Origin: a virus
Length of the DNA stretch: 48,482 nucleotides
Strand: one strand, 5' to 3'
Virus record (IMG/VR): IMGVR_UViG_3300020054_000854
Span: 1 to 48,482 of that record
Positions 1-48,482 of this stretch are shown in pieces (positions within the stretch are counted from its first letter, which is position 1; the number at the start of each line of letters is the position of its first letter). The position numbers and the translations under genes were made by a program. The notes under the pieces were generated by a model, which made no database searches, was not told where the DNA came from, and worked only from the letters and a program-made list of their open reading frames with translations.

Positions 1-416
1 AATTTGATTGACGCCGTTTCGCCGGTTTCTGGCTCTATACAAGAAACATACAATGTTTGTTCCGAGCGTTTAAGAGTATAACTTCCAATGCCTTGCATAT
101 AATCGGTTTCATTTGCTGATACTGTTAAACCTGGCGCGTCAATTGGTATGTTTGAAATTTTTACAGTTTGACTTGGAAATATTTCTTGAGATAAGTCATG
201 ACTGAATTCAAGCTCAAAATTTTTCTTTGTTTTAAATTCAAAGACTTCAATATCAAAATAATGAGTTGACGAATCAACGTTTGAAATATCCATTCCTTCA
301 ATGTAATAATGATCGTCTAAATCACCATTTTGTATATGAGGCATTGCTTCTTCGTCAATTTCCCACTGAAAAAAATTTAAAATCTTACCTTCTTTCGTAG
401 CATTAAGTATATTCAT
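1..416 (-). CDS. hypothetical protein, partial (C-terminus beyond window)
   Basis: An open frame runs leftward from an ATG at 416 to the window edge with no stop, so about 138 N-terminal residues are visible (starts MNILNATKEGKILNFFQWEI). It begins two bases after the stop of the 396-residue structural gene and is probably co-transcribed with it from the late promoter at 1640-1647. The visible part is acidic, has no membrane segment and no motif I recognise. Position next to an adhesin-like late gene suggests a virion or tail-associated protein, but that is inference only. Confidence 0.7.
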   Translation of the reverse strand, partial: MNILNATKEGKILNFFQWEIDEEAMPHIQNGDLDDHYYIEGMDISNVDSSTHYFDIEVFEFKTKKNFELEFSHDLSQEIFPSQTVKISNIPIDAPGLTVSANETDYMQGIGSYTLKRSEQTLYVSCIEPETGETASIK

Positions 417-418
417 AT

Positions 419-1609
419 TTATCCAACATTAATGTTAATATTAAGTGGCCAATAACTAGCACTTGCCCTAGCTGCCCCAGTAAATTCTGCGACTTGAGTA
501 TCTAGGTATTGACTCGTGCGAATCCATAAATCAATATCCTTTAATACTTCTACTGTGTTTGTGCTTCCTTCAGCCGAAGGATCTGGGTATTGAGCAACAG
601 CGTCAAATGTTATTGTTAGTGCATTCCCCTCTGACGGAGTAGCGGTCCAAGTTTGTCCACCGTTCAAAGAAACCGCAGTTGGTATACCTCCAACACCTTT
701 ATATAATACTCTCCAATTTGAAGCTGATCCAAACCCGGTATTAACATCAAACATTGATTCTACAATTGTATTTCCTACGGCATCATAATGGACAATACCG
801 TCTGCATACAAAGCACGGCCTTGCAATTCATATCCAGTTGCAGTTCTTATTACTTTAAATTGCCCTGACGCCGTTGAATTTTCAGAAGTTCCTGGAGGAG
901 TTACTGAACCTTCAGTACACACATAACATAAAATTGGATCGCCGTTCCCGTCTGTACCTTTTGTTAACGTATACAAAGTATCTCCACTCAATGGCATACT
1001 TGGAGGAGTAGTGCTAGTATCATTAACGCTTAAAGTTTTTGATGGCGAGTTGGTTGAAATGTTATTGCTATCTGTTGCATCTATAGTTACTGTAAATGTT
1101 TCAGGATTTTGATCATCGTCTAAATTATCAGCTTTAGCTCGAACCCACATTTCAAACTTATCGCCATTTATAGTCAATGTTCCAGTATTAGTAGTTAACG
1201 TTGAAAACCCAGCGGTTGCACTTGTATAAGAAATTTCAAGATCCGCTCCTACGCCAACATATTCAACACCGCCAGTTGCATTTGCAGTCCATCCTACAGT
1301 TGTTCCAGCAGCAAGACCGTTGCCGTATAAAGTAAACTTTGCTACAGTCCCATCTTCATCGATTGATGTCGGCGATAAAGTAAAGCTACCATATCCAACT
1401 GCTTCTAAACCATAAAAGTCAGTCATCGAGATTGCTTTATCTCCAGCCCCGCCTGTTGGTAATGTTTCTTCTTCTCCATAATATTCTGACAACGAATGCG
1501 GACGAGAACCGCCAAAAACATTAGTAATTCCTCTTTCTGCAGAATCGCCGACTGCATCGTTTGCAGCATTTTCAAATGATATTGCACCGGATGCTGTTAA
1601 TGCTACCAT
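419..1609 (-). CDS. virion structural / tail adhesin-like protein
   Basis: 396 residues. The N-terminus resembles the short modules of marine T4-like tail-fibre/tip proteins: segments rich in G, A and S ending in ISMTDFYG. It is followed (about 70-200) by a beta-sandwich-like region with the pattern SFTLSPTSIDEDGTVAKFTL, reminiscent of Calx-beta or Ig-like adhesion domains, then a short linker with TSTTPP and a C-terminal beta-rich domain of about 190 residues that could be receptor binding. No signal peptide and no membrane segment. A perfect T4-late TATAAATA box lies 30 bases upstream and an AGGA ribosome site precedes the ATG, which fits a late virion gene. The exact role (fibre, tip or head decoration) is not shown. 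Confidence 0.65.
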   Translation of the reverse strand: MVALTASGAISFENAANDAVGDSAERGITNVFGGSRPHSLSEYYGEEETLPTGGAGDKAISMTDFYGLEAVGYGSFTLSPTSIDEDGTVAKFTLYGNGLAAGTTVGWTANATGGVEYVGVGADLEISYTSATAGFSTLTTNTGTLTINGDKFEMWVRAKADNLDDDQNPETFTVTIDATDSNNISTNSPSKTLSVNDTSTTPPSMPLSGDTLYTLTKGTDGNGDPILCYVCTEGSVTPPGTSENSTASGQFKVIRTATGYELQGRALYADGIVHYDAVGNTIVESMFDVNTGFGSASNWRVLYKGVGGIPTAVSLNGGQTWTATPSEGNALTITFDAVAQYPDPSAEGSTNTVEVLKDIDLWIRTSQYLDTQVAEFTGAARASASYWPLNININVG

Positions 1610-1639
1610 TTTAATTAATTCCTAATTATAGACATTAAT

Positions 1640-1647
1640 TATTTATA
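1640..1647 (-). promoter_or_regulatory. T4-type late promoter (TATAAATA)
   Basis: The minus strand reads TATAAATA, the exact T4 gp55-dependent late -10 box, about 30 bases upstream of the ATG of the structural gene at 1609. gp55 is encoded in this window. Confidence 0.7.
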
Positions 1648-1651
1648 TAGG

Positions 1652-1725
1652 CGCGGGGATACGGGTTCGAACCGCAAGTTTCGGGGTTGGACTCCGACGT
1701 GTTCACCGACTTACACCACCCCCAC
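1652..1725 (-). tRNA. tRNA-Trp (CCA anticodon)
   Basis: A cloverleaf folds on the minus strand: acceptor GTGGGGG pairs with TCCCCGC (one T-G and one G-T), D stem GTGT/ACAC, T arm TGCGG-TTCGAAC-CCGTA. The anticodon loop GTCCAAC gives anticodon CCA. The anticodon stem has one A-C mismatch next to the loop. CCA is not fully encoded (discriminator G, then CC, then T). It is the least canonical of the eight tRNAs, so identity is slightly uncertain. Confidence 0.75.
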
Positions 1726-1735
1726 ATTAGGAATG

Positions 1736-1981
1736 TTATTCGTCTTCTTCAGTAGATGTAATAGTAATTGTTATAGTATCTGTTTCAGCGGCTTCCATTG
1801 CACGCAATTCTTTTTCAAGTCGATCTAAAAATTCTTGCGCTCGTAAAGCTCCTTTGAACCATTCATCAAATACTTGCATTTGCGCAATGTATTCCGACTC
1901 TGCTTCCATTTCTCTTTCAATTGCTTCTTCAATTTTGCGTTGTTTGTAATCGCAAAAACTTATTACATTTGAATTCTTCAT
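1736..1981 (-). CDS. small acidic coiled-coil protein, unknown function
   Basis: 81 residues, very rich in E, with a long predicted helix (EEAIEREMEAESEYIAQM...) and a C-terminal T/I/E tail (TITITITSTEEDE). No recognised domain. Its ATG overlaps the stop of the upstream 66-residue gene by four bases (ATGA), so the two are translationally coupled. It ends ten bases before tRNA-Trp. Not identified. Confidence 0.6.
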   Translation of the reverse strand: MKNSNVISFCDYKQRKIEEAIEREMEAESEYIAQMQVFDEWFKGALRAQEFLDRLEKELRAMEAAETDTITITITSTEEDE

Positions 1982-2178
1982 AGTGCAGGCTTGACTTGCT
2001 CTATTGAAACAAGAGATTCTCTTCTAATATCCATAATAAGACCATCGTGTCTTTTTACAAATACAAAATCACTGGCATCATTATTAAATTCTTCAGGCAT
2101 ATCACCAAAGATTTCTAATTGTCTATCGGTGTCTTTCCAATGACGATATATAACCTTGTAGATACGTTCCATTTCCAT
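1978..2178 (-). CDS. small hypothetical protein
   Basis: 66 residues (starts MEMERIYKVIYRHW). Mixed alpha/beta composition, no signal peptide or membrane segment, no motif recognised. It overlaps the following 81-residue gene by ATGA and lies ten bases after the upstream 64-residue gene, so it sits inside a tight leftward run of small genes. An AGGAATT-like ribosome site precedes the ATG. Confidence 0.6.
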   Translation of the reverse strand: MEMERIYKVIYRHWKDTDRQLEIFGDMPEEFNNDASDFVFVKRHDGLIMDIRRESLVSIEQVKPAL

Positions 2179-2188
2179 AAAGGAATTC

Positions 2189-2383
2189 CTATTCTGTGTC
2201 TGCTAATACAACCGATCCTACGGTTGGCCAAGGATGTCCTTCTCTTGTTGATTGACCTTTAAGATCGGCTGGTACTTTTGCTAATTTGATAAAATATCTT
2301 TTACCCTTTGAACTTTTGTATTCAGCCTCAACGGTACCTTTTACTTTTTGACCGTTCCATTTAAAATCTTTCACTATGCTCAT
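2189..2383 (-). CDS. small hypothetical protein
   Basis: 64 residues, lysine-rich, predicted as a small beta-rich fold (MSIVKDFKWNGQKVKGTVEA...). No recognised domain. Its ATG overlaps the stop codon of the upstream 43-residue ORF as ATGA at 2380-2383, which supports both starts. Function unknown. Confidence 0.6.
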   Translation of the reverse strand: MSIVKDFKWNGQKVKGTVEAEYKSSKGKRYFIKLAKVPADLKGQSTREGHPWPTVGSVVLADTE

Positions 2384-2511
2384 AGTCTTTTACTCTTATA
2401 AAAATTAATATATTCTGGCCAAGCATAAAAACCTTGACGAATAAAACAAAAGAATTGCCCATTGTATGGAGGATCCAATTTAACAGGGATATTCAATTCA
2501 GTCTGTACCAT
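2380..2511 (-). CDS. 43-residue hypothetical protein
   Basis: A short minus-strand ORF starting ATG at 2511 behind a strong TTGAGGAG ribosome site and ending TGA at 2380-2382, overlapping the next ATG as ATGA. The protein is aromatic-rich (MVQTELNIPVKLDPPYNGQF, later FYAWPEYINFYKS). The ribosome site and exact stop/start overlap are the evidence that it is real; no family recognised. Confidence 0.6.
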   Translation of the reverse strand: MVQTELNIPVKLDPPYNGQFFCFIRQGFYAWPEYINFYKSKRL

Positions 2512-2535
2512 AACAAATCTCCTCAAAAAAATTAT

Positions 2536-3693
2536 TTATTTGCTTCGTGTATTTCCATATCTTATTATTTTTGATCCCGGGACAGAATGTTTTAAGGATC
2601 GAAAAACATCTACGATTATACTGTCCTTAGGAGGTTTCATACCCATAAACATTTCATAATCATGGAGCATAAAAGTTAACGGTCCTAAGTCTTCAGGATA
2701 TTCATCATAAAAAACTTTAAAACCAGCTTCTTCACAATAATAAGCGACCAACAATGCAGGCGATCCGTGAGTTTGGTCTATCCCAGGTTTAAAAGCTTTA
2801 CCGACAATAACAATAGGATTGCCAAAACTTGTTAAAAAATTTGCCAAGTTTTTTGATTGTATTTCTCTAGCATACATAATGCTTTGAAACAAATCATAAC
2901 CTAAATTATATTTTTCTACTATACTACTAAGAGCTATATTATCTCTAGGATGACAGCCACCGCCATCTCCTAATCCTGCCGACATATAAGAAGGACCCAT
3001 AATTCTTTTCGTCGAATTCTTTAACGCATCAGTAACAATATCAACATTTATATTACCGACATTTTGTGCAACGTCTTGAATCATATTTACTAATGCAAGT
3101 TTAGCAGAAATAAACGTATTGTAAAAAATCTTTATACTTTCAGCTTCTTCCCAAGTACCTATAACATACCTTGTATCTTTCTTAATAAATTTTTTATAAA
3201 AATCAGACAATATTTTTGCGTCAGACGTCGTGTCTCCATCGTCGGTTCCAATTATAATCATTTCAGGATTGACCATATCCCATTTAACAGAGCCCTGGGA
3301 AATAAGATATGGATTATATATGAATCTTCCATTTTTTACTAGCGGTACTATTTCTTTTCTAACCGTCCCAGGTAAAACAGTTGAAATTAATACTATTAAA
3401 GTGTTTGAATTAACTTTGGAATCAACCTGCTGTATTACTTCTTTTGCAATTTCATAATTAAAATCTTTAGGAGGTAAGTGGCTTGTAGGTTCTTTCCCAT
3501 CATACAAAGGATCGTGAGGTGTTGGAACTGCTATAAAAATAATTTCTTTGTCTTTACATACTGTATCCAAATCTTTTTGAATAACAGTCGTGTCAATTTC
3601 TTTAATATCAAAACCTTCTAGGTCGTAATGCTGCGAAATTACTTCAGCCGCGTCTTTTCCTAAGTTACCTAATCCTATAAATCCTACTTTCAT
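2536..3693 (-). CDS. nucleotide-sugar dehydrogenase (UDP-glucose/GDP-mannose dehydrogenase family)
   Basis: 385 residues, the usual length for the family. The N-terminal Rossmann domain has GFIGLGNLG (GxGxxG) and the conserved strand IFIAVPTPHDP, followed by STVLPGTVRKE. The central domain carries the catalytic-cysteine motif GDGGGCHPRDN (compare GGSCFPKD of UDP-glucose dehydrogenases). The C-terminal domain has VGKAFKPGIDQTHGSPALLV, the second nucleotide-binding domain. The family oxidises a UDP- or GDP-sugar to the uronic acid in two NAD-dependent steps. It heads or belongs to a leftward cassette with a glycosyltransferase and two methyltransferases, so it probably supplies an activated uronic sugar for surface-glycan or virion modification. 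The actual substrate cannot be read from sequence. Confidence 0.85.
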   Translation of the reverse strand: MKVGFIGLGNLGKDAAEVISQHYDLEGFDIKEIDTTVIQKDLDTVCKDKEIIFIAVPTPHDPLYDGKEPTSHLPPKDFNYEIAKEVIQQVDSKVNSNTLIVLISTVLPGTVRKEIVPLVKNGRFIYNPYLISQGSVKWDMVNPEMIIIGTDDGDTTSDAKILSDFYKKFIKKDTRYVIGTWEEAESIKIFYNTFISAKLALVNMIQDVAQNVGNINVDIVTDALKNSTKRIMGPSYMSAGLGDGGGCHPRDNIALSSIVEKYNLGYDLFQSIMYAREIQSKNLANFLTSFGNPIVIVGKAFKPGIDQTHGSPALLVAYYCEEAGFKVFYDEYPEDLGPLTFMLHDYEMFMGMKPPKDSIIVDVFRSLKHSVPGSKIIRYGNTRSK

Positions 3694-3710
3694 TCTTTCA
3701 CCGTTTTCTA

Positions 3711-4367
3711 TTATGATCTAGCCATTATAGCCCAATCATCTCTAGGCCAATCGATCTTAGGTAACAATTTCCATCCTTGACTTTCCAACCAAGGAACTGC
3801 AGTTCTTCCTTTCCCAAACCACCCATTATTATATGTATGTCCTTTTGCTTTACCTTTTTGAATCAATCTAGCAAAAGTTTTAGTTTCTTCTATTTTATAT
3901 GTATCATCAAACAACAATAAGCATTTTTCAGAAGACCTTTCATGTACCCACTGCGCCAATTCCAAATGAAAATTTTCTGAGTTTTCATTTGTAAGTTCCA
4001 TTCCTCTAGCTTTATATTGAGGAGTCTGTCGTTGAATCATCGCGCTATCTTCCATACCTGGAGGTATATAATCAAATGCGTCTAAATGGGCAAACGCAAT
4101 TGGGGATGTTAATTCTAAAAACCCATCCTTCCAATTTTTGGTATGAAAGTTTACATAGTCGTGATTAGAAAAATATTTTTGAAGTTGAGAAATTACGTTT
4201 TCTTCAATATCGTATCCATGATATTCAATTTTTTCTTTATTGAAATATTCGCCAAACCATTGACTGCTAGAGATGCTGCTTGGCACGCTACAACCAACTT
4301 CAACCGCAACTCCTTTTCCTATGTATTCTTTATATTGATTTATAGCGCTATGAGCTAATCCTCCCAT
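3711..4367 (-). CDS. class I SAM-dependent methyltransferase-like protein
   Basis: 218 residues. Near the N-terminus VAVEVGCSVPSSIS resembles motif I of Rossmann-type methyltransferases; IEYHGYDIEE looks like the post-I acidic strand end, and the strand CLLLFDDTYK is like the later beta strands of methyltransferases that act on sugars (Methyltransf_24/TylF-like). It overlaps the upstream glycosyltransferase by 13 bases and is 17 bases from the dehydrogenase, so the genes form one unit. Probable role: methylation of a sugar or glycan made by the cassette; acceptor unknown. Confidence 0.6.
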   Translation of the reverse strand: MGGLAHSAINQYKEYIGKGVAVEVGCSVPSSISSSQWFGEYFNKEKIEYHGYDIEENVISQLQKYFSNHDYVNFHTKNWKDGFLELTSPIAFAHLDAFDYIPPGMEDSAMIQRQTPQYKARGMELTNENSENFHLELAQWVHERSSEKCLLLFDDTYKIEETKTFARLIQKGKAKGHTYNNGWFGKGRTAVPWLESQGWKLLPKIDWPRDDWAIMARS

Positions 4368-5056
4368 ATCAGTTCCTTCAATTTTTTTGCATCTTTTAAT
4401 CTAACATTTTCAGTATCATTAAATATAATCTGATCTTTATGATATAGATTGCCTCTTTCTTGTGTTCTATTCCTTGCATAGGTTTGGTCGTAATCAGATT
4501 TATTTACAACAAAATGTTTATGTTCTGTTTGTACCGTAGGAATGAAATGACATCGATTAATTTTTTTCGCAATGTCAAAAACCCAAGTATCATTATACCC
4601 AAAATTAAAAACACCAGGCGTAAAGTATCCTAAGCAATTGTACCATTCTTTTGAAACAATTGGAAAGGCGCAATGTTTACTACCATTAATTTTATCTTCG
4701 AACCATGCACAGTAAATTTTATCTTTAAAAATCGATATGCTTTCTTGAAGTTCAGTATCCCATCCGCTTGAAAGATATATCAAATCATCGTTACCCATTA
4801 TTAATATTTCTGCGCCGTCAGCGATTGCTTTTTCAGCTAAAACATTCCAACTTTTTGATACTGAAATCGGTTCGCCAACTATGTCTATGGCGTTATACAA
4901 TTCTTGAGATGAATAATTTGAGATTTCGGGATCGTCGTTATCTATATAATAATAACAAAAAATGTTTTCTTTGCGATCTGCCAAATCAATAACGGAATCA
5001 TGAAAACGTTTTCTTTTTAAATGTCTTTGTCTTGTTGGTGTTAAAAGAGCAATCAT
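4355..5056 (-). CDS. glycosyltransferase, GT-A/GT2-like
   Basis: 233 residues. N-terminal IALLTPTRQRHLKRKRFHDS is the typical first strand and helix of GT2-type enzymes, and the motif LIMGNDDLIYLSSGWD carries the acidic pair (NDD) expected to bind the divalent metal and nucleotide sugar. Later GVFNFGYNDTWVFDIAKK is like the acceptor-side region. No membrane helices. It overlaps both neighbours by a few bases (4 bp with the upstream methyltransferase gene), indicating translational coupling. Donor could be the uronic sugar from the dehydrogenase gene. Confidence 0.7.
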   Translation of the reverse strand: MIALLTPTRQRHLKRKRFHDSVIDLADRKENIFCYYYIDNDDPEISNYSSQELYNAIDIVGEPISVSKSWNVLAEKAIADGAEILIMGNDDLIYLSSGWDTELQESISIFKDKIYCAWFEDKINGSKHCAFPIVSKEWYNCLGYFTPGVFNFGYNDTWVFDIAKKINRCHFIPTVQTEHKHFVVNKSDYDQTYARNRTQERGNLYHKDQIIFNDTENVRLKDAKKLKELIWED

Positions 5057-5577
5057 TTAATAGTATACCAAGAAGGAGATAACGACCAAGGATCTCTTTC
5101 GCTGTTATCAAATTCAAATATGTTTAATTCTAAATTGTGTTTTTCAAAAAAACCGTTTACTACCGCAACGTTTAACGGCCACTTCATTGAATAATCGTCA
5201 CCAGAAAATAAACCGCCTTTCTTTACTTTAGGCCACCAATCATCTAGTGTTTGTCCGCTATCCTGACCAGTATGTGCATAACCATCTATATACACAACAT
5301 CAAAATATTCGTTTGGGAAAAGATCGACAGCTTCAGAAAATTTCATTTTTAATAATGAAGAGTTTTCTCTAAAGGGTTGCAGTCGTTTTATTGCAGATTT
5401 ATATTGAATGACGTCATGGCCTCGGTCACCGGCCCACATATCGACACCGTACCAATGTTTTATATTACAAGTCGATAAAACACGATAACTGAAAGTGCCT
5501 TCGGCGACTCCTAATTCTATTCCAGTCAAAGAGTGTAAAGGGTCGCCAATTTTTATAAGATCTTCACGTTTCAACAT
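5053..5577 (-). CDS. class I SAM-dependent methyltransferase
   Basis: 174 residues. Motif I GIELGVAEGTFSYRVL, the acidic residue of the next strand in HWYGVDMWAGD, and FDVVYIDGYAHTGQ with KVKKGGLFSGDDY after it match the Methyltransf_24/TylF-like class often found beside glycosyltransferases. First gene of the leftward four-gene cassette after a terminator-like hairpin at 5578-5604. Overlaps the downstream glycosyltransferase start (ATGA-type). Likely O-methylation of a sugar; substrate unproven. Confidence 0.75.
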   Translation of the reverse strand: MLKREDLIKIGDPLHSLTGIELGVAEGTFSYRVLSTCNIKHWYGVDMWAGDRGHDVIQYKSAIKRLQPFRENSSLLKMKFSEAVDLFPNEYFDVVYIDGYAHTGQDSGQTLDDWWPKVKKGGLFSGDDYSMKWPLNVAVVNGFFEKHNLELNIFEFDNSERDPWSLSPSWYTIK

Positions 5578-5604
5578 AATAAAAAATTAAAGGTTATAAC
5601 CTTT
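5578..5604 (-). terminator. candidate intrinsic terminator
   Basis: Immediately after the stop of the 107-residue gene the perfect 16-base palindrome AAAGGTTATAACCTTT (5589-5604) is followed on the minus strand by AATTTTTTATT. The stem is short and AT-rich, so strength is doubtful. Confidence 0.4.
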
Positions 5605-5928
5605 TTATTGCGCTGCAGCACTCATATCATTTGACGGTTCTTCTTTTGAAGGAGAGGCAGAATCCTTATCCTTTTTACTGCTCGAGCTTCCGTCTGCTTT
5701 TACAACCTTTCCTTCGCCGGCACAAGTACCACATTCTGCGCCATCTTCATCGCAGCCTTTGCCGTGACAATCAGGGCACGATTCTTCGCCGTCTTCCTTG
5801 CCTTCTTGACGAGAAACTTTTTCTTCAATTGCTTTTGTAATTCTTTGAGCGATTTCTTCTTCAAAGGCGGCTTTAACTTCTAAAGGATTGCCTTCGACCG
5901 CAGCTTTAACGATGGATTCCACCGACAT
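5605..5928 (-). CDS. prohead-core-like small acidic protein with DnaJ-type zinc motif
   Basis: 107 residues. The N-terminal 40 (starts MSVESIVKAAVEGNPLEVKA) resembles the short helical N-terminus of small prohead-core/scaffold proteins of T4-like phages (gp67/gp68 class), which act inside the assembling head. Residues about 50-75 then contain two CxxCxGxG units (CPDCHGKG and CGTCAGEG), the zinc-binding repeat of DnaJ. The tail is low-complexity S, K, D and E. A perfect TATAAATA late box lies 32 bases upstream and GGAGAAC precedes the ATG, so it is a late gene. The scaffold assignment is from memory of family N-termini and is tentative; the zinc motif is directly visible. Confidence 0.5.
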   Translation of the reverse strand: MSVESIVKAAVEGNPLEVKAAFEEEIAQRITKAIEEKVSRQEGKEDGEESCPDCHGKGCDEDGAECGTCAGEGKVVKADGSSSSKKDKDSASPSKEEPSNDMSAAAQ

Positions 5929-5959
5929 GTTTGTTCTCCAGATAAATGTTTAAAAAAAC

Positions 5960-5967
5960 TATTTATA
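5960..5967 (-). promoter_or_regulatory. T4-type late promoter (TATAAATA)
   Basis: Exact TATAAATA on the minus strand, 32 bases upstream of the ATG at 5928 of the prohead-core-like gene and just downstream of tRNA-Glu. Confidence 0.7.
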
Positions 5968-5972
5968 AAAAT

Positions 5973-6049
5973 TGGTGTCCGTTAAGGGATTCGAACCCCT
6001 GTTTCCACGCTGAGAACGTGACGTTCTAGGCCACCTAAACTAAACGGAC
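5973..6049 (-). tRNA. tRNA-Glu (CTC anticodon)
   Basis: Full cloverleaf on the minus strand: acceptor GTCCGTT/AACGGAC, D stem GTTT/GAAC, anticodon stem TCACG/CGTGG with loop TTCTCAG (anticodon CTC), T loop TTCGAAT, discriminator A and encoded CCA. It reads only GAG by standard pairing. Confidence 0.9.
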
Positions 6050-6052
6050 AAT

Positions 6053-6235
6053 TTAAATCATGTAATCAATCGCATTAACATTATTGACGGTGTATCTTTC
6101 AATGTTTCCGTTTGCGCTGTACAATTCATACGTATATGTTATACGGATTTCAGAGTACTCTCTAATTTTTGTTACCGTATAATCATTGTTAGGTTTTGGA
6201 AATTGCACAATGTTATTTATAGGAAATATTTCCAT
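6053..6235 (-). CDS. 60-residue hypothetical protein
   Basis: Small beta-rich protein (starts MEIFPINNIVQFPKPNNDYT). Start ATG overlaps the last base of the upstream stop (TAATG arrangement at 6233-6237), and the stop lies three bases from the 5' end of tRNA-Glu. No domain recognised. Confidence 0.55.
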   Translation of the reverse strand: MEIFPINNIVQFPKPNNDYTVTKIREYSEIRITYTYELYSANGNIERYTVNNVNAIDYMI

Positions 6236-6387
6236 TATGTATTATCGCCATCACAAAACATATCGTCGGATTTGCGAAAAGGTTGATGCTTTTCTTTTTC
6301 TATTAAGAATGGGTATAGACATCCACAAATACCAACCAGCATAAACCAAGCAATCCCCAAACCTTCTAAGAAAACATCGATAGTCAT
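6235..6387 (-). CDS. 50-residue single-pass membrane protein
   Basis: A short ORF with one hydrophobic segment (about residues 9-28, LGIAWFMLVGICGCLYPFLI) followed by a charged tail. Its ATG overlaps the upstream gene's stop as ATGA at 6384-6387 and its TAA overlaps the next ATG. Exact overlaps on both sides support it over the longer frame in the same place. Function unknown. Confidence 0.55.
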   Translation of the reverse strand: MTIDVFLEGLGIAWFMLVGICGCLYPFLIEKEKHQPFRKSDDMFCDGDNT

Positions 6388-6545
6388 TTTGGATCCCCGG
6401 TCGCGGGTTTAACCAAATTCCACATATGTTTTGAACACTTATCCCATTGATCACGTTTGTAATGCCATACAATCCCGTTAGCATCAATGAGTTTAAAGTT
6501 ACCATTCCAATCACATTCGAGTTTAATGGAAGTGTTAGCTTTCAT
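6384..6545 (-). CDS. 53-residue hypothetical protein
   Basis: ORF of 53 residues (starts MKANTSIKLECDWNGNFKLI), soluble, with several W and charged residues. ATG at 6545; ends in ATGA overlap with the membrane protein gene. The upstream 43-residue gene ends two bases before. Not recognised. Confidence 0.55.
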   Translation of the reverse strand: MKANTSIKLECDWNGNFKLIDANGIVWHYKRDQWDKCSKHMWNLVKPATGDPK

Positions 6546-6547
6546 AA

Positions 6548-6679
6548 TCATCTTCGTTGACCTTCTCTAACTTTTTGAAGTAAAAAAATCATTGACTTAC
6601 GTAACCTATCATCGCTCAATTGAAACACTGAAAGTTCTCTTCTCAATAATTGGTTTACAACTTGTTCTGTTTCATTCAT
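6548..6679 (-). CDS. 43-residue hypothetical protein
   Basis: Short helical, charged ORF (starts MNETEQVVNQLLRRELSVFQ), ATG at 6679, TGA at 6548-6550. It fills the gap between tRNA-Pro and the next small gene with 2-base spacing. No family recognised; reality rests on spacing and helix-like composition. Confidence 0.45.
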   Translation of the reverse strand: MNETEQVVNQLLRRELSVFQLSDDRLRKSMIFLLQKVREGQRR

Positions 6680-6694
6680 TTTAATTTCTCAAAT

Positions 6695-6771
6695 TGGTCG
6701 GGCTGGAGGGATTTGAACCCCCGACCGCCTGGTCCCAAACCAGGAGCGCTACCAGACTGCGCTACAGCCCG
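6695..6771 (-). tRNA. tRNA-Pro (TGG anticodon)
   Basis: Cloverleaf on the minus strand: acceptor CGGGCTG/CAGCCCG, D stem GCGC/GCGC, anticodon stem CCTGG/CCAGG with loop TTTGGGA (anticodon TGG), T loop TTCAAAT, discriminator A, encoded CCA. Confidence 0.95.
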
Positions 6772-6775
6772 TTAA

Positions 6776-6916
6776 TTATCTTAACATCTTCATACAAGTT
6801 AAAAATGAATTTTCAGCAAGGCAGTCGCTCCAAATATAAAAGACATACCAACCTGCTAATCCAAACGCAATCAAAGTTGCGATGATTAAAATAATTAGCT
6901 GAACCCAATCTTTCAT
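6776..6916 (-). CDS. 46-residue single-pass membrane protein
   Basis: MKDWVQ is followed by a hydrophobic helix (about residues 6-30, LIILIIATLIAFGLAGWYVF) and a short tail. An upstream in-frame ATG would place the N-terminus inside tRNA-Gly; the start at 6916 has a good AAGAGGAAT ribosome site, so I chose it. It stops four bases before tRNA-Pro. Function unknown; an inner-membrane phage peptide. Confidence 0.6.
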   Translation of the reverse strand: MKDWVQLIILIIATLIAFGLAGWYVFYIWSDCLAENSFLTCMKMLR

Positions 6917-6937
6917 AGCTATTCCTCTTCTTGAAAA

Positions 6938-7013
6938 TGGAGCGGGTAACGAGGTTCGAACTCGTGACCTCAACCTTGGCAAGGTTGCGCTCTACCAGCT
7001 GAGCTACACCCGC
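6938..7013 (-). tRNA. tRNA-Gly (GCC anticodon)
   Basis: Acceptor GCGGGT.. pairs with ..ACCCGC, D stem GCTC/GAGC, anticodon stem CAACC/GGTTG with loop TTGCCAA (GCC), T loop TTCGAAC, discriminator T, encoded CCA. One base separates it from tRNA-Asp. Confidence 0.95.
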
Positions 7014-7014
7014 T

Positions 7015-7091
7015 TGGCGATCTGGACGGGACTCGAACCCGTGACCTACGGCGTGACAGGCCGTTATTCTAACCAACTGAACTACCAGACC
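7015..7091 (-). tRNA. tRNA-Asp (GTC anticodon)
   Basis: Acceptor GGTCTGG/CCAGATC, anticodon stem ACGGC/GCCGT with loop CTGTCAC (GTC), T arm CGGG-TTCGAGT-CCCG, discriminator G, encoded CCA. Its 5' 23 bases overlap the end of the upstream 99-residue gene. Confidence 0.95.
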
Positions 7092-7368
7092 TTAACTTAT
7101 TTTTTTCTTCGTAATACCGAATCTTTTCTTTAAACAAACTGACGCCGTATTCCAATCCAATAACCATGTCTTTTAATGATTCCAAATCATCTGAACGCAT
7201 AAGTTCGTTACCGGGAAGGATATAATATTCCATAGTACGTTTGACAAGGTCTTCCCAGGATTCATTAACTTCAAAGGCCGGCTCACAAGAATCGCTGACA
7301 TATAGAGTCTGACTAAGACCGCGAGGTTCTATATCGACACTCATATCAAGATCAATTTCAACTTTCAT
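7069..7368 (-). CDS. 99-residue hypothetical protein ending inside tRNA-Asp
   Basis: Acidic soluble protein (starts MKVEIDLDMSVDIEPRGLSQ, with SWEDLVKRTMEYYILPG in the middle and a C-terminal helix). ATG at 7368 with AAAGG upstream. The last eight or so codons and the TAG stop are read from the first 23 bases of tRNA-Asp. Family not recognised. If RNase P processes the tRNA from the same transcript, the mRNA loses its stop codon. Confidence 0.55.
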   Translation of the reverse strand: MKVEIDLDMSVDIEPRGLSQTLYVSDSCEPAFEVNESWEDLVKRTMEYYILPGNELMRSDDLESLKDMVIGLEYGVSLFKEKIRYYEEKNKLRSGSSVG

Positions 7369-7386
7369 TTTAAACCTTTATTAATT

Positions 7387-7470
7387 TGGTGGAAGGGGTT
7401 GGATTCGAACCAACGTAGCTCTCGCGTCAGATTTACAGTCTGATGGTTTTAACCACTCACCCACCCTTCC
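7387..7470 (-). tRNA. tRNA-Tyr (GTA anticodon)
   Basis: Class II tRNA with long variable arm. Acceptor GGAAGGG/CCCTTCC, anticodon stem TCAGA/TCTGA with loop CTGTAAA (GTA), variable arm CGCGAGAGCTACG, T loop TTCGAAT, discriminator A, encoded CCA. Confidence 0.95.
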
Positions 7471-7484
7471 AATATTATATTAAA

Positions 7485-7582
7485 TGGCAGACTTCGTTTA
7501 GCGGGAGCTACCCGAACGCGTTGTTGTGTATTAGTTGGGGCCTGCCAGCCCTTCCTCACCCCGCTCTCAGAGTCAGCGGAGA
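7485..7582 (-). ncRNA. GC-rich structured segment, candidate small RNA
   Basis: The 110 bases between tRNA-Tyr and the next gene have no ORF and are clearly GC-richer than surroundings. They contain nested inverted repeats: AGCGGG (7500-7505) with CCCGCT (7560-7565), GGGC (7538-7541) with GCCC (7548-7551), TGGCAG (7485-7490) with CTGCCA (7542-7547), CGGG (7502-7505) with CCCG (7511-7514). Some are mutually exclusive. No tRNA fold can be made from it. Strand assumed from neighbours. T4 tRNA clusters also hold stable non-tRNA RNAs, which is the precedent. Confidence 0.4.
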
Positions 7583-7816
7583 TCACTCCTCGAGTCGTTC
7601 AAAGTCTTTGTAATCTAACACAGGTTTATCTAAAGCCTGCTTCATTAAGTCAATTGTCTCAGACAAAGACTTTAAACTATATTCACCTATGCGAACAGAT
7701 TTTTCTGTACAGCCAACAGGATTGCCGTCATCATCGTAAAAGACTTCATGCACTGCATAAATCTCATCATCGAAATCGTCTACAATACTTTTTTTAACAA
7801 CCCTATAGTTCCACAT
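7583..7816 (-). CDS. conserved marine-phage hypothetical protein (MWNYRV family)
   Basis: 77 residues from ATG at 7816 (MWNYRVVKKSIVDDFDDEIY..., AVHEVFYDDDGNPVGCTEKS). An upstream in-frame ATG would put the N-terminus inside tRNA-Asn; the chosen start has AGGAG seven bases upstream. The MWNYRV / HEVYYDxxGxP pattern is one I associate with small uncharacterised proteins of marine T4-like phages. Function unknown. Confidence 0.65.
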   Translation of the reverse strand: MWNYRVVKKSIVDDFDDEIYAVHEVFYDDDGNPVGCTEKSVRIGEYSLKSLSETIDLMKQALDKPVLDYKDFERLEE

Positions 7817-7831
7817 AGTTGAACTCCTAAT

Positions 7832-7907
7832 TGGCTCCCTGTCGTGGGCTCGAACCACGGACCCAATGATTAACAGTCATTTGCTCTACCAACTGAGCTA
7901 ACAGGGA
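7832..7907 (-). tRNA. tRNA-Asn (GTT anticodon)
   Basis: Acceptor TCCCTG../..CAGGGA, D stem GCTC/GAGC, anticodon stem AATGA/TCATT with loop CTGTTAA (GTT), T loop TTCGAGC, discriminator G, encoded CCA. Confidence 0.95.
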
Positions 7908-7908
7908 A

Positions 7909-8079
7909 TTAACTTATTCGAGCCAACCTTTCGTAGGCTCTATATTTTTCAGCAACTTCTTCAGATAGCGCTCTTTTTAAGACTTCATTATCTGATCTTA
8001 AAGCATCGTTATCTTTTTTCAATTCTACAATCTGAATTCTAAGTTGATCGTATATTGAAGTCTTATCTTCTACTTTCAC
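7909..8079 (-). CDS. 56-residue coiled-coil protein, GTG start
   Basis: Starts GTG at 8079 behind a strong TTTAGGAGCAACC ribosome site; ends TAA at 7909-7911, one base before tRNA-Asn. The protein is almost wholly a predicted coiled coil with regular hydrophobic spacing (IYDQLRIQIVELKKDNDALR). It might be an oligomerising or regulatory peptide; no family recognised. Confidence 0.5.
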   Translation of the reverse strand: MKVEDKTSIYDQLRIQIVELKKDNDALRSDNEVLKRALSEEVAEKYRAYERLARIS

Positions 8080-8093
8080 GGTTGCTCCTAAAT

Positions 8094-8169
8094 TGGTGCC
8101 GCCACCAAGAATCGAACTCGGGACCTACTGATTACAAATCAGTTGCTCTACCTGCTGAGCTATAGCGGC
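8094..8169 (-). tRNA. tRNA-Thr (TGT anticodon)
   Basis: Acceptor GCCGCTA/TGGCGGC, D stem GCTC/GAGC, anticodon stem ACTGA/TCAGT with loop TTTGTAA (TGT), T loop TTCGATT, discriminator A, encoded CCA. Its first ten bases overlap the end of the SprT-like gene. Confidence 0.95.
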
Positions 8170-8588
8170 TCTTGTTCTATAAATGTATTAAACAGTTTGG
8201 TTTGAAATTTCCTTGCCTCAATTTCCCAAGGTGCATTCCAATAATCGGAATTATCATAATCTTTACCTTTCCACGCGGAAAGATTCCAATCAATTTCTTT
8301 GCGAAGGTATTGTTTTAGATGGACCATCTCGTGAGCAAGAGTTGTTAGCCAATTGCCAAACAGACAAATGTCAATGCGGAATTTTCTATCACCCTGTGGT
8401 TCAATCTCACCTTCTATTCCGTCTTCTCTATCAAGAAGAGTTTTGTTATGCACGTGAACATACAATGTATACTTAAATTTATTTATCTTAAGTTGCTGAG
8501 CATAAGAATGAACAGCTTGAGTAATGTATTTTTGCAGATCAACAGGTACTTTACCGTAATTAGGTCCACAGACAACGATCATAGACAT
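8160..8588 (-). CDS. SprT-like zinc metalloprotease domain protein
   Basis: 142 residues. The motif LAHEMVHLKQY (HExxH) in the C-terminal half is the zinc-metalloprotease core, and the later acidic region WNAPWEIEARKFQ fits the third ligand side of SprT/WLM-type minimal peptidases. No signal peptide, so cytoplasmic. GGAGG lies six bases before the ATG at 8588; a TTG three bases upstream is less likely. The stop TAG (8160-8162) lies within tRNA-Thr. SprT/Spartan relatives in cells degrade DNA-crosslinked proteins; the phage role is unknown. Confidence 0.65.
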   Translation of the reverse strand: MSMIVVCGPNYGKVPVDLQKYITQAVHSYAQQLKINKFKYTLYVHVHNKTLLDREDGIEGEIEPQGDRKFRIDICLFGNWLTTLAHEMVHLKQYLRKEIDWNLSAWKGKDYDNSDYWNAPWEIEARKFQTKLFNTFIEQEPL

Positions 8589-8740
8589 CAACTACCTCCA
8601 AAAAATAACAAGACAAGTATTGCAACGATAACAGCAGCTGCGTTGTTCCAAAGAAAACTGAATACCTTTGTAAGCAAGCTGATTGAAACCACAAAAAATG
8701 CGATCACAATGAGCAATGCAATAACAAAACTCCAATCCAT
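8588..8740 (-). CDS. 50-residue membrane protein with two hydrophobic segments
   Basis: Short ORF nearly all hydrophobic: about residues 5-22 (FVIALLIVIAFFVVSISL) and 34-47 (AAVIVAILVLLFF). ATG at 8740 directly follows the stop of the 69-residue gene, and its TGA overlaps the ATG of the SprT-like gene (TGATG). Possibly an inner-membrane or holin-like peptide, but nothing specific supports lysis. Confidence 0.5.
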   Translation of the reverse strand: MDWSFVIALLIVIAFFVVSISLLTKVFSFLWNNAAAVIVAILVLLFFGGS

Positions 8741-8950
8741 TTACCAACGGCCGTTAAAAGATCCATTGATATCGTCGATGCTTTGATACGCAGTATATTT
8801 TTCATCTTCGAGGAAAGGCGCAAAGTCCTTTTCACTAGCTTTAGTCAAACGACGCAATGCGCGTTCTTCTCTTTTCTTTTCAAGAAGTAGTTCGCGCTCC
8901 ATTGCTTCGATACTATCTTCTTCGTAGACATCTTTCATTTTACGAGCCAT
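8741..8950 (-). CDS. 69-residue charged helical protein
   Basis: Starts MARKMKDVYEEDSIEAMERE, then a strongly charged helix (ELLLEKKREERALRRLTKAS) and a short tail. GGAAAAATC upstream of ATG. Ends directly before the next ATG at 8740. No family recognised. Confidence 0.55.
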   Translation of the reverse strand: MARKMKDVYEEDSIEAMERELLLEKKREERALRRLTKASEKDFAPFLEDEKYTAYQSIDDINGSFNGRW

Positions 8951-8959
8951 GATTTTTCC

Positions 8960-9259
8960 TTATACATCCAAAACTTCAAGAACATTGGAGACTGCAATAG
9001 AATTACGTCCACCAATGTGCCAACAATAATTGTCAGTTAGCATTGCCTTCCAACCACCGTCATAATCTTTCCAATTATAAATGGTTGCAACAACACCATC
9101 GTCAAATTTAATATTCCACTCAAAGTCGACCTTGTCGTCGCCTGAACCGAGATAAGTAGGTTCACCAAAAACTTCAACAATTCGATCATATGATGTTTCG
9201 ACATAGCCACAAAGACTAGTCATATTGACATCAACCCAAGTTCCAGTTCCAAAGTTCAT
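8960..9259 (-). CDS. conserved phage hypothetical protein
   Basis: 99 residues from ATG at 9259, which has GGAGGAAG ten bases upstream; a longer frame to 9334 lacks such a site and overlaps the upstream gene. Contains YDRIVEVFGEPTYLGSGDDK followed by FEWNIKFDDGVVATIYNWK, a pattern I associate with a widespread small phage protein family of unknown function that binds no known motif. C-terminus GGRNSIAVSNVLEVL. Confidence 0.6.
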   Translation of the reverse strand: MNFGTGTWVDVNMTSLCGYVETSYDRIVEVFGEPTYLGSGDDKVDFEWNIKFDDGVVATIYNWKDYDGGWKAMLTDNYCWHIGGRNSIAVSNVLEVLDV

Positions 9260-9261
9260 TG

Positions 9262-9438
9262 TTACACTTCCTCCTTCATATCTGAGATACATGCCATTGC
9301 ATACTCCAATCCGTCGATGTACCCATCGGTCCAATCATCGTCGTAATCAACGCTGCCTCTTTGAAGAATCCGTTCTTTTTGACCGAGCCTTTCCATCAGC
9401 ATACGATCCAATTCAACTAACATCTGAAACTTTGTCAT
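9262..9438 (-). CDS. 58-residue hypothetical protein
   Basis: First leftward gene after the divergent control region. ATG at 9438 with AAGGAAATC upstream, TAA at 9262-9264 two bases before the next start. Helical N-terminus (MTKFQMLVELDRMLMERLGQ) and acidic middle (DYDDDWTDGYIDG). No family recognised. Transcribed from the leftward promoters at 9478-9506 and 9618-9646. Confidence 0.6.
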   Translation of the reverse strand: MTKFQMLVELDRMLMERLGQKERILQRGSVDYDDDWTDGYIDGLEYAMACISDMKEEV

Positions 9439-9477
9439 TTTTTGATTTCCTTGTCAATTTGTTTAATTGATGTTACT

Positions 9478-9506
9478 ATTCTATCCGATTTGAACCGTGT
9501 TGTCAA
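9478..9506 (-). promoter_or_regulatory. leftward sigma70-type promoter (proximal)
   Basis: On the minus strand TTGACA, exactly 17 bases, then TAGAAT, 40 bases upstream of the ATG at 9438. Lies in the 310-base gene-free divergent region 9439-9748. Confidence 0.75.
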
Positions 9507-9617
9507 CAAAAAATTTAAGTTTTTTTCACAATTTTTAGAACTTTTTGTTATATCCATATTCAGTTTTGATATATTTGATTTTCCTAATATATGCCTAAAT
9601 TTGTCATTTCGAGTACC

Positions 9618-9646
9618 ATTCTATCCTAGTTCAAACCGTATGTCAA
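9618..9646 (-). promoter_or_regulatory. leftward sigma70-type promoter (distal)
   Basis: Second minus-strand TTGACA-N17-TAGAAT. Its spacer ACGGTTTGAACTAGGA resembles that of the proximal promoter (ACGGTTCAAATCGGA), so the two look duplicated. Confidence 0.7.
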
Positions 9647-9651
9647 CCATT

Positions 9652-9681
9652 TTTTTCACTTTTTTTTCACTTTTTTTCACA
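9652..9681 (+). repeat. tandem TTTTTTTCAC repeats
   Basis: Three consecutive copies of a T-run followed by CAC, with a further copy near 9518-9526. They lie directly upstream of the rightward promoter and could be an UP element or protein site. Confidence 0.5.
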
Positions 9682-9689
9682 AATATTTG

Positions 9690-9718
9690 TTGACATTGTA
9701 TAAATTATGTTGTAGAAT
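9690..9718 (+). promoter_or_regulatory. rightward sigma70-type promoter for topoisomerase operon
   Basis: TTGACA, 17 bases, TAGAAT; 30 bases before the gp39 ATG at 9749. Ribosome site TTGGAGATGAC follows. Confidence 0.8.
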
Positions 9719-9748
9719 GGCAAACTAAGTTGGAGATGACAAAAACCT

Positions 9749-11596
9749 ATGAGTGAACAATTTCGCATATTGACAGCGCGGCAACACGTCCGCGAACGAA
9801 TTGGAATGTATATGGGATCCAGTTCCCAGGAGGACATTGAACGATTTGTTCTAGGACAATGGAAAAAAGCAACATACGTACCAGCGTTATCAAAAATGGT
9901 CGATGAAATACTTGACAATTCTATAGACGAGGCAATTCGTACCGGATTCAAACAAGCTAACAAAATTAATGTATCAATTGATGGCGATAAAGTTACTGTT
10001 ATTGATAACGGTCGTGGCATTCCACAAAATACGGTTTTCGACGAAACGTCAGGAGAAAATATTTTGACTCCTGTTGCGGCCTGGACGAGAGTTAACGCAG
10101 GTACATCATTTGATGATAACCGAGTAACGATTGGAACCAACGGAGTTGGATCCGCTGCAACTAACTTCTTATCAAAAAAGTTCGTTGGTAAGACTTGGTC
10201 GAACGGAAAACTGATAACTGTATGCTGTAAAGACGGCGCCGAAACAATTGATATAAAGATCGGAGATAAATCGGGTTCAGGATCTGAAGTATCGTTTGTT
10301 CCTGACTTTGATTTGTTCGAAGTTAACAGCCTCGATGAGCTTGACACCGTTGAACTTATTGAAGATCGGTTGATAAGTTTGCAGATGGCGTTTCCTGAGA
10401 TTGCCTTTTCCTTTAATAAAAAACGCGTAAAAATTTCTGATCTTAAAAAATATGCTGCATTATTTAACGAGTCTTGTATTATTGATAAGTCAGATAATCT
10501 TTCGTTTTTCTTTACTTATTCAGACGACGGTTTTAGATCAAATAGTTTTGTGAATGGTGTTAATACAAGGCAAGGCGGCAATTATGTTGACTATATCGTA
10601 AACGGAGTCGTTGACGAATTGGTTACAATGATTAAACGCCGTCATAAAATTGAAGTTGCAAAAACTACAATAAAAGGTGGCTTGACGTTTGTGAAATTTG
10701 CTCGGAACTTTACAAACCCAAAATTCGACAGTCAAACTAAAGAACGTTTGACAAACCCAATGGGAAACATCAAGGAACATTTCGAATCGGCAGAAGTTCG
10801 AGATTTTCAAACGATTGCAAAAAAGATAATGTCAACTCCTGCAATTATTGATCCTATTATTGAGGCTCAACTTGCAAAGAAACTTGCTGCAGACAAAAGA
10901 GCCGCAACGTTAGCCCAGAAAAAATTGCGTAAAGTAAAGGTTGCAAAACACATCGCCGCAAATCGAGATGATGCAACATTGAAAATTGTCGAAGGTGATT
11001 CGGCAATGGGCTTTTTGTTAAAGGTTAGAGATCCTGATAAAGTCGGCGCGTTTCCTCTTCGAGGTGTTATTATGAATACCTGGGATATGAAACCTGCAGA
11101 GGTACTTAAAAACAAAGAATTGAGCGAATTGGTTGCGGTACTAGGTTTGGATATAAACAACCCTGACAGTGTCGATGATATGACATACGGACGAATCGCG
11201 ACACTTACAGATGCAGACCATGATGGTATCGGTCATATCAGTCCATTGTTGATTGCTTTCTTTTATAAATTTTGGCCAAGGTTATTAGAGGAACGTCGAG
11301 TAATGATTACTAGAACTCCTATTATGATTACTGAAGGCGGGATTAAAGGTGGGATGAAAGGAGATGAATCTTGGTCAACTTGGTCGTATACTTATGAAGA
11401 AGCAAACGAACGGAAAAGACAATCAGTAGATGGCAAGCATAGATATATCAAAGGTCTAGGTTCTTTACGCGAAGATGAATACGATCGAATTATCAATGAC
11501 CCAGTATATGACGTTGTTACAGTTGACGATGTAAAATATTTTGAAATGATGTTTGGCAAAAACTCCGATTTAAGAAAGGAATTTATGTATGAGTAA
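9749..11596 (+). CDS. 39: type II DNA topoisomerase large subunit (gp39, with gp60-type region)
   Basis: 615 residues. The N-terminal GHKL ATPase motifs are visible: EILDNSIDEA, DNGRGIP and GTNGVGSAATNFLS. The C-terminal half has the TOPRIM motifs EGDSAMGFLL and LTDADHDGIGH, which bind the catalytic magnesium. In T4 the TOPRIM part is split off as gene 60; here both are in one chain, as in most relatives. With gp52 it forms the phage topoisomerase that relieves supercoils and supports replication initiation. Overlaps the gp52 start by eight bases. Driven by the promoter at 9690-9718. Confidence 0.95.
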   Translation: MSEQFRILTARQHVRERIGMYMGSSSQEDIERFVLGQWKKATYVPALSKMVDEILDNSIDEAIRTGFKQANKINVSIDGDKVTVIDNGRGIPQNTVFDETSGENILTPVAAWTRVNAGTSFDDNRVTIGTNGVGSAATNFLSKKFVGKTWSNGKLITVCCKDGAETIDIKIGDKSGSGSEVSFVPDFDLFEVNSLDELDTVELIEDRLISLQMAFPEIAFSFNKKRVKISDLKKYAALFNESCIIDKSDNLSFFFTYSDDGFRSNSFVNGVNTRQGGNYVDYIVNGVVDELVTMIKRRHKIEVAKTTIKGGLTFVKFARNFTNPKFDSQTKERLTNPMGNIKEHFESAEVRDFQTIAKKIMSTPAIIDPIIEAQLAKKLAADKRAATLAQKKLRKVKVAKHIAANRDDATLKIVEGDSAMGFLLKVRDPDKVGAFPLRGVIMNTWDMKPAEVLKNKELSELVAVLGLDINNPDSVDDMTYGRIATLTDADHDGIGHISPLLIAFFYKFWPRLLEERRVMITRTPIMITEGGIKGGMKGDESWSTWSYTYEEANERKRQSVDGKHRYIKGLGSLREDEYDRIINDPVYDVVTVDDVKYFEMMFGKNSDLRKEFMYE

Positions 11597-12938
11597 TTTG
11601 ACTATGTTTATGGGCGACGATAATATTAAAGAATACCCCATATCTGAAGTTGCGAAAAACGAATGGCTCGACTTTGCGATGTATACTGTCGAATCCCGAG
11701 CAATACCAAATATGATCGACGGTTTAAAGCCTGTTCAAAGGTTTTATCTGTATTCGTCAATAGTAAATACCAAAAAGGAGTTCAAAAAGGTTTCGGCTGT
11801 TTCTGGTGTCATATCAGACTATGGTTATAACCACGGAGAATCTTCCGCCGCAGGCGCTGGCCAATTGATGGCCGCTGAATGGAATAACAATATCTGTTTA
11901 ATCGAAGGACGCGGATCTTTTGGTACTCGACTTATTCAAGAAGCAGGTGCGCCTCGATACGTATACACCAAGTTATCTGAAAATTTTGATAGATATATTA
12001 CAGACACGGATTTGTCGCCACAACACGAGGACCCAGAACATGAACCACCTGCTTTTTATGTGCCAATCATCCCTCTTGTACTTGTCAACGGAACAAAAGG
12101 TATTGCTACTGGTTTTGCCACTAATATCCTTCCCAGGGATCCTGCAGATTTAATTAAAGCCTGTACTGAATATCTTACAACGGGTAAAATTAAATCTGAA
12201 ATCAAAATTAAATTTCCTGAGTTTGCAGGCACTGTACGTAAGGATCTTGAAACGGATAATAAGTATCACATCGAAGGAACCTTTACAAAGAAAGGTAAAA
12301 CCGCATTAACGATTACTGAAGTGCCATACGGTTACGATAGAGAATCTTATATTAAAATTCTCGATGCATTAGAAGATGATGGCGATATCGTTGGGTATGA
12401 CGATCTTTGCGACAAAAATGGTTTCAAGTTTGAAGTCAAACTAAAACAAGCAACGTCCGCAAAATGGAACAACGCCAAAATTGTTTCAAAATTTAAGTTG
12501 TCAAAACCGATAACTGAAAACTTAACGGTTATCGATTTCAATGGAAAGTTAAGAGAATACAAAAACGAAAAAGAATTGATTGCTGATTTTTGTTTGTGGA
12601 GAGTAGGGTTTTTAAACAAACGTATCGAAAAGCAAATTGGAATTCATCAAAATGAAGTTAGGTGGTTAAATATTCGTTTATTGTTTATTGAGGCAATACG
12701 ATCTGGCGAAATTGATATTATGAATATGAATCGTAAGGATTTGATTACAGCAACAGTAAAAGCAACAAAATGCGAATCAAAAGAAGTAAGTAAGTTGTTG
12801 TCTTTGCCGATTGCTTCGTTGTTAAAAACAGAACCTGCTACCTTCAAAAAGGCAATCACTGATGCCAAAAAGAAATTGTCGTTTTGGGAAAAGACTAGCC
12901 CTAAGGATCAGTTTATTTCAGATATTGAGAATCTTTAA
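11589..12938 (+). CDS. 52: type II DNA topoisomerase medium subunit (gp52)
   Basis: 449 residues, close to T4 gp52. Visible signatures: ESRAIPNMIDGLKPVQRF near the N-terminus and GAPRYVYTKLS with the Arg-Tyr pair (Tyr124), equivalent to the catalytic tyrosine of GyrA/ParC. FVNGTKGIATGFATNILPRD-like text (VNGTKGIATGFATNI) is the conserved breakage-reunion domain segment. Start overlaps gp39. Ends tail-to-tail with the reversed methyltransferase gene, sharing four bases. Confidence 0.95.
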   Translation: MSNLTMFMGDDNIKEYPISEVAKNEWLDFAMYTVESRAIPNMIDGLKPVQRFYLYSSIVNTKKEFKKVSAVSGVISDYGYNHGESSAAGAGQLMAAEWNNNICLIEGRGSFGTRLIQEAGAPRYVYTKLSENFDRYITDTDLSPQHEDPEHEPPAFYVPIIPLVLVNGTKGIATGFATNILPRDPADLIKACTEYLTTGKIKSEIKIKFPEFAGTVRKDLETDNKYHIEGTFTKKGKTALTITEVPYGYDRESYIKILDALEDDGDIVGYDDLCDKNGFKFEVKLKQATSAKWNNAKIVSKFKLSKPITENLTVIDFNGKLREYKNEKELIADFCLWRVGFLNKRIEKQIGIHQNEVRWLNIRLLFIEAIRSGEIDIMNMNRKDLITATVKATKCESKEVSKLLSLPIASLLKTEPATFKKAITDAKKKLSFWEKTSPKDQFISDIENL

Positions 12939-13618
12939 TAGTTTGTCAAATACAAGGTAAGTACTTTATTGTTGATCGCAAACTCTCGAAGATCTAATGA
13001 TCTCCATATAACGCCCGCACCAACGTCGTTTAGGTATCGGCATTGTTGATGCATTAAGTCGTTCCAGTTGCGATCGTGTTGTTGCCACCATCCAGCTCGA
13101 ACAAATTCTTCTCTCGATTTTTCAAATCTTTCAATATTTCTTTTTGTTGAAAGATCGAAGGTTACTGCAATATGTCTTACATTATTTTTACAAAAGTCAA
13201 GATATTCCTTTGTACATATAGCGTATTCAAAACCATACCTAGGTTCAATCTTTAAATAATCGATGAAATCTATTTCGTATTTTTTTAACCAATCTTTAAA
13301 TGAGATCTCACGACCAATATGTTCAGAGCTTAATTGTATTTTTTTGTCTGTGCGATCGATTAAATAATTTGAAATGTTATACCATGCGGTCTTTAACATT
13401 TCTTTGTTTGTTTCGACCATGTACAATTCGTCTGCGCCGTTGTCTAATGCTAAGGCGCCAAACGCCCCAATTTTTGCGCCAAGGTCGACTACGATGTCTT
13501 CAGGTTTTGGGGAATACCATTGTTCATAAGTATGTTCGATGAAATACTTCCAATTAATTTCATGAACTTCTTTTGCGGTTAATCCGCGAAAACTCATTTC
13601 TTGTTTTAGTGCGGTCAT
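12935..13618 (-). CDS. FkbM-type SAM methyltransferase, reversed insert
   Basis: 227 residues. PEDIVVDLGAKIGAFGALAL is motif I, ELYMVETNKEM the acidic post-motif, and IDFIDYLKIEPRYGFEYAI resembles the FkbM motif (xDFLKIDxEG). The family methylates sugar hydroxyls. It is alone on the minus strand between plus-strand core genes gp52 and a tail-tube-like gene, so it looks like an inserted accessory gene. Converges exactly on the gp52 stop. Possible leftward transcription from the antisense promoter at 16616-16644. Substrate unknown. Confidence 0.65.
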   Translation of the reverse strand: MTALKQEMSFRGLTAKEVHEINWKYFIEHTYEQWYSPKPEDIVVDLGAKIGAFGALALDNGADELYMVETNKEMLKTAWYNISNYLIDRTDKKIQLSSEHIGREISFKDWLKKYEIDFIDYLKIEPRYGFEYAICTKEYLDFCKNNVRHIAVTFDLSTKRNIERFEKSREEFVRAGWWQQHDRNWNDLMHQQCRYLNDVGAGVIWRSLDLREFAINNKVLTLYLTNY

Positions 13619-13653
13619 AATAAATAATCTAAACTAATTTTGGTTTAATAACA

Positions 13654-14154
13654 ATGTCACAAATTACAAATTATTTATCTCCAGCATCGTTCGATGTTTC
13701 AATTGCAAAATTTCCTGAGCTTGAATTTTTTACTCAACAAATTGCAATTCCTGACATCTCATCACAAGCTGCAGAAGTAGTTAGCCCTCTTAAAAGATTA
13801 TATAACATTCCAGATACTTTAGTATATTCGCCGTTACAGTTTCAATTTATAGTCGATGAAAACATGAAAAATTATACTGAGGTATTAAATTGGTTAGAAG
13901 GTATGGGCGCGCCTGAAATAAGAGGAGATCAATATCAAAGATTTATTAGAGAAAACGATTCTTTTCTTTCAGACATTACAGTCATAATTAGAAATAGTCA
14001 TAAAAATCCAAATGTTCGTTTTCTTTTTAAAGATTGTTTCCCAACGTCAATTGGAACAATTGATTTGAACATCGCAACAGAAGATATTCAATATGTTACT
14101 TGTACAGCAGGATTTGCGTATAACGGATTTACAGTTGAAAGGGTTGAACCTTAA
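13654..14154 (+). CDS. gp19-like tail-tube-fold protein
   Basis: 166 residues, same size as T4 gp19 (163). Starts SQITNYLSPASFDVSIAKFP, has FTQQIAIPDI (compare FTFQCKATALP in gp19), FQFIVDENMKNYTEVLNWLEG and the C-terminal FPTSIGTIDLNIATEDIQYVTCTAGFAY, which parallels gp19 LWPTNVGELQLDW. Marine T4-like phages carry a tail-tube paralog of this type. It is far from the tail operon and sits between topoisomerase and uvsY. Could be a tail tube paralog or tube-associated protein. Confidence 0.6.
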   Translation: MSQITNYLSPASFDVSIAKFPELEFFTQQIAIPDISSQAAEVVSPLKRLYNIPDTLVYSPLQFQFIVDENMKNYTEVLNWLEGMGAPEIRGDQYQRFIRENDSFLSDITVIIRNSHKNPNVRFLFKDCFPTSIGTIDLNIATEDIQYVTCTAGFAYNGFTVERVEP

Positions 14155-14157
14155 CCA

Positions 14158-14186
14158 TTGACATTTGTTCAATATTGTGATATAAT
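14158..14186 (+). promoter_or_regulatory. sigma70-type promoter for uvsY operon
   Basis: TTGACA, 17 bases, TATAAT, 26 bases before the uvsY ATG. A CTAGGATA ribosome site follows. Confidence 0.8.
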
Positions 14187-14211
14187 GGAATTTTGTTCCT
14201 AGGATATCTGT

Positions 14212-14649
14212 ATGAGCACTGAAGACATCAGTGAATTGTGGTCTAAAGATGCGCCAATTGATGAAACGAATTTAATTAGCGAATCGAAAAAAATCCCAGA
14301 GCTTCATAGCAAATATTATAACTTGTATTTTAAAGAAGTTTTGCGTGTCAAAAAACTTAAAGCCGATTATAAAGAACTCGAAATGTTAAAGCGAGAATAT
14401 TATGACGGATCTATGGACGAAGAGACATTAAAAGAACGTGGATGGAAACCTTTTCAATTAAAGGTATTGCGTAGTGATGTTGATCGTTATATTCAGGCCG
14501 ATAGCGACATTATCAATATTAGTTTAAAAATTGATTATCACGCGGCTCGAGCGAATTTCTTAGAAGACATTATCAAAACAATTCATTCAAGAAATTTCGT
14601 TATCAAAAATATGATTGACGTACTTAAATTTCAACATGGAGATTACTAG
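14212..14649 (+). CDS. uvsY: UvsY recombination mediator
   Basis: 145 residues versus 137 in T4. All-helical and charged. Alignable features with T4 UvsY from memory: an N-terminal acidic start, KADYKELEMLKREYYDGSMDEE (compare KKVALKARLDYYSG), VLRSDVDRYIQADSDI (compare LSADKDVLKVDTSL) and the C-terminal IIKTIHSRNFVIKNMIDVLKF (compare AIKSRGFAIKHIQDMRAFE). UvsY loads the UvsX recombinase on gp32-covered ssDNA. Own promoter; next gene starts at its stop. Confidence 0.85.
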   Translation: MSTEDISELWSKDAPIDETNLISESKKIPELHSKYYNLYFKEVLRVKKLKADYKELEMLKREYYDGSMDEETLKERGWKPFQLKVLRSDVDRYIQADSDIINISLKIDYHAARANFLEDIIKTIHSRNFVIKNMIDVLKFQHGDY

Positions 14650-15095
14650 TGAAAATTGAAATCGGAAAAGAATATCGTATAAGACCTTCATACAAAAAGT
14701 CATATGTTGAAAAGGAATGGTTTGTTAATAACGAAAACAGAGAAGAACGAGCATTGGTCGAAACGTTGTGGAGATCTGGTACTTGGATAGTAACAATCAA
14801 AGATGAAGACGATCAAGCTCTTTTGACAGATTATATGGAAAGATTAACCGGAGAAATGCAACCCGATGAATTTGAAGAAAATGAATTTGTCGATGCATAC
14901 GATGGTTGTGGTGAAGGTCATTATTTGTTTGGCTTTGCTGATAAAGAAGAAGAAGCCGATCTTTATGAGCTTCTTGAAGAAGAAGGAGTAAGTTGGTTCT
15001 TTGATAATAATTGGGATTCGGCCGATGTTGAACATTATTTCATGTTTCCTATTCACGTTGAAGAAGTGGATCCGGACAATAAATATGGTATATGA
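14649..15095 (+). CDS. acidic hypothetical protein, GTG start
   Basis: 148 residues, starting with GTG that overlaps the uvsY stop by one base. Very acidic C-terminal two thirds (DEDDQALLTDYMERLTGEM, EEEADLYELLEEEGVSWFFD). Overlaps the uvsW start by four bases (ATGA). The position between uvsY and uvsW suggests a recombination-associated or DNA-mimic-like acidic protein, but no family is recognised. Confidence 0.6.
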   Translation: MKIEIGKEYRIRPSYKKSYVEKEWFVNNENREERALVETLWRSGTWIVTIKDEDDQALLTDYMERLTGEMQPDEFEENEFVDAYDGCGEGHYLFGFADKEEEADLYELLEEEGVSWFFDNNWDSADVEHYFMFPIHVEEVDPDNKYGI

Positions 15096-16585
15096 GTGAT
15101 ATAGTTAACATTGAATATATTAATGCGGTCCATGCTAGGGTTAAAACTGATCCCGGAATCCTGCAAGAAATTTCTGAACACTTTTCTTTTAGGCCAGAAG
15201 GATATCAGTTTTCTCCAAAGTATAAGATGCGTGTTTGGGACGGAATCATTCGTCTCTTTTCCCCGTTTAAACCATTTCTTTATGTTGGGTTATTACCTCA
15301 CCTTAAAGAATTCTGTGCTGCTAGAGATTATATCCTCAATCTTCCTGATGAATATCCGCAAGATGATACTTGCACTAACGAATATGTTTTGGAGCTTGCT
15401 GAATCTATTAAATGCAAATATACTCCGCGAGACTATCAATTAGAATACATTACTAATTCAATTTCAAAAAGGCGGTCTTTATCTTTGTCGCCAACTTCAT
15501 CCGGCAAATCCTTAATCATTTATTTACTACAGCAACATTATTATCAAACGTTTGGTCATCGAACTTTAATTGTCGTACCTACAATTGGTTTGGTCCATCA
15601 AATGGCTGGTGATTTTGTTGATTACGGTTGCGATTCTGAGTTAATTTATACAATAAAAGGCGGTGTCGATAAAAACACAAAGGCGCCTATTGTTATTAGT
15701 ACTTGGCAATCACTAGTAAAACAACCTAAAGATTGGTTTCAACAATTTGGGGTTGTTCTTGGAGACGAAGCGCATTTATTTCAAGCTAAGTCTCTAACAA
15801 CGATTATGGAAAAATTGACTGATTGCGAATACCGCCATGGATTCACAGGTACATTAAAATCCTCAGAATCAAAAACTCATCGGCTTGTCCTTGAAGGTTG
15901 TTTTGGTCAAGTTAAACGTGTAATCAACACTAAACAGTTAATGGACGAAGGTACTGTAGCAGACTTTAAAGTAAAAGGAATCGTATTGTCTTATTCAAAT
16001 GAAATGCGAAAACAATTTAAAGATGCAATGAAACAAGTTAAAGAAACGCAAAAGAAATACCCGGCTGAACGAGAATTCTTAATTAATAATGAAAAGCGCA
16101 ATATGTTTATACGTAACCTATTGTGGTCTCTCGAAGGCCAAAACAATCTTGTATTGTTTGATCTTGTTGAAAAACATGGAAAGGTATTAGAGCCTTTGCT
16201 CCGCAAAGAAGGTAGAACCTTACATTTTATTTACGGCGGAACAAAAGGCGATGAACGCGAACACATTCGTAATCTTGTAGAAAACGATCCTATTAAACAA
16301 CATGATATTCTTGCGTCTTATGGCGTTTTTTCTACTGGAGTTAATCTGAAAAGATTGGACAATGTGATATTTGCTTCTGGTTCAAAATCAGAAATCAAAG
16401 TTCTTCAATCAATCGGTAGGACCTTACGTAAGGCTGATGATTCTACTTCTGCAGTCTTATATGATATTGCGGATGATTTGAGTATTGGTTCTTATACTAA
16501 TTATACTCTTCAACATTTTAAAAAGAGAGTTGAGATCTACTCAACAGAACAATTTCCATTCAAAATTTATAACGTTGATTTTTAA
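15092..16585 (+). CDS. uvsW: UvsW helicase
   Basis: 497 residues (T4 UvsW 503). SF2 motifs: LSPTSSGKSLI (Walker A), TLIVVPTIGLVHQM (Ia), GDEAHLF (DEAH box), GFTGTLKSS (III), and the C-terminal motif VI region VLQSIGRTLRKAD. The N-terminal domain (MSDIVNIEYINAVHARVKTD, KMRVWDGIIRLF) is the small DNA-binding domain of UvsW. Role: branch migration and R-loop unwinding in recombination-dependent replication. Confidence 0.93.
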   Translation: MSDIVNIEYINAVHARVKTDPGILQEISEHFSFRPEGYQFSPKYKMRVWDGIIRLFSPFKPFLYVGLLPHLKEFCAARDYILNLPDEYPQDDTCTNEYVLELAESIKCKYTPRDYQLEYITNSISKRRSLSLSPTSSGKSLIIYLLQQHYYQTFGHRTLIVVPTIGLVHQMAGDFVDYGCDSELIYTIKGGVDKNTKAPIVISTWQSLVKQPKDWFQQFGVVLGDEAHLFQAKSLTTIMEKLTDCEYRHGFTGTLKSSESKTHRLVLEGCFGQVKRVINTKQLMDEGTVADFKVKGIVLSYSNEMRKQFKDAMKQVKETQKKYPAEREFLINNEKRNMFIRNLLWSLEGQNNLVLFDLVEKHGKVLEPLLRKEGRTLHFIYGGTKGDEREHIRNLVENDPIKQHDILASYGVFSTGVNLKRLDNVIFASGSKSEIKVLQSIGRTLRKADDSTSAVLYDIADDLSIGSYTNYTLQHFKKRVEIYSTEQFPFKIYNVDF

Positions 16586-16615
16586 TTGACAATAATATCC
16601 TTAACTGACAGATAG

Positions 16616-16644
16616 ATTATACACCAAAAATAAACAAATGTCAA
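16616..16644 (-). promoter_or_regulatory. antisense sigma70-type promoter facing uvsW
   Basis: On the minus strand TTGACA, 17 bases, TATAAT: a perfect consensus. It fires leftward into the 3' end of uvsW. It is back-to-back with the gp55 promoter in the 131-base gap 16586-16716. Confidence 0.65.
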
Positions 16645-16659
16645 CTACTTTTTTTTAGA

Positions 16660-16688
16660 TTGACATGTATAAGATAATTTGTTAAAAT
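16660..16688 (+). promoter_or_regulatory. sigma70-type promoter for gp55 operon
   Basis: TTGACA, 17 bases, TAAAAT; 28 bases before the gp55 ATG, with ribosome site TTAGAGGTAA. Confidence 0.75.
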
Positions 16689-16716
16689 AGACTTTGATTT
16701 TTTTAGAGGTAATACT

Positions 16717-17220
16717 ATGGCCAGAAAACGTAATAACTATGTTAATAACAAAGATCTTCTTGCTTCTTTAACAGAATATCGAAACGCATGTTTGGAAGCA
16801 GAAAATGTTGGAGATCCAGTACCTAGAGTTCCAAATTATATCGGCGAGTGTATTGTATTGATTGCAACTCGACTTGCAACTAGACCAAACTTTTACGGTT
16901 ATTCATATAAAGAAGATATGATATCAGACGGAATTGAAAATTGCCTTCAATATATTCGCAACTTTGATCCTGAAAAATCAAACAATCCATTTGCTTATTT
17001 TACACAAATTATTTGGTTTGCATTCTTGCGGCGGATTGGTAAAGAAAAGAAGCAGATGTATATTAAATTTAAAGCATCTCAAAATTTGTTAACTGAATTA
17101 GATTTGTATGATTCAAGCGACACATCGATTCAATTAAACGAACCGCCTGAATACATTAGCGAATTCATTCGAGACTTTGAAGAAAAGTCAATGCCTAAAA
17201 GTAAAAAGGTTAAAGAATGA
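16717..17220 (+). CDS. 55: late sigma factor gp55
   Basis: 167 residues (T4 gp55 185). KEDMISDGIENCLQYIRNFDPEKSNNPFAYFTQIIW is the minimal sigma70 region-2 signature (core binding and -10 recognition) typical of gp55. Other sigma regions are absent as expected. gp55 directs RNA polymerase to TATAAATA boxes, and such boxes are present at 1640, 5960 and 41629 here. The gene overlaps gp47 by four bases. Confidence 0.93.
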   Translation: MARKRNNYVNNKDLLASLTEYRNACLEAENVGDPVPRVPNYIGECIVLIATRLATRPNFYGYSYKEDMISDGIENCLQYIRNFDPEKSNNPFAYFTQIIWFAFLRRIGKEKKQMYIKFKASQNLLTELDLYDSSDTSIQLNEPPEYISEFIRDFEEKSMPKSKKVKE

Positions 17221-18278
17221 AAATTGCAATTGTAACCGACATACACATTGGCGCACGCGGTGATAGCCAAATTTTTGCGGATTTTCAAGAAAAGTTTTTC
17301 TTGGAGGTATTTTTTCCATATTTAGATGAACATGGAATTAATACTGTTTTTGATTTAGGTGATACTTTTGATCGCCGAAAGTATATTAATTATGTTAGTC
17401 TTCAACGCGGTAAGCATTTTTTGTTTGACCAATTGGCTCAACGAGATATTGATTTTCATGCATTAATTGGCAACCACGATACGTATTACACAAATACGAA
17501 CGGCGTTAATTCAATGAAGCTGCTTTTGAAAGAATATCCTAATTTTCATTTATACGAAGAAAACGCAGTTGAATTGCAACTAGGATCAACTAAATTTTTG
17601 ATGCTGCCTTGGATCAATAAACAAAACTCAGAAACTAACTTTGATATTATTAAAAATTCAAATGCCGATGTTGTAATGGGGCATCTTGAAGTTCAAGGTA
17701 TGGAAATGATGAAAGGTCAGGTGTGTTCTCACGGAGTTGATAAAGGTGTTTTTTCTCATTTTGAAAACGTATACTCTGGTCATTTCCATCATCCGTCGCG
17801 TTATGGGAATATCGAATATCTTGGTGCGCCGTATGAAATGACATGGTCAGATTATAAAGGCAGTCGAGGATTTCACGTATTTGATACTGAAACACGAGAA
17901 ATGATTAAAATTGAAAACCCATTCAGAATGTTTTTCAAAATTGATTATGATGATGAAGATATGACGGTCGATGACGTAGTTAATTATAACACTAGTGATC
18001 TAAAGAATACATATATTAAGGTTATCGTAAAAAATAGAACTAACGCATATATCTATGATATGTTTATGAATCGATTAAACGATGAAGGCGCGGCCGACAT
18101 CAAAGCAATCGACGATGCCCTTAACCTTGAATCTGCAGGTGTTGATGATATTCTCGATGAGACTAAAGACACCAAGGAAATCCTACACAGCTATATTGAT
18201 TCGCTAGATACTAATATTGATAAAGGAAAGATCAAGAATACTATCGACGCGTTATATCAGGAGGCATTGAGTTTATAA
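17217..18278 (+). CDS. 47: recombination nuclease subunit gp47 (SbcD/Mre11 family)
   Basis: 353 residues. Metallophosphoesterase motifs in order: VTDIHIGA, DLGDTFDRRKY, LIGNHDTYY, MGHLEVQG and SGHFHHP. These bind the two metals of the nuclease site. With gp46 it forms the ATP-dependent exonuclease that resects ends for recombination. Overlaps gp55, and gp46 starts one base after its stop. Confidence 0.95.
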   Translation: MKIAIVTDIHIGARGDSQIFADFQEKFFLEVFFPYLDEHGINTVFDLGDTFDRRKYINYVSLQRGKHFLFDQLAQRDIDFHALIGNHDTYYTNTNGVNSMKLLLKEYPNFHLYEENAVELQLGSTKFLMLPWINKQNSETNFDIIKNSNADVVMGHLEVQGMEMMKGQVCSHGVDKGVFSHFENVYSGHFHHPSRYGNIEYLGAPYEMTWSDYKGSRGFHVFDTETREMIKIENPFRMFFKIDYDDEDMTVDDVVNYNTSDLKNTYIKVIVKNRTNAYIYDMFMNRLNDEGAADIKAIDDALNLESAGVDDILDETKDTKEILHSYIDSLDTNIDKGKIKNTIDALYQEALSL

Positions 18279-18279
18279 T

Positions 18280-19992
18280 ATGAGAATAGACTTTAAAAGA
18301 GTTAAATATAAAAACATACTATCAACTGGTAATTCATTCACAACAATTGAACTTAACGATCAACCGACCACATTGATTAGTGGATCAAACGGCAGCGGAA
18401 AATCGACGTTGCTTGATGCAATTGTTTTTGGTTTGTACGGTAAACCGTTTCGTAAAATCAACAAGCCGCAATTACTCAATTCGATTAATAGTAAAGCATT
18501 ATTAGTTGAAATTGAATTTTCTGTTGGTGGTTCCGAATATTTAATTCGTCGTGGTATTAAACCTACAGTGTTTGAAATTATCAAAGACGGACAATTATTA
18601 AATCAGGATTCTGCTGCTAGAGATTATCAGTCCTATCTTGAAACAAATATTCTTGGTATTAATTACAAGGCGTTCAATCAAATCATTGTATTGGGTAGCG
18701 CAACTTATGTTCCATTTATGGAGTTACCTGCGTATCAGCGGCGAGAGATCATTGAAGACCTTCTAGACATACAAGTATTCAGCACAATGGGATTGCTTGC
18801 CAAAGAACAAATCTCCGAGAATAAGTCTTTAATTAACGACAATGATCACCACATTTCCCTGGCAGAATCAAACTTATTATTAGTTGAGGATAATAATAAA
18901 AAGATTCTTGCTATCAAAGAAACTGAGGTTGAAAAGATTCGTCAACGTATGTCTGATATAATTAAAGAAGTTGAAGATAATCAAGAAAGAATTGCTGCGA
19001 TTGAAAACGAAATAAAAGACTTATATGTTTTAATTGAAGATAAGAAATCTGTTCGAAGTAAACACGATAAAGCATCTTCTTTAAGGCAAGATCTTGAAAT
19101 CAATCGACGCAACTTTGAAAAGGATTTAAGCTTTTATCACGATAATGATAATTGTCCTACCTGCCAACAAAATATCGAACACGACTTTAAAGAAAAAGTA
19201 ATCAATGAGAAACAAACCAGGAAGGAAGAAATTGAAACTGGTCTTGTTGAAATCGGAAAAACGATTGAACAATATCAATCAAGACTTGATGAAATATCTG
19301 AAACGGAAGACCAAATTCAAAACAAAAATTTTGAGATTGGAGAAATCCGCGCGGAAATTAAAATGCACAAGAATGCATTAATTAGTCATAAGACCGAACT
19401 TGATAACGCTCAGCGAGAAGTTGATGAAGTCGACACTTCGACTGTTGAAGAATATACCAAGAAAGTCAAATTATTGAAAAATGAACGGGCAACATTATTA
19501 GATGAATATGAAGTACTTGGAGTTGTAAACACTATCCTTAAAGACGGCGGTATTAAGAGCAGAATTATTAAACAATATATACCTGTTATGAACAAGCTGA
19601 TTAATAAGTATCTTGCTGCCTTTGATCTGTTTGTTGATTTTCAATTAGACGAAAACTTTGACGAAGTTATTAAATCAAGGTTTCGAGATACCTTTTCTTA
19701 TTCTTCATTCTCTGAAGGAGAAAAATTGCGTATCACATTATCAATTATGTTAGCTTGGCGATCAGTTGCAAAATTGCGCAATTCAGTTTCAACCAATCTT
19801 TTGATTCTTGATGAAACTCTTGACGGCGCTCTTGATGGTCTAGGCATCGAACATTTAATTGAAACGTTGCACGGTTTAAATACAAACGATAACATTTTTG
19901 TTATCAGTCACAGAGGAGATCAGTTTGCTGAAAAATTCGCAGGACACATTAAATTTGAAAAAGTCAAAAACTTCAGCGAGATTGCTGCATAG
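18280..19992 (+). CDS. 46: recombination nuclease ATPase subunit gp46 (SbcC/Rad50 family)
   Basis: 570 residues. N-terminal Walker A SGSNGSGKST, long coiled coil (about residues 190-400) with the zinc-hook CPTC near residue 295, then the ABC signature SFSEGEKLRI and Walker B LLILDETLDGALD with the H-loop VISHRGD. Complete and typical for T4-like gp46. Partner of gp47. Confidence 0.95.
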   Translation: MRIDFKRVKYKNILSTGNSFTTIELNDQPTTLISGSNGSGKSTLLDAIVFGLYGKPFRKINKPQLLNSINSKALLVEIEFSVGGSEYLIRRGIKPTVFEIIKDGQLLNQDSAARDYQSYLETNILGINYKAFNQIIVLGSATYVPFMELPAYQRREIIEDLLDIQVFSTMGLLAKEQISENKSLINDNDHHISLAESNLLLVEDNNKKILAIKETEVEKIRQRMSDIIKEVEDNQERIAAIENEIKDLYVLIEDKKSVRSKHDKASSLRQDLEINRRNFEKDLSFYHDNDNCPTCQQNIEHDFKEKVINEKQTRKEEIETGLVEIGKTIEQYQSRLDEISETEDQIQNKNFEIGEIRAEIKMHKNALISHKTELDNAQREVDEVDTSTVEEYTKKVKLLKNERATLLDEYEVLGVVNTILKDGGIKSRIIKQYIPVMNKLINKYLAAFDLFVDFQLDENFDEVIKSRFRDTFSYSSFSEGEKLRITLSIMLAWRSVAKLRNSVSTNLLILDETLDGALDGLGIEHLIETLHGLNTNDNIFVISHRGDQFAEKFAGHIKFEKVKNFSEIAA

Positions 19993-19996
19993 TCTA

Positions 19997-20025
19997 TTGA
20001 CATCCTCCTTTAATTATGGTATAAT
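19997..20025 (+). promoter_or_regulatory. sigma70-type promoter for gp43, predicted leaderless
   Basis: TTGACA, 17 bases, TATAAT. The -10 ends at 20025, seven bases before the A of the gp43 ATG (20032), which is where a sigma70 start site normally falls. No Shine-Dalgarno is seen. Confidence 0.75.
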
Positions 20026-20031
20026 GGCACC

Positions 20032-22587
20032 ATGAATAACAAGCAAACATTTTATACGTCAGTCGAACGGTTCGGCAACAATATCCTTTGGCGAGGTTAC
20101 AAGAATGGCCGGCCTTTTAATGAAAAGGTAAAGTTCAAACCTTCCTTGTATTACCATACACCAAAATCTACAAATGAATACCGTTCTCTGCTTGATAATC
20201 GAAACTTATCAAAGCATACGTTCGATTCAATGCGCGAAGCAAAAGAATTCATCGAACAATATGGAGACGTCGGTAACTTTAAAATATACGGTACCACCAA
20301 TTACGTATCTCAATTCATTCAACATAATTATCCAGGCAACATTGAATTTGATCCTGATCTAATTAACATTGCTTCGTTTGATATTGAGGTTGACATCAGC
20401 GACGGATACGCCGATATCGAAACGGCTGATAAAGAAATTACGTCAATCGCGTATAAGTCCTCGAAGTCTAACACATATTACCTCCTTGGCCGTAAAGATT
20501 ACGACAAAACAAAAACGATTACAAATATTGACCCTGAAGATATCAAATTCATTAAGTTTGATACCGAAGTACAATTACTTAGATATTTTGTTGATCTTTG
20601 GAAACAAGGCGGTTATCCTGATATCGTAACAGGATGGAACGTTGAATTTTTTGACATTTCATATATCGTTACTCGAATCCTTCGTCTTTGTGGCGAAACA
20701 AAAGCAAACGAATTGTCTCCTTGGCGGTCAATTCAAAAACAGGTTCGAGAGTTTTTCGGCAAACCGCAAACGACATACAAAATTAGCGGTGTTGCAGTCA
20801 TCGACTATATGGACGCATTCAAAAAATTCGGATACAAATACGGTCCTCAAGAATCCTATAAACTTGATCACATTGCCCACGTGGTTCTTGGTGAAAAGAA
20901 ATTGGATTATTCTGAATACGGTAACTTGACTGCATTATACGAACAAAATCCACAACTGTACCTTGATTATAACCTTAAAGATACGCAACTGATTCAAAGA
21001 ATGGAAGATGAAACCGGTTTGTTATCTTTGGTTATGACTGTTGCTTATGGCGGTGGTGTAAATTATGGGGATGCCTTTGGTACGGTTGGTATATGGGAAA
21101 CAACTATTTACCGTCGTCTTATTAAAGACAAAGTTGTTCCTCCGTTGAAAAAAGGTCCAGGTCAGCGGGCAGGCGAGTTGGTTGGTGGTTATGTTAAGGA
21201 CCCACAGGTAGGTATGCATCCGTGGGTTGTTTCTTTTGATCTCAACTCTCTGTATCCCCATCTTATGCTTCAATATAATATGTCACCTGAAACATACGAT
21301 CGCGATCGACGTGAATACGTTACTCAAGATTTGGTGTTAAAAGGCGAATATTTTAATAATGATCCTTCCGTTGCTGTAACTGCAAACGGCGTTTGCTTTC
21401 GTAAAGATAAGTTAGGTATTATTCCTGAAATCATTGATGAATATTACAATAACCGTTCTCAAATCAAAAAACAAATGTTAGCTGTTGAGCAACAACTTGA
21501 AAACGAAACGGATCCGCGTCAAAAAGCAATTTTGAAAAAAGAAGTTAACCAATTGCATAATTCGCAAATGGCAATTAAAATTTCGATGAATAGTCTTTAT
21601 GGCGCAACTGCGAACATTTACTTCCTCTATTATATTAACGAAATGGCAGAGGCAATTACGACCTCAGGTCAGCTATCAATTCGATACGCTCAAAAATCTG
21701 TTAATGATTATCTAAACAAGTTACTCAAAACAGATGATAAAGATTATATCGTATATATTGACACTGATTCCATTTATGTTAATTTTGGCCCGCTCATCGA
21801 AGAGGTGTTTGGAACTACCGACATCGAACGCAAACAAGGTGAAGAGTTTCTTGACCAAATTTGCTCAACTAAAGTAGAGGCAGTAATTGAAAAAGGTTAC
21901 GAGGACCTTGCAAAAAGAATGGGTGCCTATCGTCAAGCAATGTTTATGAAACGTGAAAAGATTACTGATAAGTCAATCTTTATTGCTAAAAAACGATATA
22001 TACTCAACGCATTGAACAGCGAAGGCGTTCATTACGAAAAACCAAAAATATCTGTTACTGGATTGGAATCGGTCAGATCGTCGACTCCACAGGTCGTTCG
22101 TGATAAAATGAAAGAAGCCTTTGACGTTATTATGAAAGGCGATGAAACAGACACCCAAAAATTTATTTCGGATTTTAAATCTGAATTTATGCGATTGCCT
22201 GCTGAGGAAATTGCTAAGACATCAGGTACCGATAACATTGACAAGTATCGAGAACGCGGTAGTAGTCTTTACAAAAAAGGATGCCCTATGCATGTTCGAG
22301 GATGTATACTTTACAATGCCGAACTTGAAAAGAAAAAGTTAACAAAGAAATTTGAATCAATCAAATCAGGAGATAAGATTAAATTTTTATACCTCAAAGT
22401 CCCAAATCCCATTCGAGAGAATATGATATCGTTTCCTGGGGTATTGCCTAAAGAATTAAATCTTGACCAATACATTGATTACGAAAAACAATTCGATAAG
22501 GTATTTCTTACTCCTATCGATGCAATCCTTGAAGCAATAGGTTGGTCTGCAGAAAAGATTGATACTCTTGAAAGTTTTTTTAGTTGA
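20032..22587 (+). CDS. 43: DNA polymerase gp43 (family B)
   Basis: 851 residues (T4 898). Exonuclease motif I FDIEVDIS; polymerase motif A SFDLNSLYPHLM (T4 has DFTSLYPS), motif B KISMNSLYGA, motif C YIDTDSIYV. The start MNNKQTFYTSVERFGNNIL aligns with T4 MKEFYISIETVGNNIV. It ends IDTLESFFS, a PIP-box-like sequence where T4 gp43 carries its gp45 clamp-binding peptide. No self-splicing element or split. Has its own promoter with essentially no leader. Confidence 0.97.
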   Translation: MNNKQTFYTSVERFGNNILWRGYKNGRPFNEKVKFKPSLYYHTPKSTNEYRSLLDNRNLSKHTFDSMREAKEFIEQYGDVGNFKIYGTTNYVSQFIQHNYPGNIEFDPDLINIASFDIEVDISDGYADIETADKEITSIAYKSSKSNTYYLLGRKDYDKTKTITNIDPEDIKFIKFDTEVQLLRYFVDLWKQGGYPDIVTGWNVEFFDISYIVTRILRLCGETKANELSPWRSIQKQVREFFGKPQTTYKISGVAVIDYMDAFKKFGYKYGPQESYKLDHIAHVVLGEKKLDYSEYGNLTALYEQNPQLYLDYNLKDTQLIQRMEDETGLLSLVMTVAYGGGVNYGDAFGTVGIWETTIYRRLIKDKVVPPLKKGPGQRAGELVGGYVKDPQVGMHPWVVSFDLNSLYPHLMLQYNMSPETYDRDRREYVTQDLVLKGEYFNNDPSVAVTANGVCFRKDKLGIIPEIIDEYYNNRSQIKKQMLAVEQQLENETDPRQKAILKKEVNQLHNSQMAIKISMNSLYGATANIYFLYYINEMAEAITTSGQLSIRYAQKSVNDYLNKLLKTDDKDYIVYIDTDSIYVNFGPLIEEVFGTTDIERKQGEEFLDQICSTKVEAVIEKGYEDLAKRMGAYRQAMFMKREKITDKSIFIAKKRYILNALNSEGVHYEKPKISVTGLESVRSSTPQVVRDKMKEAFDVIMKGDETDTQKFISDFKSEFMRLPAEEIAKTSGTDNIDKYRERGSSLYKKGCPMHVRGCILYNAELEKKKLTKKFESIKSGDKIKFLYLKVPNPIRENMISFPGVLPKELNLDQYIDYEKQFDKVFLTPIDAILEAIGWSAEKIDTLESFFS

Positions 22588-22632
22588 CATCATATAATAA
22601 TTATGATACAACATTATATAATAATTATGATA
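22584..22632 (+). repeat. 17-bp direct repeat with promoter-like TTGACA
   Basis: ATATAATAATTATGATA occurs at 22592-22608 and 22616-22632 (24-base period). TTGACA at 22584-22589 precedes it; 17 bases later is TACAAC, a poor -10, so which -10 is used is unclear. Each copy contains the palindrome ATAATTAT. It lies directly upstream of the 71-residue gene. Confidence 0.55.
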
Positions 22633-22648
22633 AAATAAGAGGTGGAAA

Positions 22649-22864
22649 ATGGTAACGGTTACATCTTATGAGACAGTTGAAAAAAATGTCCGCAATTGGG
22701 TATCAATTATGAAAGACCCATATTTTGATGGTTTTACTGGTTGGGGTCAAAAACAGAAACTATACCTACTGAAAGAATTGGTGGATGGTATTTTGGCTGA
22801 CCCCGACCTCCCTCATTATAATGGGGAAGAAGAATGGTTAAAAGAAATGGAGATAACTTTATGA
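22649..22864 (+). CDS. 71-residue hypothetical protein
   Basis: Acidic helical protein (starts MVTVTSYETVEKNVRNWVSI, with FDGFTGWGQKQKLYLLKELV). Ribosome site AAGAGGTGG. ATGA overlap with the MazG-like gene. No family recognised. Confidence 0.6.
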   Translation: MVTVTSYETVEKNVRNWVSIMKDPYFDGFTGWGQKQKLYLLKELVDGILADPDLPHYNGEEEWLKEMEITL

Positions 22865-23271
22865 GTAAAAATTGGGTACAAGACATTCGAGATATGCACG
22901 ATCATTTTGGAATGTCTGAAAAATTCGAAAAAATGGATCAAAGAACTAAAATGCAATTTTTATTGTTCAGAGAAAGATTTCTTAGAGAAGAAATGAGCGA
23001 GCTGCACGGTGCTATAGGAGCTTCAAATGGCGAACCACCTAATAAAGCTGAAATTGTAGATGCGTTGATTGATCTTTGTGTTGTTGCAATTGGAACACTT
23101 GATGCGTTTGGAATAGATGCCGACAAGGCGTGGAACCTCGTTCTTCAAGCAAATATGTTAAAAGAACCTGGAGTAAAAGAATCTAGACCAAATCCTTTTG
23201 GTCTGCCAGATCTTATTAAACCTGAAGGCTGGGTTGCTCCTGATCATTCTGACAACACTGGGAGATTGTAA
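22861..23271 (+). CDS. MazG-like / all-alpha NTP pyrophosphohydrolase
   Basis: 136 residues from ATG 22861, chosen because it overlaps the previous stop (ATGA) and has GGAGATAAC upstream; a longer start at 22834 is less likely. LREEMSELHGAIG supplies EExxE and AEIVDALIDLCVV supplies ExxD, the metal-binding signature of MazG/HisE/dCTPase-type enzymes. They cleave NTPs or dNTPs to monophosphates. In a phage that makes hydroxymethyl-dCMP, a dCTP/dUTP pyrophosphatase is needed (T4 uses gp56, not seen here), so this is a candidate. Confidence 0.7.
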   Translation: MSKNWVQDIRDMHDHFGMSEKFEKMDQRTKMQFLLFRERFLREEMSELHGAIGASNGEPPNKAEIVDALIDLCVVAIGTLDAFGIDADKAWNLVLQANMLKEPGVKESRPNPFGLPDLIKPEGWVAPDHSDNTGRL

Positions 23272-23489
23272 TGACAGATTTTAGAAGATCGATAATTGAA
23301 ACGGCACGCCAATATTATACCGCTTCAATTTCAAGACACAGACTTAATGTTGAGGTTTTGATGCAAAACGGTGTTGGCGTTGCTGAACATCCTGATCTTA
23401 TGGAAACCATTGATAACGAACTCGGAAAAATTGCAGAGTATCACGATAAACTTGAAATGTTAGTGCATTATTTCCCGGTTGGTGAATAA
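23271..23489 (+). CDS. 72-residue hypothetical protein
   Basis: Helical protein (starts MTDFRRSIIETARQYYTASI). Its ATG overlaps the last base of the upstream stop (TAATG). No motif. Shares the operon of the MazG-like gene; followed by a new promoter. Confidence 0.55.
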   Translation: MTDFRRSIIETARQYYTASISRHRLNVEVLMQNGVGVAEHPDLMETIDNELGKIAEYHDKLEMLVHYFPVGE

Positions 23490-23494
23490 AACTA

Positions 23495-23523
23495 TTGACA
23501 TTCTTTTTCAAATATTGTAGAAT
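23495..23523 (+). promoter_or_regulatory. sigma70-type promoter for nuclease-like gene and modification operon
   Basis: TTGACA, 17 bases, TAGAAT; ATG of the next gene 28 bases downstream. A second TATAAT lies at 23534-23539. Confidence 0.75.
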
Positions 23524-23550
23524 AGCTGTATCATATAATGGAAAATTGTT

Positions 23551-24513
23551 ATGGGTATTCGCGTAACAGAATCGGATAATTCAACATTAACTGAAGTTGC
23601 AACTAAGATGTACACTAAGGCATTGCCAAGTGTTATCGATAGTTTTCAAAATAACCCAAATCGAGAAAAGTTTACAACCGTCTTAGGTATGTACGGCGAA
23701 ATTGTTGCATCTGAAATTTGCAACGCTGAAATTTCTAACAATCATGGTTACGATATGATTGTTAGAAAAACTACCTTTGTACCTATTGCCGGCATAGACG
23801 ACGGCGGTCATTATCAGATTACGTTAAACGCTGGTGCACGTATTGAAGTAAAGACTCAATTTGCTTCTCAAGAAGATACTGTTCGGATGCAAGGTGTTGA
23901 AGGTAAACAAGGTCAATGTGATTATTTCTTTTTTAATGATTATAGCAATATCGATAGCCCAAGGCATTACTTAATTCCACACGATCAATTTTTCAAATCT
24001 GCATACATTAACGATTCAACAATTAAGTGGTATAAACCTCACGTTAACACATTTTACAAAAGCGGAAAACAAAAACCGTACCATGAAAATACTCTTTTAG
24101 TAAATTACTTCGAGGTGATTAGCGGTCACGTCGAAATAATCAATGAAACTTTTAATGATGATAAGGAGATAAACTCGATGGCAAATCGACGTGTAATGGA
24201 ACTGACTGAAATCAACTCTGCTTATAAGCACGAACCAAACAAACTCGGTCTTGTTCCTTTTTCAGTACTTGACTCAGGTCAATTACAAATGGCTGCAAAA
24301 AATATTGTTTTGCGTAGTCGAAATACAAACGAAACCATTAAGTTAGGTGACGCAACTCCAATTTCAACAAAGCGCGTATTTGAAAATAATCGCAAACTCG
24401 CAAAGGTTGAATTGGATAAGACCTTCCCTGCGATGGTAAAAGGTTATTTCTTCAACAAGTTTAAGAAATTGCCAGTAGATCAGAATGCTTGGGTGGTCGA
24501 GTATACTGTATGA
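23551..24513 (+). CDS. candidate PD-(D/E)XK nuclease
   Basis: 320 residues. In the N-terminal third there is a helix with acidic residues (GEIVASEICNAE, about 49-60), then GYDMIV with D68, and ARIEVKTQFASQ with E99-x-K101: the order and spacing of a PD-(D/E)XK core. The remainder (SGHVEIINETFND, MANRRVMELTEINSAY) is unfamiliar. First gene after its own promoter, overlapping the dNMP kinase start by four bases. Could be a DNA-degrading or modification-dependent endonuclease that spares modified phage DNA; the nuclease call rests on motif only. Confidence 0.45.
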   Translation: MGIRVTESDNSTLTEVATKMYTKALPSVIDSFQNNPNREKFTTVLGMYGEIVASEICNAEISNNHGYDMIVRKTTFVPIAGIDDGGHYQITLNAGARIEVKTQFASQEDTVRMQGVEGKQGQCDYFFFNDYSNIDSPRHYLIPHDQFFKSAYINDSTIKWYKPHVNTFYKSGKQKPYHENTLLVNYFEVISGHVEIINETFNDDKEINSMANRRVMELTEINSAYKHEPNKLGLVPFSVLDSGQLQMAAKNIVLRSRNTNETIKLGDATPISTKRVFENNRKLAKVELDKTFPAMVKGYFFNKFKKLPVDQNAWVVEYTV

Positions 24514-25079
24514 TCTTAATTATTGAAGGTATGGATAATTGCGGCAAGTCTTATTTGATTAATGACTTGCGCAAGCAATACTTTAAGAGGCATCGAACGA
24601 TTACACATCATTCATCCTCTCCTCCCACAAAATCCGCACCTGATATATGGGAACAAATGCATTACGATGATTTGTTCTCAACATTTAAGCAAATGGTCCA
24701 ACACGAAGGTTACGACGTTCTGTTGGACCGTTTCCATCTCGGTGCAATTGTTTACGGTGCTAAATATCGTAATTCATCGCCCCACGCAATGAAAACAATT
24801 GACAGAAGACATCTTGAAAATTATGATCAAGCTGCCCTGTTATTGTTGACTGATACTAATGAAGGCATTATGTCTCGAGACGATGGCTTGAGTATCGAAC
24901 AAAGCGCCGAAGAATATGACGATGTTCGTAGAAGGTTTACTGAAGCGTTTAAAGAATCATACGCAGTTAATAAACTTCACGTCAATATTACTACTAACGG
25001 TGGTATTGACAAGACGCTATCAACTGTGATACAATGGCTAGATCAAATTGAATCTATAAAATTAGAGGCATCCTATTAA
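24510..25079 (+). CDS. deoxynucleoside monophosphate kinase (thymidylate kinase-like)
   Basis: 189 residues from ATG 24510 (ATGA overlap with the previous stop; an upstream start is unlikely). ILIIEGMDNCGKSYLINDL is the P-loop, and YDVLLDRFHLGAIVYG is the DR-type motif of thymidylate kinases. LLLTDTNEGIMSRDDG resembles the lid region. Located directly before dCMP hydroxymethylase, so it may phosphorylate hydroxymethyl-dCMP and/or dTMP, the job done in T4 by gp1. One base overlaps the next start. Confidence 0.8.
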   Translation: MILIIEGMDNCGKSYLINDLRKQYFKRHRTITHHSSSPPTKSAPDIWEQMHYDDLFSTFKQMVQHEGYDVLLDRFHLGAIVYGAKYRNSSPHAMKTIDRRHLENYDQAALLLLTDTNEGIMSRDDGLSIEQSAEEYDDVRRRFTEAFKESYAVNKLHVNITTNGGIDKTLSTVIQWLDQIESIKLEASY

Positions 25080-25744
25080 TGCAAACTGTAAATGACATTC
25101 GCAAAAAGTTGATGATGAAGCGTATCGAAAACGATTACGTTACCGATAAGACCGGTGTCAAAACAATTGAGCTCGTTGGTGAATCGTTTATTGCTGATGA
25201 AGATTGGATTGTTCGCAAGCCCAACTTAGAATATGTTCAACGCGAACTCGAATGGTATCACAATATGTCATTGCGAGTTGATGATATTCCTGGTGAAACG
25301 CCACAAATTTGGAAAGACATTGCGTCTACTCGCGGTAAGATCAATTCAAATTATGGTTATCTGATTTGGCATGAAAATAACGGAGATCAATATCGTAATT
25401 GTTTGCGTGAACTCCGTGCTAATCCAGATAGCCGACGTGCTACTATGATCTATAACAGACCAAGTATGCACACCGATTATAACCAAGACGGTATGTCAGA
25501 TTTTGTTTGTACATACGCAAATCAGTTTATGATTCGTGATAACAAACTTGTCTCACATTATATTATGCGATCTAATGACGCCGTCTTTGGTTATTGTAAT
25601 GATGTTCATTGGGCCATGCATGTACATAAAATGCTGGCTTATGATCTTAACATAGAGAAAGGCGATCTGATTTGGACTGCTTCATCGTTTCATATATACG
25701 AACGCCACTTTAAATTTTTGGATAAATTAATTACACATGGTTGA
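25079..25744 (+). CDS. 42: deoxycytidylate 5-hydroxymethyltransferase (gp42)
   Basis: 221 residues (T4 gp42 246). Strong similarity to T4 gp42: DKTGVKTIELVGESFIADE, YVQRELEWY, DIPGETPQIWKDIAS, SNYGYLIW, NPDSRRATMIYNRPSM, DGMSDFVCTYANQF. Cys144 corresponds to catalytic Cys148. In MRSNDAVFGYCND, Asp175 falls where T4 has Asp179, the residue that selects dCMP; thymidylate synthases have Asn there. The enzyme adds a hydroxymethyl group from methylene-tetrahydrofolate to dCMP, so the genome probably contains 5-hydroxymethylcytosine or a derivative. A related activity (5-hydroxylation) cannot be excluded from sequence. Confidence 0.9.
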   Translation: MQTVNDIRKKLMMKRIENDYVTDKTGVKTIELVGESFIADEDWIVRKPNLEYVQRELEWYHNMSLRVDDIPGETPQIWKDIASTRGKINSNYGYLIWHENNGDQYRNCLRELRANPDSRRATMIYNRPSMHTDYNQDGMSDFVCTYANQFMIRDNKLVSHYIMRSNDAVFGYCNDVHWAMHVHKMLAYDLNIEKGDLIWTASSFHIYERHFKFLDKLITHG

Positions 25745-26204
25745 TTGGAATACAAGATTTTTACAACTTGCTCGTGAAATAAGTACGTGGTCAAAAGATC
25801 CTAGTACTCAGGTAGGCGCCGTCATTATTAATGAGAAGCGGCGTATTCTTGCAACTGGATATAACGGATTTCCTCGAGGCATTTTCGATAAAGAATCTCG
25901 ATTGCAAGACCGTGAGCAAAAATATCAATTAGTTGTTCATGCTGAAATGAACGCAATCTATAACGCTACATATAATGGCGTATGTCTTGAAGGCGCAACT
26001 CTTTATGTGTGGGGTTTACCTGCATGTTCAGAATGTGCTAAAGGTATTATTCAGGTTGGTATTAAAAAGGTTGTGATGGCTGACATAAATAAAGTTGACA
26101 AGTGGCAGAAATCGTTTGAGATTTCTAAAGCTTTATTTGATGAAGCAAGTGTTGAATATAAAATGGTAGAAATAAATGAAACACAACAAGCGAATCGTTC
26201 TTGA
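25737..26204 (+). CDS. cd: deoxycytidylate deaminase (dCMP deaminase)
   Basis: 155 residues. Zinc motif VVHAEMNAIYNA and LPACSECAKGIIQ (HAE...PCxxC-type, here PACSEC), plus STQVGAVIINEKRRILATGYNGFPRG, the usual deaminase N-terminus. Converts dCMP to dUMP for dTMP synthesis. Overlaps gp42 by eight bases and the next gene by 29. Confidence 0.93.
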   Translation: MVDWNTRFLQLAREISTWSKDPSTQVGAVIINEKRRILATGYNGFPRGIFDKESRLQDREQKYQLVVHAEMNAIYNATYNGVCLEGATLYVWGLPACSECAKGIIQVGIKKVVMADINKVDKWQKSFEISKALFDEASVEYKMVEINETQQANRS

Positions 26205-27204
26205 TTTTGATGATACGTTAGCATATACAAAAAATCGAGATTGGGAAAACGCAATTCCAAACGAAGCATTAATACAAAAATGCAATCAGTTGTTTGATTC
26301 TGGTTGGACAATTGATATCTTTACCGCCCGTGGATCTATTTCCTGTAAAACCCGTATTGAAGCCGAACAAAAATACGGTCAACAAATTAGAAGTTGGTTA
26401 TCCAAACACAATGTTAAATATAACGAATTGAGTTTTGATAAACCTCTTGCTGCTTATTATATTGACGATAAAGGCATCTCTCCAGAATTATTCTTGGAAG
26501 CTGATATTAAACAATTGTGCGGTGGGTTATCTGGATCTGACATATATACCGATGGCAATCTTGTTCACAAAACAGCTGACAACGGTCATGAAGCAATGTC
26601 TTGGTTTGATTCTGCTAAAGAATTTTTGAATGTTCCAAGAATTGATCGTATTGTTGGTAATACTTTAACTATGGAATATATTAATCATAACGAGCAATAT
26701 TTTTCCGATAATATCTTTATTGCTTTGGCTAAGATTCAAGAAGTATTGACTGCAATGTCAAAAAGACCATCTCTTAATGAAAAAGTTTTTGATGATTATG
26801 CAGCAAGAATTAAAGAACACTGTGAATTAGCAAACCTAAAATTGTTTGACAAAGTACATAATATGTTGTATAATGGCAAACAATATAAAAGCAACTTTGC
26901 TCACGGAGATTTTGGAATAAAAAATCTGCTATTCAGCGATGAACGTTTGGTGTTGATTGATCCGATACCAAACGTTTTTGGCTGTGTTGAATTAGACGTT
27001 GCAAAATTTTTGGCAAGTTTGCTAATTAACAAATACACAAAAGAAGAATACGATACCTCGTTCGAATTGTTATCTTTTTATAACAAGATCGACAAAAATG
27101 ATTTAAGAATTCTTGTTGCTTCCGAATGCATACGAGTTTTTAAATATCACCCAGATAAAGTGTTTGTTCTTACTTGTGTAAACTCGATAATACAGGAGAT
27201 ATAA
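26176..27204 (+). CDS. HAD-like phosphatase / aminoglycoside-choline-type kinase fusion
   Basis: 342 residues, two domains. Residues 1-115: HAD motif I VLDFDDTLAY (DxDxT), FTARGS, and a late motif LAAYYIDDKG. Residues about 120-342: protein-kinase-like small-molecule kinase with FAHGDFGIKNLLF (HGDxxxxN catalytic loop) and LVLIDPIPN (metal-binding Asp). Such kinases phosphorylate choline, sugars or aminoglycosides. The gene overlaps the deaminase by 29 bases and abuts a cytidylyltransferase, so the two probably make a CDP-activated small molecule. Substrate unknown. Confidence 0.7.
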   Translation: MKHNKRIVLDFDDTLAYTKNRDWENAIPNEALIQKCNQLFDSGWTIDIFTARGSISCKTRIEAEQKYGQQIRSWLSKHNVKYNELSFDKPLAAYYIDDKGISPELFLEADIKQLCGGLSGSDIYTDGNLVHKTADNGHEAMSWFDSAKEFLNVPRIDRIVGNTLTMEYINHNEQYFSDNIFIALAKIQEVLTAMSKRPSLNEKVFDDYAARIKEHCELANLKLFDKVHNMLYNGKQYKSNFAHGDFGIKNLLFSDERLVLIDPIPNVFGCVELDVAKFLASLLINKYTKEEYDTSFELLSFYNKIDKNDLRILVASECIRVFKYHPDKVFVLTCVNSIIQEI

Positions 27205-27639
27205 ATGTTTTTAGATAGAAAAACTTTACCTGAAAACGCAAAGGTAGGTTTTACTTGCTCGACGTTCGATTTGTTTCACGCCGGCCATCTTGTTATGTTA
27301 CAAGAAGCAAAAACTTTGTGTGATTATTTGATTGTCGGTTTATTAATTGACCCGACAGTTGATCGTCCTGAAAATAAAAATAAACCTATACAAACGCCTT
27401 TTGAAAGGTATATACAAGTATCATCTTGCAAGTATGTCGATGAAGTTATTCCATTCACTACAGAACAAGAAATCGTTGATATGATATTGACTATCAATCC
27501 TGATATTAGAATCGTTGGTGAAGAATACAAAGACGTTGAGCACACTGGCAAAGGCCTTTGTCAAATACATTACAATCGTCGGCGGCATTCGTTTTCTTCA
27601 ACTGAACTTCGATCGCGCGTAGTTGCCGCCCATAAATAA
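27205..27639 (+). CDS. cytidylyltransferase-like nucleotidyltransferase (TagD/CCT family)
   Basis: 144 residues. TCSTFDLFHAGHLVMLQEAK contains the HxGH-type nucleotide-binding motif, and HSFSSTELRSRV matches the RTxGISTT/S-type C-terminal signature. The family couples CTP (or ATP) to glycerol-phosphate, phosphocholine, phosphoethanolamine or sugar phosphates. It begins directly after the kinase fusion stop and precedes a glycosyltransferase, consistent with making a nucleotide-activated donor. Confidence 0.8.
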   Translation: MFLDRKTLPENAKVGFTCSTFDLFHAGHLVMLQEAKTLCDYLIVGLLIDPTVDRPENKNKPIQTPFERYIQVSSCKYVDEVIPFTTEQEIVDMILTINPDIRIVGEEYKDVEHTGKGLCQIHYNRRRHSFSSTELRSRVVAAHK

Positions 27640-27663
27640 TACACTGAAGTTGAGTTTTATATT

Positions 27664-28908
27664 ATGAAAAATATCGGTTTTGCAAAAATCGGCAAGTCTA
27701 TCAAATTAAAGACAAACAATTATTCTCCTATTGGTGGTGATAACGAACCATCTGCATTTCTTCGCGCTTTAGCAAATAACAACCCAGATAAAACTTTTTA
27801 TATTGTTGGCCGTTCGGATTTTAGCACCCTATCTGAAACTGAACGACTCAATCTTTTTCCATACGATAATGTAATCGATATTTGGAAAGGAGTTAAGTCA
27901 GAAAAAACAGAAAAATTTTACCGTCATATTATCAATTATTTTAAAGATAAAAAAATTCAATTAGATTTTACTGTAATGATGGTTGGGCAAGTCGGTACTG
28001 TAACCGTTCCTAATAAAATTATCAAGACGCGTAATGATGATGGTATTCCTGCAGCGGTAATTGATATGACAAAGTTTTATACTTCGCCAATCAGCGTATG
28101 GATAAATGAAGACAAGCCGCGTTACATAGAAATTGTAAATGACCCAAGATACGTAATGAATCAATCTCGAGATATATTCCATTTGCCTGAAATTTCTTTA
28201 GGACAATATGATTATGAATATCGAGTCAATTGTATTGAATCTTACGAAGATCAAACTCGAAAGGAAGTGTATACAAAATCTAAATATGCTGGTATGGAAG
28301 TTGGTTTTTGCATGGATTACAAATATACCGAAGAAGTTAATATTAAACGTAATATAAACTTCATGATGATTTTGAATGAAGGTAAACCTTCTCGATACAG
28401 TTTACTAAAAGAATGGGTTCTTGATGAAATTGATGACGTTGAAATTTATGGTCGATGGGAAGACGATCGTGCTTTAACCGATCATCGTTTCCGAGGCTCT
28501 TTACATATTGACGAAATACAACGCAAGCTTAATAATGTTAAATTTACTTTTATCATTCCAATTAAAAAAGGATGGGTAACAGCAAAATATTTAGAAATGA
28601 TTCACGCTGGTGTAATTCCATTTTTCCACCCAACCTATGACGAACAGAGGCATTTGCAAATTCCTGACTTCCTTCGAGTTAATAGCGCGTCTGAAATGAA
28701 AGAAAAAATGGAACGTTTAATAAACAATGAAAACGAGTATGTTTCTGTTTTAAAAGGTTTGCGTAAATTGATTCTTAAACCTGAATATTACGACGGTACA
28801 TTCCTAAACAAACAAATTATGTCTGCCGCTGATCCTTCTTATGTTGCTCCAAACAAAGAAGAATATGAAAAGAAAACGGCTGCAACACTTGAGGAGTTTT
28901 TTGCATGA
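27664..28908 (+). CDS. glycosyltransferase, GT-B-like, candidate DNA glycosyltransferase
   Basis: 414 residues, size of T4 alpha-glucosyltransferase (400). Two Rossmann-like halves: N-terminal GFAKIGKSIKLKTNNYSPIG with a gap, and a C-terminal half with NFMMILNEG, KFTFIIPIKKGWVTAKYLEM and IHAGVIPFFHPTYDEQ (the donor-side Glu/His region of GT-B enzymes). It ends TLEEFFA, the same PIP-like peptide as gp43 and the next gene. It overlaps the C5-methyltransferase by four bases. Location in the hydroxymethylcytosine operon plus clamp-type tail argue that its acceptor is DNA; acting on a surface glycan remains possible. Confidence 0.65.
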   Translation: MKNIGFAKIGKSIKLKTNNYSPIGGDNEPSAFLRALANNNPDKTFYIVGRSDFSTLSETERLNLFPYDNVIDIWKGVKSEKTEKFYRHIINYFKDKKIQLDFTVMMVGQVGTVTVPNKIIKTRNDDGIPAAVIDMTKFYTSPISVWINEDKPRYIEIVNDPRYVMNQSRDIFHLPEISLGQYDYEYRVNCIESYEDQTRKEVYTKSKYAGMEVGFCMDYKYTEEVNIKRNINFMMILNEGKPSRYSLLKEWVLDEIDDVEIYGRWEDDRALTDHRFRGSLHIDEIQRKLNNVKFTFIIPIKKGWVTAKYLEMIHAGVIPFFHPTYDEQRHLQIPDFLRVNSASEMKEKMERLINNENEYVSVLKGLRKLILKPEYYDGTFLNKQIMSAADPSYVAPNKEEYEKKTAATLEEFFA

Positions 28909-30134
28909 ATAAAGAAATAACTTGGGCCCCTTTGATACCTTTAATCGGAGGACAAATGTTAGGCGCTGAAAGGGCATTTGGTACAGCTCCGTCTGCAATA
29001 TATTCTTATGATGGGTTTCAAGCAAATGATGGACATTATGTAAATTATCAACAAAATACATTAGGTCGAGATGTTTCGTATATCTTACTTGAAGATAACA
29101 TTCCCCGTGGTAAAGTTGATGTTATTTCTGGCACTCCTCCTTGTGCGGCCTTGAGTCAATTAAATACAGGTATGTCTGCAGAATCAAAAGGCGCAACTTG
29201 TGCAAAGAATGATTGGATGTACCAAGTCTTTACAGAAGCAATTGATAATTTTGAGGTCAAAGCAGTTGTAGTTGAAAATGCGCCTGCTCTTTTTACAAAT
29301 AAAGGTTATGAAGTTGCAAAAAAATTATATGATATTTGTAACGAACGCGGGTATAGTTTGACTTTGTATAAAACATCAACTAAATATCATGGAATTCCAC
29401 AGGCAAGAGATCGTACATTTGCTATTGGTTGGAAATCTGAAACCGCTCCTATTATGGGTTGGTATAAAAGAGATCGACAAACATTTGAAGAATATTTGAA
29501 TACTTTGCCAAAAGATTCATTACAAAATGATTTGATTATCAACAAAAAAGTTGCGGATGAGCCATACTATCAATTCATCAAAACACTTTCTAACCAAGAT
29601 CCTCGTGAAATTATTATTGAAGATCGTGATCACGGCGGGGGTACGGCATTTGGTTGGATTCAACGCAACGGATTATTAGAACGCGCAAATCAATGGTTTA
29701 AAGAAACCGGCAACGAAGCAGGGATTAAATATTCTGATCATGCAATTAAAAAATTTGCTGCAGGAAAAGGTATTTGGGATGGCTCTGTACACGTTTTTAA
29801 GGATACAATGAATGCTGTAATAGGCCGTAATATGGTTGACACTATTCACCCATCTGAAGATCGATCTTTAACTATCCGTGAAGCATTATATATGATGGGA
29901 TTCCCTACAGATTTTGAATTGATTGGAGGTTTGCCTAAAGTAAATCATATTGCACAAAATGTACCAGTACCAACATCACGAGACATTCATACAGAAGTTG
30001 CAAAGTTTATTAGAGGCGAATTATCATTTTCAGAAACAAACTTTTTGCGACAAAATAATCACAAAGAAGAAACTTCGGTCGACCCATACGGTAAAAACAA
30101 TCAACCGACTCTTGAGGAGTTTTTTGCGGCATGA
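28905..30134 (+). CDS. DNA C5-cytosine methyltransferase
   Basis: 409 residues. Motif IV ISGTPPCAALSQLNTG carries the Pro-Cys catalytic pair, motif VI VVVENAPALF (ENV-type), motif VIII HGIPQARDRTFAIG (QxRxR). Motif I is atypical (PLIPLIGGQMLGAERAF instead of FxGxGG). Target recognition region is about residues 180-320, and TIHPSEDRSLTIREALYMMGFP is motif IX/X. The C-terminus QPTLEEFFAA is a PIP-box-like peptide. The ATGA overlap and internal GAGGAG provide coupling to dexA. It could methylate cytosines ahead of or instead of hypermodification; specificity unknown. Confidence 0.88.
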   Translation: MNKEITWAPLIPLIGGQMLGAERAFGTAPSAIYSYDGFQANDGHYVNYQQNTLGRDVSYILLEDNIPRGKVDVISGTPPCAALSQLNTGMSAESKGATCAKNDWMYQVFTEAIDNFEVKAVVVENAPALFTNKGYEVAKKLYDICNERGYSLTLYKTSTKYHGIPQARDRTFAIGWKSETAPIMGWYKRDRQTFEEYLNTLPKDSLQNDLIINKKVADEPYYQFIKTLSNQDPREIIIEDRDHGGGTAFGWIQRNGLLERANQWFKETGNEAGIKYSDHAIKKFAAGKGIWDGSVHVFKDTMNAVIGRNMVDTIHPSEDRSLTIREALYMMGFPTDFELIGGLPKVNHIAQNVPVPTSRDIHTEVAKFIRGELSFSETNFLRQNNHKEETSVDPYGKNNQPTLEEFFAA

Positions 30135-30751
30135 AACACCATTTAATATTAGACTTCGAAACCTTGGGGCAGGATGTACACAAATGTGCAATTATTGATG
30201 TTTCTGTCATGGTATTTGATTGGGATCGTTTTTGTAGCGATAATCCTTACACTTATAAGGATATTGAATTAACAAAAAGATTTAAGTTATCAGTTAAAGA
30301 TCAAACTTCAAACTATGATTACGAAATTCAAAAAGACACAATTGAGTTTTGGGAACAACAAGAAAAAGAAGTTCGAACTAAGATTACCCCAAAACCTGAT
30401 GACTTGACTGTTAAAGAATTTACTGATCAATTTTTAGATTTTTTAATTGATGGGCCAAAGATTGAATATTGGTGGTCAAGATCTAATACTTTTGATCCAG
30501 TTATTCTTGAAAGATTATTCAAATCTCAAGGTAAAGTTAAACACATGCAAGAACATTTAAAGTATTGGGCTGTACGTGATACAAGAACTTGGATTGATGC
30601 AAAATTAAATTTTCCTAAAACCAACGGTTTTACTCCAGTGAACCGAGAAGAATGGGATAAAGTATTTAAAAAGCACGACAGTTCTTGGGATATCTTAGCT
30701 GATGTATTAAGAATGCAATTTATTGACCGTATTGAAAACGACGTGGATTAA
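30131..30751 (+). CDS. dexA: exonuclease DexA (DEDD family)
   Basis: 206 residues (T4 DexA 227). LILDFETLGQDVHKCAIIDV provides the first D and E, WWSRSNTFDPVILERL the third-motif region and HDSSWDILADVLR the last acidic motif; HKCAIIDVSVMVFDW is typical of T4 DexA. A 3'-5' DNA exonuclease. Overlaps the methyltransferase stop (ATGA), with the tag-coding GAGGAG serving as its ribosome site. Confidence 0.88.
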   Translation: MKHHLILDFETLGQDVHKCAIIDVSVMVFDWDRFCSDNPYTYKDIELTKRFKLSVKDQTSNYDYEIQKDTIEFWEQQEKEVRTKITPKPDDLTVKEFTDQFLDFLIDGPKIEYWWSRSNTFDPVILERLFKSQGKVKHMQEHLKYWAVRDTRTWIDAKLNFPKTNGFTPVNREEWDKVFKKHDSSWDILADVLRMQFIDRIENDVD

Positions 30752-30753
30752 AA

Positions 30754-31647
30754 ATGGAACAAGATAAAATAAGTATAGAAGAATTGCGTAAACACAAGAT
30801 CTTTTTGGCAACACCTATGTATGGCGCCCAATGTATGGGATCCTATACAAAATCGGTTGCAGAATTATCAATGATTTGCGCTGTTAACCAAATCGCAATT
30901 AAACATTACTTTATCTTTAATGAGAGTTTAATTCAAAGAGCAAGAAATTATTGTGTAGACGAATTTCTCAGATCAGACTCAACTCATTTGTTGTTCATTG
31001 ATGCTGATGTTGCTTTTAATCCACACCACGTTATCAATATGTTAGCAATACAGCTTAAGAATGAAGAAATTGATATTATTACTGCGCCTTATCCAAAAAA
31101 AGCGATTGCTTGGGAAAAAGTTATTAAAGCTGTCGAGCAAGGCAAAGGCAATGATAATCCATACGATTTAGAAAAATATACAGGTGATATGGTATTCAAT
31201 CCGGTGCGTAAAGAAAATGGGCCTCCTTTAAGGTTAGACCAACCTATTGAAATTATGGAAGGCGGAACCGGATTTATGTTAATACCAAGATACGTATTTG
31301 AAAAATTTAATGCAGCGTTTCCTGAATTGAGATATACGCCCGATCATATAAGGTCTGAAAACTTCGATGGCACAAGACAAATTACTGCGTTTTTTGATTG
31401 TATCATCGATCGTACTTCAGGCCGTTATTTGTCTGAAGATTATTTCTTTTCAAGAAAATGTCGAGAGATTGGATTGAGTATTTGGATGTGTCCTTGGATG
31501 GAATTGCATCATATTGGGACGTATATTTTTAAAGGAAATATGATTGCTGCCAATTCAATTGGTGCTGCGGCTACCGCAAATGAATCTGCAAGGAGAAGTA
31601 CTTATAACAAAAATAAGGCTAAGCGTGATAAAAAGAAAAATAGTTGA
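30754..31647 (+). CDS. GT-A glycosyltransferase of marine phages
   Basis: 297 residues. KIFLATPMYGAQCMGSYTKS, FNESLIQRARNYCVDEFLRS and HLLFIDADVAFNP (DxD metal motif), then GGTGFMLIPRYVFEKF, LSEDYFFSRKCREIGLSIWM and MELHHIGTYIF. This is a family I associate with T4-like and other marine phages and annotated only as glycosyltransferase. Its place at the end of the modification operon makes a role in DNA or virion glycosylation plausible. It lacks the PIP-like tail. Its stop overlaps the gp45 promoter. Confidence 0.8.
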   Translation: MEQDKISIEELRKHKIFLATPMYGAQCMGSYTKSVAELSMICAVNQIAIKHYFIFNESLIQRARNYCVDEFLRSDSTHLLFIDADVAFNPHHVINMLAIQLKNEEIDIITAPYPKKAIAWEKVIKAVEQGKGNDNPYDLEKYTGDMVFNPVRKENGPPLRLDQPIEIMEGGTGFMLIPRYVFEKFNAAFPELRYTPDHIRSENFDGTRQITAFFDCIIDRTSGRYLSEDYFFSRKCREIGLSIWMCPWMELHHIGTYIFKGNMIAANSIGAAATANESARRSTYNKNKAKRDKKKNS

Positions 31648-31672
31648 CATTATAACAGTTTTGTTATATAAT
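31644..31672 (+). promoter_or_regulatory. sigma70-type promoter for gp45
   Basis: TTGACA, 17 bases, TATAAT; AAGGAG ribosome site and ATG at 31704 follow. The -35 overlaps the preceding stop codon. Confidence 0.8.
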
Positions 31673-31703
31673 AGCATTCTAAAATCAAGGAGTATTTTTT
31701 ATT

Positions 31704-32366
31704 ATGAAGTTCAGTGAAGAAACGGTAACAGTTCTTAAAAACTTTTCTGGGATTAACAAATCAATTCGTTTTACCCCAGGATCAACTTTAAAGACTATTA
31801 CTCCAGAAAAAACTTTGATTGCAACCGCCGCGATCAAAGACAAAATTCCATCAGAGGCTTGCGTATATGATGTCTCAAGATTTTTATCAATTTTGAGTCT
31901 TTATAATGAGCCTGATGTAGAATTTAATGATAAATATTTTATTATTTCTGAAGGACGGCGTAGAACGAAATATGTCTATGCTGATATTTCAATGATTCAC
32001 GTTCCTCCTGAAAAGGATATTAATATCCCTACAGAAGACGTGGTTGTCAATGTCAAGTGGGAAGATCTGCAATCAGTGCTTAAGGCTGCAGGTGTCCTTC
32101 AGTTCTCTGAGGTTGCTTTCGTTGGTACCGACGGCAAAGTATATCTCAAAGCCATCGACAGTTCACAAGAAGGTGCTGATGACTACGGTATCGAGATTGG
32201 CGAAACTGAAGATGAATTTAAGATTATCATCAAAACCGATAACCTTAAACTGTTACCCCAGGATTACAGAGTAACCCTTTGTTCTAAAGGTATTTCTGAA
32301 TTCAAAGGTGACTCGGCTACTTATTTTGTAGCTATTGATTCAAAGTCGACTTACAATAGAGGATAA
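31704..32366 (+). CDS. 45: sliding clamp gp45
   Basis: 220 residues (T4 228). MKFSEETVTVLKNFSGINKS and the domain repeats (VYDVSRFLSILSLYNEPDVE; LKLLPQDYRVTLCSKGISEF; TYFVAIDSKS) match the T4/PCNA-fold clamp. It tethers gp43 and in T4 also activates late transcription with gp55 and gp33. PIP-like tails on three proteins of this window are its likely ligands. Strong promoter and ribosome site suggest high expression. Confidence 0.95.
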   Translation: MKFSEETVTVLKNFSGINKSIRFTPGSTLKTITPEKTLIATAAIKDKIPSEACVYDVSRFLSILSLYNEPDVEFNDKYFIISEGRRRTKYVYADISMIHVPPEKDINIPTEDVVVNVKWEDLQSVLKAAGVLQFSEVAFVGTDGKVYLKAIDSSQEGADDYGIEIGETEDEFKIIIKTDNLKLLPQDYRVTLCSKGISEFKGDSATYFVAIDSKSTYNRG

Positions 32367-32371
32367 ATACT

Positions 32372-32653
32372 ATGAGTGATGCAATGCAACAACAACAAGA
32401 ACCTGTACAGGTTACGTTGAATGATATTGCCACCGTTGTTCAAATTATTGATGTGGTTTCACGTCGCGGTGGTTTTCAAGGTCAAGAACTTGCAGGAGTA
32501 GGTATGCTTCGCAATAAGCTTGATATGTTCCTTCAGCAAAATATGTCTGAAGAACAAAAACAACAGTTAGCTGCAGCGCAGGACAATCAACAGGCTGATA
32601 CGCCCGTTGATGTAACTTCTGCCGAAGGCGAACTTGCAAGTTTGGTACAATAA
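32372..32653 (+). CDS. conserved hypothetical protein between gp45 and gp44
   Basis: 93 residues. QVTLNDIATVVQIIDVVSRR and GFQGQELAGVGMLRNKLDMF form a helical core that I associate with marine T4-like phages in this syntenic place; Q-rich ends. Five bases after gp45, followed by a terminator. Function unknown. Confidence 0.65.
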   Translation: MSDAMQQQQEPVQVTLNDIATVVQIIDVVSRRGGFQGQELAGVGMLRNKLDMFLQQNMSEEQKQQLAAAQDNQQADTPVDVTSAEGELASLVQ

Positions 32654-32669
32654 CAAACTGCAACTTAAA

Positions 32670-32699
32670 GGGGGACCACAAGTCCCCTTTTATTTTTTT
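32670..32699 (+). terminator. rho-independent terminator between gp45 unit and gp44
   Basis: Stem GGGGAC (32671-32676) with GTCCCC (32682-32687), loop CACAA, followed by TTTTATTTTTTT. A clear intrinsic terminator. Confidence 0.85.
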
Positions 32700-32722
32700 A
32701 TTATGATGAAGGTGATTATATT

Positions 32723-33673
32723 ATGGTGGATGCAAAATCCAACGAAGTCTTATGGGTGGAGAAATATAGACCTCAAAGAATAGACGATACAATTCTCCCC
32801 GAACAAATGAAAACAACTTTCCGTAAATTTGTCGATGACGGAAATGTTCCTAATCTGTTATTAACAGGTACTCCAGGCGTAGGTAAAACGACGATTGCTA
32901 AGGCAATGCTTGAAGAGCTTGATTGCGATTACATTGTTAAAAATGGTTCTCTTAATGTCAATATTGATGCAATACGATATGACATTTCTACTTTTGCTTC
33001 AGCAGTATCTTTGACAGGCGGGCGCAAATATGTTATATTTGATGAAGCAGATTATCTAAATGCCGCAAATGTACAACCTGCCCTTCGCAATTTCATCGAA
33101 GAGTATTCAAGCAATTGTGGATTTATTTTTACATGCAACTTTAAGAATCGTATTATTGCGCCATTACGATCTCGTCTTTCTGAAATTGATTTCAGTATTG
33201 AAACAGACCAAAGACCTAAGATGGCAATGTGTTTCTATAAACGCGTACAAGCCATTCTTGATCAAGAAGGTGTTGATTATGATCCTAAGGTTGTTGCAAA
33301 AGTAATTGAAAAACATTTCCCTGACTTCCGTAGAGTATTGACTGAATTGCAATCCTATGCAGGAGCTGGTAAAATTGATGAAGGTATTTTTGTTAATCTT
33401 AAACAAGAATCACTTGATGAAATGTTTAATTATCTAAAGAATAAAAACTTTACTGAAATGCGCAAGTGGGTTGCAAAAAATTCAGATCAAGATATGAACG
33501 AAATGTTTCGCCGTATATACGATATGTCAGCTGATAAAATTGCGTTGCGTACTCTCCCAGGATTTTGCGTAACTCTTGCGGATTATATGTACAAAGCAAA
33601 TTTTGTCGCGGATCCTGAAGTCAATATGGTTGCTTTCTTGACTGAAATTATGATTGAATCGGAGTTTAAGTAA
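32723..33673 (+). CDS. 44: clamp loader large subunit gp44
   Basis: 316 residues (T4 319). LTGTPGVGKTTIAKAM (Walker A), YVIFDEADYLN (DEAD Walker B), FTCNFKNRIIAPLRSRL (sensor 1 and arginine finger region). AAA+ ATPase that opens and loads gp45 with gp62. Ribosome site AAGGTGAT. Its stop overlaps the next start (TAATG). Confidence 0.95.
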   Translation: MVDAKSNEVLWVEKYRPQRIDDTILPEQMKTTFRKFVDDGNVPNLLLTGTPGVGKTTIAKAMLEELDCDYIVKNGSLNVNIDAIRYDISTFASAVSLTGGRKYVIFDEADYLNAANVQPALRNFIEEYSSNCGFIFTCNFKNRIIAPLRSRLSEIDFSIETDQRPKMAMCFYKRVQAILDQEGVDYDPKVVAKVIEKHFPDFRRVLTELQSYAGAGKIDEGIFVNLKQESLDEMFNYLKNKNFTEMRKWVAKNSDQDMNEMFRRIYDMSADKIALRTLPGFCVTLADYMYKANFVADPEVNMVAFLTEIMIESEFK

Positions 33674-33864
33674 TGTTTTTGAAATTAAGATGTTTCAATT
33701 GTAATAAAAAGCTTAAAGGTGAATTGGATACTTTTACTGTTTCTATGAATACCGTTGAAGGTAAACATAAAGTTAAAATGTGTGGCAGTTGCGCATTGCA
33801 GCTTGACGAAATACTTAAAGAGATTGAGGATATCCACAATGACGAAACAACTGACTCCCTTTGA
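33673..33864 (+). CDS. 63-residue zinc-ribbon-like protein
   Basis: CFNC at residues 6-9 and CGSC at about 37-40 make a four-cysteine zinc ribbon; the rest is charged. It overlaps gp44 by one base and gp62 by 26. Function unknown; the site inside the clamp-loader operon hints at a replication or transcription accessory. Confidence 0.6.
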   Translation: MFLKLRCFNCNKKLKGELDTFTVSMNTVEGKHKVKMCGSCALQLDEILKEIEDIHNDETTDSL

Positions 33865-34234
33865 TTTTATGAATGCGGCTTCGCTAACAAAGGAAAATCT
33901 AATTAGCGATAATGATTACCCGGAAATGATTGAGAAAGAATACGTTCCTTATATTGTTAATCGTGGTTTTTCAAATTTTGAAGACAGCATTTTACACGCG
34001 AATGAAATGAATCAACGAGCTCATTTGTTTAACGCTGCGCAGTTTCAGTATTATAGATCTGTTCTTCGGAAAAGAAAACGATTTTCTAAATGGTATAAAA
34101 GCGAAAAGAATGAAGATTTGGATGCTATACAACAAGTGTATATGTGCAGCAGATCGATCGCTAAACTATACTATAAAGCCTTGTCTACAGACGATTTAAA
34201 GCAAATCAAAGAGAAATTAGAGATTGGCGGGTAA
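33839..34234 (+). CDS. 62: clamp loader small subunit gp62
   Basis: 131 residues (T4 187; marine relatives are shorter). Start at ATG 33839 (MTKQLTPFDFMNAASLTKEN), preceded by GAGGATATC; the longer frame from 33755 lies inside the zinc-ribbon gene. PFDFMNAASLTKENLISD, VNRGFSNFEDSILHANEMNQ and QYYRSVLRKRKRFSKW are typical gp62 stretches. Forms the loader with gp44. Confidence 0.85.
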   Translation: MTKQLTPFDFMNAASLTKENLISDNDYPEMIEKEYVPYIVNRGFSNFEDSILHANEMNQRAHLFNAAQFQYYRSVLRKRKRFSKWYKSEKNEDLDAIQQVYMCSRSIAKLYYKALSTDDLKQIKEKLEIGG

Positions 34235-34243
34235 GTGAATTTA

Positions 34244-34284
34244 AAGATTTGATAAATAAATCTTGTAACTATATTATGAGTTAC
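34244..34284 (+). promoter_or_regulatory. tandem hairpins in the regA leader
   Basis: AAGATTT (34244-34250) pairs with AAATCTT (34258-34264) around GATAAAT; GTAACT (34265-34270) pairs with AGTTAC (34279-34284). They precede the regA ATG by about 35 bases. RegA represses translation of many early mRNAs including its own in T4, but no specific RegA site is proven here. Confidence 0.4.
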
Positions 34285-34318
34285 CACACTTACAATAATC
34301 ATAATAATAAGGTGAGAG

Positions 34319-34720
34319 ATGGAAGAGGATATTTTCAAAGGTGTGGGTATTGAGATCAATCTCCCAGCCCAGGATAATTTTTTAAAGGTTAAAGAAACCT
34401 TAACGCGGATAGGTATCAGCTCAAGGAAAGAGCGTCGTCTTTATCAATCGTGTCACATTCTCCATAAACAAAATCGATATGCAGTTCTTCATTTTAAAGA
34501 GTTGTTTATTTTGGATGGAAAAAGGAATACGTTTACTGATGAAGATCGCGCAAGAAGAAATACAATTGTAAATTTGCTTGAAGAATGGGACTTAGTAAAA
34601 ATTGTTAATAGAGAAGCTGCATCTGAACCGATTGCATCTTTAAATCAAATTAAAATCATTTCTTTTAAAGACAAAGATGATTGGGAATTAGCGGTTAAGT
34701 ATAATATTGGTAAAAAATAA
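34319..34720 (+). CDS. regA: translational repressor RegA
   Basis: 133 residues (T4 122). FLKVKETLTRIGISSRKERR, LYQSCHILHKQNRYAVLHFK, RRNTIVNLLEEWDLVKIV and IKIISFKDKDDWELAVKYNI match T4 RegA closely. RNA-binding protein that blocks ribosome access to early mRNAs. N-terminus is about ten residues longer than T4. Ribosome site AAGGTGAG. Confidence 0.95.
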   Translation: MEEDIFKGVGIEINLPAQDNFLKVKETLTRIGISSRKERRLYQSCHILHKQNRYAVLHFKELFILDGKRNTFTDEDRARRNTIVNLLEEWDLVKIVNREAASEPIASLNQIKIISFKDKDDWELAVKYNIGKK

Positions 34721-34734
34721 CCGAGGCTTATATT

Positions 34735-35169
34735 ATGAAAATAAGAAAAGTACATTCAGCTAGTACTTATATTTTGAACGAATTAAATCAAATAGAAATT
34801 TCTCCAGTGTTTACGCAAGGAGAAAGATTAACATTATGGGACGCTTGGAACGAATCAAAACCTATTCTTGTTAAACAGCTAACAAGAGGAATAGGTATAA
34901 TGTTGCCACCAGAGTCAAGAATTGGTTTGCCAACTGGTTTATTCGTTTCGGGTTTGTCAAAGGATACCGTATTAGAAGTTGATGTAAGTCCTTCTGCGTC
35001 ATTAACAAAGGGTTTAATGTCTATCGGTAGTACAATTATAACAGAAGACGGAGAGATCACTGTAGGATGTTATAATGCTTCTGATAGTCTTGTTGCGATA
35101 GTTAACGGGGACGTAATTGGAATAGGAAAATTAACTAAAATTTCTTCTGTTCCTATAGAAAACGAATAA
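34735..35169 (+). CDS. degenerate dUTPase-fold protein
   Basis: 144 residues. IMLPPESRIGLPTGLFVSGL matches dUTPase motif I surroundings (PxxxxxxPTGL), and later strands align in order, but motif II RSG is replaced by SPSA and the motif III catalytic Asp/Tyr (IDxxYxG) is replaced by IITEDGEIT. So the trimeric dUTPase fold seems kept without the catalytic residues. Function unknown; it could be structural or regulatory. Just upstream of hsp20. Confidence 0.5.
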   Translation: MKIRKVHSASTYILNELNQIEISPVFTQGERLTLWDAWNESKPILVKQLTRGIGIMLPPESRIGLPTGLFVSGLSKDTVLEVDVSPSASLTKGLMSIGSTIITEDGEITVGCYNASDSLVAIVNGDVIGIGKLTKISSVPIENE

Positions 35170-35175
35170 ATAAAT

Positions 35176-35253
35176 TTCGAGATGCCGTAAGGGTCTCGAA
35201 TAATCGTCGGGTATTGCCGACACACAACTAAATGTCTTGCTTAAAAGGAGATA
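35176..35253 (+). promoter_or_regulatory. hsp20 leader: three hairpins, ROSE-like RNA thermometer candidate
   Basis: Hairpin 1: TTCGAGA (35176-35182) with TCTCGAA (35194-35200). Hairpin 2: GTCGG (35206-35210) with CCGAC (35217-35221). Hairpin 3: TGTCTTGCT (35233-35241) with AGGAGATA (35246-35253), loop TAAA, with G35239 bulged. Hairpin 3 sequesters the whole Shine-Dalgarno AGGAGA before ATG 35258. The UYGCU with bulged G facing AGGAG is the hallmark of ROSE elements in bacterial hsp20 leaders. Confidence 0.65.
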
Positions 35254-35257
35254 GCAC

Positions 35258-35710
35258 ATGACTAGACTTAACTTTAATACGTTAACCCCTTATTCCGTTG
35301 GTTTCGATCGCATGTTCGATCGGCTGTTAGATTTGGATACAAGCCATCCTAATAACCAAGGATTCCCCCCTTACAATATCCGCAGAGAAGATGAGAAATT
35401 CTTCATCGACATTGCTCTCGCCGGAATCGACCAAGAAGATATTGACATCGAGCACAAAGAAAATACCTTGACTGTCAAATCAGCGTGGGACGAATCAGGC
35501 GATTACCTCAATGGTGGTGGCGAATATCTTCACCGTGGTATTTCAAGAAAGAAATTTACTCGACAGTTCACCCTCACGGATGATATTGAGGTGCAAGGTG
35601 CCGAGTATGTCAATGGTCTTTTAACTATTCACTTGGAAAGGATTATCCCCGAAGAGAAGAGACCAAAGAAAATCGCTATTAATTCAAAAAAAGAATTGTT
35701 AGTTGAATAA
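35258..35710 (+). CDS. hsp20: small heat shock protein Hsp20
   Basis: 150 residues. N-terminus LNFNTLTPYSVGFDRMFDRL is like IbpA; the alpha-crystallin domain runs from YNIRREDEKFFIDIALAGID to YVNGLLTIHLERIIPEEKRP, and the tail KKIAINS holds the I-x-I motif. ATP-independent holdase. Marine T4-like phages often carry one, thought to aid virion assembly or protect host proteins. Expression likely temperature controlled (leader hairpins). Confidence 0.95.
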   Translation: MTRLNFNTLTPYSVGFDRMFDRLLDLDTSHPNNQGFPPYNIRREDEKFFIDIALAGIDQEDIDIEHKENTLTVKSAWDESGDYLNGGGEYLHRGISRKKFTRQFTLTDDIEVQGAEYVNGLLTIHLERIIPEEKRPKKIAINSKKELLVE

Positions 35711-35716
35711 ATATCC

Positions 35717-35732
35717 GGGGTCTTCGGACCCC
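35717..35732 (+). promoter_or_regulatory. UUCG-capped hairpin between hsp20 and peroxiredoxin
   Basis: GGGGTC-TTCG-GACCCC, a very stable C(UUCG)G hairpin 22 bases before the peroxiredoxin ATG. No T-run follows, so it is more likely an RNA stability or processing element than a terminator. Confidence 0.5.
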
Positions 35733-35753
35733 AACCTTGAGGAGTATAACATT

Positions 35754-36347
35754 ATGGAATTTGAAAAAACTAACTATCTTCCTTCTTTGATTCCGGACGT
35801 AACATTCAAAACGCGTGTTCGTGATGAATCTATTGGAGGGGATAATCCGTATCGTTGGGAAGACGTTACAACGGACGATCTGTTTGCTAATAAGCGAATT
35901 GTATTGTTCAGTCTTCCAGGTGCATTCACGCCGACTTGTTCAACGTACCAAGTACCTGGTTTTGAAGAAGCGTATGAACGCATCAAATCATTATATGTTG
36001 ATGATGTATATTGTATCTCTGTTAATGATTCGTTCGTTATGAATAAATGGGCAGAGGCACAAGGCGTCAAAAATATTAAAATGATTCCTGATGGATCAGG
36101 ATTATTTACTGATGGGATGGGAATGTTAGTTGACAAAGACAATCTCGGTTTCGGTAAAAGATCTTGGAGATATGCTGCACTTATTACGGATGGCGTTGTT
36201 GAATTTGAATTCGTTGAAGACGGAAAAGAAGACAATTGCGAAACCGATCCGTATGGCAAATCTTCGCCTGAATCAGTTATTAACTACCTTGAGCACGTCC
36301 AAGAAAGGTTCGAAGCAAAAGGTAAAGAAGGTGAAAAAGCTGCTTAA
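35754..36347 (+). CDS. peroxiredoxin (Prx5/AhpC-TSA type)
   Basis: 197 residues from ATG 35754 with TTGAGGAG upstream; an earlier in-frame start overlaps hsp20 and lacks a ribosome site. LFSLPGAFTPTCSTYQVPGF holds the peroxidatic Cys62 and the PxxxTxxC motif; FVMNKWAEAQG and DGSGLFTDGMGML are Prx5 features. Reduces hydrogen peroxide or organic peroxides; probably protects the infected cell from oxidative stress. C-terminal tail is charged. Confidence 0.92.
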   Translation: MEFEKTNYLPSLIPDVTFKTRVRDESIGGDNPYRWEDVTTDDLFANKRIVLFSLPGAFTPTCSTYQVPGFEEAYERIKSLYVDDVYCISVNDSFVMNKWAEAQGVKNIKMIPDGSGLFTDGMGMLVDKDNLGFGKRSWRYAALITDGVVEFEFVEDGKEDNCETDPYGKSSPESVINYLEHVQERFEAKGKEGEKAA

Positions 36348-36474
36348 TTTTCTTCAACAATATTGGGAGGATTTTAAAGAAGGTCTACAATGGATGAATT
36401 TCATCGAAATGTATGATAACAATTTAAATGAAGCTCTCAGGAAAAGAGAAGAACAAAAAGAAAAGGAGTCGTAA
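36331..36474 (+). CDS. 47-residue hypothetical protein, probable GTG start
   Basis: From GTG at 36331 (overlapping the peroxiredoxin end) to TAA at 36472-36474; helical and charged (LLNFLQQYWEDFKEGLQWMN). A longer frame upstream lies within peroxiredoxin and is not credible. GGTAAAGAAG may be the ribosome site. Start uncertain; ends in the shared terminator. Confidence 0.4.
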   Translation: MKKLLNFLQQYWEDFKEGLQWMNFIEMYDNNLNEALRKREEQKEKES

Positions 36475-36488
36475 GACTCCTTTTTTTT
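36461..36488 (+). terminator. bidirectional terminator between convergent operons
   Basis: AAAAGGAGTC (36461-36470), loop GTAA, GACTCCTTTT (36475-36484), followed by TTTT on the plus strand. On the minus strand the same stem ends in TTTT as well. It separates the peroxiredoxin unit from gp29. Confidence 0.85.
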
Positions 36489-38394
36489 AATGTGGGCCAG
36501 CGGCGGTACCCTCTCCGTTTCCGCCAACAGTCGCGGAAAATACATTAGTATCACCTTGTTTAGATGTAATGCTATCACCGCCTTTAGTTACATACGTTCT
36601 GTTATCGACTGGCGCAAATAAAATATTATTAGTTCCACCTCCTTCAGCCGCTAATGCAAGATCTTCCGCGGTAAACCTTTGTGCCGTATTAAAATCCCCC
36701 ATGCCAGGAAGATAACCACCGCTTGTTAAAAAATTAGCTTGATTTTGTATGATTTCGTCCTGCGTTAAACCGACGCCTTTAGTTACACCTCTTGGGTTTT
36801 TACTTTGCCCTTTTAGTTTTTCTTGTTCTAAATTTGCCTGTTCTCTTTGCAGTCTTGCCAATTCTTCATCTTTAACAATCTTATGATATTCCGCACGAAC
36901 GGCTTCCGTATTTTCAGCGAGTGTATCTAATTCTGCAAGTCTTGCGTTTTTTTGGTCAATTTGTGCTTGAGTATATTTTACAAATTTTCCTCTTGCGTTT
37001 CTATATCCTTCTGCTTCAAGCTCGCTTAGAATTTGTTGTCTTTCGTCAAATAAATCGCCGAGTGTTTCATTTGCAACTTCTAATATTTTTTCGTTTGTAA
37101 GTTTTATTCTTCTAAACGCTGGATCACCTGCGTCCATTTTTTCTTTCTTTTGCAGAATGTTAAATAAGTTTTGAGGTAATCCTTCTCTTTTTGCGCCTTC
37201 TTCCTTTTCATTCATATAATCAAGAATTGCCATTCCTGATGCAATAACTGTACCGCCAAGTATAGAAGCAACTGCAAGTGGCCAACCTGCAGCAAATGCG
37301 CCTAAAGAAACAAATTTACCAACGCCTGCAATTGTCGCTGCTGTCCCTGCAGATAATAGCGCAACTTCTACACCATCTATTGGAGTATTTGCAATTTCGT
37401 CTGGAGTCATTCCTAACGCGTTTTCTCTAAACCAATCAGCAATCTCTCCTGCGTATGCCACTAAGCCAATTCCTATGCTAGCTAATAACGCGCCTTTTGC
37501 TTTTCCTAATGGACCTCCTAATGGGCCTTTACCTTTACCTTTGCCGTCAGGACCGTCTGGGGTATCTACTATGACAGGCCCTCCAGTACCTGGTATAGTA
37601 GAACCAGAAATTACACCTTCTGCGACCTTTTTTGCAACCATACCAGAAATAATAGAAGTTACGGCAGTTGAAGCTGCGGCCTTTGCTAATTCCGTTGCAA
37701 ATTTAGCCGCAGTAAAACCACCTAATGCATAAAATAGCCAATCATCAACGCCGTCTATGCCAAGAAAGGTTTTTATTTGGGTTAGCTTTTCTTTCATTGT
37801 CGAATAGAAGTCAAGAAACATTTGTTTCATACCGGCCCAATCAATATCTCTAAAGGTTTCTATAATGGCGTCTTCCATTCTTGTAAATCCGCCGTCAGTT
37901 AATCCATTAACAAAACCTTTTACGAAATTATATCCAATGAAAAGACCCGTGCCTACTTTAGCCGCTGTCCCTAAAAATCCGAGAGATCCTTTTAATATTT
38001 TTCCAATACTTAATGCGTCTTTCTTATCTTCTTTTTCTTTTTCTTCTTTTCGTTTATTTTCCTCGGCGGTAACACCTTGAGGTTGTGGAGATTCTAATTC
38101 TCCAAAGTCTTCCATTCTTCGCCTTGCTTCGGCAATTAGTTCTTCTTGATCTGCTCTATTTTCTAAAAGCATCGTTTGCAAATATAAAGAATTTTGAATA
38201 TCTTTAAAGATTGGCATAAAAGCTCTTAAATCCGCAGATAAAGTCTCTCGCAAGCTTTTTATGGAATTTGTACCTTTATTCCTTAAAAGTAACCCTTCTT
38301 CCATTAATCGCTTGCGAATGATTTCCGTTTCAGCAGCCATAGACTCCTTTGTCGGAGAATTGTCTCTTTTCGGTGATGGTAATTTATCTGCCAT
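36487..38394 (-). CDS. 29: tape measure protein gp29
   Basis: 635 residues (T4 gp29 590). Long helical, Ala/Gly-rich with hydrophobic stretches (GFLGTAAKVGTGLFIGYNFV; LASIGIGLVAYAGEIADWF; VSLGAFAAGWPLAVASILGG) and charged coiled coils (TAEENKRKEEKEKEDKKD; RLQREQANLEQEKLKG), as expected for a phage tape measure/hub protein. It determines tail length and is ejected with DNA. It lies after gp26 and the small chaperone extension in order, as in hub-assembly operons. C-terminus is G/N/T-rich. Confidence 0.8.
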   Translation of the reverse strand: MADKLPSPKRDNSPTKESMAAETEIIRKRLMEEGLLLRNKGTNSIKSLRETLSADLRAFMPIFKDIQNSLYLQTMLLENRADQEELIAEARRRMEDFGELESPQPQGVTAEENKRKEEKEKEDKKDALSIGKILKGSLGFLGTAAKVGTGLFIGYNFVKGFVNGLTDGGFTRMEDAIIETFRDIDWAGMKQMFLDFYSTMKEKLTQIKTFLGIDGVDDWLFYALGGFTAAKFATELAKAAASTAVTSIISGMVAKKVAEGVISGSTIPGTGGPVIVDTPDGPDGKGKGKGPLGGPLGKAKGALLASIGIGLVAYAGEIADWFRENALGMTPDEIANTPIDGVEVALLSAGTAATIAGVGKFVSLGAFAAGWPLAVASILGGTVIASGMAILDYMNEKEEGAKREGLPQNLFNILQKKEKMDAGDPAFRRIKLTNEKILEVANETLGDLFDERQQILSELEAEGYRNARGKFVKYTQAQIDQKNARLAELDTLAENTEAVRAEYHKIVKDEELARLQREQANLEQEKLKGQSKNPRGVTKGVGLTQDEIIQNQANFLTSGGYLPGMGDFNTAQRFTAEDLALAAEGGGTNNILFAPVDNRTYVTKGGDSITSKQGDTNVFSATVGGNGEGTAAGPH

Positions 38395-38565
38395 TTAATT
38401 TTTTGCCTTTTCTTTTTGTTCGTCTACCCAATCAATTAACATTTGAAAATATAAATCTCTTTCATAAGGAATCATGGCTTCAATTTCAGATATCGAATAT
38501 TTATGATGCTGCGCCATGGAGAATATTATTTGATAATATGATCCCAAAGTAAGATGACACAGCAT
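38395..38565 (-). CDS. hub-assembly chaperone C-terminal ORF (frameshift extension of gp26)
   Basis: Open frame of 56 residues from ATG 38565 to TAA 38395-38397, one base before gp29. HHKYSISEIEAMIPYERDLY and QMLIDWVDEQKEKAK resemble the C-terminal part of longer gp26-type hub chaperones of other T4-like phages (from memory). It is in the -1 frame relative to gp26, and a T_TTT_TTT site lies just before the gp26 stop, so it is probably expressed mainly as a gp26 fusion of 290 residues. No Shine-Dalgarno of its own is evident. Confidence 0.65.
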   Translation of the reverse strand: MLCHLTLGSYYQIIFSMAQHHKYSISEIEAMIPYERDLYFQMLIDWVDEQKEKAKN

Positions 38566-39266
38566 CAGATAAAAAAACTGCGCATCCCCTCAATCACAAA
38601 TGTTTTGTCATCTCCATTTTTATTTTTATATTTGATTATGTGTCGAAGCCGCGGCATTGTTTGAAAAAACTTAGCAATTTGTTCTACAACTTCCCCGCTT
38701 AAATCTTCCATAAAAGAATTAACTTCTGCGGCACTGTAATCATCAAAATAATAAATTTCCTCAGCTGAAGCAACTTTTTCTAAACACGACACCAAAATAA
38801 AATAATTTGCCATTGGATCGTCTGCTTCAAATTCAACAATTTGAATGAATTCATCAATTGTTGGATATTTTAAAAATAAAGTAAACTCATCATTTATTTT
38901 AACTTGATTTGTATGACCCTCAATTCTTTCTAGTTTTACATCGTTGATATCGAGAGACATTTTAACATCTTCGTCTGTATCAGGATCTTTAATTGTAAAC
39001 TCAATCTTATTATCAACTGACTTTGCTCTTAAAGATAATACAACGTATTCCAAATCAAACATTGCCATATCAGCGGCATCTTTATCATAAATACAATTAT
39101 TGATAATTTGTTTTGCTGCTAATATTTCTTGTCCAGGTTCTTCTGATTGTTGTGCAACTAAAAGAATTTTTTCTTCTTTAACCGTAAAAGGTCTATATTT
39201 TATTTTTTCACCAGTTGAAGGTAATTCTAATTCAAACAACGGCAAATCAATTTTTGGTAAAGCCAT
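38565..39266 (-). CDS. 26: baseplate hub assembly protein gp26
   Basis: 233 residues (T4 gp26 208). MALPKIDLPLFELELPSTGE, IKYRPFTVKEEKILLVAQQS (the conserved KYRPFxVKEEK motif) and the acidic core DPDTDEDVKMSLDINDVKLE are typical of the gp26 family. Acts as a chaperone in hub/tape-measure assembly. The last codons AGT TTT TTT ATC TGA contain a slippery heptamer. First of the pair before gp29. Confidence 0.8.
   Translation of the reverse strand: MALPKIDLPLFELELPSTGEKIKYRPFTVKEEKILLVAQQSEEPGQEILAAKQIINNCIYDKDAADMAMFDLEYVVLSLRAKSVDNKIEFTIKDPDTDEDVKMSLDINDVKLERIEGHTNQVKINDEFTLFLKYPTIDEFIQIVEFEADDPMANYFILVSCLEKVASAEEIYYFDDYSAAEVNSFMEDLSGEVVEQIAKFFQTMPRLRHIIKYKNKNGDDKTFVIEGMRSFFI
38571..38577 (-). 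other. T_TTT_TTT slippery site, candidate -1 programmed frameshift
   Basis: Seven T on the minus strand in the gp26 0-frame AG-T_TTT_TTT, three bases before the stop codon. A -1 slip continues through YLM into the 56-residue ORF. A small GATG/CATC hairpin could form four bases downstream. Confidence 0.6.
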
Positions 39267-39281
39267 TATATACTCCTATTT

Positions 39282-40049
39282 TTAACCGCCGCCTAAGCGA
39301 TCTGTCAAGTTATCCCACGAATTTGTTATTCGCGTAAATCTATTAACTGCATCTTGTACAGACGTAGGTCTGTTAGTATTATTCAATGCTTGTCGTACAG
39401 TATCATATAAACCAACGGCAGCACCAATCGCGCCAAGCAATCCACCGCTGCTCCTATCAACTCCTCTTGTTTCTCCACTATAACCTATGTCGTCATATAC
39501 AAATGATACTGGCAAAGTTAAGTATGCATTATTTTGCTCCCATCCTAAATCAATATTACCAATTGCAACTGGGAATGCCTTTCTTAATGTTGTTTCATAT
39601 CGGCTCCATTCATAAGATTCTGTTGTGTAATGGAAAATGCTAATGTCTGTTGAATATTCGTCTTTATATCCAACTTCGTACGGAAGCATATCATTATTTT
39701 CTGCAAATGAACCGCCTGAAGTACTGTAATTAATAATGTTTTGCATCCATGAATGGAAAAAAGAAAGAACTTGGTGATCCGAATCCATAAGGAAAATAAC
39801 GTTTATTGGTTCGTTTGAAATATTTGTTGGAAACAACTTTGGCCTACTAGCAACCATATCATAAGTGGACGTATTAATATTCATCCCAGGAATGCTAGCA
39901 GTTTGAGCAAAAAACCGTAAATCTCTTGCAGTTATAGAAGATCTTAAATTTTTAGGAAACCGATTTATCCTCATCTCAAATAAATTATTCTTTGCCGGGC
40001 CGCCATATTTGTCGAGCGTCGATTTGAATTCGCTTATATTAAATGACAC
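39282..40049 (-). CDS. 54: baseplate tail-tube initiator gp54
   Basis: 255 residues. MSFNISEFKSTLDKYGGPAK and NNLFEMRINRFPKNLR are the typical start of tube-fold proteins (gp19/gp54), with FAQTASIPGMNINTSTYDMV, INVIFLMDSDHQVLSFFHSW and FPVAIGNIDLGWEQNNAYLT. The extra 90 residues beyond gp19 size and position in the baseplate block favour gp54. It starts polymerisation of the tail tube on the baseplate. Confidence 0.78.
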   Translation of the reverse strand: MSFNISEFKSTLDKYGGPAKNNLFEMRINRFPKNLRSSITARDLRFFAQTASIPGMNINTSTYDMVASRPKLFPTNISNEPINVIFLMDSDHQVLSFFHSWMQNIINYSTSGGSFAENNDMLPYEVGYKDEYSTDISIFHYTTESYEWSRYETTLRKAFPVAIGNIDLGWEQNNAYLTLPVSFVYDDIGYSGETRGVDRSSGGLLGAIGAAVGLYDTVRQALNNTNRPTSVQDAVNRFTRITNSWDNLTDRLGGG

Positions 40050-40052
40050 TTT

Positions 40053-40664
40053 TTATCTTCCTCTTATAATTTTTCTTGAGTCTGCCCAAACTTTTGCGTT
40101 TGATGCGCCGGCAAATCTTGCGGTTGGTAAAAATAAAGCGATGTCCCATTCCGCAGGAGCTATGTCAATTAATCTTGATCTAATTTGTTTTGACAAATAA
40201 TGCTTAATCGTCGGTTTAAATTCTTTAAATTTACTAGAACCATTTAAAATATCATAAGATAACGCAATCTTTGTATTCTCATCATATCGTTTATCAGTCG
40301 ATACTGTATACAATGCGTCCATCAACTTGGCTCTTAGTAATGGCGGCAAATAATGCATATTAATACCAAGTAGTCCGCCTTTTGCTATATTTATTGGGAA
40401 TATTAAAGGAAACTGATCATAATAAGGTAATGTATCTTTGTGTTTAGCATCGTAACTAAACATATACATACTGCCTATTTCAAATTTTGTTTTTGGAGTG
40501 CTGTTGCGTCTTGATGTTTCCGCTAATATTTTTTCAGGATCTGCAATGGCTTTTGAAGTACGTTGTGCCTGTTTCCTATACCATTCACGCGCTCTTTTAG
40601 TACGAGCAGGCATTTGTCCGCTTCTTGCGCCTTTTGCTAATATTTGGTCAAACAATTGAGCCAT
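40053..40664 (-). CDS. conserved T4-like structural protein of unknown role
   Basis: 203 residues from ATG 40664 (GGGAGGAAT upstream; ATG overlaps the previous stop as TAATG). GARSGQMPARTKRAREWYRK, GSMYMFSYDAKHKDTLPYYD and FPLIFPINIAKGGLLGINMH, LPPLLRAKLMDAL and EWDIALFLPTARF make a pattern I associate with marine T4-like phages next to gp4 and gp54. Annotation differs among genomes, so I leave it unnamed; likely virion or DNA-packaging related. Confidence 0.6.
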   Translation of the reverse strand: MAQLFDQILAKGARSGQMPARTKRAREWYRKQAQRTSKAIADPEKILAETSRRNSTPKTKFEIGSMYMFSYDAKHKDTLPYYDQFPLIFPINIAKGGLLGINMHYLPPLLRAKLMDALYTVSTDKRYDENTKIALSYDILNGSSKFKEFKPTIKHYLSKQIRSRLIDIAPAEWDIALFLPTARFAGASNAKVWADSRKIIRGR

Positions 40665-41158
40665 TATTCCTCCCAAGACCAGGTTTCACAACTGGTCTCG
40701 TCTATGTCGTACCAAGGGTCGACTAAAAATATTTGTAAGGTATCAGATGCAGGTATATTATAACTTCTGCAACTAACAGCCTCCGTTCTCCCAATCATAA
40801 ATTGCCCGCCGGGTTTTAAAGTACAACGCACAATTGCATTAAGAGGACTCCATTCAGGGCAAATAGCATTCTTTCTTCTATATTCATTTTTCTTCATTAG
40901 TCTTGGATCATCTAAAGACCACCATCTAGCAATTTTTGATGGCGGATAATTTTTATCCCAAACTCTGTAAAGAGTTACCTTTTCTTTATTAGTGTTTTCA
41001 TAAAATATTGCATCACTAATAGGAACATCAGTACCACATAATTGGTCAATCATCGGGTGATTATCATGCGCTTGACAAGATCCTTTAGTAGCCTGCGCGT
41101 ATATACCCATAAGGAACACTAAAAATAAAAACCCTAACTTATTTGCTTTCTTAATCAT
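40664..41158 (-). CDS. secreted cysteine-rich protein, ADP-ribosyltransferase-like pattern
   Basis: 164 residues. N-terminal signal peptide (positive MIKKANKLG, hydrophobic FLFLVFLMGIYAQA). Mature part has several Cys and the run LYRVWDKN, IARWWSLDDPR, CPEWSPLNAIVRCTLKPGG and GRTEAVSC. The R..(W)S..E order is reminiscent of R-S-E ADP-ribosyltransferases, but this is weak. An exported protein inside the head/tail operon between gp4 and a structural gene is unusual. Function unknown. Confidence 0.55.
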   Translation of the reverse strand: MIKKANKLGFLFLVFLMGIYAQATKGSCQAHDNHPMIDQLCGTDVPISDAIFYENTNKEKVTLYRVWDKNYPPSKIARWWSLDDPRLMKKNEYRRKNAICPEWSPLNAIVRCTLKPGGQFMIGRTEAVSCRSYNIPASDTLQIFLVDPWYDIDETSCETWSWEE

Positions 41159-41616
41159 TTTCCAAGTCCATCCTTTTCAGTCATAATCAAAAATTCCCAC
41201 CCGCGGTCTGCACAATAATTTTGAGCGGCTTTCCATTTCGCTTCATTAATACCGTATGTTTTAACCTCATTTAAATATCTTCTCGATATTCTACCTGTCT
41301 TTGTCGCATTCTTTTTTGACGGATCAGGCGGTAATGTTTGAGCAAACGGTTTAATTTCAATCATTACAGTTTTATTTTGCCCACTCTTTTTATCTTTTCT
41401 GTGTACAATTACATCAGGAAAATATCGATGAATCCTACCGTCAATTGGAGATCTGTACGGAACTATCACTTCTTCTGATTGCCACCATATTACATCAGGG
41501 TGTGTGTCAACCATTGAAAAGAATTGAAATTCCCACCAAGATCGATAAATGATCTTTGTCGGGTCTCCTTTATATTTTCTCGGGTTCTTCGGTTTAAATC
41601 TTCCTTTATGCGCCAT
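41155..41616 (-). CDS. 4: head completion protein gp4
   Basis: 153 residues from ATG 41616 (T4 gp4 150). MAHKGRFKPKNPRKYKGDPT, KIIYRSWWEFQFF (YRSxWE motif), RYFPDVIVHRKDKKSGQNK and VMIEIKPFAQ give a PD-(D/E)XK-like D...ExK arrangement typical of gp4. A TTG start further upstream would lie in the promoter region and is unlikely. It finishes the packaged head before tail joining. Confidence 0.85.
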   Translation of the reverse strand: MAHKGRFKPKNPRKYKGDPTKIIYRSWWEFQFFSMVDTHPDVIWWQSEEVIVPYRSPIDGRIHRYFPDVIVHRKDKKSGQNKTVMIEIKPFAQTLPPDPSKKNATKTGRISRRYLNEVKTYGINEAKWKAAQNYCADRGWEFLIMTEKDGLGK

Positions 41617-41628
41617 CTCTATTTTCAG

Positions 41629-41636
41629 TATAAATA
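41629..41636 (+). promoter_or_regulatory. T4-type late promoter (TATAAATA)
   Basis: Exact TATAAATA on the plus strand, 45 bases before the gp48 ATG. On the minus strand GAATAAATA at 41657-41665 is a candidate variant for the divergent gp4 operon. Confidence 0.75.
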
Positions 41637-41681
41637 ACAAAATTACAGCAATTTATTATTTATTCAATAGGAACATAATCA

Positions 41682-42722
41682 ATGGCAGGATCTACAAGAC
41701 CAGAGCTAGTTATGGGAAGGCAAAGGAATACAGTTCCTACTCAATTGTCGTTTCCTTCTACTCCGCATCCTCACAGTATGTTAATGTTGTTCAAAAAATA
41801 TGATTTCAATAATCTTAATAAAGGTTATGATAAGAAATTAACTTTAGCAAGTTATAATGCAGAAGGAGGTGGCAGAGAAGCATCTGAACCAGTTGGGCAA
41901 GTCAGAGAAGTGACTTCAATTGAATTGCCGTTTCCAAAACAACTTTTAGATTCAACTGCTATAAAATTGAATGCGGCCGAGTCCGGCCCAATAACAAGAA
42001 GCGTCGCTGAATTTTTATCTCAAGGTATTAGTAGCGATAAATCAATTTCAGATTTGCCGGCGTTAGTGGCGGAGTTTGCTCAAAACCAAGGTCTAATGTT
42101 GGGTGGAGCGTTTAGAAATACAGACGGCAAAGCTTTTAAAGAAGCTATGGATTCTATTCAAATTAAAGATGTCGCCTCGGCAGCAACCTTTTTATTAAAA
42201 AGCATTACTCCAGCAATTGGAAACGCGGTTAGTCAGGTAACAGGCCAGGCGGTTAACCCATTAGAAACTTTAGTTTTTTCTGGAGTCAATTTAAAGCAAT
42301 ATAGTTTTAACTGGGAATTATTTCCAAGCAACACTCAAGATTCTGAAAACATTAAACAAATCATTCGACATTTAAAAAGAAACAGTTTACCCGAAATGCA
42401 AGCTTTAGGCGGGGGAGAAAACGAAGGGGCTACTGTTGACAGGTTGTACTTATCCTATCCTTCAGTTGTTGAAATATTTTTACTTGGCGTTGATCCAACT
42501 CATTTCCCACAATTTAAACCTGCTATGATTAGTTTGATAGATGTCAATTATTCTCCTGAAGCGAAACCGGTTATTATGAAAGGAGGTAAACCTGGTTCAG
42601 TATTATTAACAATGACATTACAAGAACTCAATATTGATACAGCAGAAAATTATATGGACGCTCCTTCAACACCAGCTACACAACAAGACGCGGATAACCC
42701 AGAGGAGACTCCAGCAGGATGA
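41682..42722 (+). CDS. 48: baseplate tail-tube cap gp48
   Basis: 346 residues (T4 364). PHPHSMLMLFKKYDF, a G/E-rich linker, EVTSIELPFPKQLLDSTAIK and NPLETLVFSGVNLKQYSFNW with ELFPSNTQDSENIKQIIRHL (tube-cap signature FxWxLxPxxxxES) fit gp48. C-terminal LLTMTLQELNIDTAENY. First gene of the rightward baseplate operon. It caps the hub and supports gp54 and the tube. Overlaps gp53 by four bases. Confidence 0.85.
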   Translation: MAGSTRPELVMGRQRNTVPTQLSFPSTPHPHSMLMLFKKYDFNNLNKGYDKKLTLASYNAEGGGREASEPVGQVREVTSIELPFPKQLLDSTAIKLNAAESGPITRSVAEFLSQGISSDKSISDLPALVAEFAQNQGLMLGGAFRNTDGKAFKEAMDSIQIKDVASAATFLLKSITPAIGNAVSQVTGQAVNPLETLVFSGVNLKQYSFNWELFPSNTQDSENIKQIIRHLKRNSLPEMQALGGGENEGATVDRLYLSYPSVVEIFLLGVDPTHFPQFKPAMISLIDVNYSPEAKPVIMKGGKPGSVLLTMTLQELNIDTAENYMDAPSTPATQQDADNPEETPAG

Positions 42723-43099
42723 AATATTTTGAAAACTTTCCAATTATTTCTTATCAAGGTAAAAGAGTTAGAGATATCACTCGCCGCAATACTTTTATTA
42801 AACAAATTTCAACGAATCCTTATTTGTTTTTGCCTTACACAATTAAAGAAGGCCAAAGAGCTGAAGATATTGCCTTAGATTATTATGGCTCAGTTGATTA
42901 TATTTGGGTTATATATCTTGCAAACAATATCCTTGACCCATATCATGAATGGCCATTAGATACAGAAGATTTTAATAAGTTTTTAATTGATAAGTACGCA
43001 GACGTTGCTGATGCAACCGGGTATGATATTATTGCTTGGTTACAAGATGAAAATATCGACGAAAACATTTTATATTATTATTTCACAATTAATCAATAG
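42719..43099 (+). CDS. 53: baseplate wedge subunit gp53
   Basis: 126 residues (T4 196; shorter in relatives). MKYFENFPIISYQGKRVRDI and PYTIKEGQRAEDIALDYYGS (LysM-like) with YIWVIYLANNILDPYHEWPL are typical gp53 pieces. It connects adjacent wedges of the baseplate. Confidence 0.85.
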   Translation: MKYFENFPIISYQGKRVRDITRRNTFIKQISTNPYLFLPYTIKEGQRAEDIALDYYGSVDYIWVIYLANNILDPYHEWPLDTEDFNKFLIDKYADVADATGYDIIAWLQDENIDENILYYYFTINQ

Positions 43100-43107
43100 G
43101 ATCGATC

Positions 43108-43365
43108 ATGGCTATAACACAGGTTATTTTAAATCCGGATTCTTTCAGAACGATTTATCTTCGTAAAGAAGACAGAGTTATTCTTCGTACTGAAAAGGGA
43201 GATAAAATTATTATCAAACGTATTATACCAGATAATTGGGTTGCTTACAGGATTTATGATTATGAAGAGCAAATTAACGATAACAAAAAAGAAATCTTTT
43301 TGTTCGATAAAAAATACTTATCTCGTCTTGAAAGAGAATTTAAAGCTAGCTTGACAGAATCTTAA
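43108..43365 (+). CDS. 85-residue baseplate-operon protein, unknown
   Basis: Small beta-rich protein (AITQVILNPDSFRTIYLRKE, IIIKRIIPDNWVAYRIYDYE, helical C-terminus). Between gp53 and gp27 with 8 and 2 base gaps. I do not recognise a T4 counterpart; probably a small virion or assembly protein. Confidence 0.55.
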   Translation: MAITQVILNPDSFRTIYLRKEDRVILRTEKGDKIIIKRIIPDNWVAYRIYDYEEQINDNKKEIFLFDKKYLSRLEREFKASLTES

Positions 43366-43367
43366 AG

Positions 43368-44729
43368 ATGGCAAATAATTTTTCACCAGGTTATTGTATT
43401 GTCCGTAATGGCGCCTTAACAAATTCAAAAGGCGTCACTAAAGATATTACTCCAATAATCATATCCGTAAGTATTACGCAATCAATCGCCATGAATTCAT
43501 ATTCCGGTTCATTGACGGTATTAGATACAGTTGGGTTATTAGAACAATGGCCTATACGCGGGGAAGAATCTCTTTTCTTAGAAATAGAATCTGCAGACTT
43601 AGGAACTATTGTTGGAATTAAGGCGCATGCATGGAAAATAGATAATATTCAATTGAATTCTTCTAGAACTGGATATATGTATGACATACATTTTATTTCG
43701 TCAGAATCTCATTCGGCAAGAATACGTAAGACAATTAAATCCTTTAGAGATGTTAAGGCAAGCACAATTGTAAAAAGATTATTTGATGAATATTATGGTG
43801 GGACAAACGAAGGTATTAATTTAACAACAGACGATGAAAAACAAACGCTTCCTCACGGTCCTGAATTTTCAAAAAAATATAGTTTAAAAAATAATAAAGA
43901 AAGATTTTTTTATATAGAATCTTCGGAAGGTAAATTGAGATGTATTATACCAAATATGTATATACCTCAAGCAATGAATTTTATAGTTAGGAGGTCTTGG
44001 ACCCCAAGATCGACTTCAAGTTATTACAGATTTTTTGAAACATTGAGTGGATATTATTTTGTAACGGATGAATGGCTAATTCAAAAAGGTGTTAACAATA
44101 AAGATCAAATTATTAAATTGGAATTAGCAGCCGTAACTGATAAACACCCTGACGCTGCATTAAGACAAATAAGAACAATTGAAGATTTTAGAATGAATGA
44201 TAATATCAATCTATATTCTGATATCGATTCTGGAGGAATAAGAAACGCAGCAATCTCTATCGATCTTGTAAGAAGAAAGGTTGAAAGAATAGATTTTAAT
44301 TATTTAGATAAAGCAATATACACTGATATGAATGACAAGAAAATAAACAATACTCAATACAATGATGATTTCGAAGCTGACGTATTTACAAAAGATATAG
44401 CTAAAAGATTTATAATCTTTAAGGACTTTGCAGATACAGGAGATAATGCATCTGTTAGCGTTAGAGAAGATATTCATTTTACTGAAATTGTTTCAAATAG
44501 AATGGCATACGAACATCATTTAACTAGTATACAAGCTTCTGCAAAAATCAAAGGAAGATTAGACATTGAGCCTGGAATGATTGTTTCTGTCGATGCTCAA
44601 GATTTAAAAGCTTCTAGAGACGATAAGCAAAACGATACTTTAAACGGAAATTATTTAGTTACGTCTACACTTCACGACATTGCTGACAATATATGTACTA
44701 CTTCATTAGGTTTAGTAAAATATGGTTGA
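43368..44729 (+). CDS. 27: baseplate hub protein gp27
   Basis: 453 residues (T4 391). FSPGYCIVRNGALTNSKGVT, YSGSLTVLDTVGLLEQWPIR, FISSESHSARIRKTIKSFRD, IEPGMIVSVDAQDL and NGNYLVTSTLHDIADNIC show the gpD/gp27 fold order. Forms the trimeric hub around the gp5 spike. Overlaps the spike gene by eight bases. Confidence 0.8.
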   Translation: MANNFSPGYCIVRNGALTNSKGVTKDITPIIISVSITQSIAMNSYSGSLTVLDTVGLLEQWPIRGEESLFLEIESADLGTIVGIKAHAWKIDNIQLNSSRTGYMYDIHFISSESHSARIRKTIKSFRDVKASTIVKRLFDEYYGGTNEGINLTTDDEKQTLPHGPEFSKKYSLKNNKERFFYIESSEGKLRCIIPNMYIPQAMNFIVRRSWTPRSTSSYYRFFETLSGYYFVTDEWLIQKGVNNKDQIIKLELAAVTDKHPDAALRQIRTIEDFRMNDNINLYSDIDSGGIRNAAISIDLVRRKVERIDFNYLDKAIYTDMNDKKINNTQYNDDFEADVFTKDIAKRFIIFKDFADTGDNASVSVREDIHFTEIVSNRMAYEHHLTSIQASAKIKGRLDIEPGMIVSVDAQDLKASRDDKQNDTLNGNYLVTSTLHDIADNICTTSLGLVKYG

Positions 44730-46341
44730 GCCTGGTATAGGATTAAAAAACCCCTTATTTTTTATTGGGGTAATTGAGAATAACGTCGACCCTCGATTAG
44801 AAGGCCGAGTACAGGTGCGTGCGTTTAGCGTACACGGAACACACGATCAAGTTTCGACAGAAGATCTTCCTTGGGCAATCTGCGCATCAGGAGATTATGG
44901 ACTTACATTTAATCCTCCGTCTTTAAATTCATTTGTGTGGGGTATGTTTGTTGACGGAAGAGATGCTCAGCAACCAATTGTATTAGGATTACTTCCTTCT
45001 CAATCGGCCGGGTTTATTGATCCTGCAAAATATGGCTGGGGTGTTATTCCTCAAAAGGACGGCGAAATACAAGCAAAAGGATCGGCCCCAAGAGATTTTG
45101 GGCAACCTCAAAACTCAAGACTCACTCGTGGCGAAGACATACATGAAACGTACGTTCTTGGTCAAGAAATGAATAGAATTGAAGATATGCCGGTTGCGGG
45201 GACTGAACAAACATGGTCAGAACCTTCTTCTGCATATAGTTCAAAATATCCTTACAATAAAACTATCGAGACCGCGTATCATTCAATAGAAATTGACGAT
45301 ACCCCAGGCGGTGAAAGAATAATGATTACTCATAAAGAAGGATCATTTATTCAAATAGATGCAAAAGGATCGATGACCGAAAAATCGGCGGCCGATAAAT
45401 TTGATATTACAACAAACAAAAAACATGAATTTGCAGGCAACGGATCTGTTATCACTATTAAAGGCGATGCGCACGTATATGTTGAAGGTAATAAGACCGA
45501 ACATATCACTGGTGATTACAAATTGTTAGTCGGCGGAATGATTCAAGTCGATGGCACTCAAATAAATCATAACGCTTCAATGCAATTACAACAACGCGGT
45601 GGAGATGTTAAAATTGAAGCAAACGCTGGAACGTTAGGACTTAGAGCAGATAAGCAAATTGCAATGTATGCAGGTTATGACGTTACAACAACGGCGCGTA
45701 AAATATTCTTTACTGCATTTGAAACTTTTGACGCATATAGTACAACATCAATGCGATTAACGAGTTTGTTTGATACACACGTTGTTGGAAGTAATATGTA
45801 CATTTCAATGTCTGGCGTTCTTCCACCAGTTACACCTTTACCGCCTTTGCCGTTTACCGGCGTTCCTTCGCCAACATTAACGTCACCAGGGTTTAATCTT
45901 GCATCAGGCACATTTACTAATATAACAACCGGGGGCGCATTAAGTTTAATCACTGGCGGTGCAACAAGTATTCAAACTGGCGGCGCAACGTTTATCAAAT
46001 CTCTTGGTGTAACTGATATTTCTTCAATAGGCCCGCTACAAATCGATTGCACCGCGCCGATATCAATTGGTTCATCAACGTATTTGAGTTTAACTGCTCC
46101 CTTTGTTGCTGCGGATGATCTTATTGCATTAGGTTCAGGCCTTGCGTTTCCGCCAATTCCTGTCCCAGTTCCGCCAGTTCCTGCAGGAATTGGTGTACCA
46201 AGTATTCCTAGCTGGCCTGGTCCAGAACCAGCGCAGATGCCTGAACCAATAACGCAATCGACAAGAATTGCTAATTATAATCCTGGAGGAAGTTTAAATT
46301 CCGCAGGTTATGTTTCTCCTGACCCAGAAAGCGAAAGGTGA
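44722..46341 (+). CDS. 5: baseplate spike gp5-like, without lysozyme domain
   Basis: 539 residues. The N-terminal OB fold has FFIGVIENNVDPRLEGRVQV and WAICASGDYGLTFNPPSLNS. After it comes a linker, not a lysozyme: no E-D-T catalytic region is seen. Then beta-helix repeats (KHEFAGNGSVITIKGDAHVY, VEGNKTEHITGDYKLLVGGM, GGALSLITGGATSIQTGGAT) ending in a proline-rich tip (FPPIPVPVPPVPAGIGVPS). It resembles gp5/VgrG spikes that pierce the outer membrane. Confidence 0.75.
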   Translation: MVEPGIGLKNPLFFIGVIENNVDPRLEGRVQVRAFSVHGTHDQVSTEDLPWAICASGDYGLTFNPPSLNSFVWGMFVDGRDAQQPIVLGLLPSQSAGFIDPAKYGWGVIPQKDGEIQAKGSAPRDFGQPQNSRLTRGEDIHETYVLGQEMNRIEDMPVAGTEQTWSEPSSAYSSKYPYNKTIETAYHSIEIDDTPGGERIMITHKEGSFIQIDAKGSMTEKSAADKFDITTNKKHEFAGNGSVITIKGDAHVYVEGNKTEHITGDYKLLVGGMIQVDGTQINHNASMQLQQRGGDVKIEANAGTLGLRADKQIAMYAGYDVTTTARKIFFTAFETFDAYSTTSMRLTSLFDTHVVGSNMYISMSGVLPPVTPLPPLPFTGVPSPTLTSPGFNLASGTFTNITTGGALSLITGGATSIQTGGATFIKSLGVTDISSIGPLQIDCTAPISIGSSTYLSLTAPFVAADDLIALGSGLAFPPIPVPVPPVPAGIGVPSIPSWPGPEPAQMPEPITQSTRIANYNPGGSLNSAGYVSPDPESER

Positions 46342-46345
46342 TAAG

Positions 46346-47932
46346 ATGCAAGAAGATTGTTTAGATCCATTAGATCAGGCAGGCAACACAAGACTAGCAT
46401 TATCAGGAGGTTATCCTTCTGTTAATACTAAAGGAGAATTTACTCTTCGGCAAGTTGATATTTTTGCGGATAATTTAATTGCGCAAATTGAACAGGATAG
46501 TATAAAGGCTCCTTTAGAAAGATTAGTTAATCGCTATGGTCAAGATGACTTCACAGATGCTCTTAATGCAACAGGTGTATTTTTTAATACTAATACTGTT
46601 GACAGTAATGAATATCCTATTTTAGATAATAGAATTAATAGAGGACCGATCACTGCGTTTGAATTATCTGACTTCTTAAATGAATACAATTATACACCAG
46701 CGGATTATACAGATAAATGTAATCGCAATGATTCAAATTTATTTTTTCAATTTGATTCTTATTATGGTGAATCGTTTGCTAATAGCGTATTAGGTGGATT
46801 TTGTAATAGCTTAGATAATATCTTTGCAGCATTGGACGCCTTCTTTGACGTATTAGGAGAAATTGGTAAAATAATTACTGATGCTTTAGAATTTTTAAGT
46901 AAGATTAGAAACCTTGAAGATTTCTTAAAATCCGCAATTGAAAAATTGACAGTTAAAGCATTGATTGAAAAGATTAAAGAAAAATTAATAGAACAAGTTA
47001 CAAAAGCATTTGATAAAGTTGCACAACAAATTGAAAACTTTAATATTGAAGGGATCATAGGAAACATTGATACGTTTCTTCACGAAAACATTGTTAAGAA
47101 AATTATGACAACACGTGAAGAAATGTGTTTGTTTTTTAATGACGAAAACAAAGATACCTTAAAGAAAAAGGTCAAAGATTTAATTGATTATGTTGTAGGT
47201 CTTTTTGAAAATCCGGGTTTAGAAGAAATATTATTAATGATTAAAAGGTTTTGTGGCTTTGCGTCGCAAATTGAAGCGTTATTAAATGCAATTAAACAAC
47301 CATTAAGTACATACTCTAATAAGTATTTTATTATTTCTCAAAGATTAAAAATCATTTCAAATATGAATACTGCTGGCGCTGTTGAAGCCGGAGCTGTACG
47401 TTTTTCAGATGAAAAGAGAAAAGAGGAAATAAATAGAATAGAGGAAGAATGGGAAAACCCATCCTCTAAGGCATATACACCAAATAAAGAAGAACCTTAT
47501 AATATTAAAAGGCCTACCATGGCCGAATACGCAAAACTGCCAAAGTGTAAAGACGTAAAAGAAGGCAGCGACCCTAGGGTTAAAATAACGGGTTCTTTTA
47601 TAGACGATAAATTATGTGGCCTCGAAGGATGGGTTAAACTCGATTTGGATCTCAAGGTTTTTCTAATGAGGTTTCAAGCTTCTTTGCCAGATGGAGAAGA
47701 ACAATTAAATGTTACTAATGGTTTTAGAAGCAAGCAGTATAACGATGAAATTGGTGGATCTAAAGAATCTACTATGATGTCAGGTTTGGCGGTTGAAATT
47801 GAAAACCTTTATAGTGTTTCGGACGAACAGGAAATTATTGACTTGGCTTTGAAGGCAGGATTTAAAACAGTTAAACCACTTTCTGGTACAATTTATTTAG
47901 ACTTAATAAAAAGACCTACGAGTAATCAATAA
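46346..47932 (+). CDS. structural protein with degenerate peptidase M15-like C-terminus
   Basis: 528 residues from ATG 46346; a longer start lies inside gp5. Central long helical region (residues about 150-330) with many K/E heptads. The C-terminus (about 450-528) has VTNGFRSKQYNDEIGGSKES then TMMSGLAVEI and GTIYLDLI, which follows the D-Ala-D-Ala carboxypeptidase (M15) order. The zinc ligands His and Asp and the last His of HVD are replaced (M, E and Y). Likely a baseplate or hub protein whose domain binds rather than cleaves. Confidence 0.55.
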   Translation: MQEDCLDPLDQAGNTRLALSGGYPSVNTKGEFTLRQVDIFADNLIAQIEQDSIKAPLERLVNRYGQDDFTDALNATGVFFNTNTVDSNEYPILDNRINRGPITAFELSDFLNEYNYTPADYTDKCNRNDSNLFFQFDSYYGESFANSVLGGFCNSLDNIFAALDAFFDVLGEIGKIITDALEFLSKIRNLEDFLKSAIEKLTVKALIEKIKEKLIEQVTKAFDKVAQQIENFNIEGIIGNIDTFLHENIVKKIMTTREEMCLFFNDENKDTLKKKVKDLIDYVVGLFENPGLEEILLMIKRFCGFASQIEALLNAIKQPLSTYSNKYFIISQRLKIISNMNTAGAVEAGAVRFSDEKRKEEINRIEEEWENPSSKAYTPNKEEPYNIKRPTMAEYAKLPKCKDVKEGSDPRVKITGSFIDDKLCGLEGWVKLDLDLKVFLMRFQASLPDGEEQLNVTNGFRSKQYNDEIGGSKESTMMSGLAVEIENLYSVSDEQEIIDLALKAGFKTVKPLSGTIYLDLIKRPTSNQ

Positions 47933-48348
47933 TGACAATTGAAGCTATAACACCGTTAAAAAAACGAGCGACAATATATTCGGATTTTAGAAAAGATCTT
48001 GCGCAAAGTCCAATTTCTGAAGATATTACTATTCTTAAAGATGAAGACGCCGTCAAAGATTCAATAAGAAATCTTTTATTGACAGATCGAAGAGAAAGAT
48101 TATTACAGCCTTTTCTTGGCGCCGGCCTTCGCGAAATGCTTTTTGAAAACATAACACCTGCGACCCTTAAATTAATTGAAGACCGTGTTAAAACAACAAT
48201 CAGAGCATACGAGCCAAGAGCAGAACTTATTGATGTTGAGGTTTCTTCGGGTATAGACGATAATACAGTTTCAATTATAGTAAAATTTTATGTTATAAAC
48301 TTAGAACAACCAATAACGTTAGATGTTATTTTAGAAAGGATAAGATAA
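47932..48348 (+). CDS. 25: baseplate wedge subunit gp25
   Basis: 138 residues (T4 132). ATIYSDFRKDLAQSPISEDI, VKDSIRNLLLTDRRERLLQP and FLGAGLREMLFENITPATLK match the GPW/gp25 family; C-terminal VKFYVINLEQPITLDVILER completes it. Links the wedge to the sheath. Its stop overlaps the gp6 start (TAATG). Confidence 0.93.
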   Translation: MTIEAITPLKKRATIYSDFRKDLAQSPISEDITILKDEDAVKDSIRNLLLTDRRERLLQPFLGAGLREMLFENITPATLKLIEDRVKTTIRAYEPRAELIDVEVSSGIDDNTVSIIVKFYVINLEQPITLDVILERIR

Positions 48349-48482
48349 TGGCACAGCCTAATGCCCCAATAACAGAATTAGATTTTGATGCTATTAAAAC
48401 TAGTTTGAAGGATTATCTAAAAACTCAAACACAGTTTAAAGATTATAATTTTGAAGGCTCAAACTTAAGCGTACTACTCGAC
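48348..48482 (+). CDS. 6: baseplate wedge subunit gp6, N-terminus only
   Basis: 45 codons before the window ends. FDAIKTSLKDYLKTQTQFKD and YNFEGSNLSVLLD are typical of the gp6/gpJ N-terminus. Position directly after gp25 supports it. Truncated by the window edge, not a pseudogene. Confidence 0.85.
   Translation, partial: MAQPNAPITELDFDAIKTSLKDYLKTQTQFKDYNFEGSNLSVLLD

Follow-up and report, generated by a model that had tools for sequence, protein, structure and literature searches.

The locus described here raises the question of whether an uncultivated T4-like phage decorates the cytosines of its DNA with a sugar and, if so, on which base and from which sugar supply. The DNA analysed, called here the window, is the 48-kb fragment in IMG/VR record IMGVR_UViG_3300020054_000854 (positions 1-48,482), for which a megablast search of phage records gave zero matches. 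A sequence-only reading had proposed that nine genes in overlapping frames provide this phage with a sugar- or adduct-bearing cytosine. All nine were found, on the + strand at 24510-31647, in a compact array with some overlaps, and family scans agreed with their assignments; the gene described as a kinase-HAD fusion is indeed a fusion, with the HAD domain first and the kinase second. The features of the array and its surroundings are the following:

20032-22587, +, DNA polymerase gp43, ending in ...IDTLESFFS (PHROG 262, E 1e-293)
22834-23271, +, MazG-like NTP pyrophosphohydrolase (PRA-PH 3e-8; PHROG 671, 2e-20)
24510-25079, +, thymidylate-kinase-like dNMP kinase (PHROG 761, E 1e-17; Pfam Thymidylate_kin 3e-5)
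25079-25744, +, gp42-type dCMP hydroxymethylase with Cys144 and Asp175 (55% identity to T4 gp42; PDB 1b49, E 4e-74; tree)
25737-26204, +, dCMP deaminase (PHROG 174, E 3e-45; family scan 3e-21)
26176-27204, +, fusion of an EcbF/BcbF-type HAD phosphatase and an APH/choline-kinase-like kinase (NCBIfam EcbF-BcbF 3e-15)
27205-27639, +, cytidylyltransferase of the TagD/ECT/HldE-C type (rfaE_dom_II 6e-21; GCT 1e-13; CTP_transf 4e-15)
27664-28908, +, candidate GT-B DNA glycosyltransferase of 414 aa, C-terminal ATLEEFFA (profile, fold, tail)
28885-28908, +, GT-B 3' end encoding the C-terminal TLEEFF, a predicted clamp-binding peptide
28905-30134, +, C5-cytosine-methyltransferase homologue, C-terminal PTLEEFFAA (Pfam DNA_methylase 5e-23)
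30108-30134, +, methyltransferase 3' end encoding the C-terminal TLEEFF
30131-30751, +, DexA-like exonuclease (PHROG 255, E 4e-31)
30754-31647, +, GT-A-like protein of 297 aa (PHROG 1574; marginal GT matches)
31704-32366, +, gp45 sliding clamp, to which the three tails are predicted to bind (homologue of the RB69 and Thanatos clamps)

The start of the dNMP kinase at 24510 is the first ATG of a frame whose longest form opens with TTG at 24489. The identical gene order was seen again in dozens of independent contigs, which places the array far beyond chance.

We consider it quite probable that this array specifies a T-even-type cytosine hypermodification with an alternative sugar supply, including a clamp-tailed GT-B and a clamp-tailed methyltransferase. 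Judging from family membership, the gp42 homologue would hydroxymethylate dCMP, the dNMP kinase would help to make hm-dCTP and the polymerase would insert hydroxymethylcytosine (hmC). Within the fusion, the kinase would act on a sugar that already bears a phosphate and add another at its anomeric carbon; the HAD phosphatase would take off the first phosphate, and the cytidylyltransferase would produce a CDP-sugar, most likely a pentose, that a GT-B resembling T4 DNA beta-glucosyltransferase (BGT) would move onto hmC in DNA.

The gp42-type enzyme and the base

The gp42-like enzyme has a thymidylate-synthase fold (E 2e-23 in the family scan). Cys144 and the dCMP-selecting Asp175 lie exactly where the sequence-only reading had placed them; Asp175 aligned with Asn177 of E. 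coli thymidylate synthase (TS), and the RB16 Td control carries Asn. The enzyme is 55-59% identical to T4-type enzymes and groups in a clade with those of T4, PS2, KaAlpha and AB1I1M-1 (support 97/100), outside which RB16 Td and the RB69/Thanatos enzymes fall, RB69 ORF048c and Thanatos TH1_062 being split off by a branch of 4.95 (~26% identity between ORF048c and the window gp42). A thymidylate synthase, the objection that the earlier reading had raised against itself, is ruled out by Asp175 and by this nesting with T4 gp42. By placement, the enzyme is a T4-type dCMP hydroxymethylase with hydroxymethyl-dCMP as its predicted product. Since its place is within the T4 clade and well removed from the 5-hydroxy-dCMP synthases of RB69 and Thanatos, hmC is the base that likely replaces cytosine in the phage DNA. 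A dNMP kinase also lies 5' of gp42 in three relatives (L004, L051 and L079), and by analogy with T4 gp1 the window enzyme is a probable hm-dCMP kinase; it was rejected as an orthologue of RB69 ORF045c, since the two match over just 18 residues, at their nucleotide-binding end.

In T4, gp56, EndoII and Alc are the hallmark cytosine-purging genes. T4-like gp56 dCTPase, EndoII and Alc gave no match in the 48-kb window or in the relatives G001-G003 (201-221 kb, completeness uncertain), RB69 and PS2 being positive, so that the dCTPase and alc genes for which a search had been suggested were not found in these sequences in T4-like form. The MazG-like protein, conserved 3' of gp43 in relatives, is a possible stand-in for gp56. 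A search for TET/JBP dioxygenases gave no match, the control genomes being silent too. The DexA-like exonuclease is a conserved neighbour and at most a candidate member of the pathway.

A shared C-terminal tail and the methyltransferase homologue

A C-terminal TLExFF tail is common to gp43, the GT-B and the methyltransferase, and occurs nowhere else in the window. The expression [ST]LE.FF, picked after the data had been seen, was found three times in the 66 window ORFs, always C-terminally, and never in 2000 shuffles. A wider form of the tail is present in 39 of 43 distinct GT-B ends and 46 of 51 distinct methyltransferase ends, compared with 1 of 351 other operon proteins and 4 of 1040 unassigned ORFs, and in L051 the peptide HVNTLF ends both gp43 and the second methyltransferase. 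The AGT (see below) and GTB38 alleles carry no tail, and in phage XG4 gp43 has the tail while the GT-B and methyltransferase do not. In T4 and RB69 the C-terminus of gp43 is known to bind the clamp, and in RB69 it is the clamp peptide (PMC3012046); the T4 alpha-glucosyltransferase also docks on gp45 (PMC13216743). It should be noted that the RB69 clamp-pocket residues are not conserved in the window gp45 when it is compared with RB69 gp45. Because the GT-B and the methyltransferase both end in a peptide resembling the clamp-binding end of the polymerase, they probably ride the gp45 clamp, and would thereby act on freshly made DNA.

The methyltransferase homologue has the full fold, the catalytic Cys80 (PPC, motif IV) and the ENAP (VI), QARDR (VIII) and QNVP motifs, and motif X is present as well; Cys80, Glu124-Asn125 and Gln166-Arg168-Arg170 are invariant in the alignment. 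Its model (AF2 pLDDT 91) matched M.HaeIII (Z 24.9) and 8yf3 (Z 23.0). Towards the N-terminus, the stretch that binds the cofactor has diverged (IPLIGG), and the Pfam match begins at residue 40. By motifs and modelled fold the protein is a C5-cytosine-methyltransferase homologue, for which SAM-dependent dC methylation is predicted at most. In 28 of the 29 loci whose upstream flank exceeds 8 kb it is accompanied by gp42, irrespective of sugar type, and a glycosyltransferase lies immediately upstream of it in 88 of 91 assessable loci; L051 has two copies. As neither the window nor G001-G003 yielded a T4-like gp56, EndoII or Alc, the methyltransferase would most likely mark cytosines that escaped replacement, which is the least certain step of the pathway.

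Alternatively, the methyltransferase alone could be an hmC-unrelated passenger in the operon, performing ordinary sequence-specific 5mC methylation for restriction evasion. Its complete catalytic motif set and C5-methyltransferase fold are compatible with this, and C5 methylases also occur in pseudo-T-even phages without hmC (PMC8056088). The constant company of gp42 and of a glycosyltransferase, the shared clamp tail and the duplication in L051 argue otherwise, and a fully hmC genome would offer such an enzyme no substrate; we regard the passenger as rather unlikely, though a contender to be taken seriously. It is improbable, but conceivable, that the clamp-docked methyltransferase acts on hmC in nascent DNA rather than methylating cytosine, Cys activating C6 and the hydroxymethyl being replaced or coupled; if true, this would be a second, position-specific cytosine hypermodification beside the glycosylated base in one genome.

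The glycosyltransferase and its sugar supply

In a profile search of the whole PDB, the top match of the GT-B was T4 BGT (E 0.0014). BGT was also the top Foldseek match of its model (AF2 pLDDT 85) and took ranks 1-4 with VIA-align (Z 21.6, rmsd 3.8, 314 aligned), followed by the next family at Z 18.4, with the T4-type DNA alpha-glucosyltransferase (AGT) at Z 17.5. The alignments for structure prediction were built from IMG/VR loci alone. Identity to BGT is just 11-12%, and no Pfam or NCBIfam family matched above threshold (Glyco_trans_1_2, E 0.002, is below cut-off). The GT-B is therefore best described from its model as a candidate DNA glycosyltransferase in the fold group of T4 BGT and outside its sequence family. 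In the closest relatives the same slot, between gp42/deaminase and methyltransferase, is filled by a true AGT (PF11440, E 2e-77 in L005 and 3e-63 in L051), and in further relatives by RB69-like sugar cassettes.

Two glycosyltransferases had been claimed, of which the GT-B is tied to the pathway. The 297-aa GT-A-like protein has marginal GT matches (E ~1e-3) and belongs to a PHROG without assigned function. The T4-superfamily phages phiM12 and Cr30, which have no gp42-type enzyme, conserve this protein next to gp45/gp46; it is therefore unsupported as a second hmC glycosyltransferase and probably stands outside the hmC pathway.

The HAD-kinase fusion matched PDB entries 1xpj (9e-19) and 9iqw (1.5e-17), and its DFDDT and HGDFGxxN...IDP motifs are conserved across the cassette-A rows of the alignment. 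The cytidylyltransferase matched ECT (3elb) and GCT (1coz), and is equally like ADP-heptose and CDP-glycerol enzymes. Enterococcus phage 9183 and Agathobaculum phage AB434P2, which are unrelated phages, have homologous HAD/kinase/nucleotidyltransferase/GT-B cassettes next to TS homologues of the Asp type. Parallel cassettes contain pentose-phosphate enzymes, namely a ribulose-P 3-epimerase (L038), an AraD-like aldolase (L130) and an arabinose-5-P isomerase (RB69); neither a GutQ/KdsD-like isomerase nor an NTP_transferase domain was found in the operon of the 48-kb window. From these homologies, the cassette probably constitutes an alternative supply of CDP-sugar, its CTP and pentose specificity being guesses. 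The proposal of a sugar- or adduct-bearing cytosine thus gains support from the gp42 tree, the GT-B match, AGT in the slot of sister phages and the cassettes beside Asp-type TS homologues.

Could the phage make hmC but use the HAD-kinase, the cytidylyltransferase and the GT-B for a surface glycan, in capsule or LPS remodelling, and not on its DNA? Capsule and LPS loci typically hold members of these HAD and nucleotidyltransferase families, and Synechococcus phage S-B43 has a TagD homologue within a nucleotide-sugar cluster; we give this a small chance, as the slot is also occupied by AGT alleles, the GT-B is nearest T4 BGT and bears the polymerase tail, and such cassettes adjoin Asp-type TS homologues in unrelated phages.

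The chance is slighter still for a base in which the pentose is joined directly to 5-hydroxycytosine. The RB69/Thanatos/Mosigvirus arabinosyl- or pentosyl-5-hydroxycytosine pathway likewise sets a HAD, an APH-type kinase, a nucleotidyltransferase and a GT-B by a TS-family enzyme with a dNMP kinase (HAD, APH-type kinase and dNMP kinase being common to the window, its relatives and RB69), and the entry number of the HAD match 9iqw is near those of the phage HY126 glycosyltransferases. The window differs in its fused HAD-kinase, in a TagD/HldE-like cytidylyltransferase instead of the NTP-transferase domain, in the absence of the isomerase from the operon and, above all, in its T4-type TS-family enzyme, whose identities and position in the tree led us to reject an RB69-type base.

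There is scarcely any chance that the methyltransferase homologue is the main modifier, a sugar or amine being added to its product: although phage C5-methyltransferase homologues can install handles, as CmoX does in the CmoA/CmoX/CmoY carboxymethylcytosine system of S-B43 (PMC12783734), and the window protein shares the PPC motif and the 8yf3 fold, the Cx-SAM-binding Arg350 of CmoX is replaced by Asn352 (the M.HhaI Asn304 position), nearly invariant in the family, and CmoA is absent from the window and its 200-kb relatives, with S-B43 positive as control. A stretch of L140 (19963-20589) guessed to be S-B43 CmoX proved not to be a methyltransferase.

Known pathways and a modular system

The preferred reading, glycosylated hmC, is closest to the T4 pathway (gp42, gp1, cd, alpha-gt, beta-gt, gp56, denA, alc), with which the window shares a gp42 orthologue, a dCMP deaminase, a dNMP kinase, a BGT-like GT-B and, in prediction, docking on gp45. 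It differs from T4 by its own sugar-activation cassette, the extra C5-methyltransferase homologue, the clamp-type tails on both enzymes, a GT-B outside the BGT sequence family and the T4-like purging genes missing from the sequences searched. The MetaGPA hmC carbamoyltransferase system comprises modified environmental phage contigs with Asp-type TS, dCMP deaminase and PRA-PH/MazG (PMC8670742). These three are also in the window, which has a sugar cassette and no carbamoyltransferase; a single one was found in relative G001. Pseudoalteromonas phage vB_Psh_XG4, the sole cultured phage found to combine this methyltransferase family with a T4-type gp42, has gp42, HAD, NTP-transferase-kinase, GT-B (43%), a further glycosyltransferase and C5-methyltransferase (48%) in one array, but with an NTP-transferase in place of the cytidylyltransferase, with gp56 and with untailed GT-B and methyltransferase.

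What is new here, as read from the sequences, is the recurrent C5-methyltransferase partner of gp42 and the TLExFF tail on the GT-B and methyltransferase as on the polymerase. T-even-type cytosine hypermodification emerges as a modular system that is common among the T4-like phages of coastal and marine waters, with a fixed core (gp42, dCMP deaminase, C5-methyltransferase) and an exchangeable sugar cassette of the AGT, NTP-transferase or cytidylyltransferase type. This raises the question of why hmC-making phages nearly always retain a homologue of the C5-methyltransferases, and why that enzyme and the glycosyltransferase carry the clamp-binding tail of the polymerase. If the proposed pathway is true, a short transferable peptide would couple base modification to the replication fork, and new DNA glycosyltransferases and enzymes of CDP-sugar synthesis would be available from the cassettes.

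Gene content and the gp42 homologue

We conclude that the operon at 24510-31647 (+) probably encodes a novel variant of T-even cytosine hypermodification. The window spans in full the 48,482-base record of an uncultivated virus, which is a fragment of a T4-like genome, and all of the genes listed by the sequence-only reading were recovered on the + strand, in overlapping or abutting frames and under identical names in the family scans. The features discussed are as follows.

Features of the window
2536-3693 (-), UDP-glucose/GDP-mannose dehydrogenase
5053-5577 (-), TylF-like O-methyltransferase
20032-22587, DNA polymerase gp43
23551-24513, 320-aa ORF immediately upstream of the operon, with no Pfam, PHROG or NCBIfam match
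27205-27639 (+), cytidylyltransferase
27664-28908 (+), candidate GT-B glycosyltransferase
28905-30134 (+), C5-methyltransferase homologue (MTase)
30754-31647 (+), GT-A-like protein
31704-32366, sliding clamp gp45
35258-35710, Hsp20-like chaperone, adjoining a peroxiredoxin-like protein at 35703-36347

Two descriptions required adjustment. The kinase-HAD fusion is present with the HAD domain N-terminal and the kinase second, and of the two proposed glycosyltransferases the GT-B was retained while the 30754-31647 label proved the weakest, with matches at about E 1e-3 and a PHROG of unknown function. This GT-A-like protein is probably not a pathway member, since Caulobacter phage Cr30 and Sinorhizobium phage phiM12, in whose complete genomes no gp42-type enzyme was found, also keep it next to gp45/gp46. 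DexA is a conserved neighbour only. Elsewhere in the window, near a run of tRNA genes, the dehydrogenase and the TylF-like protein perhaps belong to another sugar pathway.

The gp42-type enzyme was borne out, residue alignment placing Cys144 and Asp175 as first described. The protein shares 55-59% identity with T4-type dCMP hydroxymethylases and matches PDB 1b49 (E 4e-74), and a phylogenetic tree establishes its orthology: it groups with the enzymes of T4, PS2, KaAlpha and AB1I1M-1, and the RB16 Td and RB69/Thanatos enzymes fall outside. The placement is informative, as the product now reported for RB69-like phages is 5-hydroxy-dCMP rather than hm-dCMP (PMC13390438); judged from its sequence, the window enzyme belongs to the hydroxymethyl side. 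Hydroxymethylcytosine (hmC) would thus be present in the phage DNA. An Asp at the Asn177 position also marks modified-cytosine contigs in MetaGPA (PMC8670742). Asp likewise occupies the specificity position of enzymes annotated as 'deoxyuridylate hydroxymethyltransferase' in Agathobaculum phage AB434P2 (L057:3838-4500) and as 'thymidylate synthase' in cyanophage S-TIM5 (L062:8757-9593 (-)), so that dCMP is the likelier substrate of both. A C5-MTase homologue is also encoded by S-TIM5.

The glycosyltransferase slot and its putative sugar-activation cassettes

No above-cut-off Pfam match was found for the 414-aa GT-B. A profile built from 30 of its relatives nevertheless gave T4 DNA beta-glucosyltransferase (BGT) as top PDB match (E 0.0014), and with an AlphaFold2 model (pLDDT 85) as query T4 BGT holds ranks 1-4 in both Foldseek and VIA-align. 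By VIA-align it scores Z 21.6 over 314 aligned positions at rmsd 3.8, against Z 18.4 for the next family and Z 17.5 for DNA alpha-glucosyltransferase (AGT). Among relatives with flanking sequence, the closest (L004/L005, gp42 83% identical to that of the window) has a T4-type AGT (PF11440, E 2e-77) between the dCMP deaminase and the MTase, as does a further locus, L051 (E 3e-63). A glycosyltransferase stands directly upstream of the MTase in 88 of the 91 assessable loci, the majority of which were found through the MTase alone. The stretch is therefore a glycosyltransferase slot, filled in some members by an enzyme of known DNA type.

The cassette is exchanged among loci, four alleles being counted.

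Cassette alleles and number of loci
A (window type): HAD-kinase, cytidylyltransferase and GT-B; 30 loci
B: NTP-transferase-kinase, HAD and GT-B of the same family as in A; 30 loci
C: NTP-transferase-kinase and a different GT-B, with ribulose-phosphate 3-epimerase in L038 and L126; 8 loci
D: AGT; 4 loci

In a further locus, L130, a HAD-PRK fusion is accompanied by an AraD-like aldolase and a double NTP-transferase. Heptose activation (HldE/GmhB) proceeds from sugar-n-P through sugar-1,n-bisP and sugar-1-P to NDP-sugar. Since a kinase, a HAD phosphatase and a nucleotidyltransferase repeatedly occur together, with pentose-phosphate isomerases or epimerases adjoining in several alleles and in RB69, a bisphosphate route is suggested by analogy, and the window cassette would follow the same steps. 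Its nucleotidyltransferase is closest to HldE-C and TagD/ECT, hence our best guess is that the activated sugar would be a CDP-pentose, less likely an ADP-pentose. Family scans found no isomerase in the window operon, so the sugar phosphate would come from the host.

The cassette extends beyond the clade of the window: in AB434P2 the genes for HAD-kinase, cytidylyltransferase, GT-B and a TS homologue are consecutive, and Enterococcus phage 9183 encodes TMP kinase, TS, dUTPase, HAD, NTP-transferase and GT-B. The TS homologues of both phages carry the Asp. Among loci carrying it, the cytidylyltransferase has a median identity of 87%, against 58% for HAD-kinase, 68% for GT-B and 65% for gp42, reflecting either strong constraint or recent exchange.

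The common C-terminal tail and the methyltransferase

The motif [ST]LE.FF occurs three times in the 66 window ORFs, always at the extreme C-terminus, and in none of 2000 shuffles.

C-terminal tails
gp43: IDTLESFFS
GT-B: ATLEEFFA
MTase: PTLEEFFAA

Among distinct sequences, a wider form terminates 39 of 43 GT-Bs and 46 of 51 MTases, and the corresponding counts are 1 in 351 for the remaining operon proteins and 4 in 1040 for unassigned ORFs; in L051, HVNTLF ends both gp43 and one MTase. The peptide co-crystallised with gp45 comes from the C-terminus of RB69 gp43 (PMC3012046), and gp45 was pulled down by T4 alpha-glucosyltransferase (PMC13216743). From these tails we infer that GT-B and MTase would dock on gp45. 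The tail is missing in AGT alleles, GTB38 alleles and phage XG4, and the RB69 clamp-pocket residues differ in the window gp45.

The 409-aa MTase is predicted to adopt a full C5-MTase fold (model pLDDT 91; M.HaeIII Z 24.9), and keeps the catalytic cysteine, Cys80, along with motifs VI, VIII and X; its N-terminal cofactor-binding stretch has diverged. Assignment as CmoX was rejected, the Arg350 position being Asn and no CmoA being found in the window or its 200-kb relatives. gp42 was found in 28 of the 29 MTase loci whose upstream sequence exceeds 8 kb, and the MTase is absent from T4, RB69, Thanatos, PS2, AB1I1M-1 and KaAlpha. In the search proposed for a dCTPase and alc, T4-like gp56 and Alc, as well as EndoII, were not found in the window or in its 201-221 kb relatives, while RB69 and PS2 carry all three. 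C5 methylases of pseudo-T-even phages have been suggested as a DNA shield against DenA (PMC8056088). On the simplest reading, these phages would tolerate some cytosine and the MTase would methylate the residual C at the fork; less probably, it may carry out a reaction directed at hmC.

Other possible decorations in the relatives

The gp42-to-MTase interval of one related locus (L007:9836-20377) encodes myo-inositol-1-phosphate synthase, FkbM and TylF-like methyltransferases, a 5-hmdU-DNA-kinase-like protein and two sulfotransferases, possibly for a modification of quite another kind, based on inositol or sulfate. A family of 250-280 aa proteins bearing the motif N[YWF]RT[GA]ST (L005:11110-11958, L096, L104, L112, L116), sulfotransferase-like by eye and lacking a significant Pfam match, adjoins AGT and cytidylyltransferase alleles alike. 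In allele-B phages of the L040/L041 type, gp42 and dCMP deaminase are separated by a beta-ketoacyl synthase (L041:4557-5795), which also has homologues in L069 and L120. Elsewhere in the 221-kb relative holding L041 a carbamoyltransferase domain (G001:C1:181833-182435) could provide an additional hmC decoration. One relative, Pseudoalteromonas phage vB_Psh_XG4, which shares the core operon, is cultured, which makes the chemistry testable now.

Follow-up and report, generated by a model that had tools for sequence, protein, structure and literature searches.

Judged from sequence comparison, the leader of the hsp20 gene in the viral DNA analyzed here is a ROSE-type leader, and leaders of this type are widespread in viruses, of which the window is a single instance. 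In bacteria, hairpin switches of this type induce heat-shock proteins as the temperature rises. The window, i.e., the whole stretch of DNA that was analyzed, comprises positions 1 to 48,482 (48,482 nucleotides) of IMG/VR virus record IMGVR_UViG_3300020054_000854. The hairpins of the leader are conserved and covary, they resemble bacterial ROSE leaders in searches run in both directions, and they are associated with chaperone genes. We consider it likely that the leader works as a ROSE-type switch, in which transcription would start at a late box and the Shine-Dalgarno (SD) sequence would be closed when cool and opened, most simply, by warming. The features concerned are as follows.

34319-34720: regA, gene for the phage RegA translational repressor (PF01818, E 7.4e-42)
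35165-35172, plus strand: AATAAATA, late-promoter-like box directly 5' of hairpin I, overlapping the upstream ORF at its stop codon
35176-35200, plus strand: hairpin I, 10 pairs (8 outer pairs and CC/GG) with bulged G35184 and loop GUAA; covariation, also in Rfam ROSE
35206-35221, plus strand: hairpin II, 5 pairs; covariation
35233-35253, plus strand: hairpin III, 8 pairs with G35239 bulged; sequence and covariation, an alternative register exists
35237-35241, plus strand: UUGCU, ROSE anti-SD motif, conserved across viral Hsp20 loci
35246-35250, plus strand: SD sequence AGGAG, ending 7 nt 5' of the ATG at 35258
35258-35710, plus strand: hsp20, IbpA-class small heat-shock protein (sHSP) of 150 amino acids (PF00011, E 4.8e-16; phrog_432, E 3.4e-39)

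The sequence-only reading had drawn three consecutive hairpins in the 85 bases before hsp20, the last of them on the SD sequence with G35239 bulged, and both sequence and coordinates turned out to be as drawn, with covariation in relatives agreeing on the third hairpin. In hairpin III, the anti-SD arm TGTCTTGCT (35233-35241) faces the SD arm AGGAGATA (35246-35253), such that UGUCUUGCU pairs with AGGAGAUA and G35239 is left unpaired. The window and its relatives thereby show what characterizes ROSE-like thermometers: a 5' leader of an sHSP gene that reaches to the start codon, two to four hairpins with the SD sequence in the last one (hairpin III being backed by covariation just outside its core), a U(U/C)GCU motif imperfectly paired to the SD sequence, and, by sequence, an unpaired G facing it (G35239), which is a G in all leaders except the A/A ones described below. 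Hairpin II is confined to the leaders of the window's own clade, and most phage leaders have the two-hairpin form, as in Pseudomonas ibpA. A fourU thermometer was rejected, since no four consecutive U residues lie on the SD sequence, the anti-SD arm being UGUCUUGCU.

We gathered viral Hsp20 loci by protein similarity from contig scans, phage-collection records and two phage-like contigs. This yielded 351 loci with at least 60 bases before an in-frame ATG, while 17 were dropped for too short an upstream DNA. The succession of UYGC(U/G), AGGA and ATG was found in 330 of the 351 loci and in 161 of 173 unique 45-base leaders, compared with a mean of 5.7 and a maximum of 13 in shuffles that kept the AGGA, showing that the motif is not due to chance. 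The 12 unique leaders without it comprise six with UAGCU, five with UGUCU and one other. In the UAGCU clade (L013, L014, L016, L021, L023 and L030), the U-G wobble is broken and the bulged G kept; pelagiphage-like L390 to L397 have no UYGCU, and their sequence, CUGUCU-AAAC-A(A/U)GGAGG, leaves room for a bulged G shifted by one base toward the 5' end.

Viral contigs scanned with a 17-mer from hairpin III of relatives contained exact copies at no fewer than 120 places. Among the matches listed, 116 stand before an Hsp20 ORF and two are truncated where the contig ends, the remaining two preceding a groES gene (PF00166, E 1.6e-27) and an unassigned ORF of 72 amino acids, respectively. U(U/C)GCU also stands before the SD sequence in 12 of 13 phage-collection records, including HTVC008M and Mosig (Pelagibacter), P-SSM4 and P-SSM5 (Prochlorococcus), and S-ShM2 (Synechococcus); the sHSP of the latter was assayed as a chaperone after purification (PMC5028025). 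Two of these 13 records are not plain isolates: AG-345-P14 stems from single-cell data, and for ACG-2014f no host is given. The exception among the 13, Pseudomonas phage MIJ3, has UUGCG, and a protein scan found no relatives of its Hsp20 among the viral contigs. Two loci from Parcubacteria and Flavobacteriales bins (L215 and L216) encode an Hsp20 72-79% identical to phage Hsp20 behind a phage-type leader, and are probably phage contigs within bacterial bins.

Covariation in the third stem of related phages was what the sequence-only reading had staked itself on, and such covariation is present. Of 71 unique arm pairs from the protein-found loci, 70 form the first pair outside the UYGCU/AGGA core of hairpin III (C-G in 52, G-C in 9, A-U in 6, U-G in 3, and unpaired in 1), compared with 45.9 (standard deviation, 2.6) when arms were swapped, and none of 5,000 swaps reached 70. 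For the next pair outward, the values were 36 of 63 observed and 26.6 swapped, again with none of 5,000 swaps reaching the observed number, whereas pairs 7 to 9 gave no significant covariation in this motif-anchored swap test. Swapping does not remove shared ancestry, yet three Watson-Crick types and a wobble at one position would need several changes. For hairpin I, 73 unique arm pairs formed on average 4.07 of 5 outer pairs, compared with 2.30 (standard deviation, 0.11) for swapped arms; the anchor was picked blind to the arms, and some leaders were mis-registered but retained, which lowers the score. Across 27 three-hairpin leaders, the share of paired cells is 96.7% in helix 1, 99.3% in helix 2 and 93.7% in helix 3; double changes occur at 6 of the 10 pairs of helix 1 and at 2 of the 5 pairs of helix 2, while helix 3 is nearly invariant. 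Given that the SD sequence must be retained, the core of hairpin III cannot vary. RNAalifold run on leader alignments did not predict hairpin III. A MAFFT and RNAalifold analysis of 53 two-hairpin leaders (alignment A3) was discarded with two pairs found, since loop and spacer lengths vary and the alignment columns shift, and was replaced by the motif-anchored pairing tests and by covariance models from a cleaner alignment (A4).

That hairpin I covaries most strongly, and that energy models (see below) give no special thermal behavior, would suit stems that merely stabilize the 5' end of the mRNA or buffer its translation without any switch. We regard this as improbable, because it leaves unexplained the UYGCU opposite the SD sequence, the near-invariant bulged G and the confinement of the element to chaperone genes.

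Similarity to bacterial ROSE leaders was found in both directions. A covariance model built from 27 phage leaders (R1) was applied to 78 bacterial loci totaling 255,796 bases, and all of its 22 matches up to an E value of 10 lie at sHSP leaders, namely, those of ibpA or hspA and, in Serratia, of an ibpB so named from its position. The best of them, in Bradyrhizobium (L278, E 6.4e-4), is matched by Rfam ROSE at 75.5 bits. On four whole bacterial genomes, among them those of the locally matched L257 and L278, R1 gave no match, such a search being too coarse; in the window it gives one place. Conversely, a model of matches from outside the window's clade (R2) scored the element of the window at 54.2 bits (E 2.5e-9), with the next match at 21.6 bits. 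The ROSE-like identity that the sequence-only reading had claimed for the leader is thus borne out by covariation in each of the three stems and by this two-way similarity.

Among the closest comparisons are three bacterial elements. With the α-proteobacterial hspA ROSE element (RF00435), the phage leaders share a series of two to four hairpins that runs up to the start codon, a hairpin I with a bulged G and CC/GG, and UUGCU with a bulged G facing the SD sequence; Bradyrhizobium L278 even has the AUGCCGU-AGGGUC of hairpin I in common with them. The phage leaders differ in being shorter, A+T-rich and below the Rfam cutoff, with AGGAGA instead of GGAGGA, and in that they are phage encoded, carry a late-promoter-like box and also precede groES and dnaK. 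With the short ROSE-like thermometers of Pseudomonas ibpA, they share two hairpins, U(U/C)GCU facing the SD sequence, and an IbpA-class product; according to that report, the two-hairpin form is functional, with a σ32 promoter and demonstrated thermoregulation (PMC3669281), whereas thermoregulation by the phage leaders is putative. Lastly, the ROSE-like element of Providencia stuartii oppF, one of the further genes that later work has added to this class, contains the U-G wobble, bulged G and C-G pair that correspond to U35238-G35248, G35239 and C35240-G35247 of the window (PMC11342760). It belongs to a bacterial ABC transporter gene and comes with a crystal structure and with reporter data, in which deletion of the G or strengthening of the wobble cut or abolished heat induction (PMC11342760).

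The presence of the same structure on bacterial chromosomes also bears on RegA, for which the leader could serve as an operator. regA lies nearby in the window and adjoins hsp20 in S-RSM4, S-CRM01 and ACG-2014f, but since bacteria carry the structure as well and covariation preserves structure rather than a RegA-type sequence, we consider such an operator highly unlikely.

Among 4,227 Rfam families scanned on a 221-base stretch, ROSE (RF00435, 20.0 bits) and ROSE_3 (RF02523, 19.5 bits) scored best. Both hits keep the register of the start codon and fall far below the respective gathering cutoffs of 45 and 43; at the gathering level neither the window nor 20 relatives gave a ROSE match, and the element is therefore not filed in either family. 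However, only 2 of 20 loci from L215 to L294 (18 bacterial and 2 phage-like) reached the cutoff, showing that it is narrow and that missing it says little. In an Rfam search at E ≤ 10 of 15 sources (L587, L595 and the 13 loci of the phage collection), ROSE_3 matched L587 (32.1 bits, E 0.0037, the top score) and L211 (19.2 bits) and none of the other 13. Whole-genome searches with RF00435 and RF02523 gave no match anywhere, the controls included. Freshwater-2 RNA (RF02980), at 13.5 bits with a gathering cutoff of 49.9, did not qualify.

Energy folding agreed in part with what had been drawn. The 106-nt leader is more stable than its own shuffles (z score, −2.37; 3 of 200 shuffles equally good), and the SD sequence is hidden, but the drawn register of the third hairpin is not the favored one. 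Instead, ViennaRNA prefers a third hairpin of C35240-U35242 with G35248-G35250 plus AUGU/ACAU, at −9.2 kcal/mol compared with −5.7 kcal/mol for the ROSE register at 20°C, with the SD sequence hidden in both registers. Pairing of AUGU (35232-35235) with ACAU across the start codon, available to the clade of the window, would give a possible alternative third hairpin (35233-35259). The predicted probability that GGAG is free in the window leader is 0.04 at 20°C and reaches 0.37 at 40°C, but comparable opening ratios were obtained for other genes of the window, many of them larger than that of hsp20, and in SD closure at 20°C hsp20 ranks only 26th of 30 window genes, 25 being predicted to be more closed. 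Given that other genes are similarly or more closed, folding energy is no evidence here, and, with the other register preferred, we rejected it as a proof of the switch.

Hairpin I could be parsed in 208 unique leaders, of which 97 have a TAAATA box within 30 nt 5' of it, compared with 13.6 expected from shuffles, and in 95 of these 97 the box ends 1 to 6 nt before the stem. We take this box to be a putative late promoter, by analogy with the T4 late consensus. That consensus is given in the form 5'-TATAAAT-3' (PMC3037559), and by this analogy transcripts would probably start about at hairpin I, at the T4-like box just 5' of it; with such a start, the leader would be little more than the element itself. 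Hairpin I would act as a stable folding unit. Hairpin III, with UUGCU on AGGAG, would be weak because of its single bulged G beside a U-G wobble, would close the ribosome-binding site in the cool, unstressed cell, and would open, most simply on warming, so that Hsp20 is made. Hosts living in sea water experience little heat shock, which weighs against warming as the trigger.

The association with chaperones extends beyond hsp20. A GroES protein scan gave 11 loci, 10 of which have a ROSE-like leader. Nine of the GroES records were searched further, and all nine contain groEL and hsp20 and four contain dnaK; a ROSE-like element lies 5' of groES in 9 of 9, of hsp20 in 9 of 9, and of dnaK in 4 of 4, and models trained on hsp20 leaders match these places in the groES and dnaK records with E values from 4e-10 to 0.2. 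The records (L147, positions 5-4494, and G005 to G013) carry a groES-groEL-hsp20 cluster, with dnaK upstream in four, and one ROSE-like leader per transcription unit; L147 also encodes clpS, heme oxygenase and a ferredoxin-dependent bilin reductase. They are likely viral by their IMG/VR classing and PHROG matches. Searches of the groES records for phage hallmarks with PF03237 (8 records) and with PF07230 and PF17289 (7 each) found no match, and a search with PF07068 found none either, its controls being likewise silent.

In the four dnaK records, the bulge of hairpin III is an A in all 12 chaperone leaders (CUUACU; L572, L574, L575, L576, L580 to L582, L584, and L592 to L595), and the bulge of hairpin I is an A as well, as determined by script for groES and by visual inspection for the other two genes, hsp20 and dnaK. 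In the other five groES records, the hairpin III bulge is a G in all 10 leaders. A census of both bulges, in which a strict rule parsed 222 of 285 unique leaders (14 were dropped for lack of hairpin III and 49 for lack of hairpin I), gave 214 G/G, 3 A/A (all before groES) and 5 in other registers, which look like misparses. Hairpins I and III carry the same bulged motif, i.e., U, the bulged base, C, and C or U.

That A bulges occur jointly in every chaperone leader of these records hints at something that would act in trans. This bears on a reading in which the leader is mainly a protein operator, most likely for the phage sHSP itself, that senses folding load rather than temperature. A precedent exists in Escherichia coli, where IbpA is described as repressing its own mRNA via a ROSE-type 5' untranslated region until titrated by aggregates, which requires Arg93 and an aromatic residue at position 34, R93K being inactive (PMC10474464). 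The phage Hsp20s are IbpA class, so that an IbpA-class protein and a ROSE-type leader share one mRNA as in E. coli; Arg93 is present in 12 of the 13 phage-collection proteins, an aromatic residue (F or Y) occupies position 34 in all of those matched, and the unique loops of the other phage-protein scans have Arg93 throughout or almost throughout, except for those of the window's group. A single repressor could also serve hsp20, groESL and dnaK in chaperone-rich phages, and all three chaperone leaders of the four records have A at both bulges, compared with G elsewhere. On the other hand, position 93 is Lys in the Hsp20 of the window and in its close relatives, the substitution reported as inactive in IbpA (PMC10474464), the A/A state may go back to one evolutionary event followed by leader duplication, and binding of the leader by the phage sHSP is putative. 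With Arg93 in most proteins and Lys93 in the window clade, self-repression is plausible for many phages and weaker for the window, and as an account of the leader we consider an sHSP operator possible but on the unlikely side. Speculatively, and less likely than not, the chaperone-rich phages could even have a heat-shock regulon of dnaK, groES-groEL and hsp20, each with a ROSE-type leader, in which one trans-acting reader of the bulges, perhaps the sHSP as a sensor of aggregation, would tie expression to folding load in the infected cell in addition to temperature.

The element is ROSE-like in a new setting, the phage, with a new bulge variant. Lambda cIII is a phage RNA thermometer. Further phage RNA thermometers, of the fourU type, have been described for SPbeta blyA and upstream of a gut-phage σ70 gene (PMC11182007); these three are phage borne too, but they are neither ROSE elements nor located at chaperone genes. 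In the open-access literature searched, most of it judged from listings, we found no ROSE element in a phage. hsp20 is one of 25 core genes common to 16 cyanobacterial T4-like phages, and the portion of that study drawn on here holds no description of how hsp20 is controlled in them (PMC3037559). If the proposed switch is true, the translation of a gene abundant among ocean viruses would be tied to temperature or folding stress, with a bearing on infection under warming, and the range of ROSE elements, known from bacteria, would come to include phages as well as the genes groES and dnaK. Natural G-to-A changes at both bulges would offer a handle on the role of the conserved hairpin I.

In the window, the genes for clamp-loader proteins, RegA, Hsp20 and peroxiredoxin follow one another. 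The best NCBIfam model for the window Hsp20 is IbpA, at 108 bits and below the equivalog cutoff of 212. The peroxiredoxin gene (35703-36347) lies immediately 3' of hsp20 and is akin to those of Synechococcus phages; among the matches listed, the relatives of Hsp20 and peroxiredoxin are mostly from Synechococcus and Prochlorococcus phages. Eight tRNA genes, identified with Rfam, lie on the minus strand between positions 1652 and 8169.
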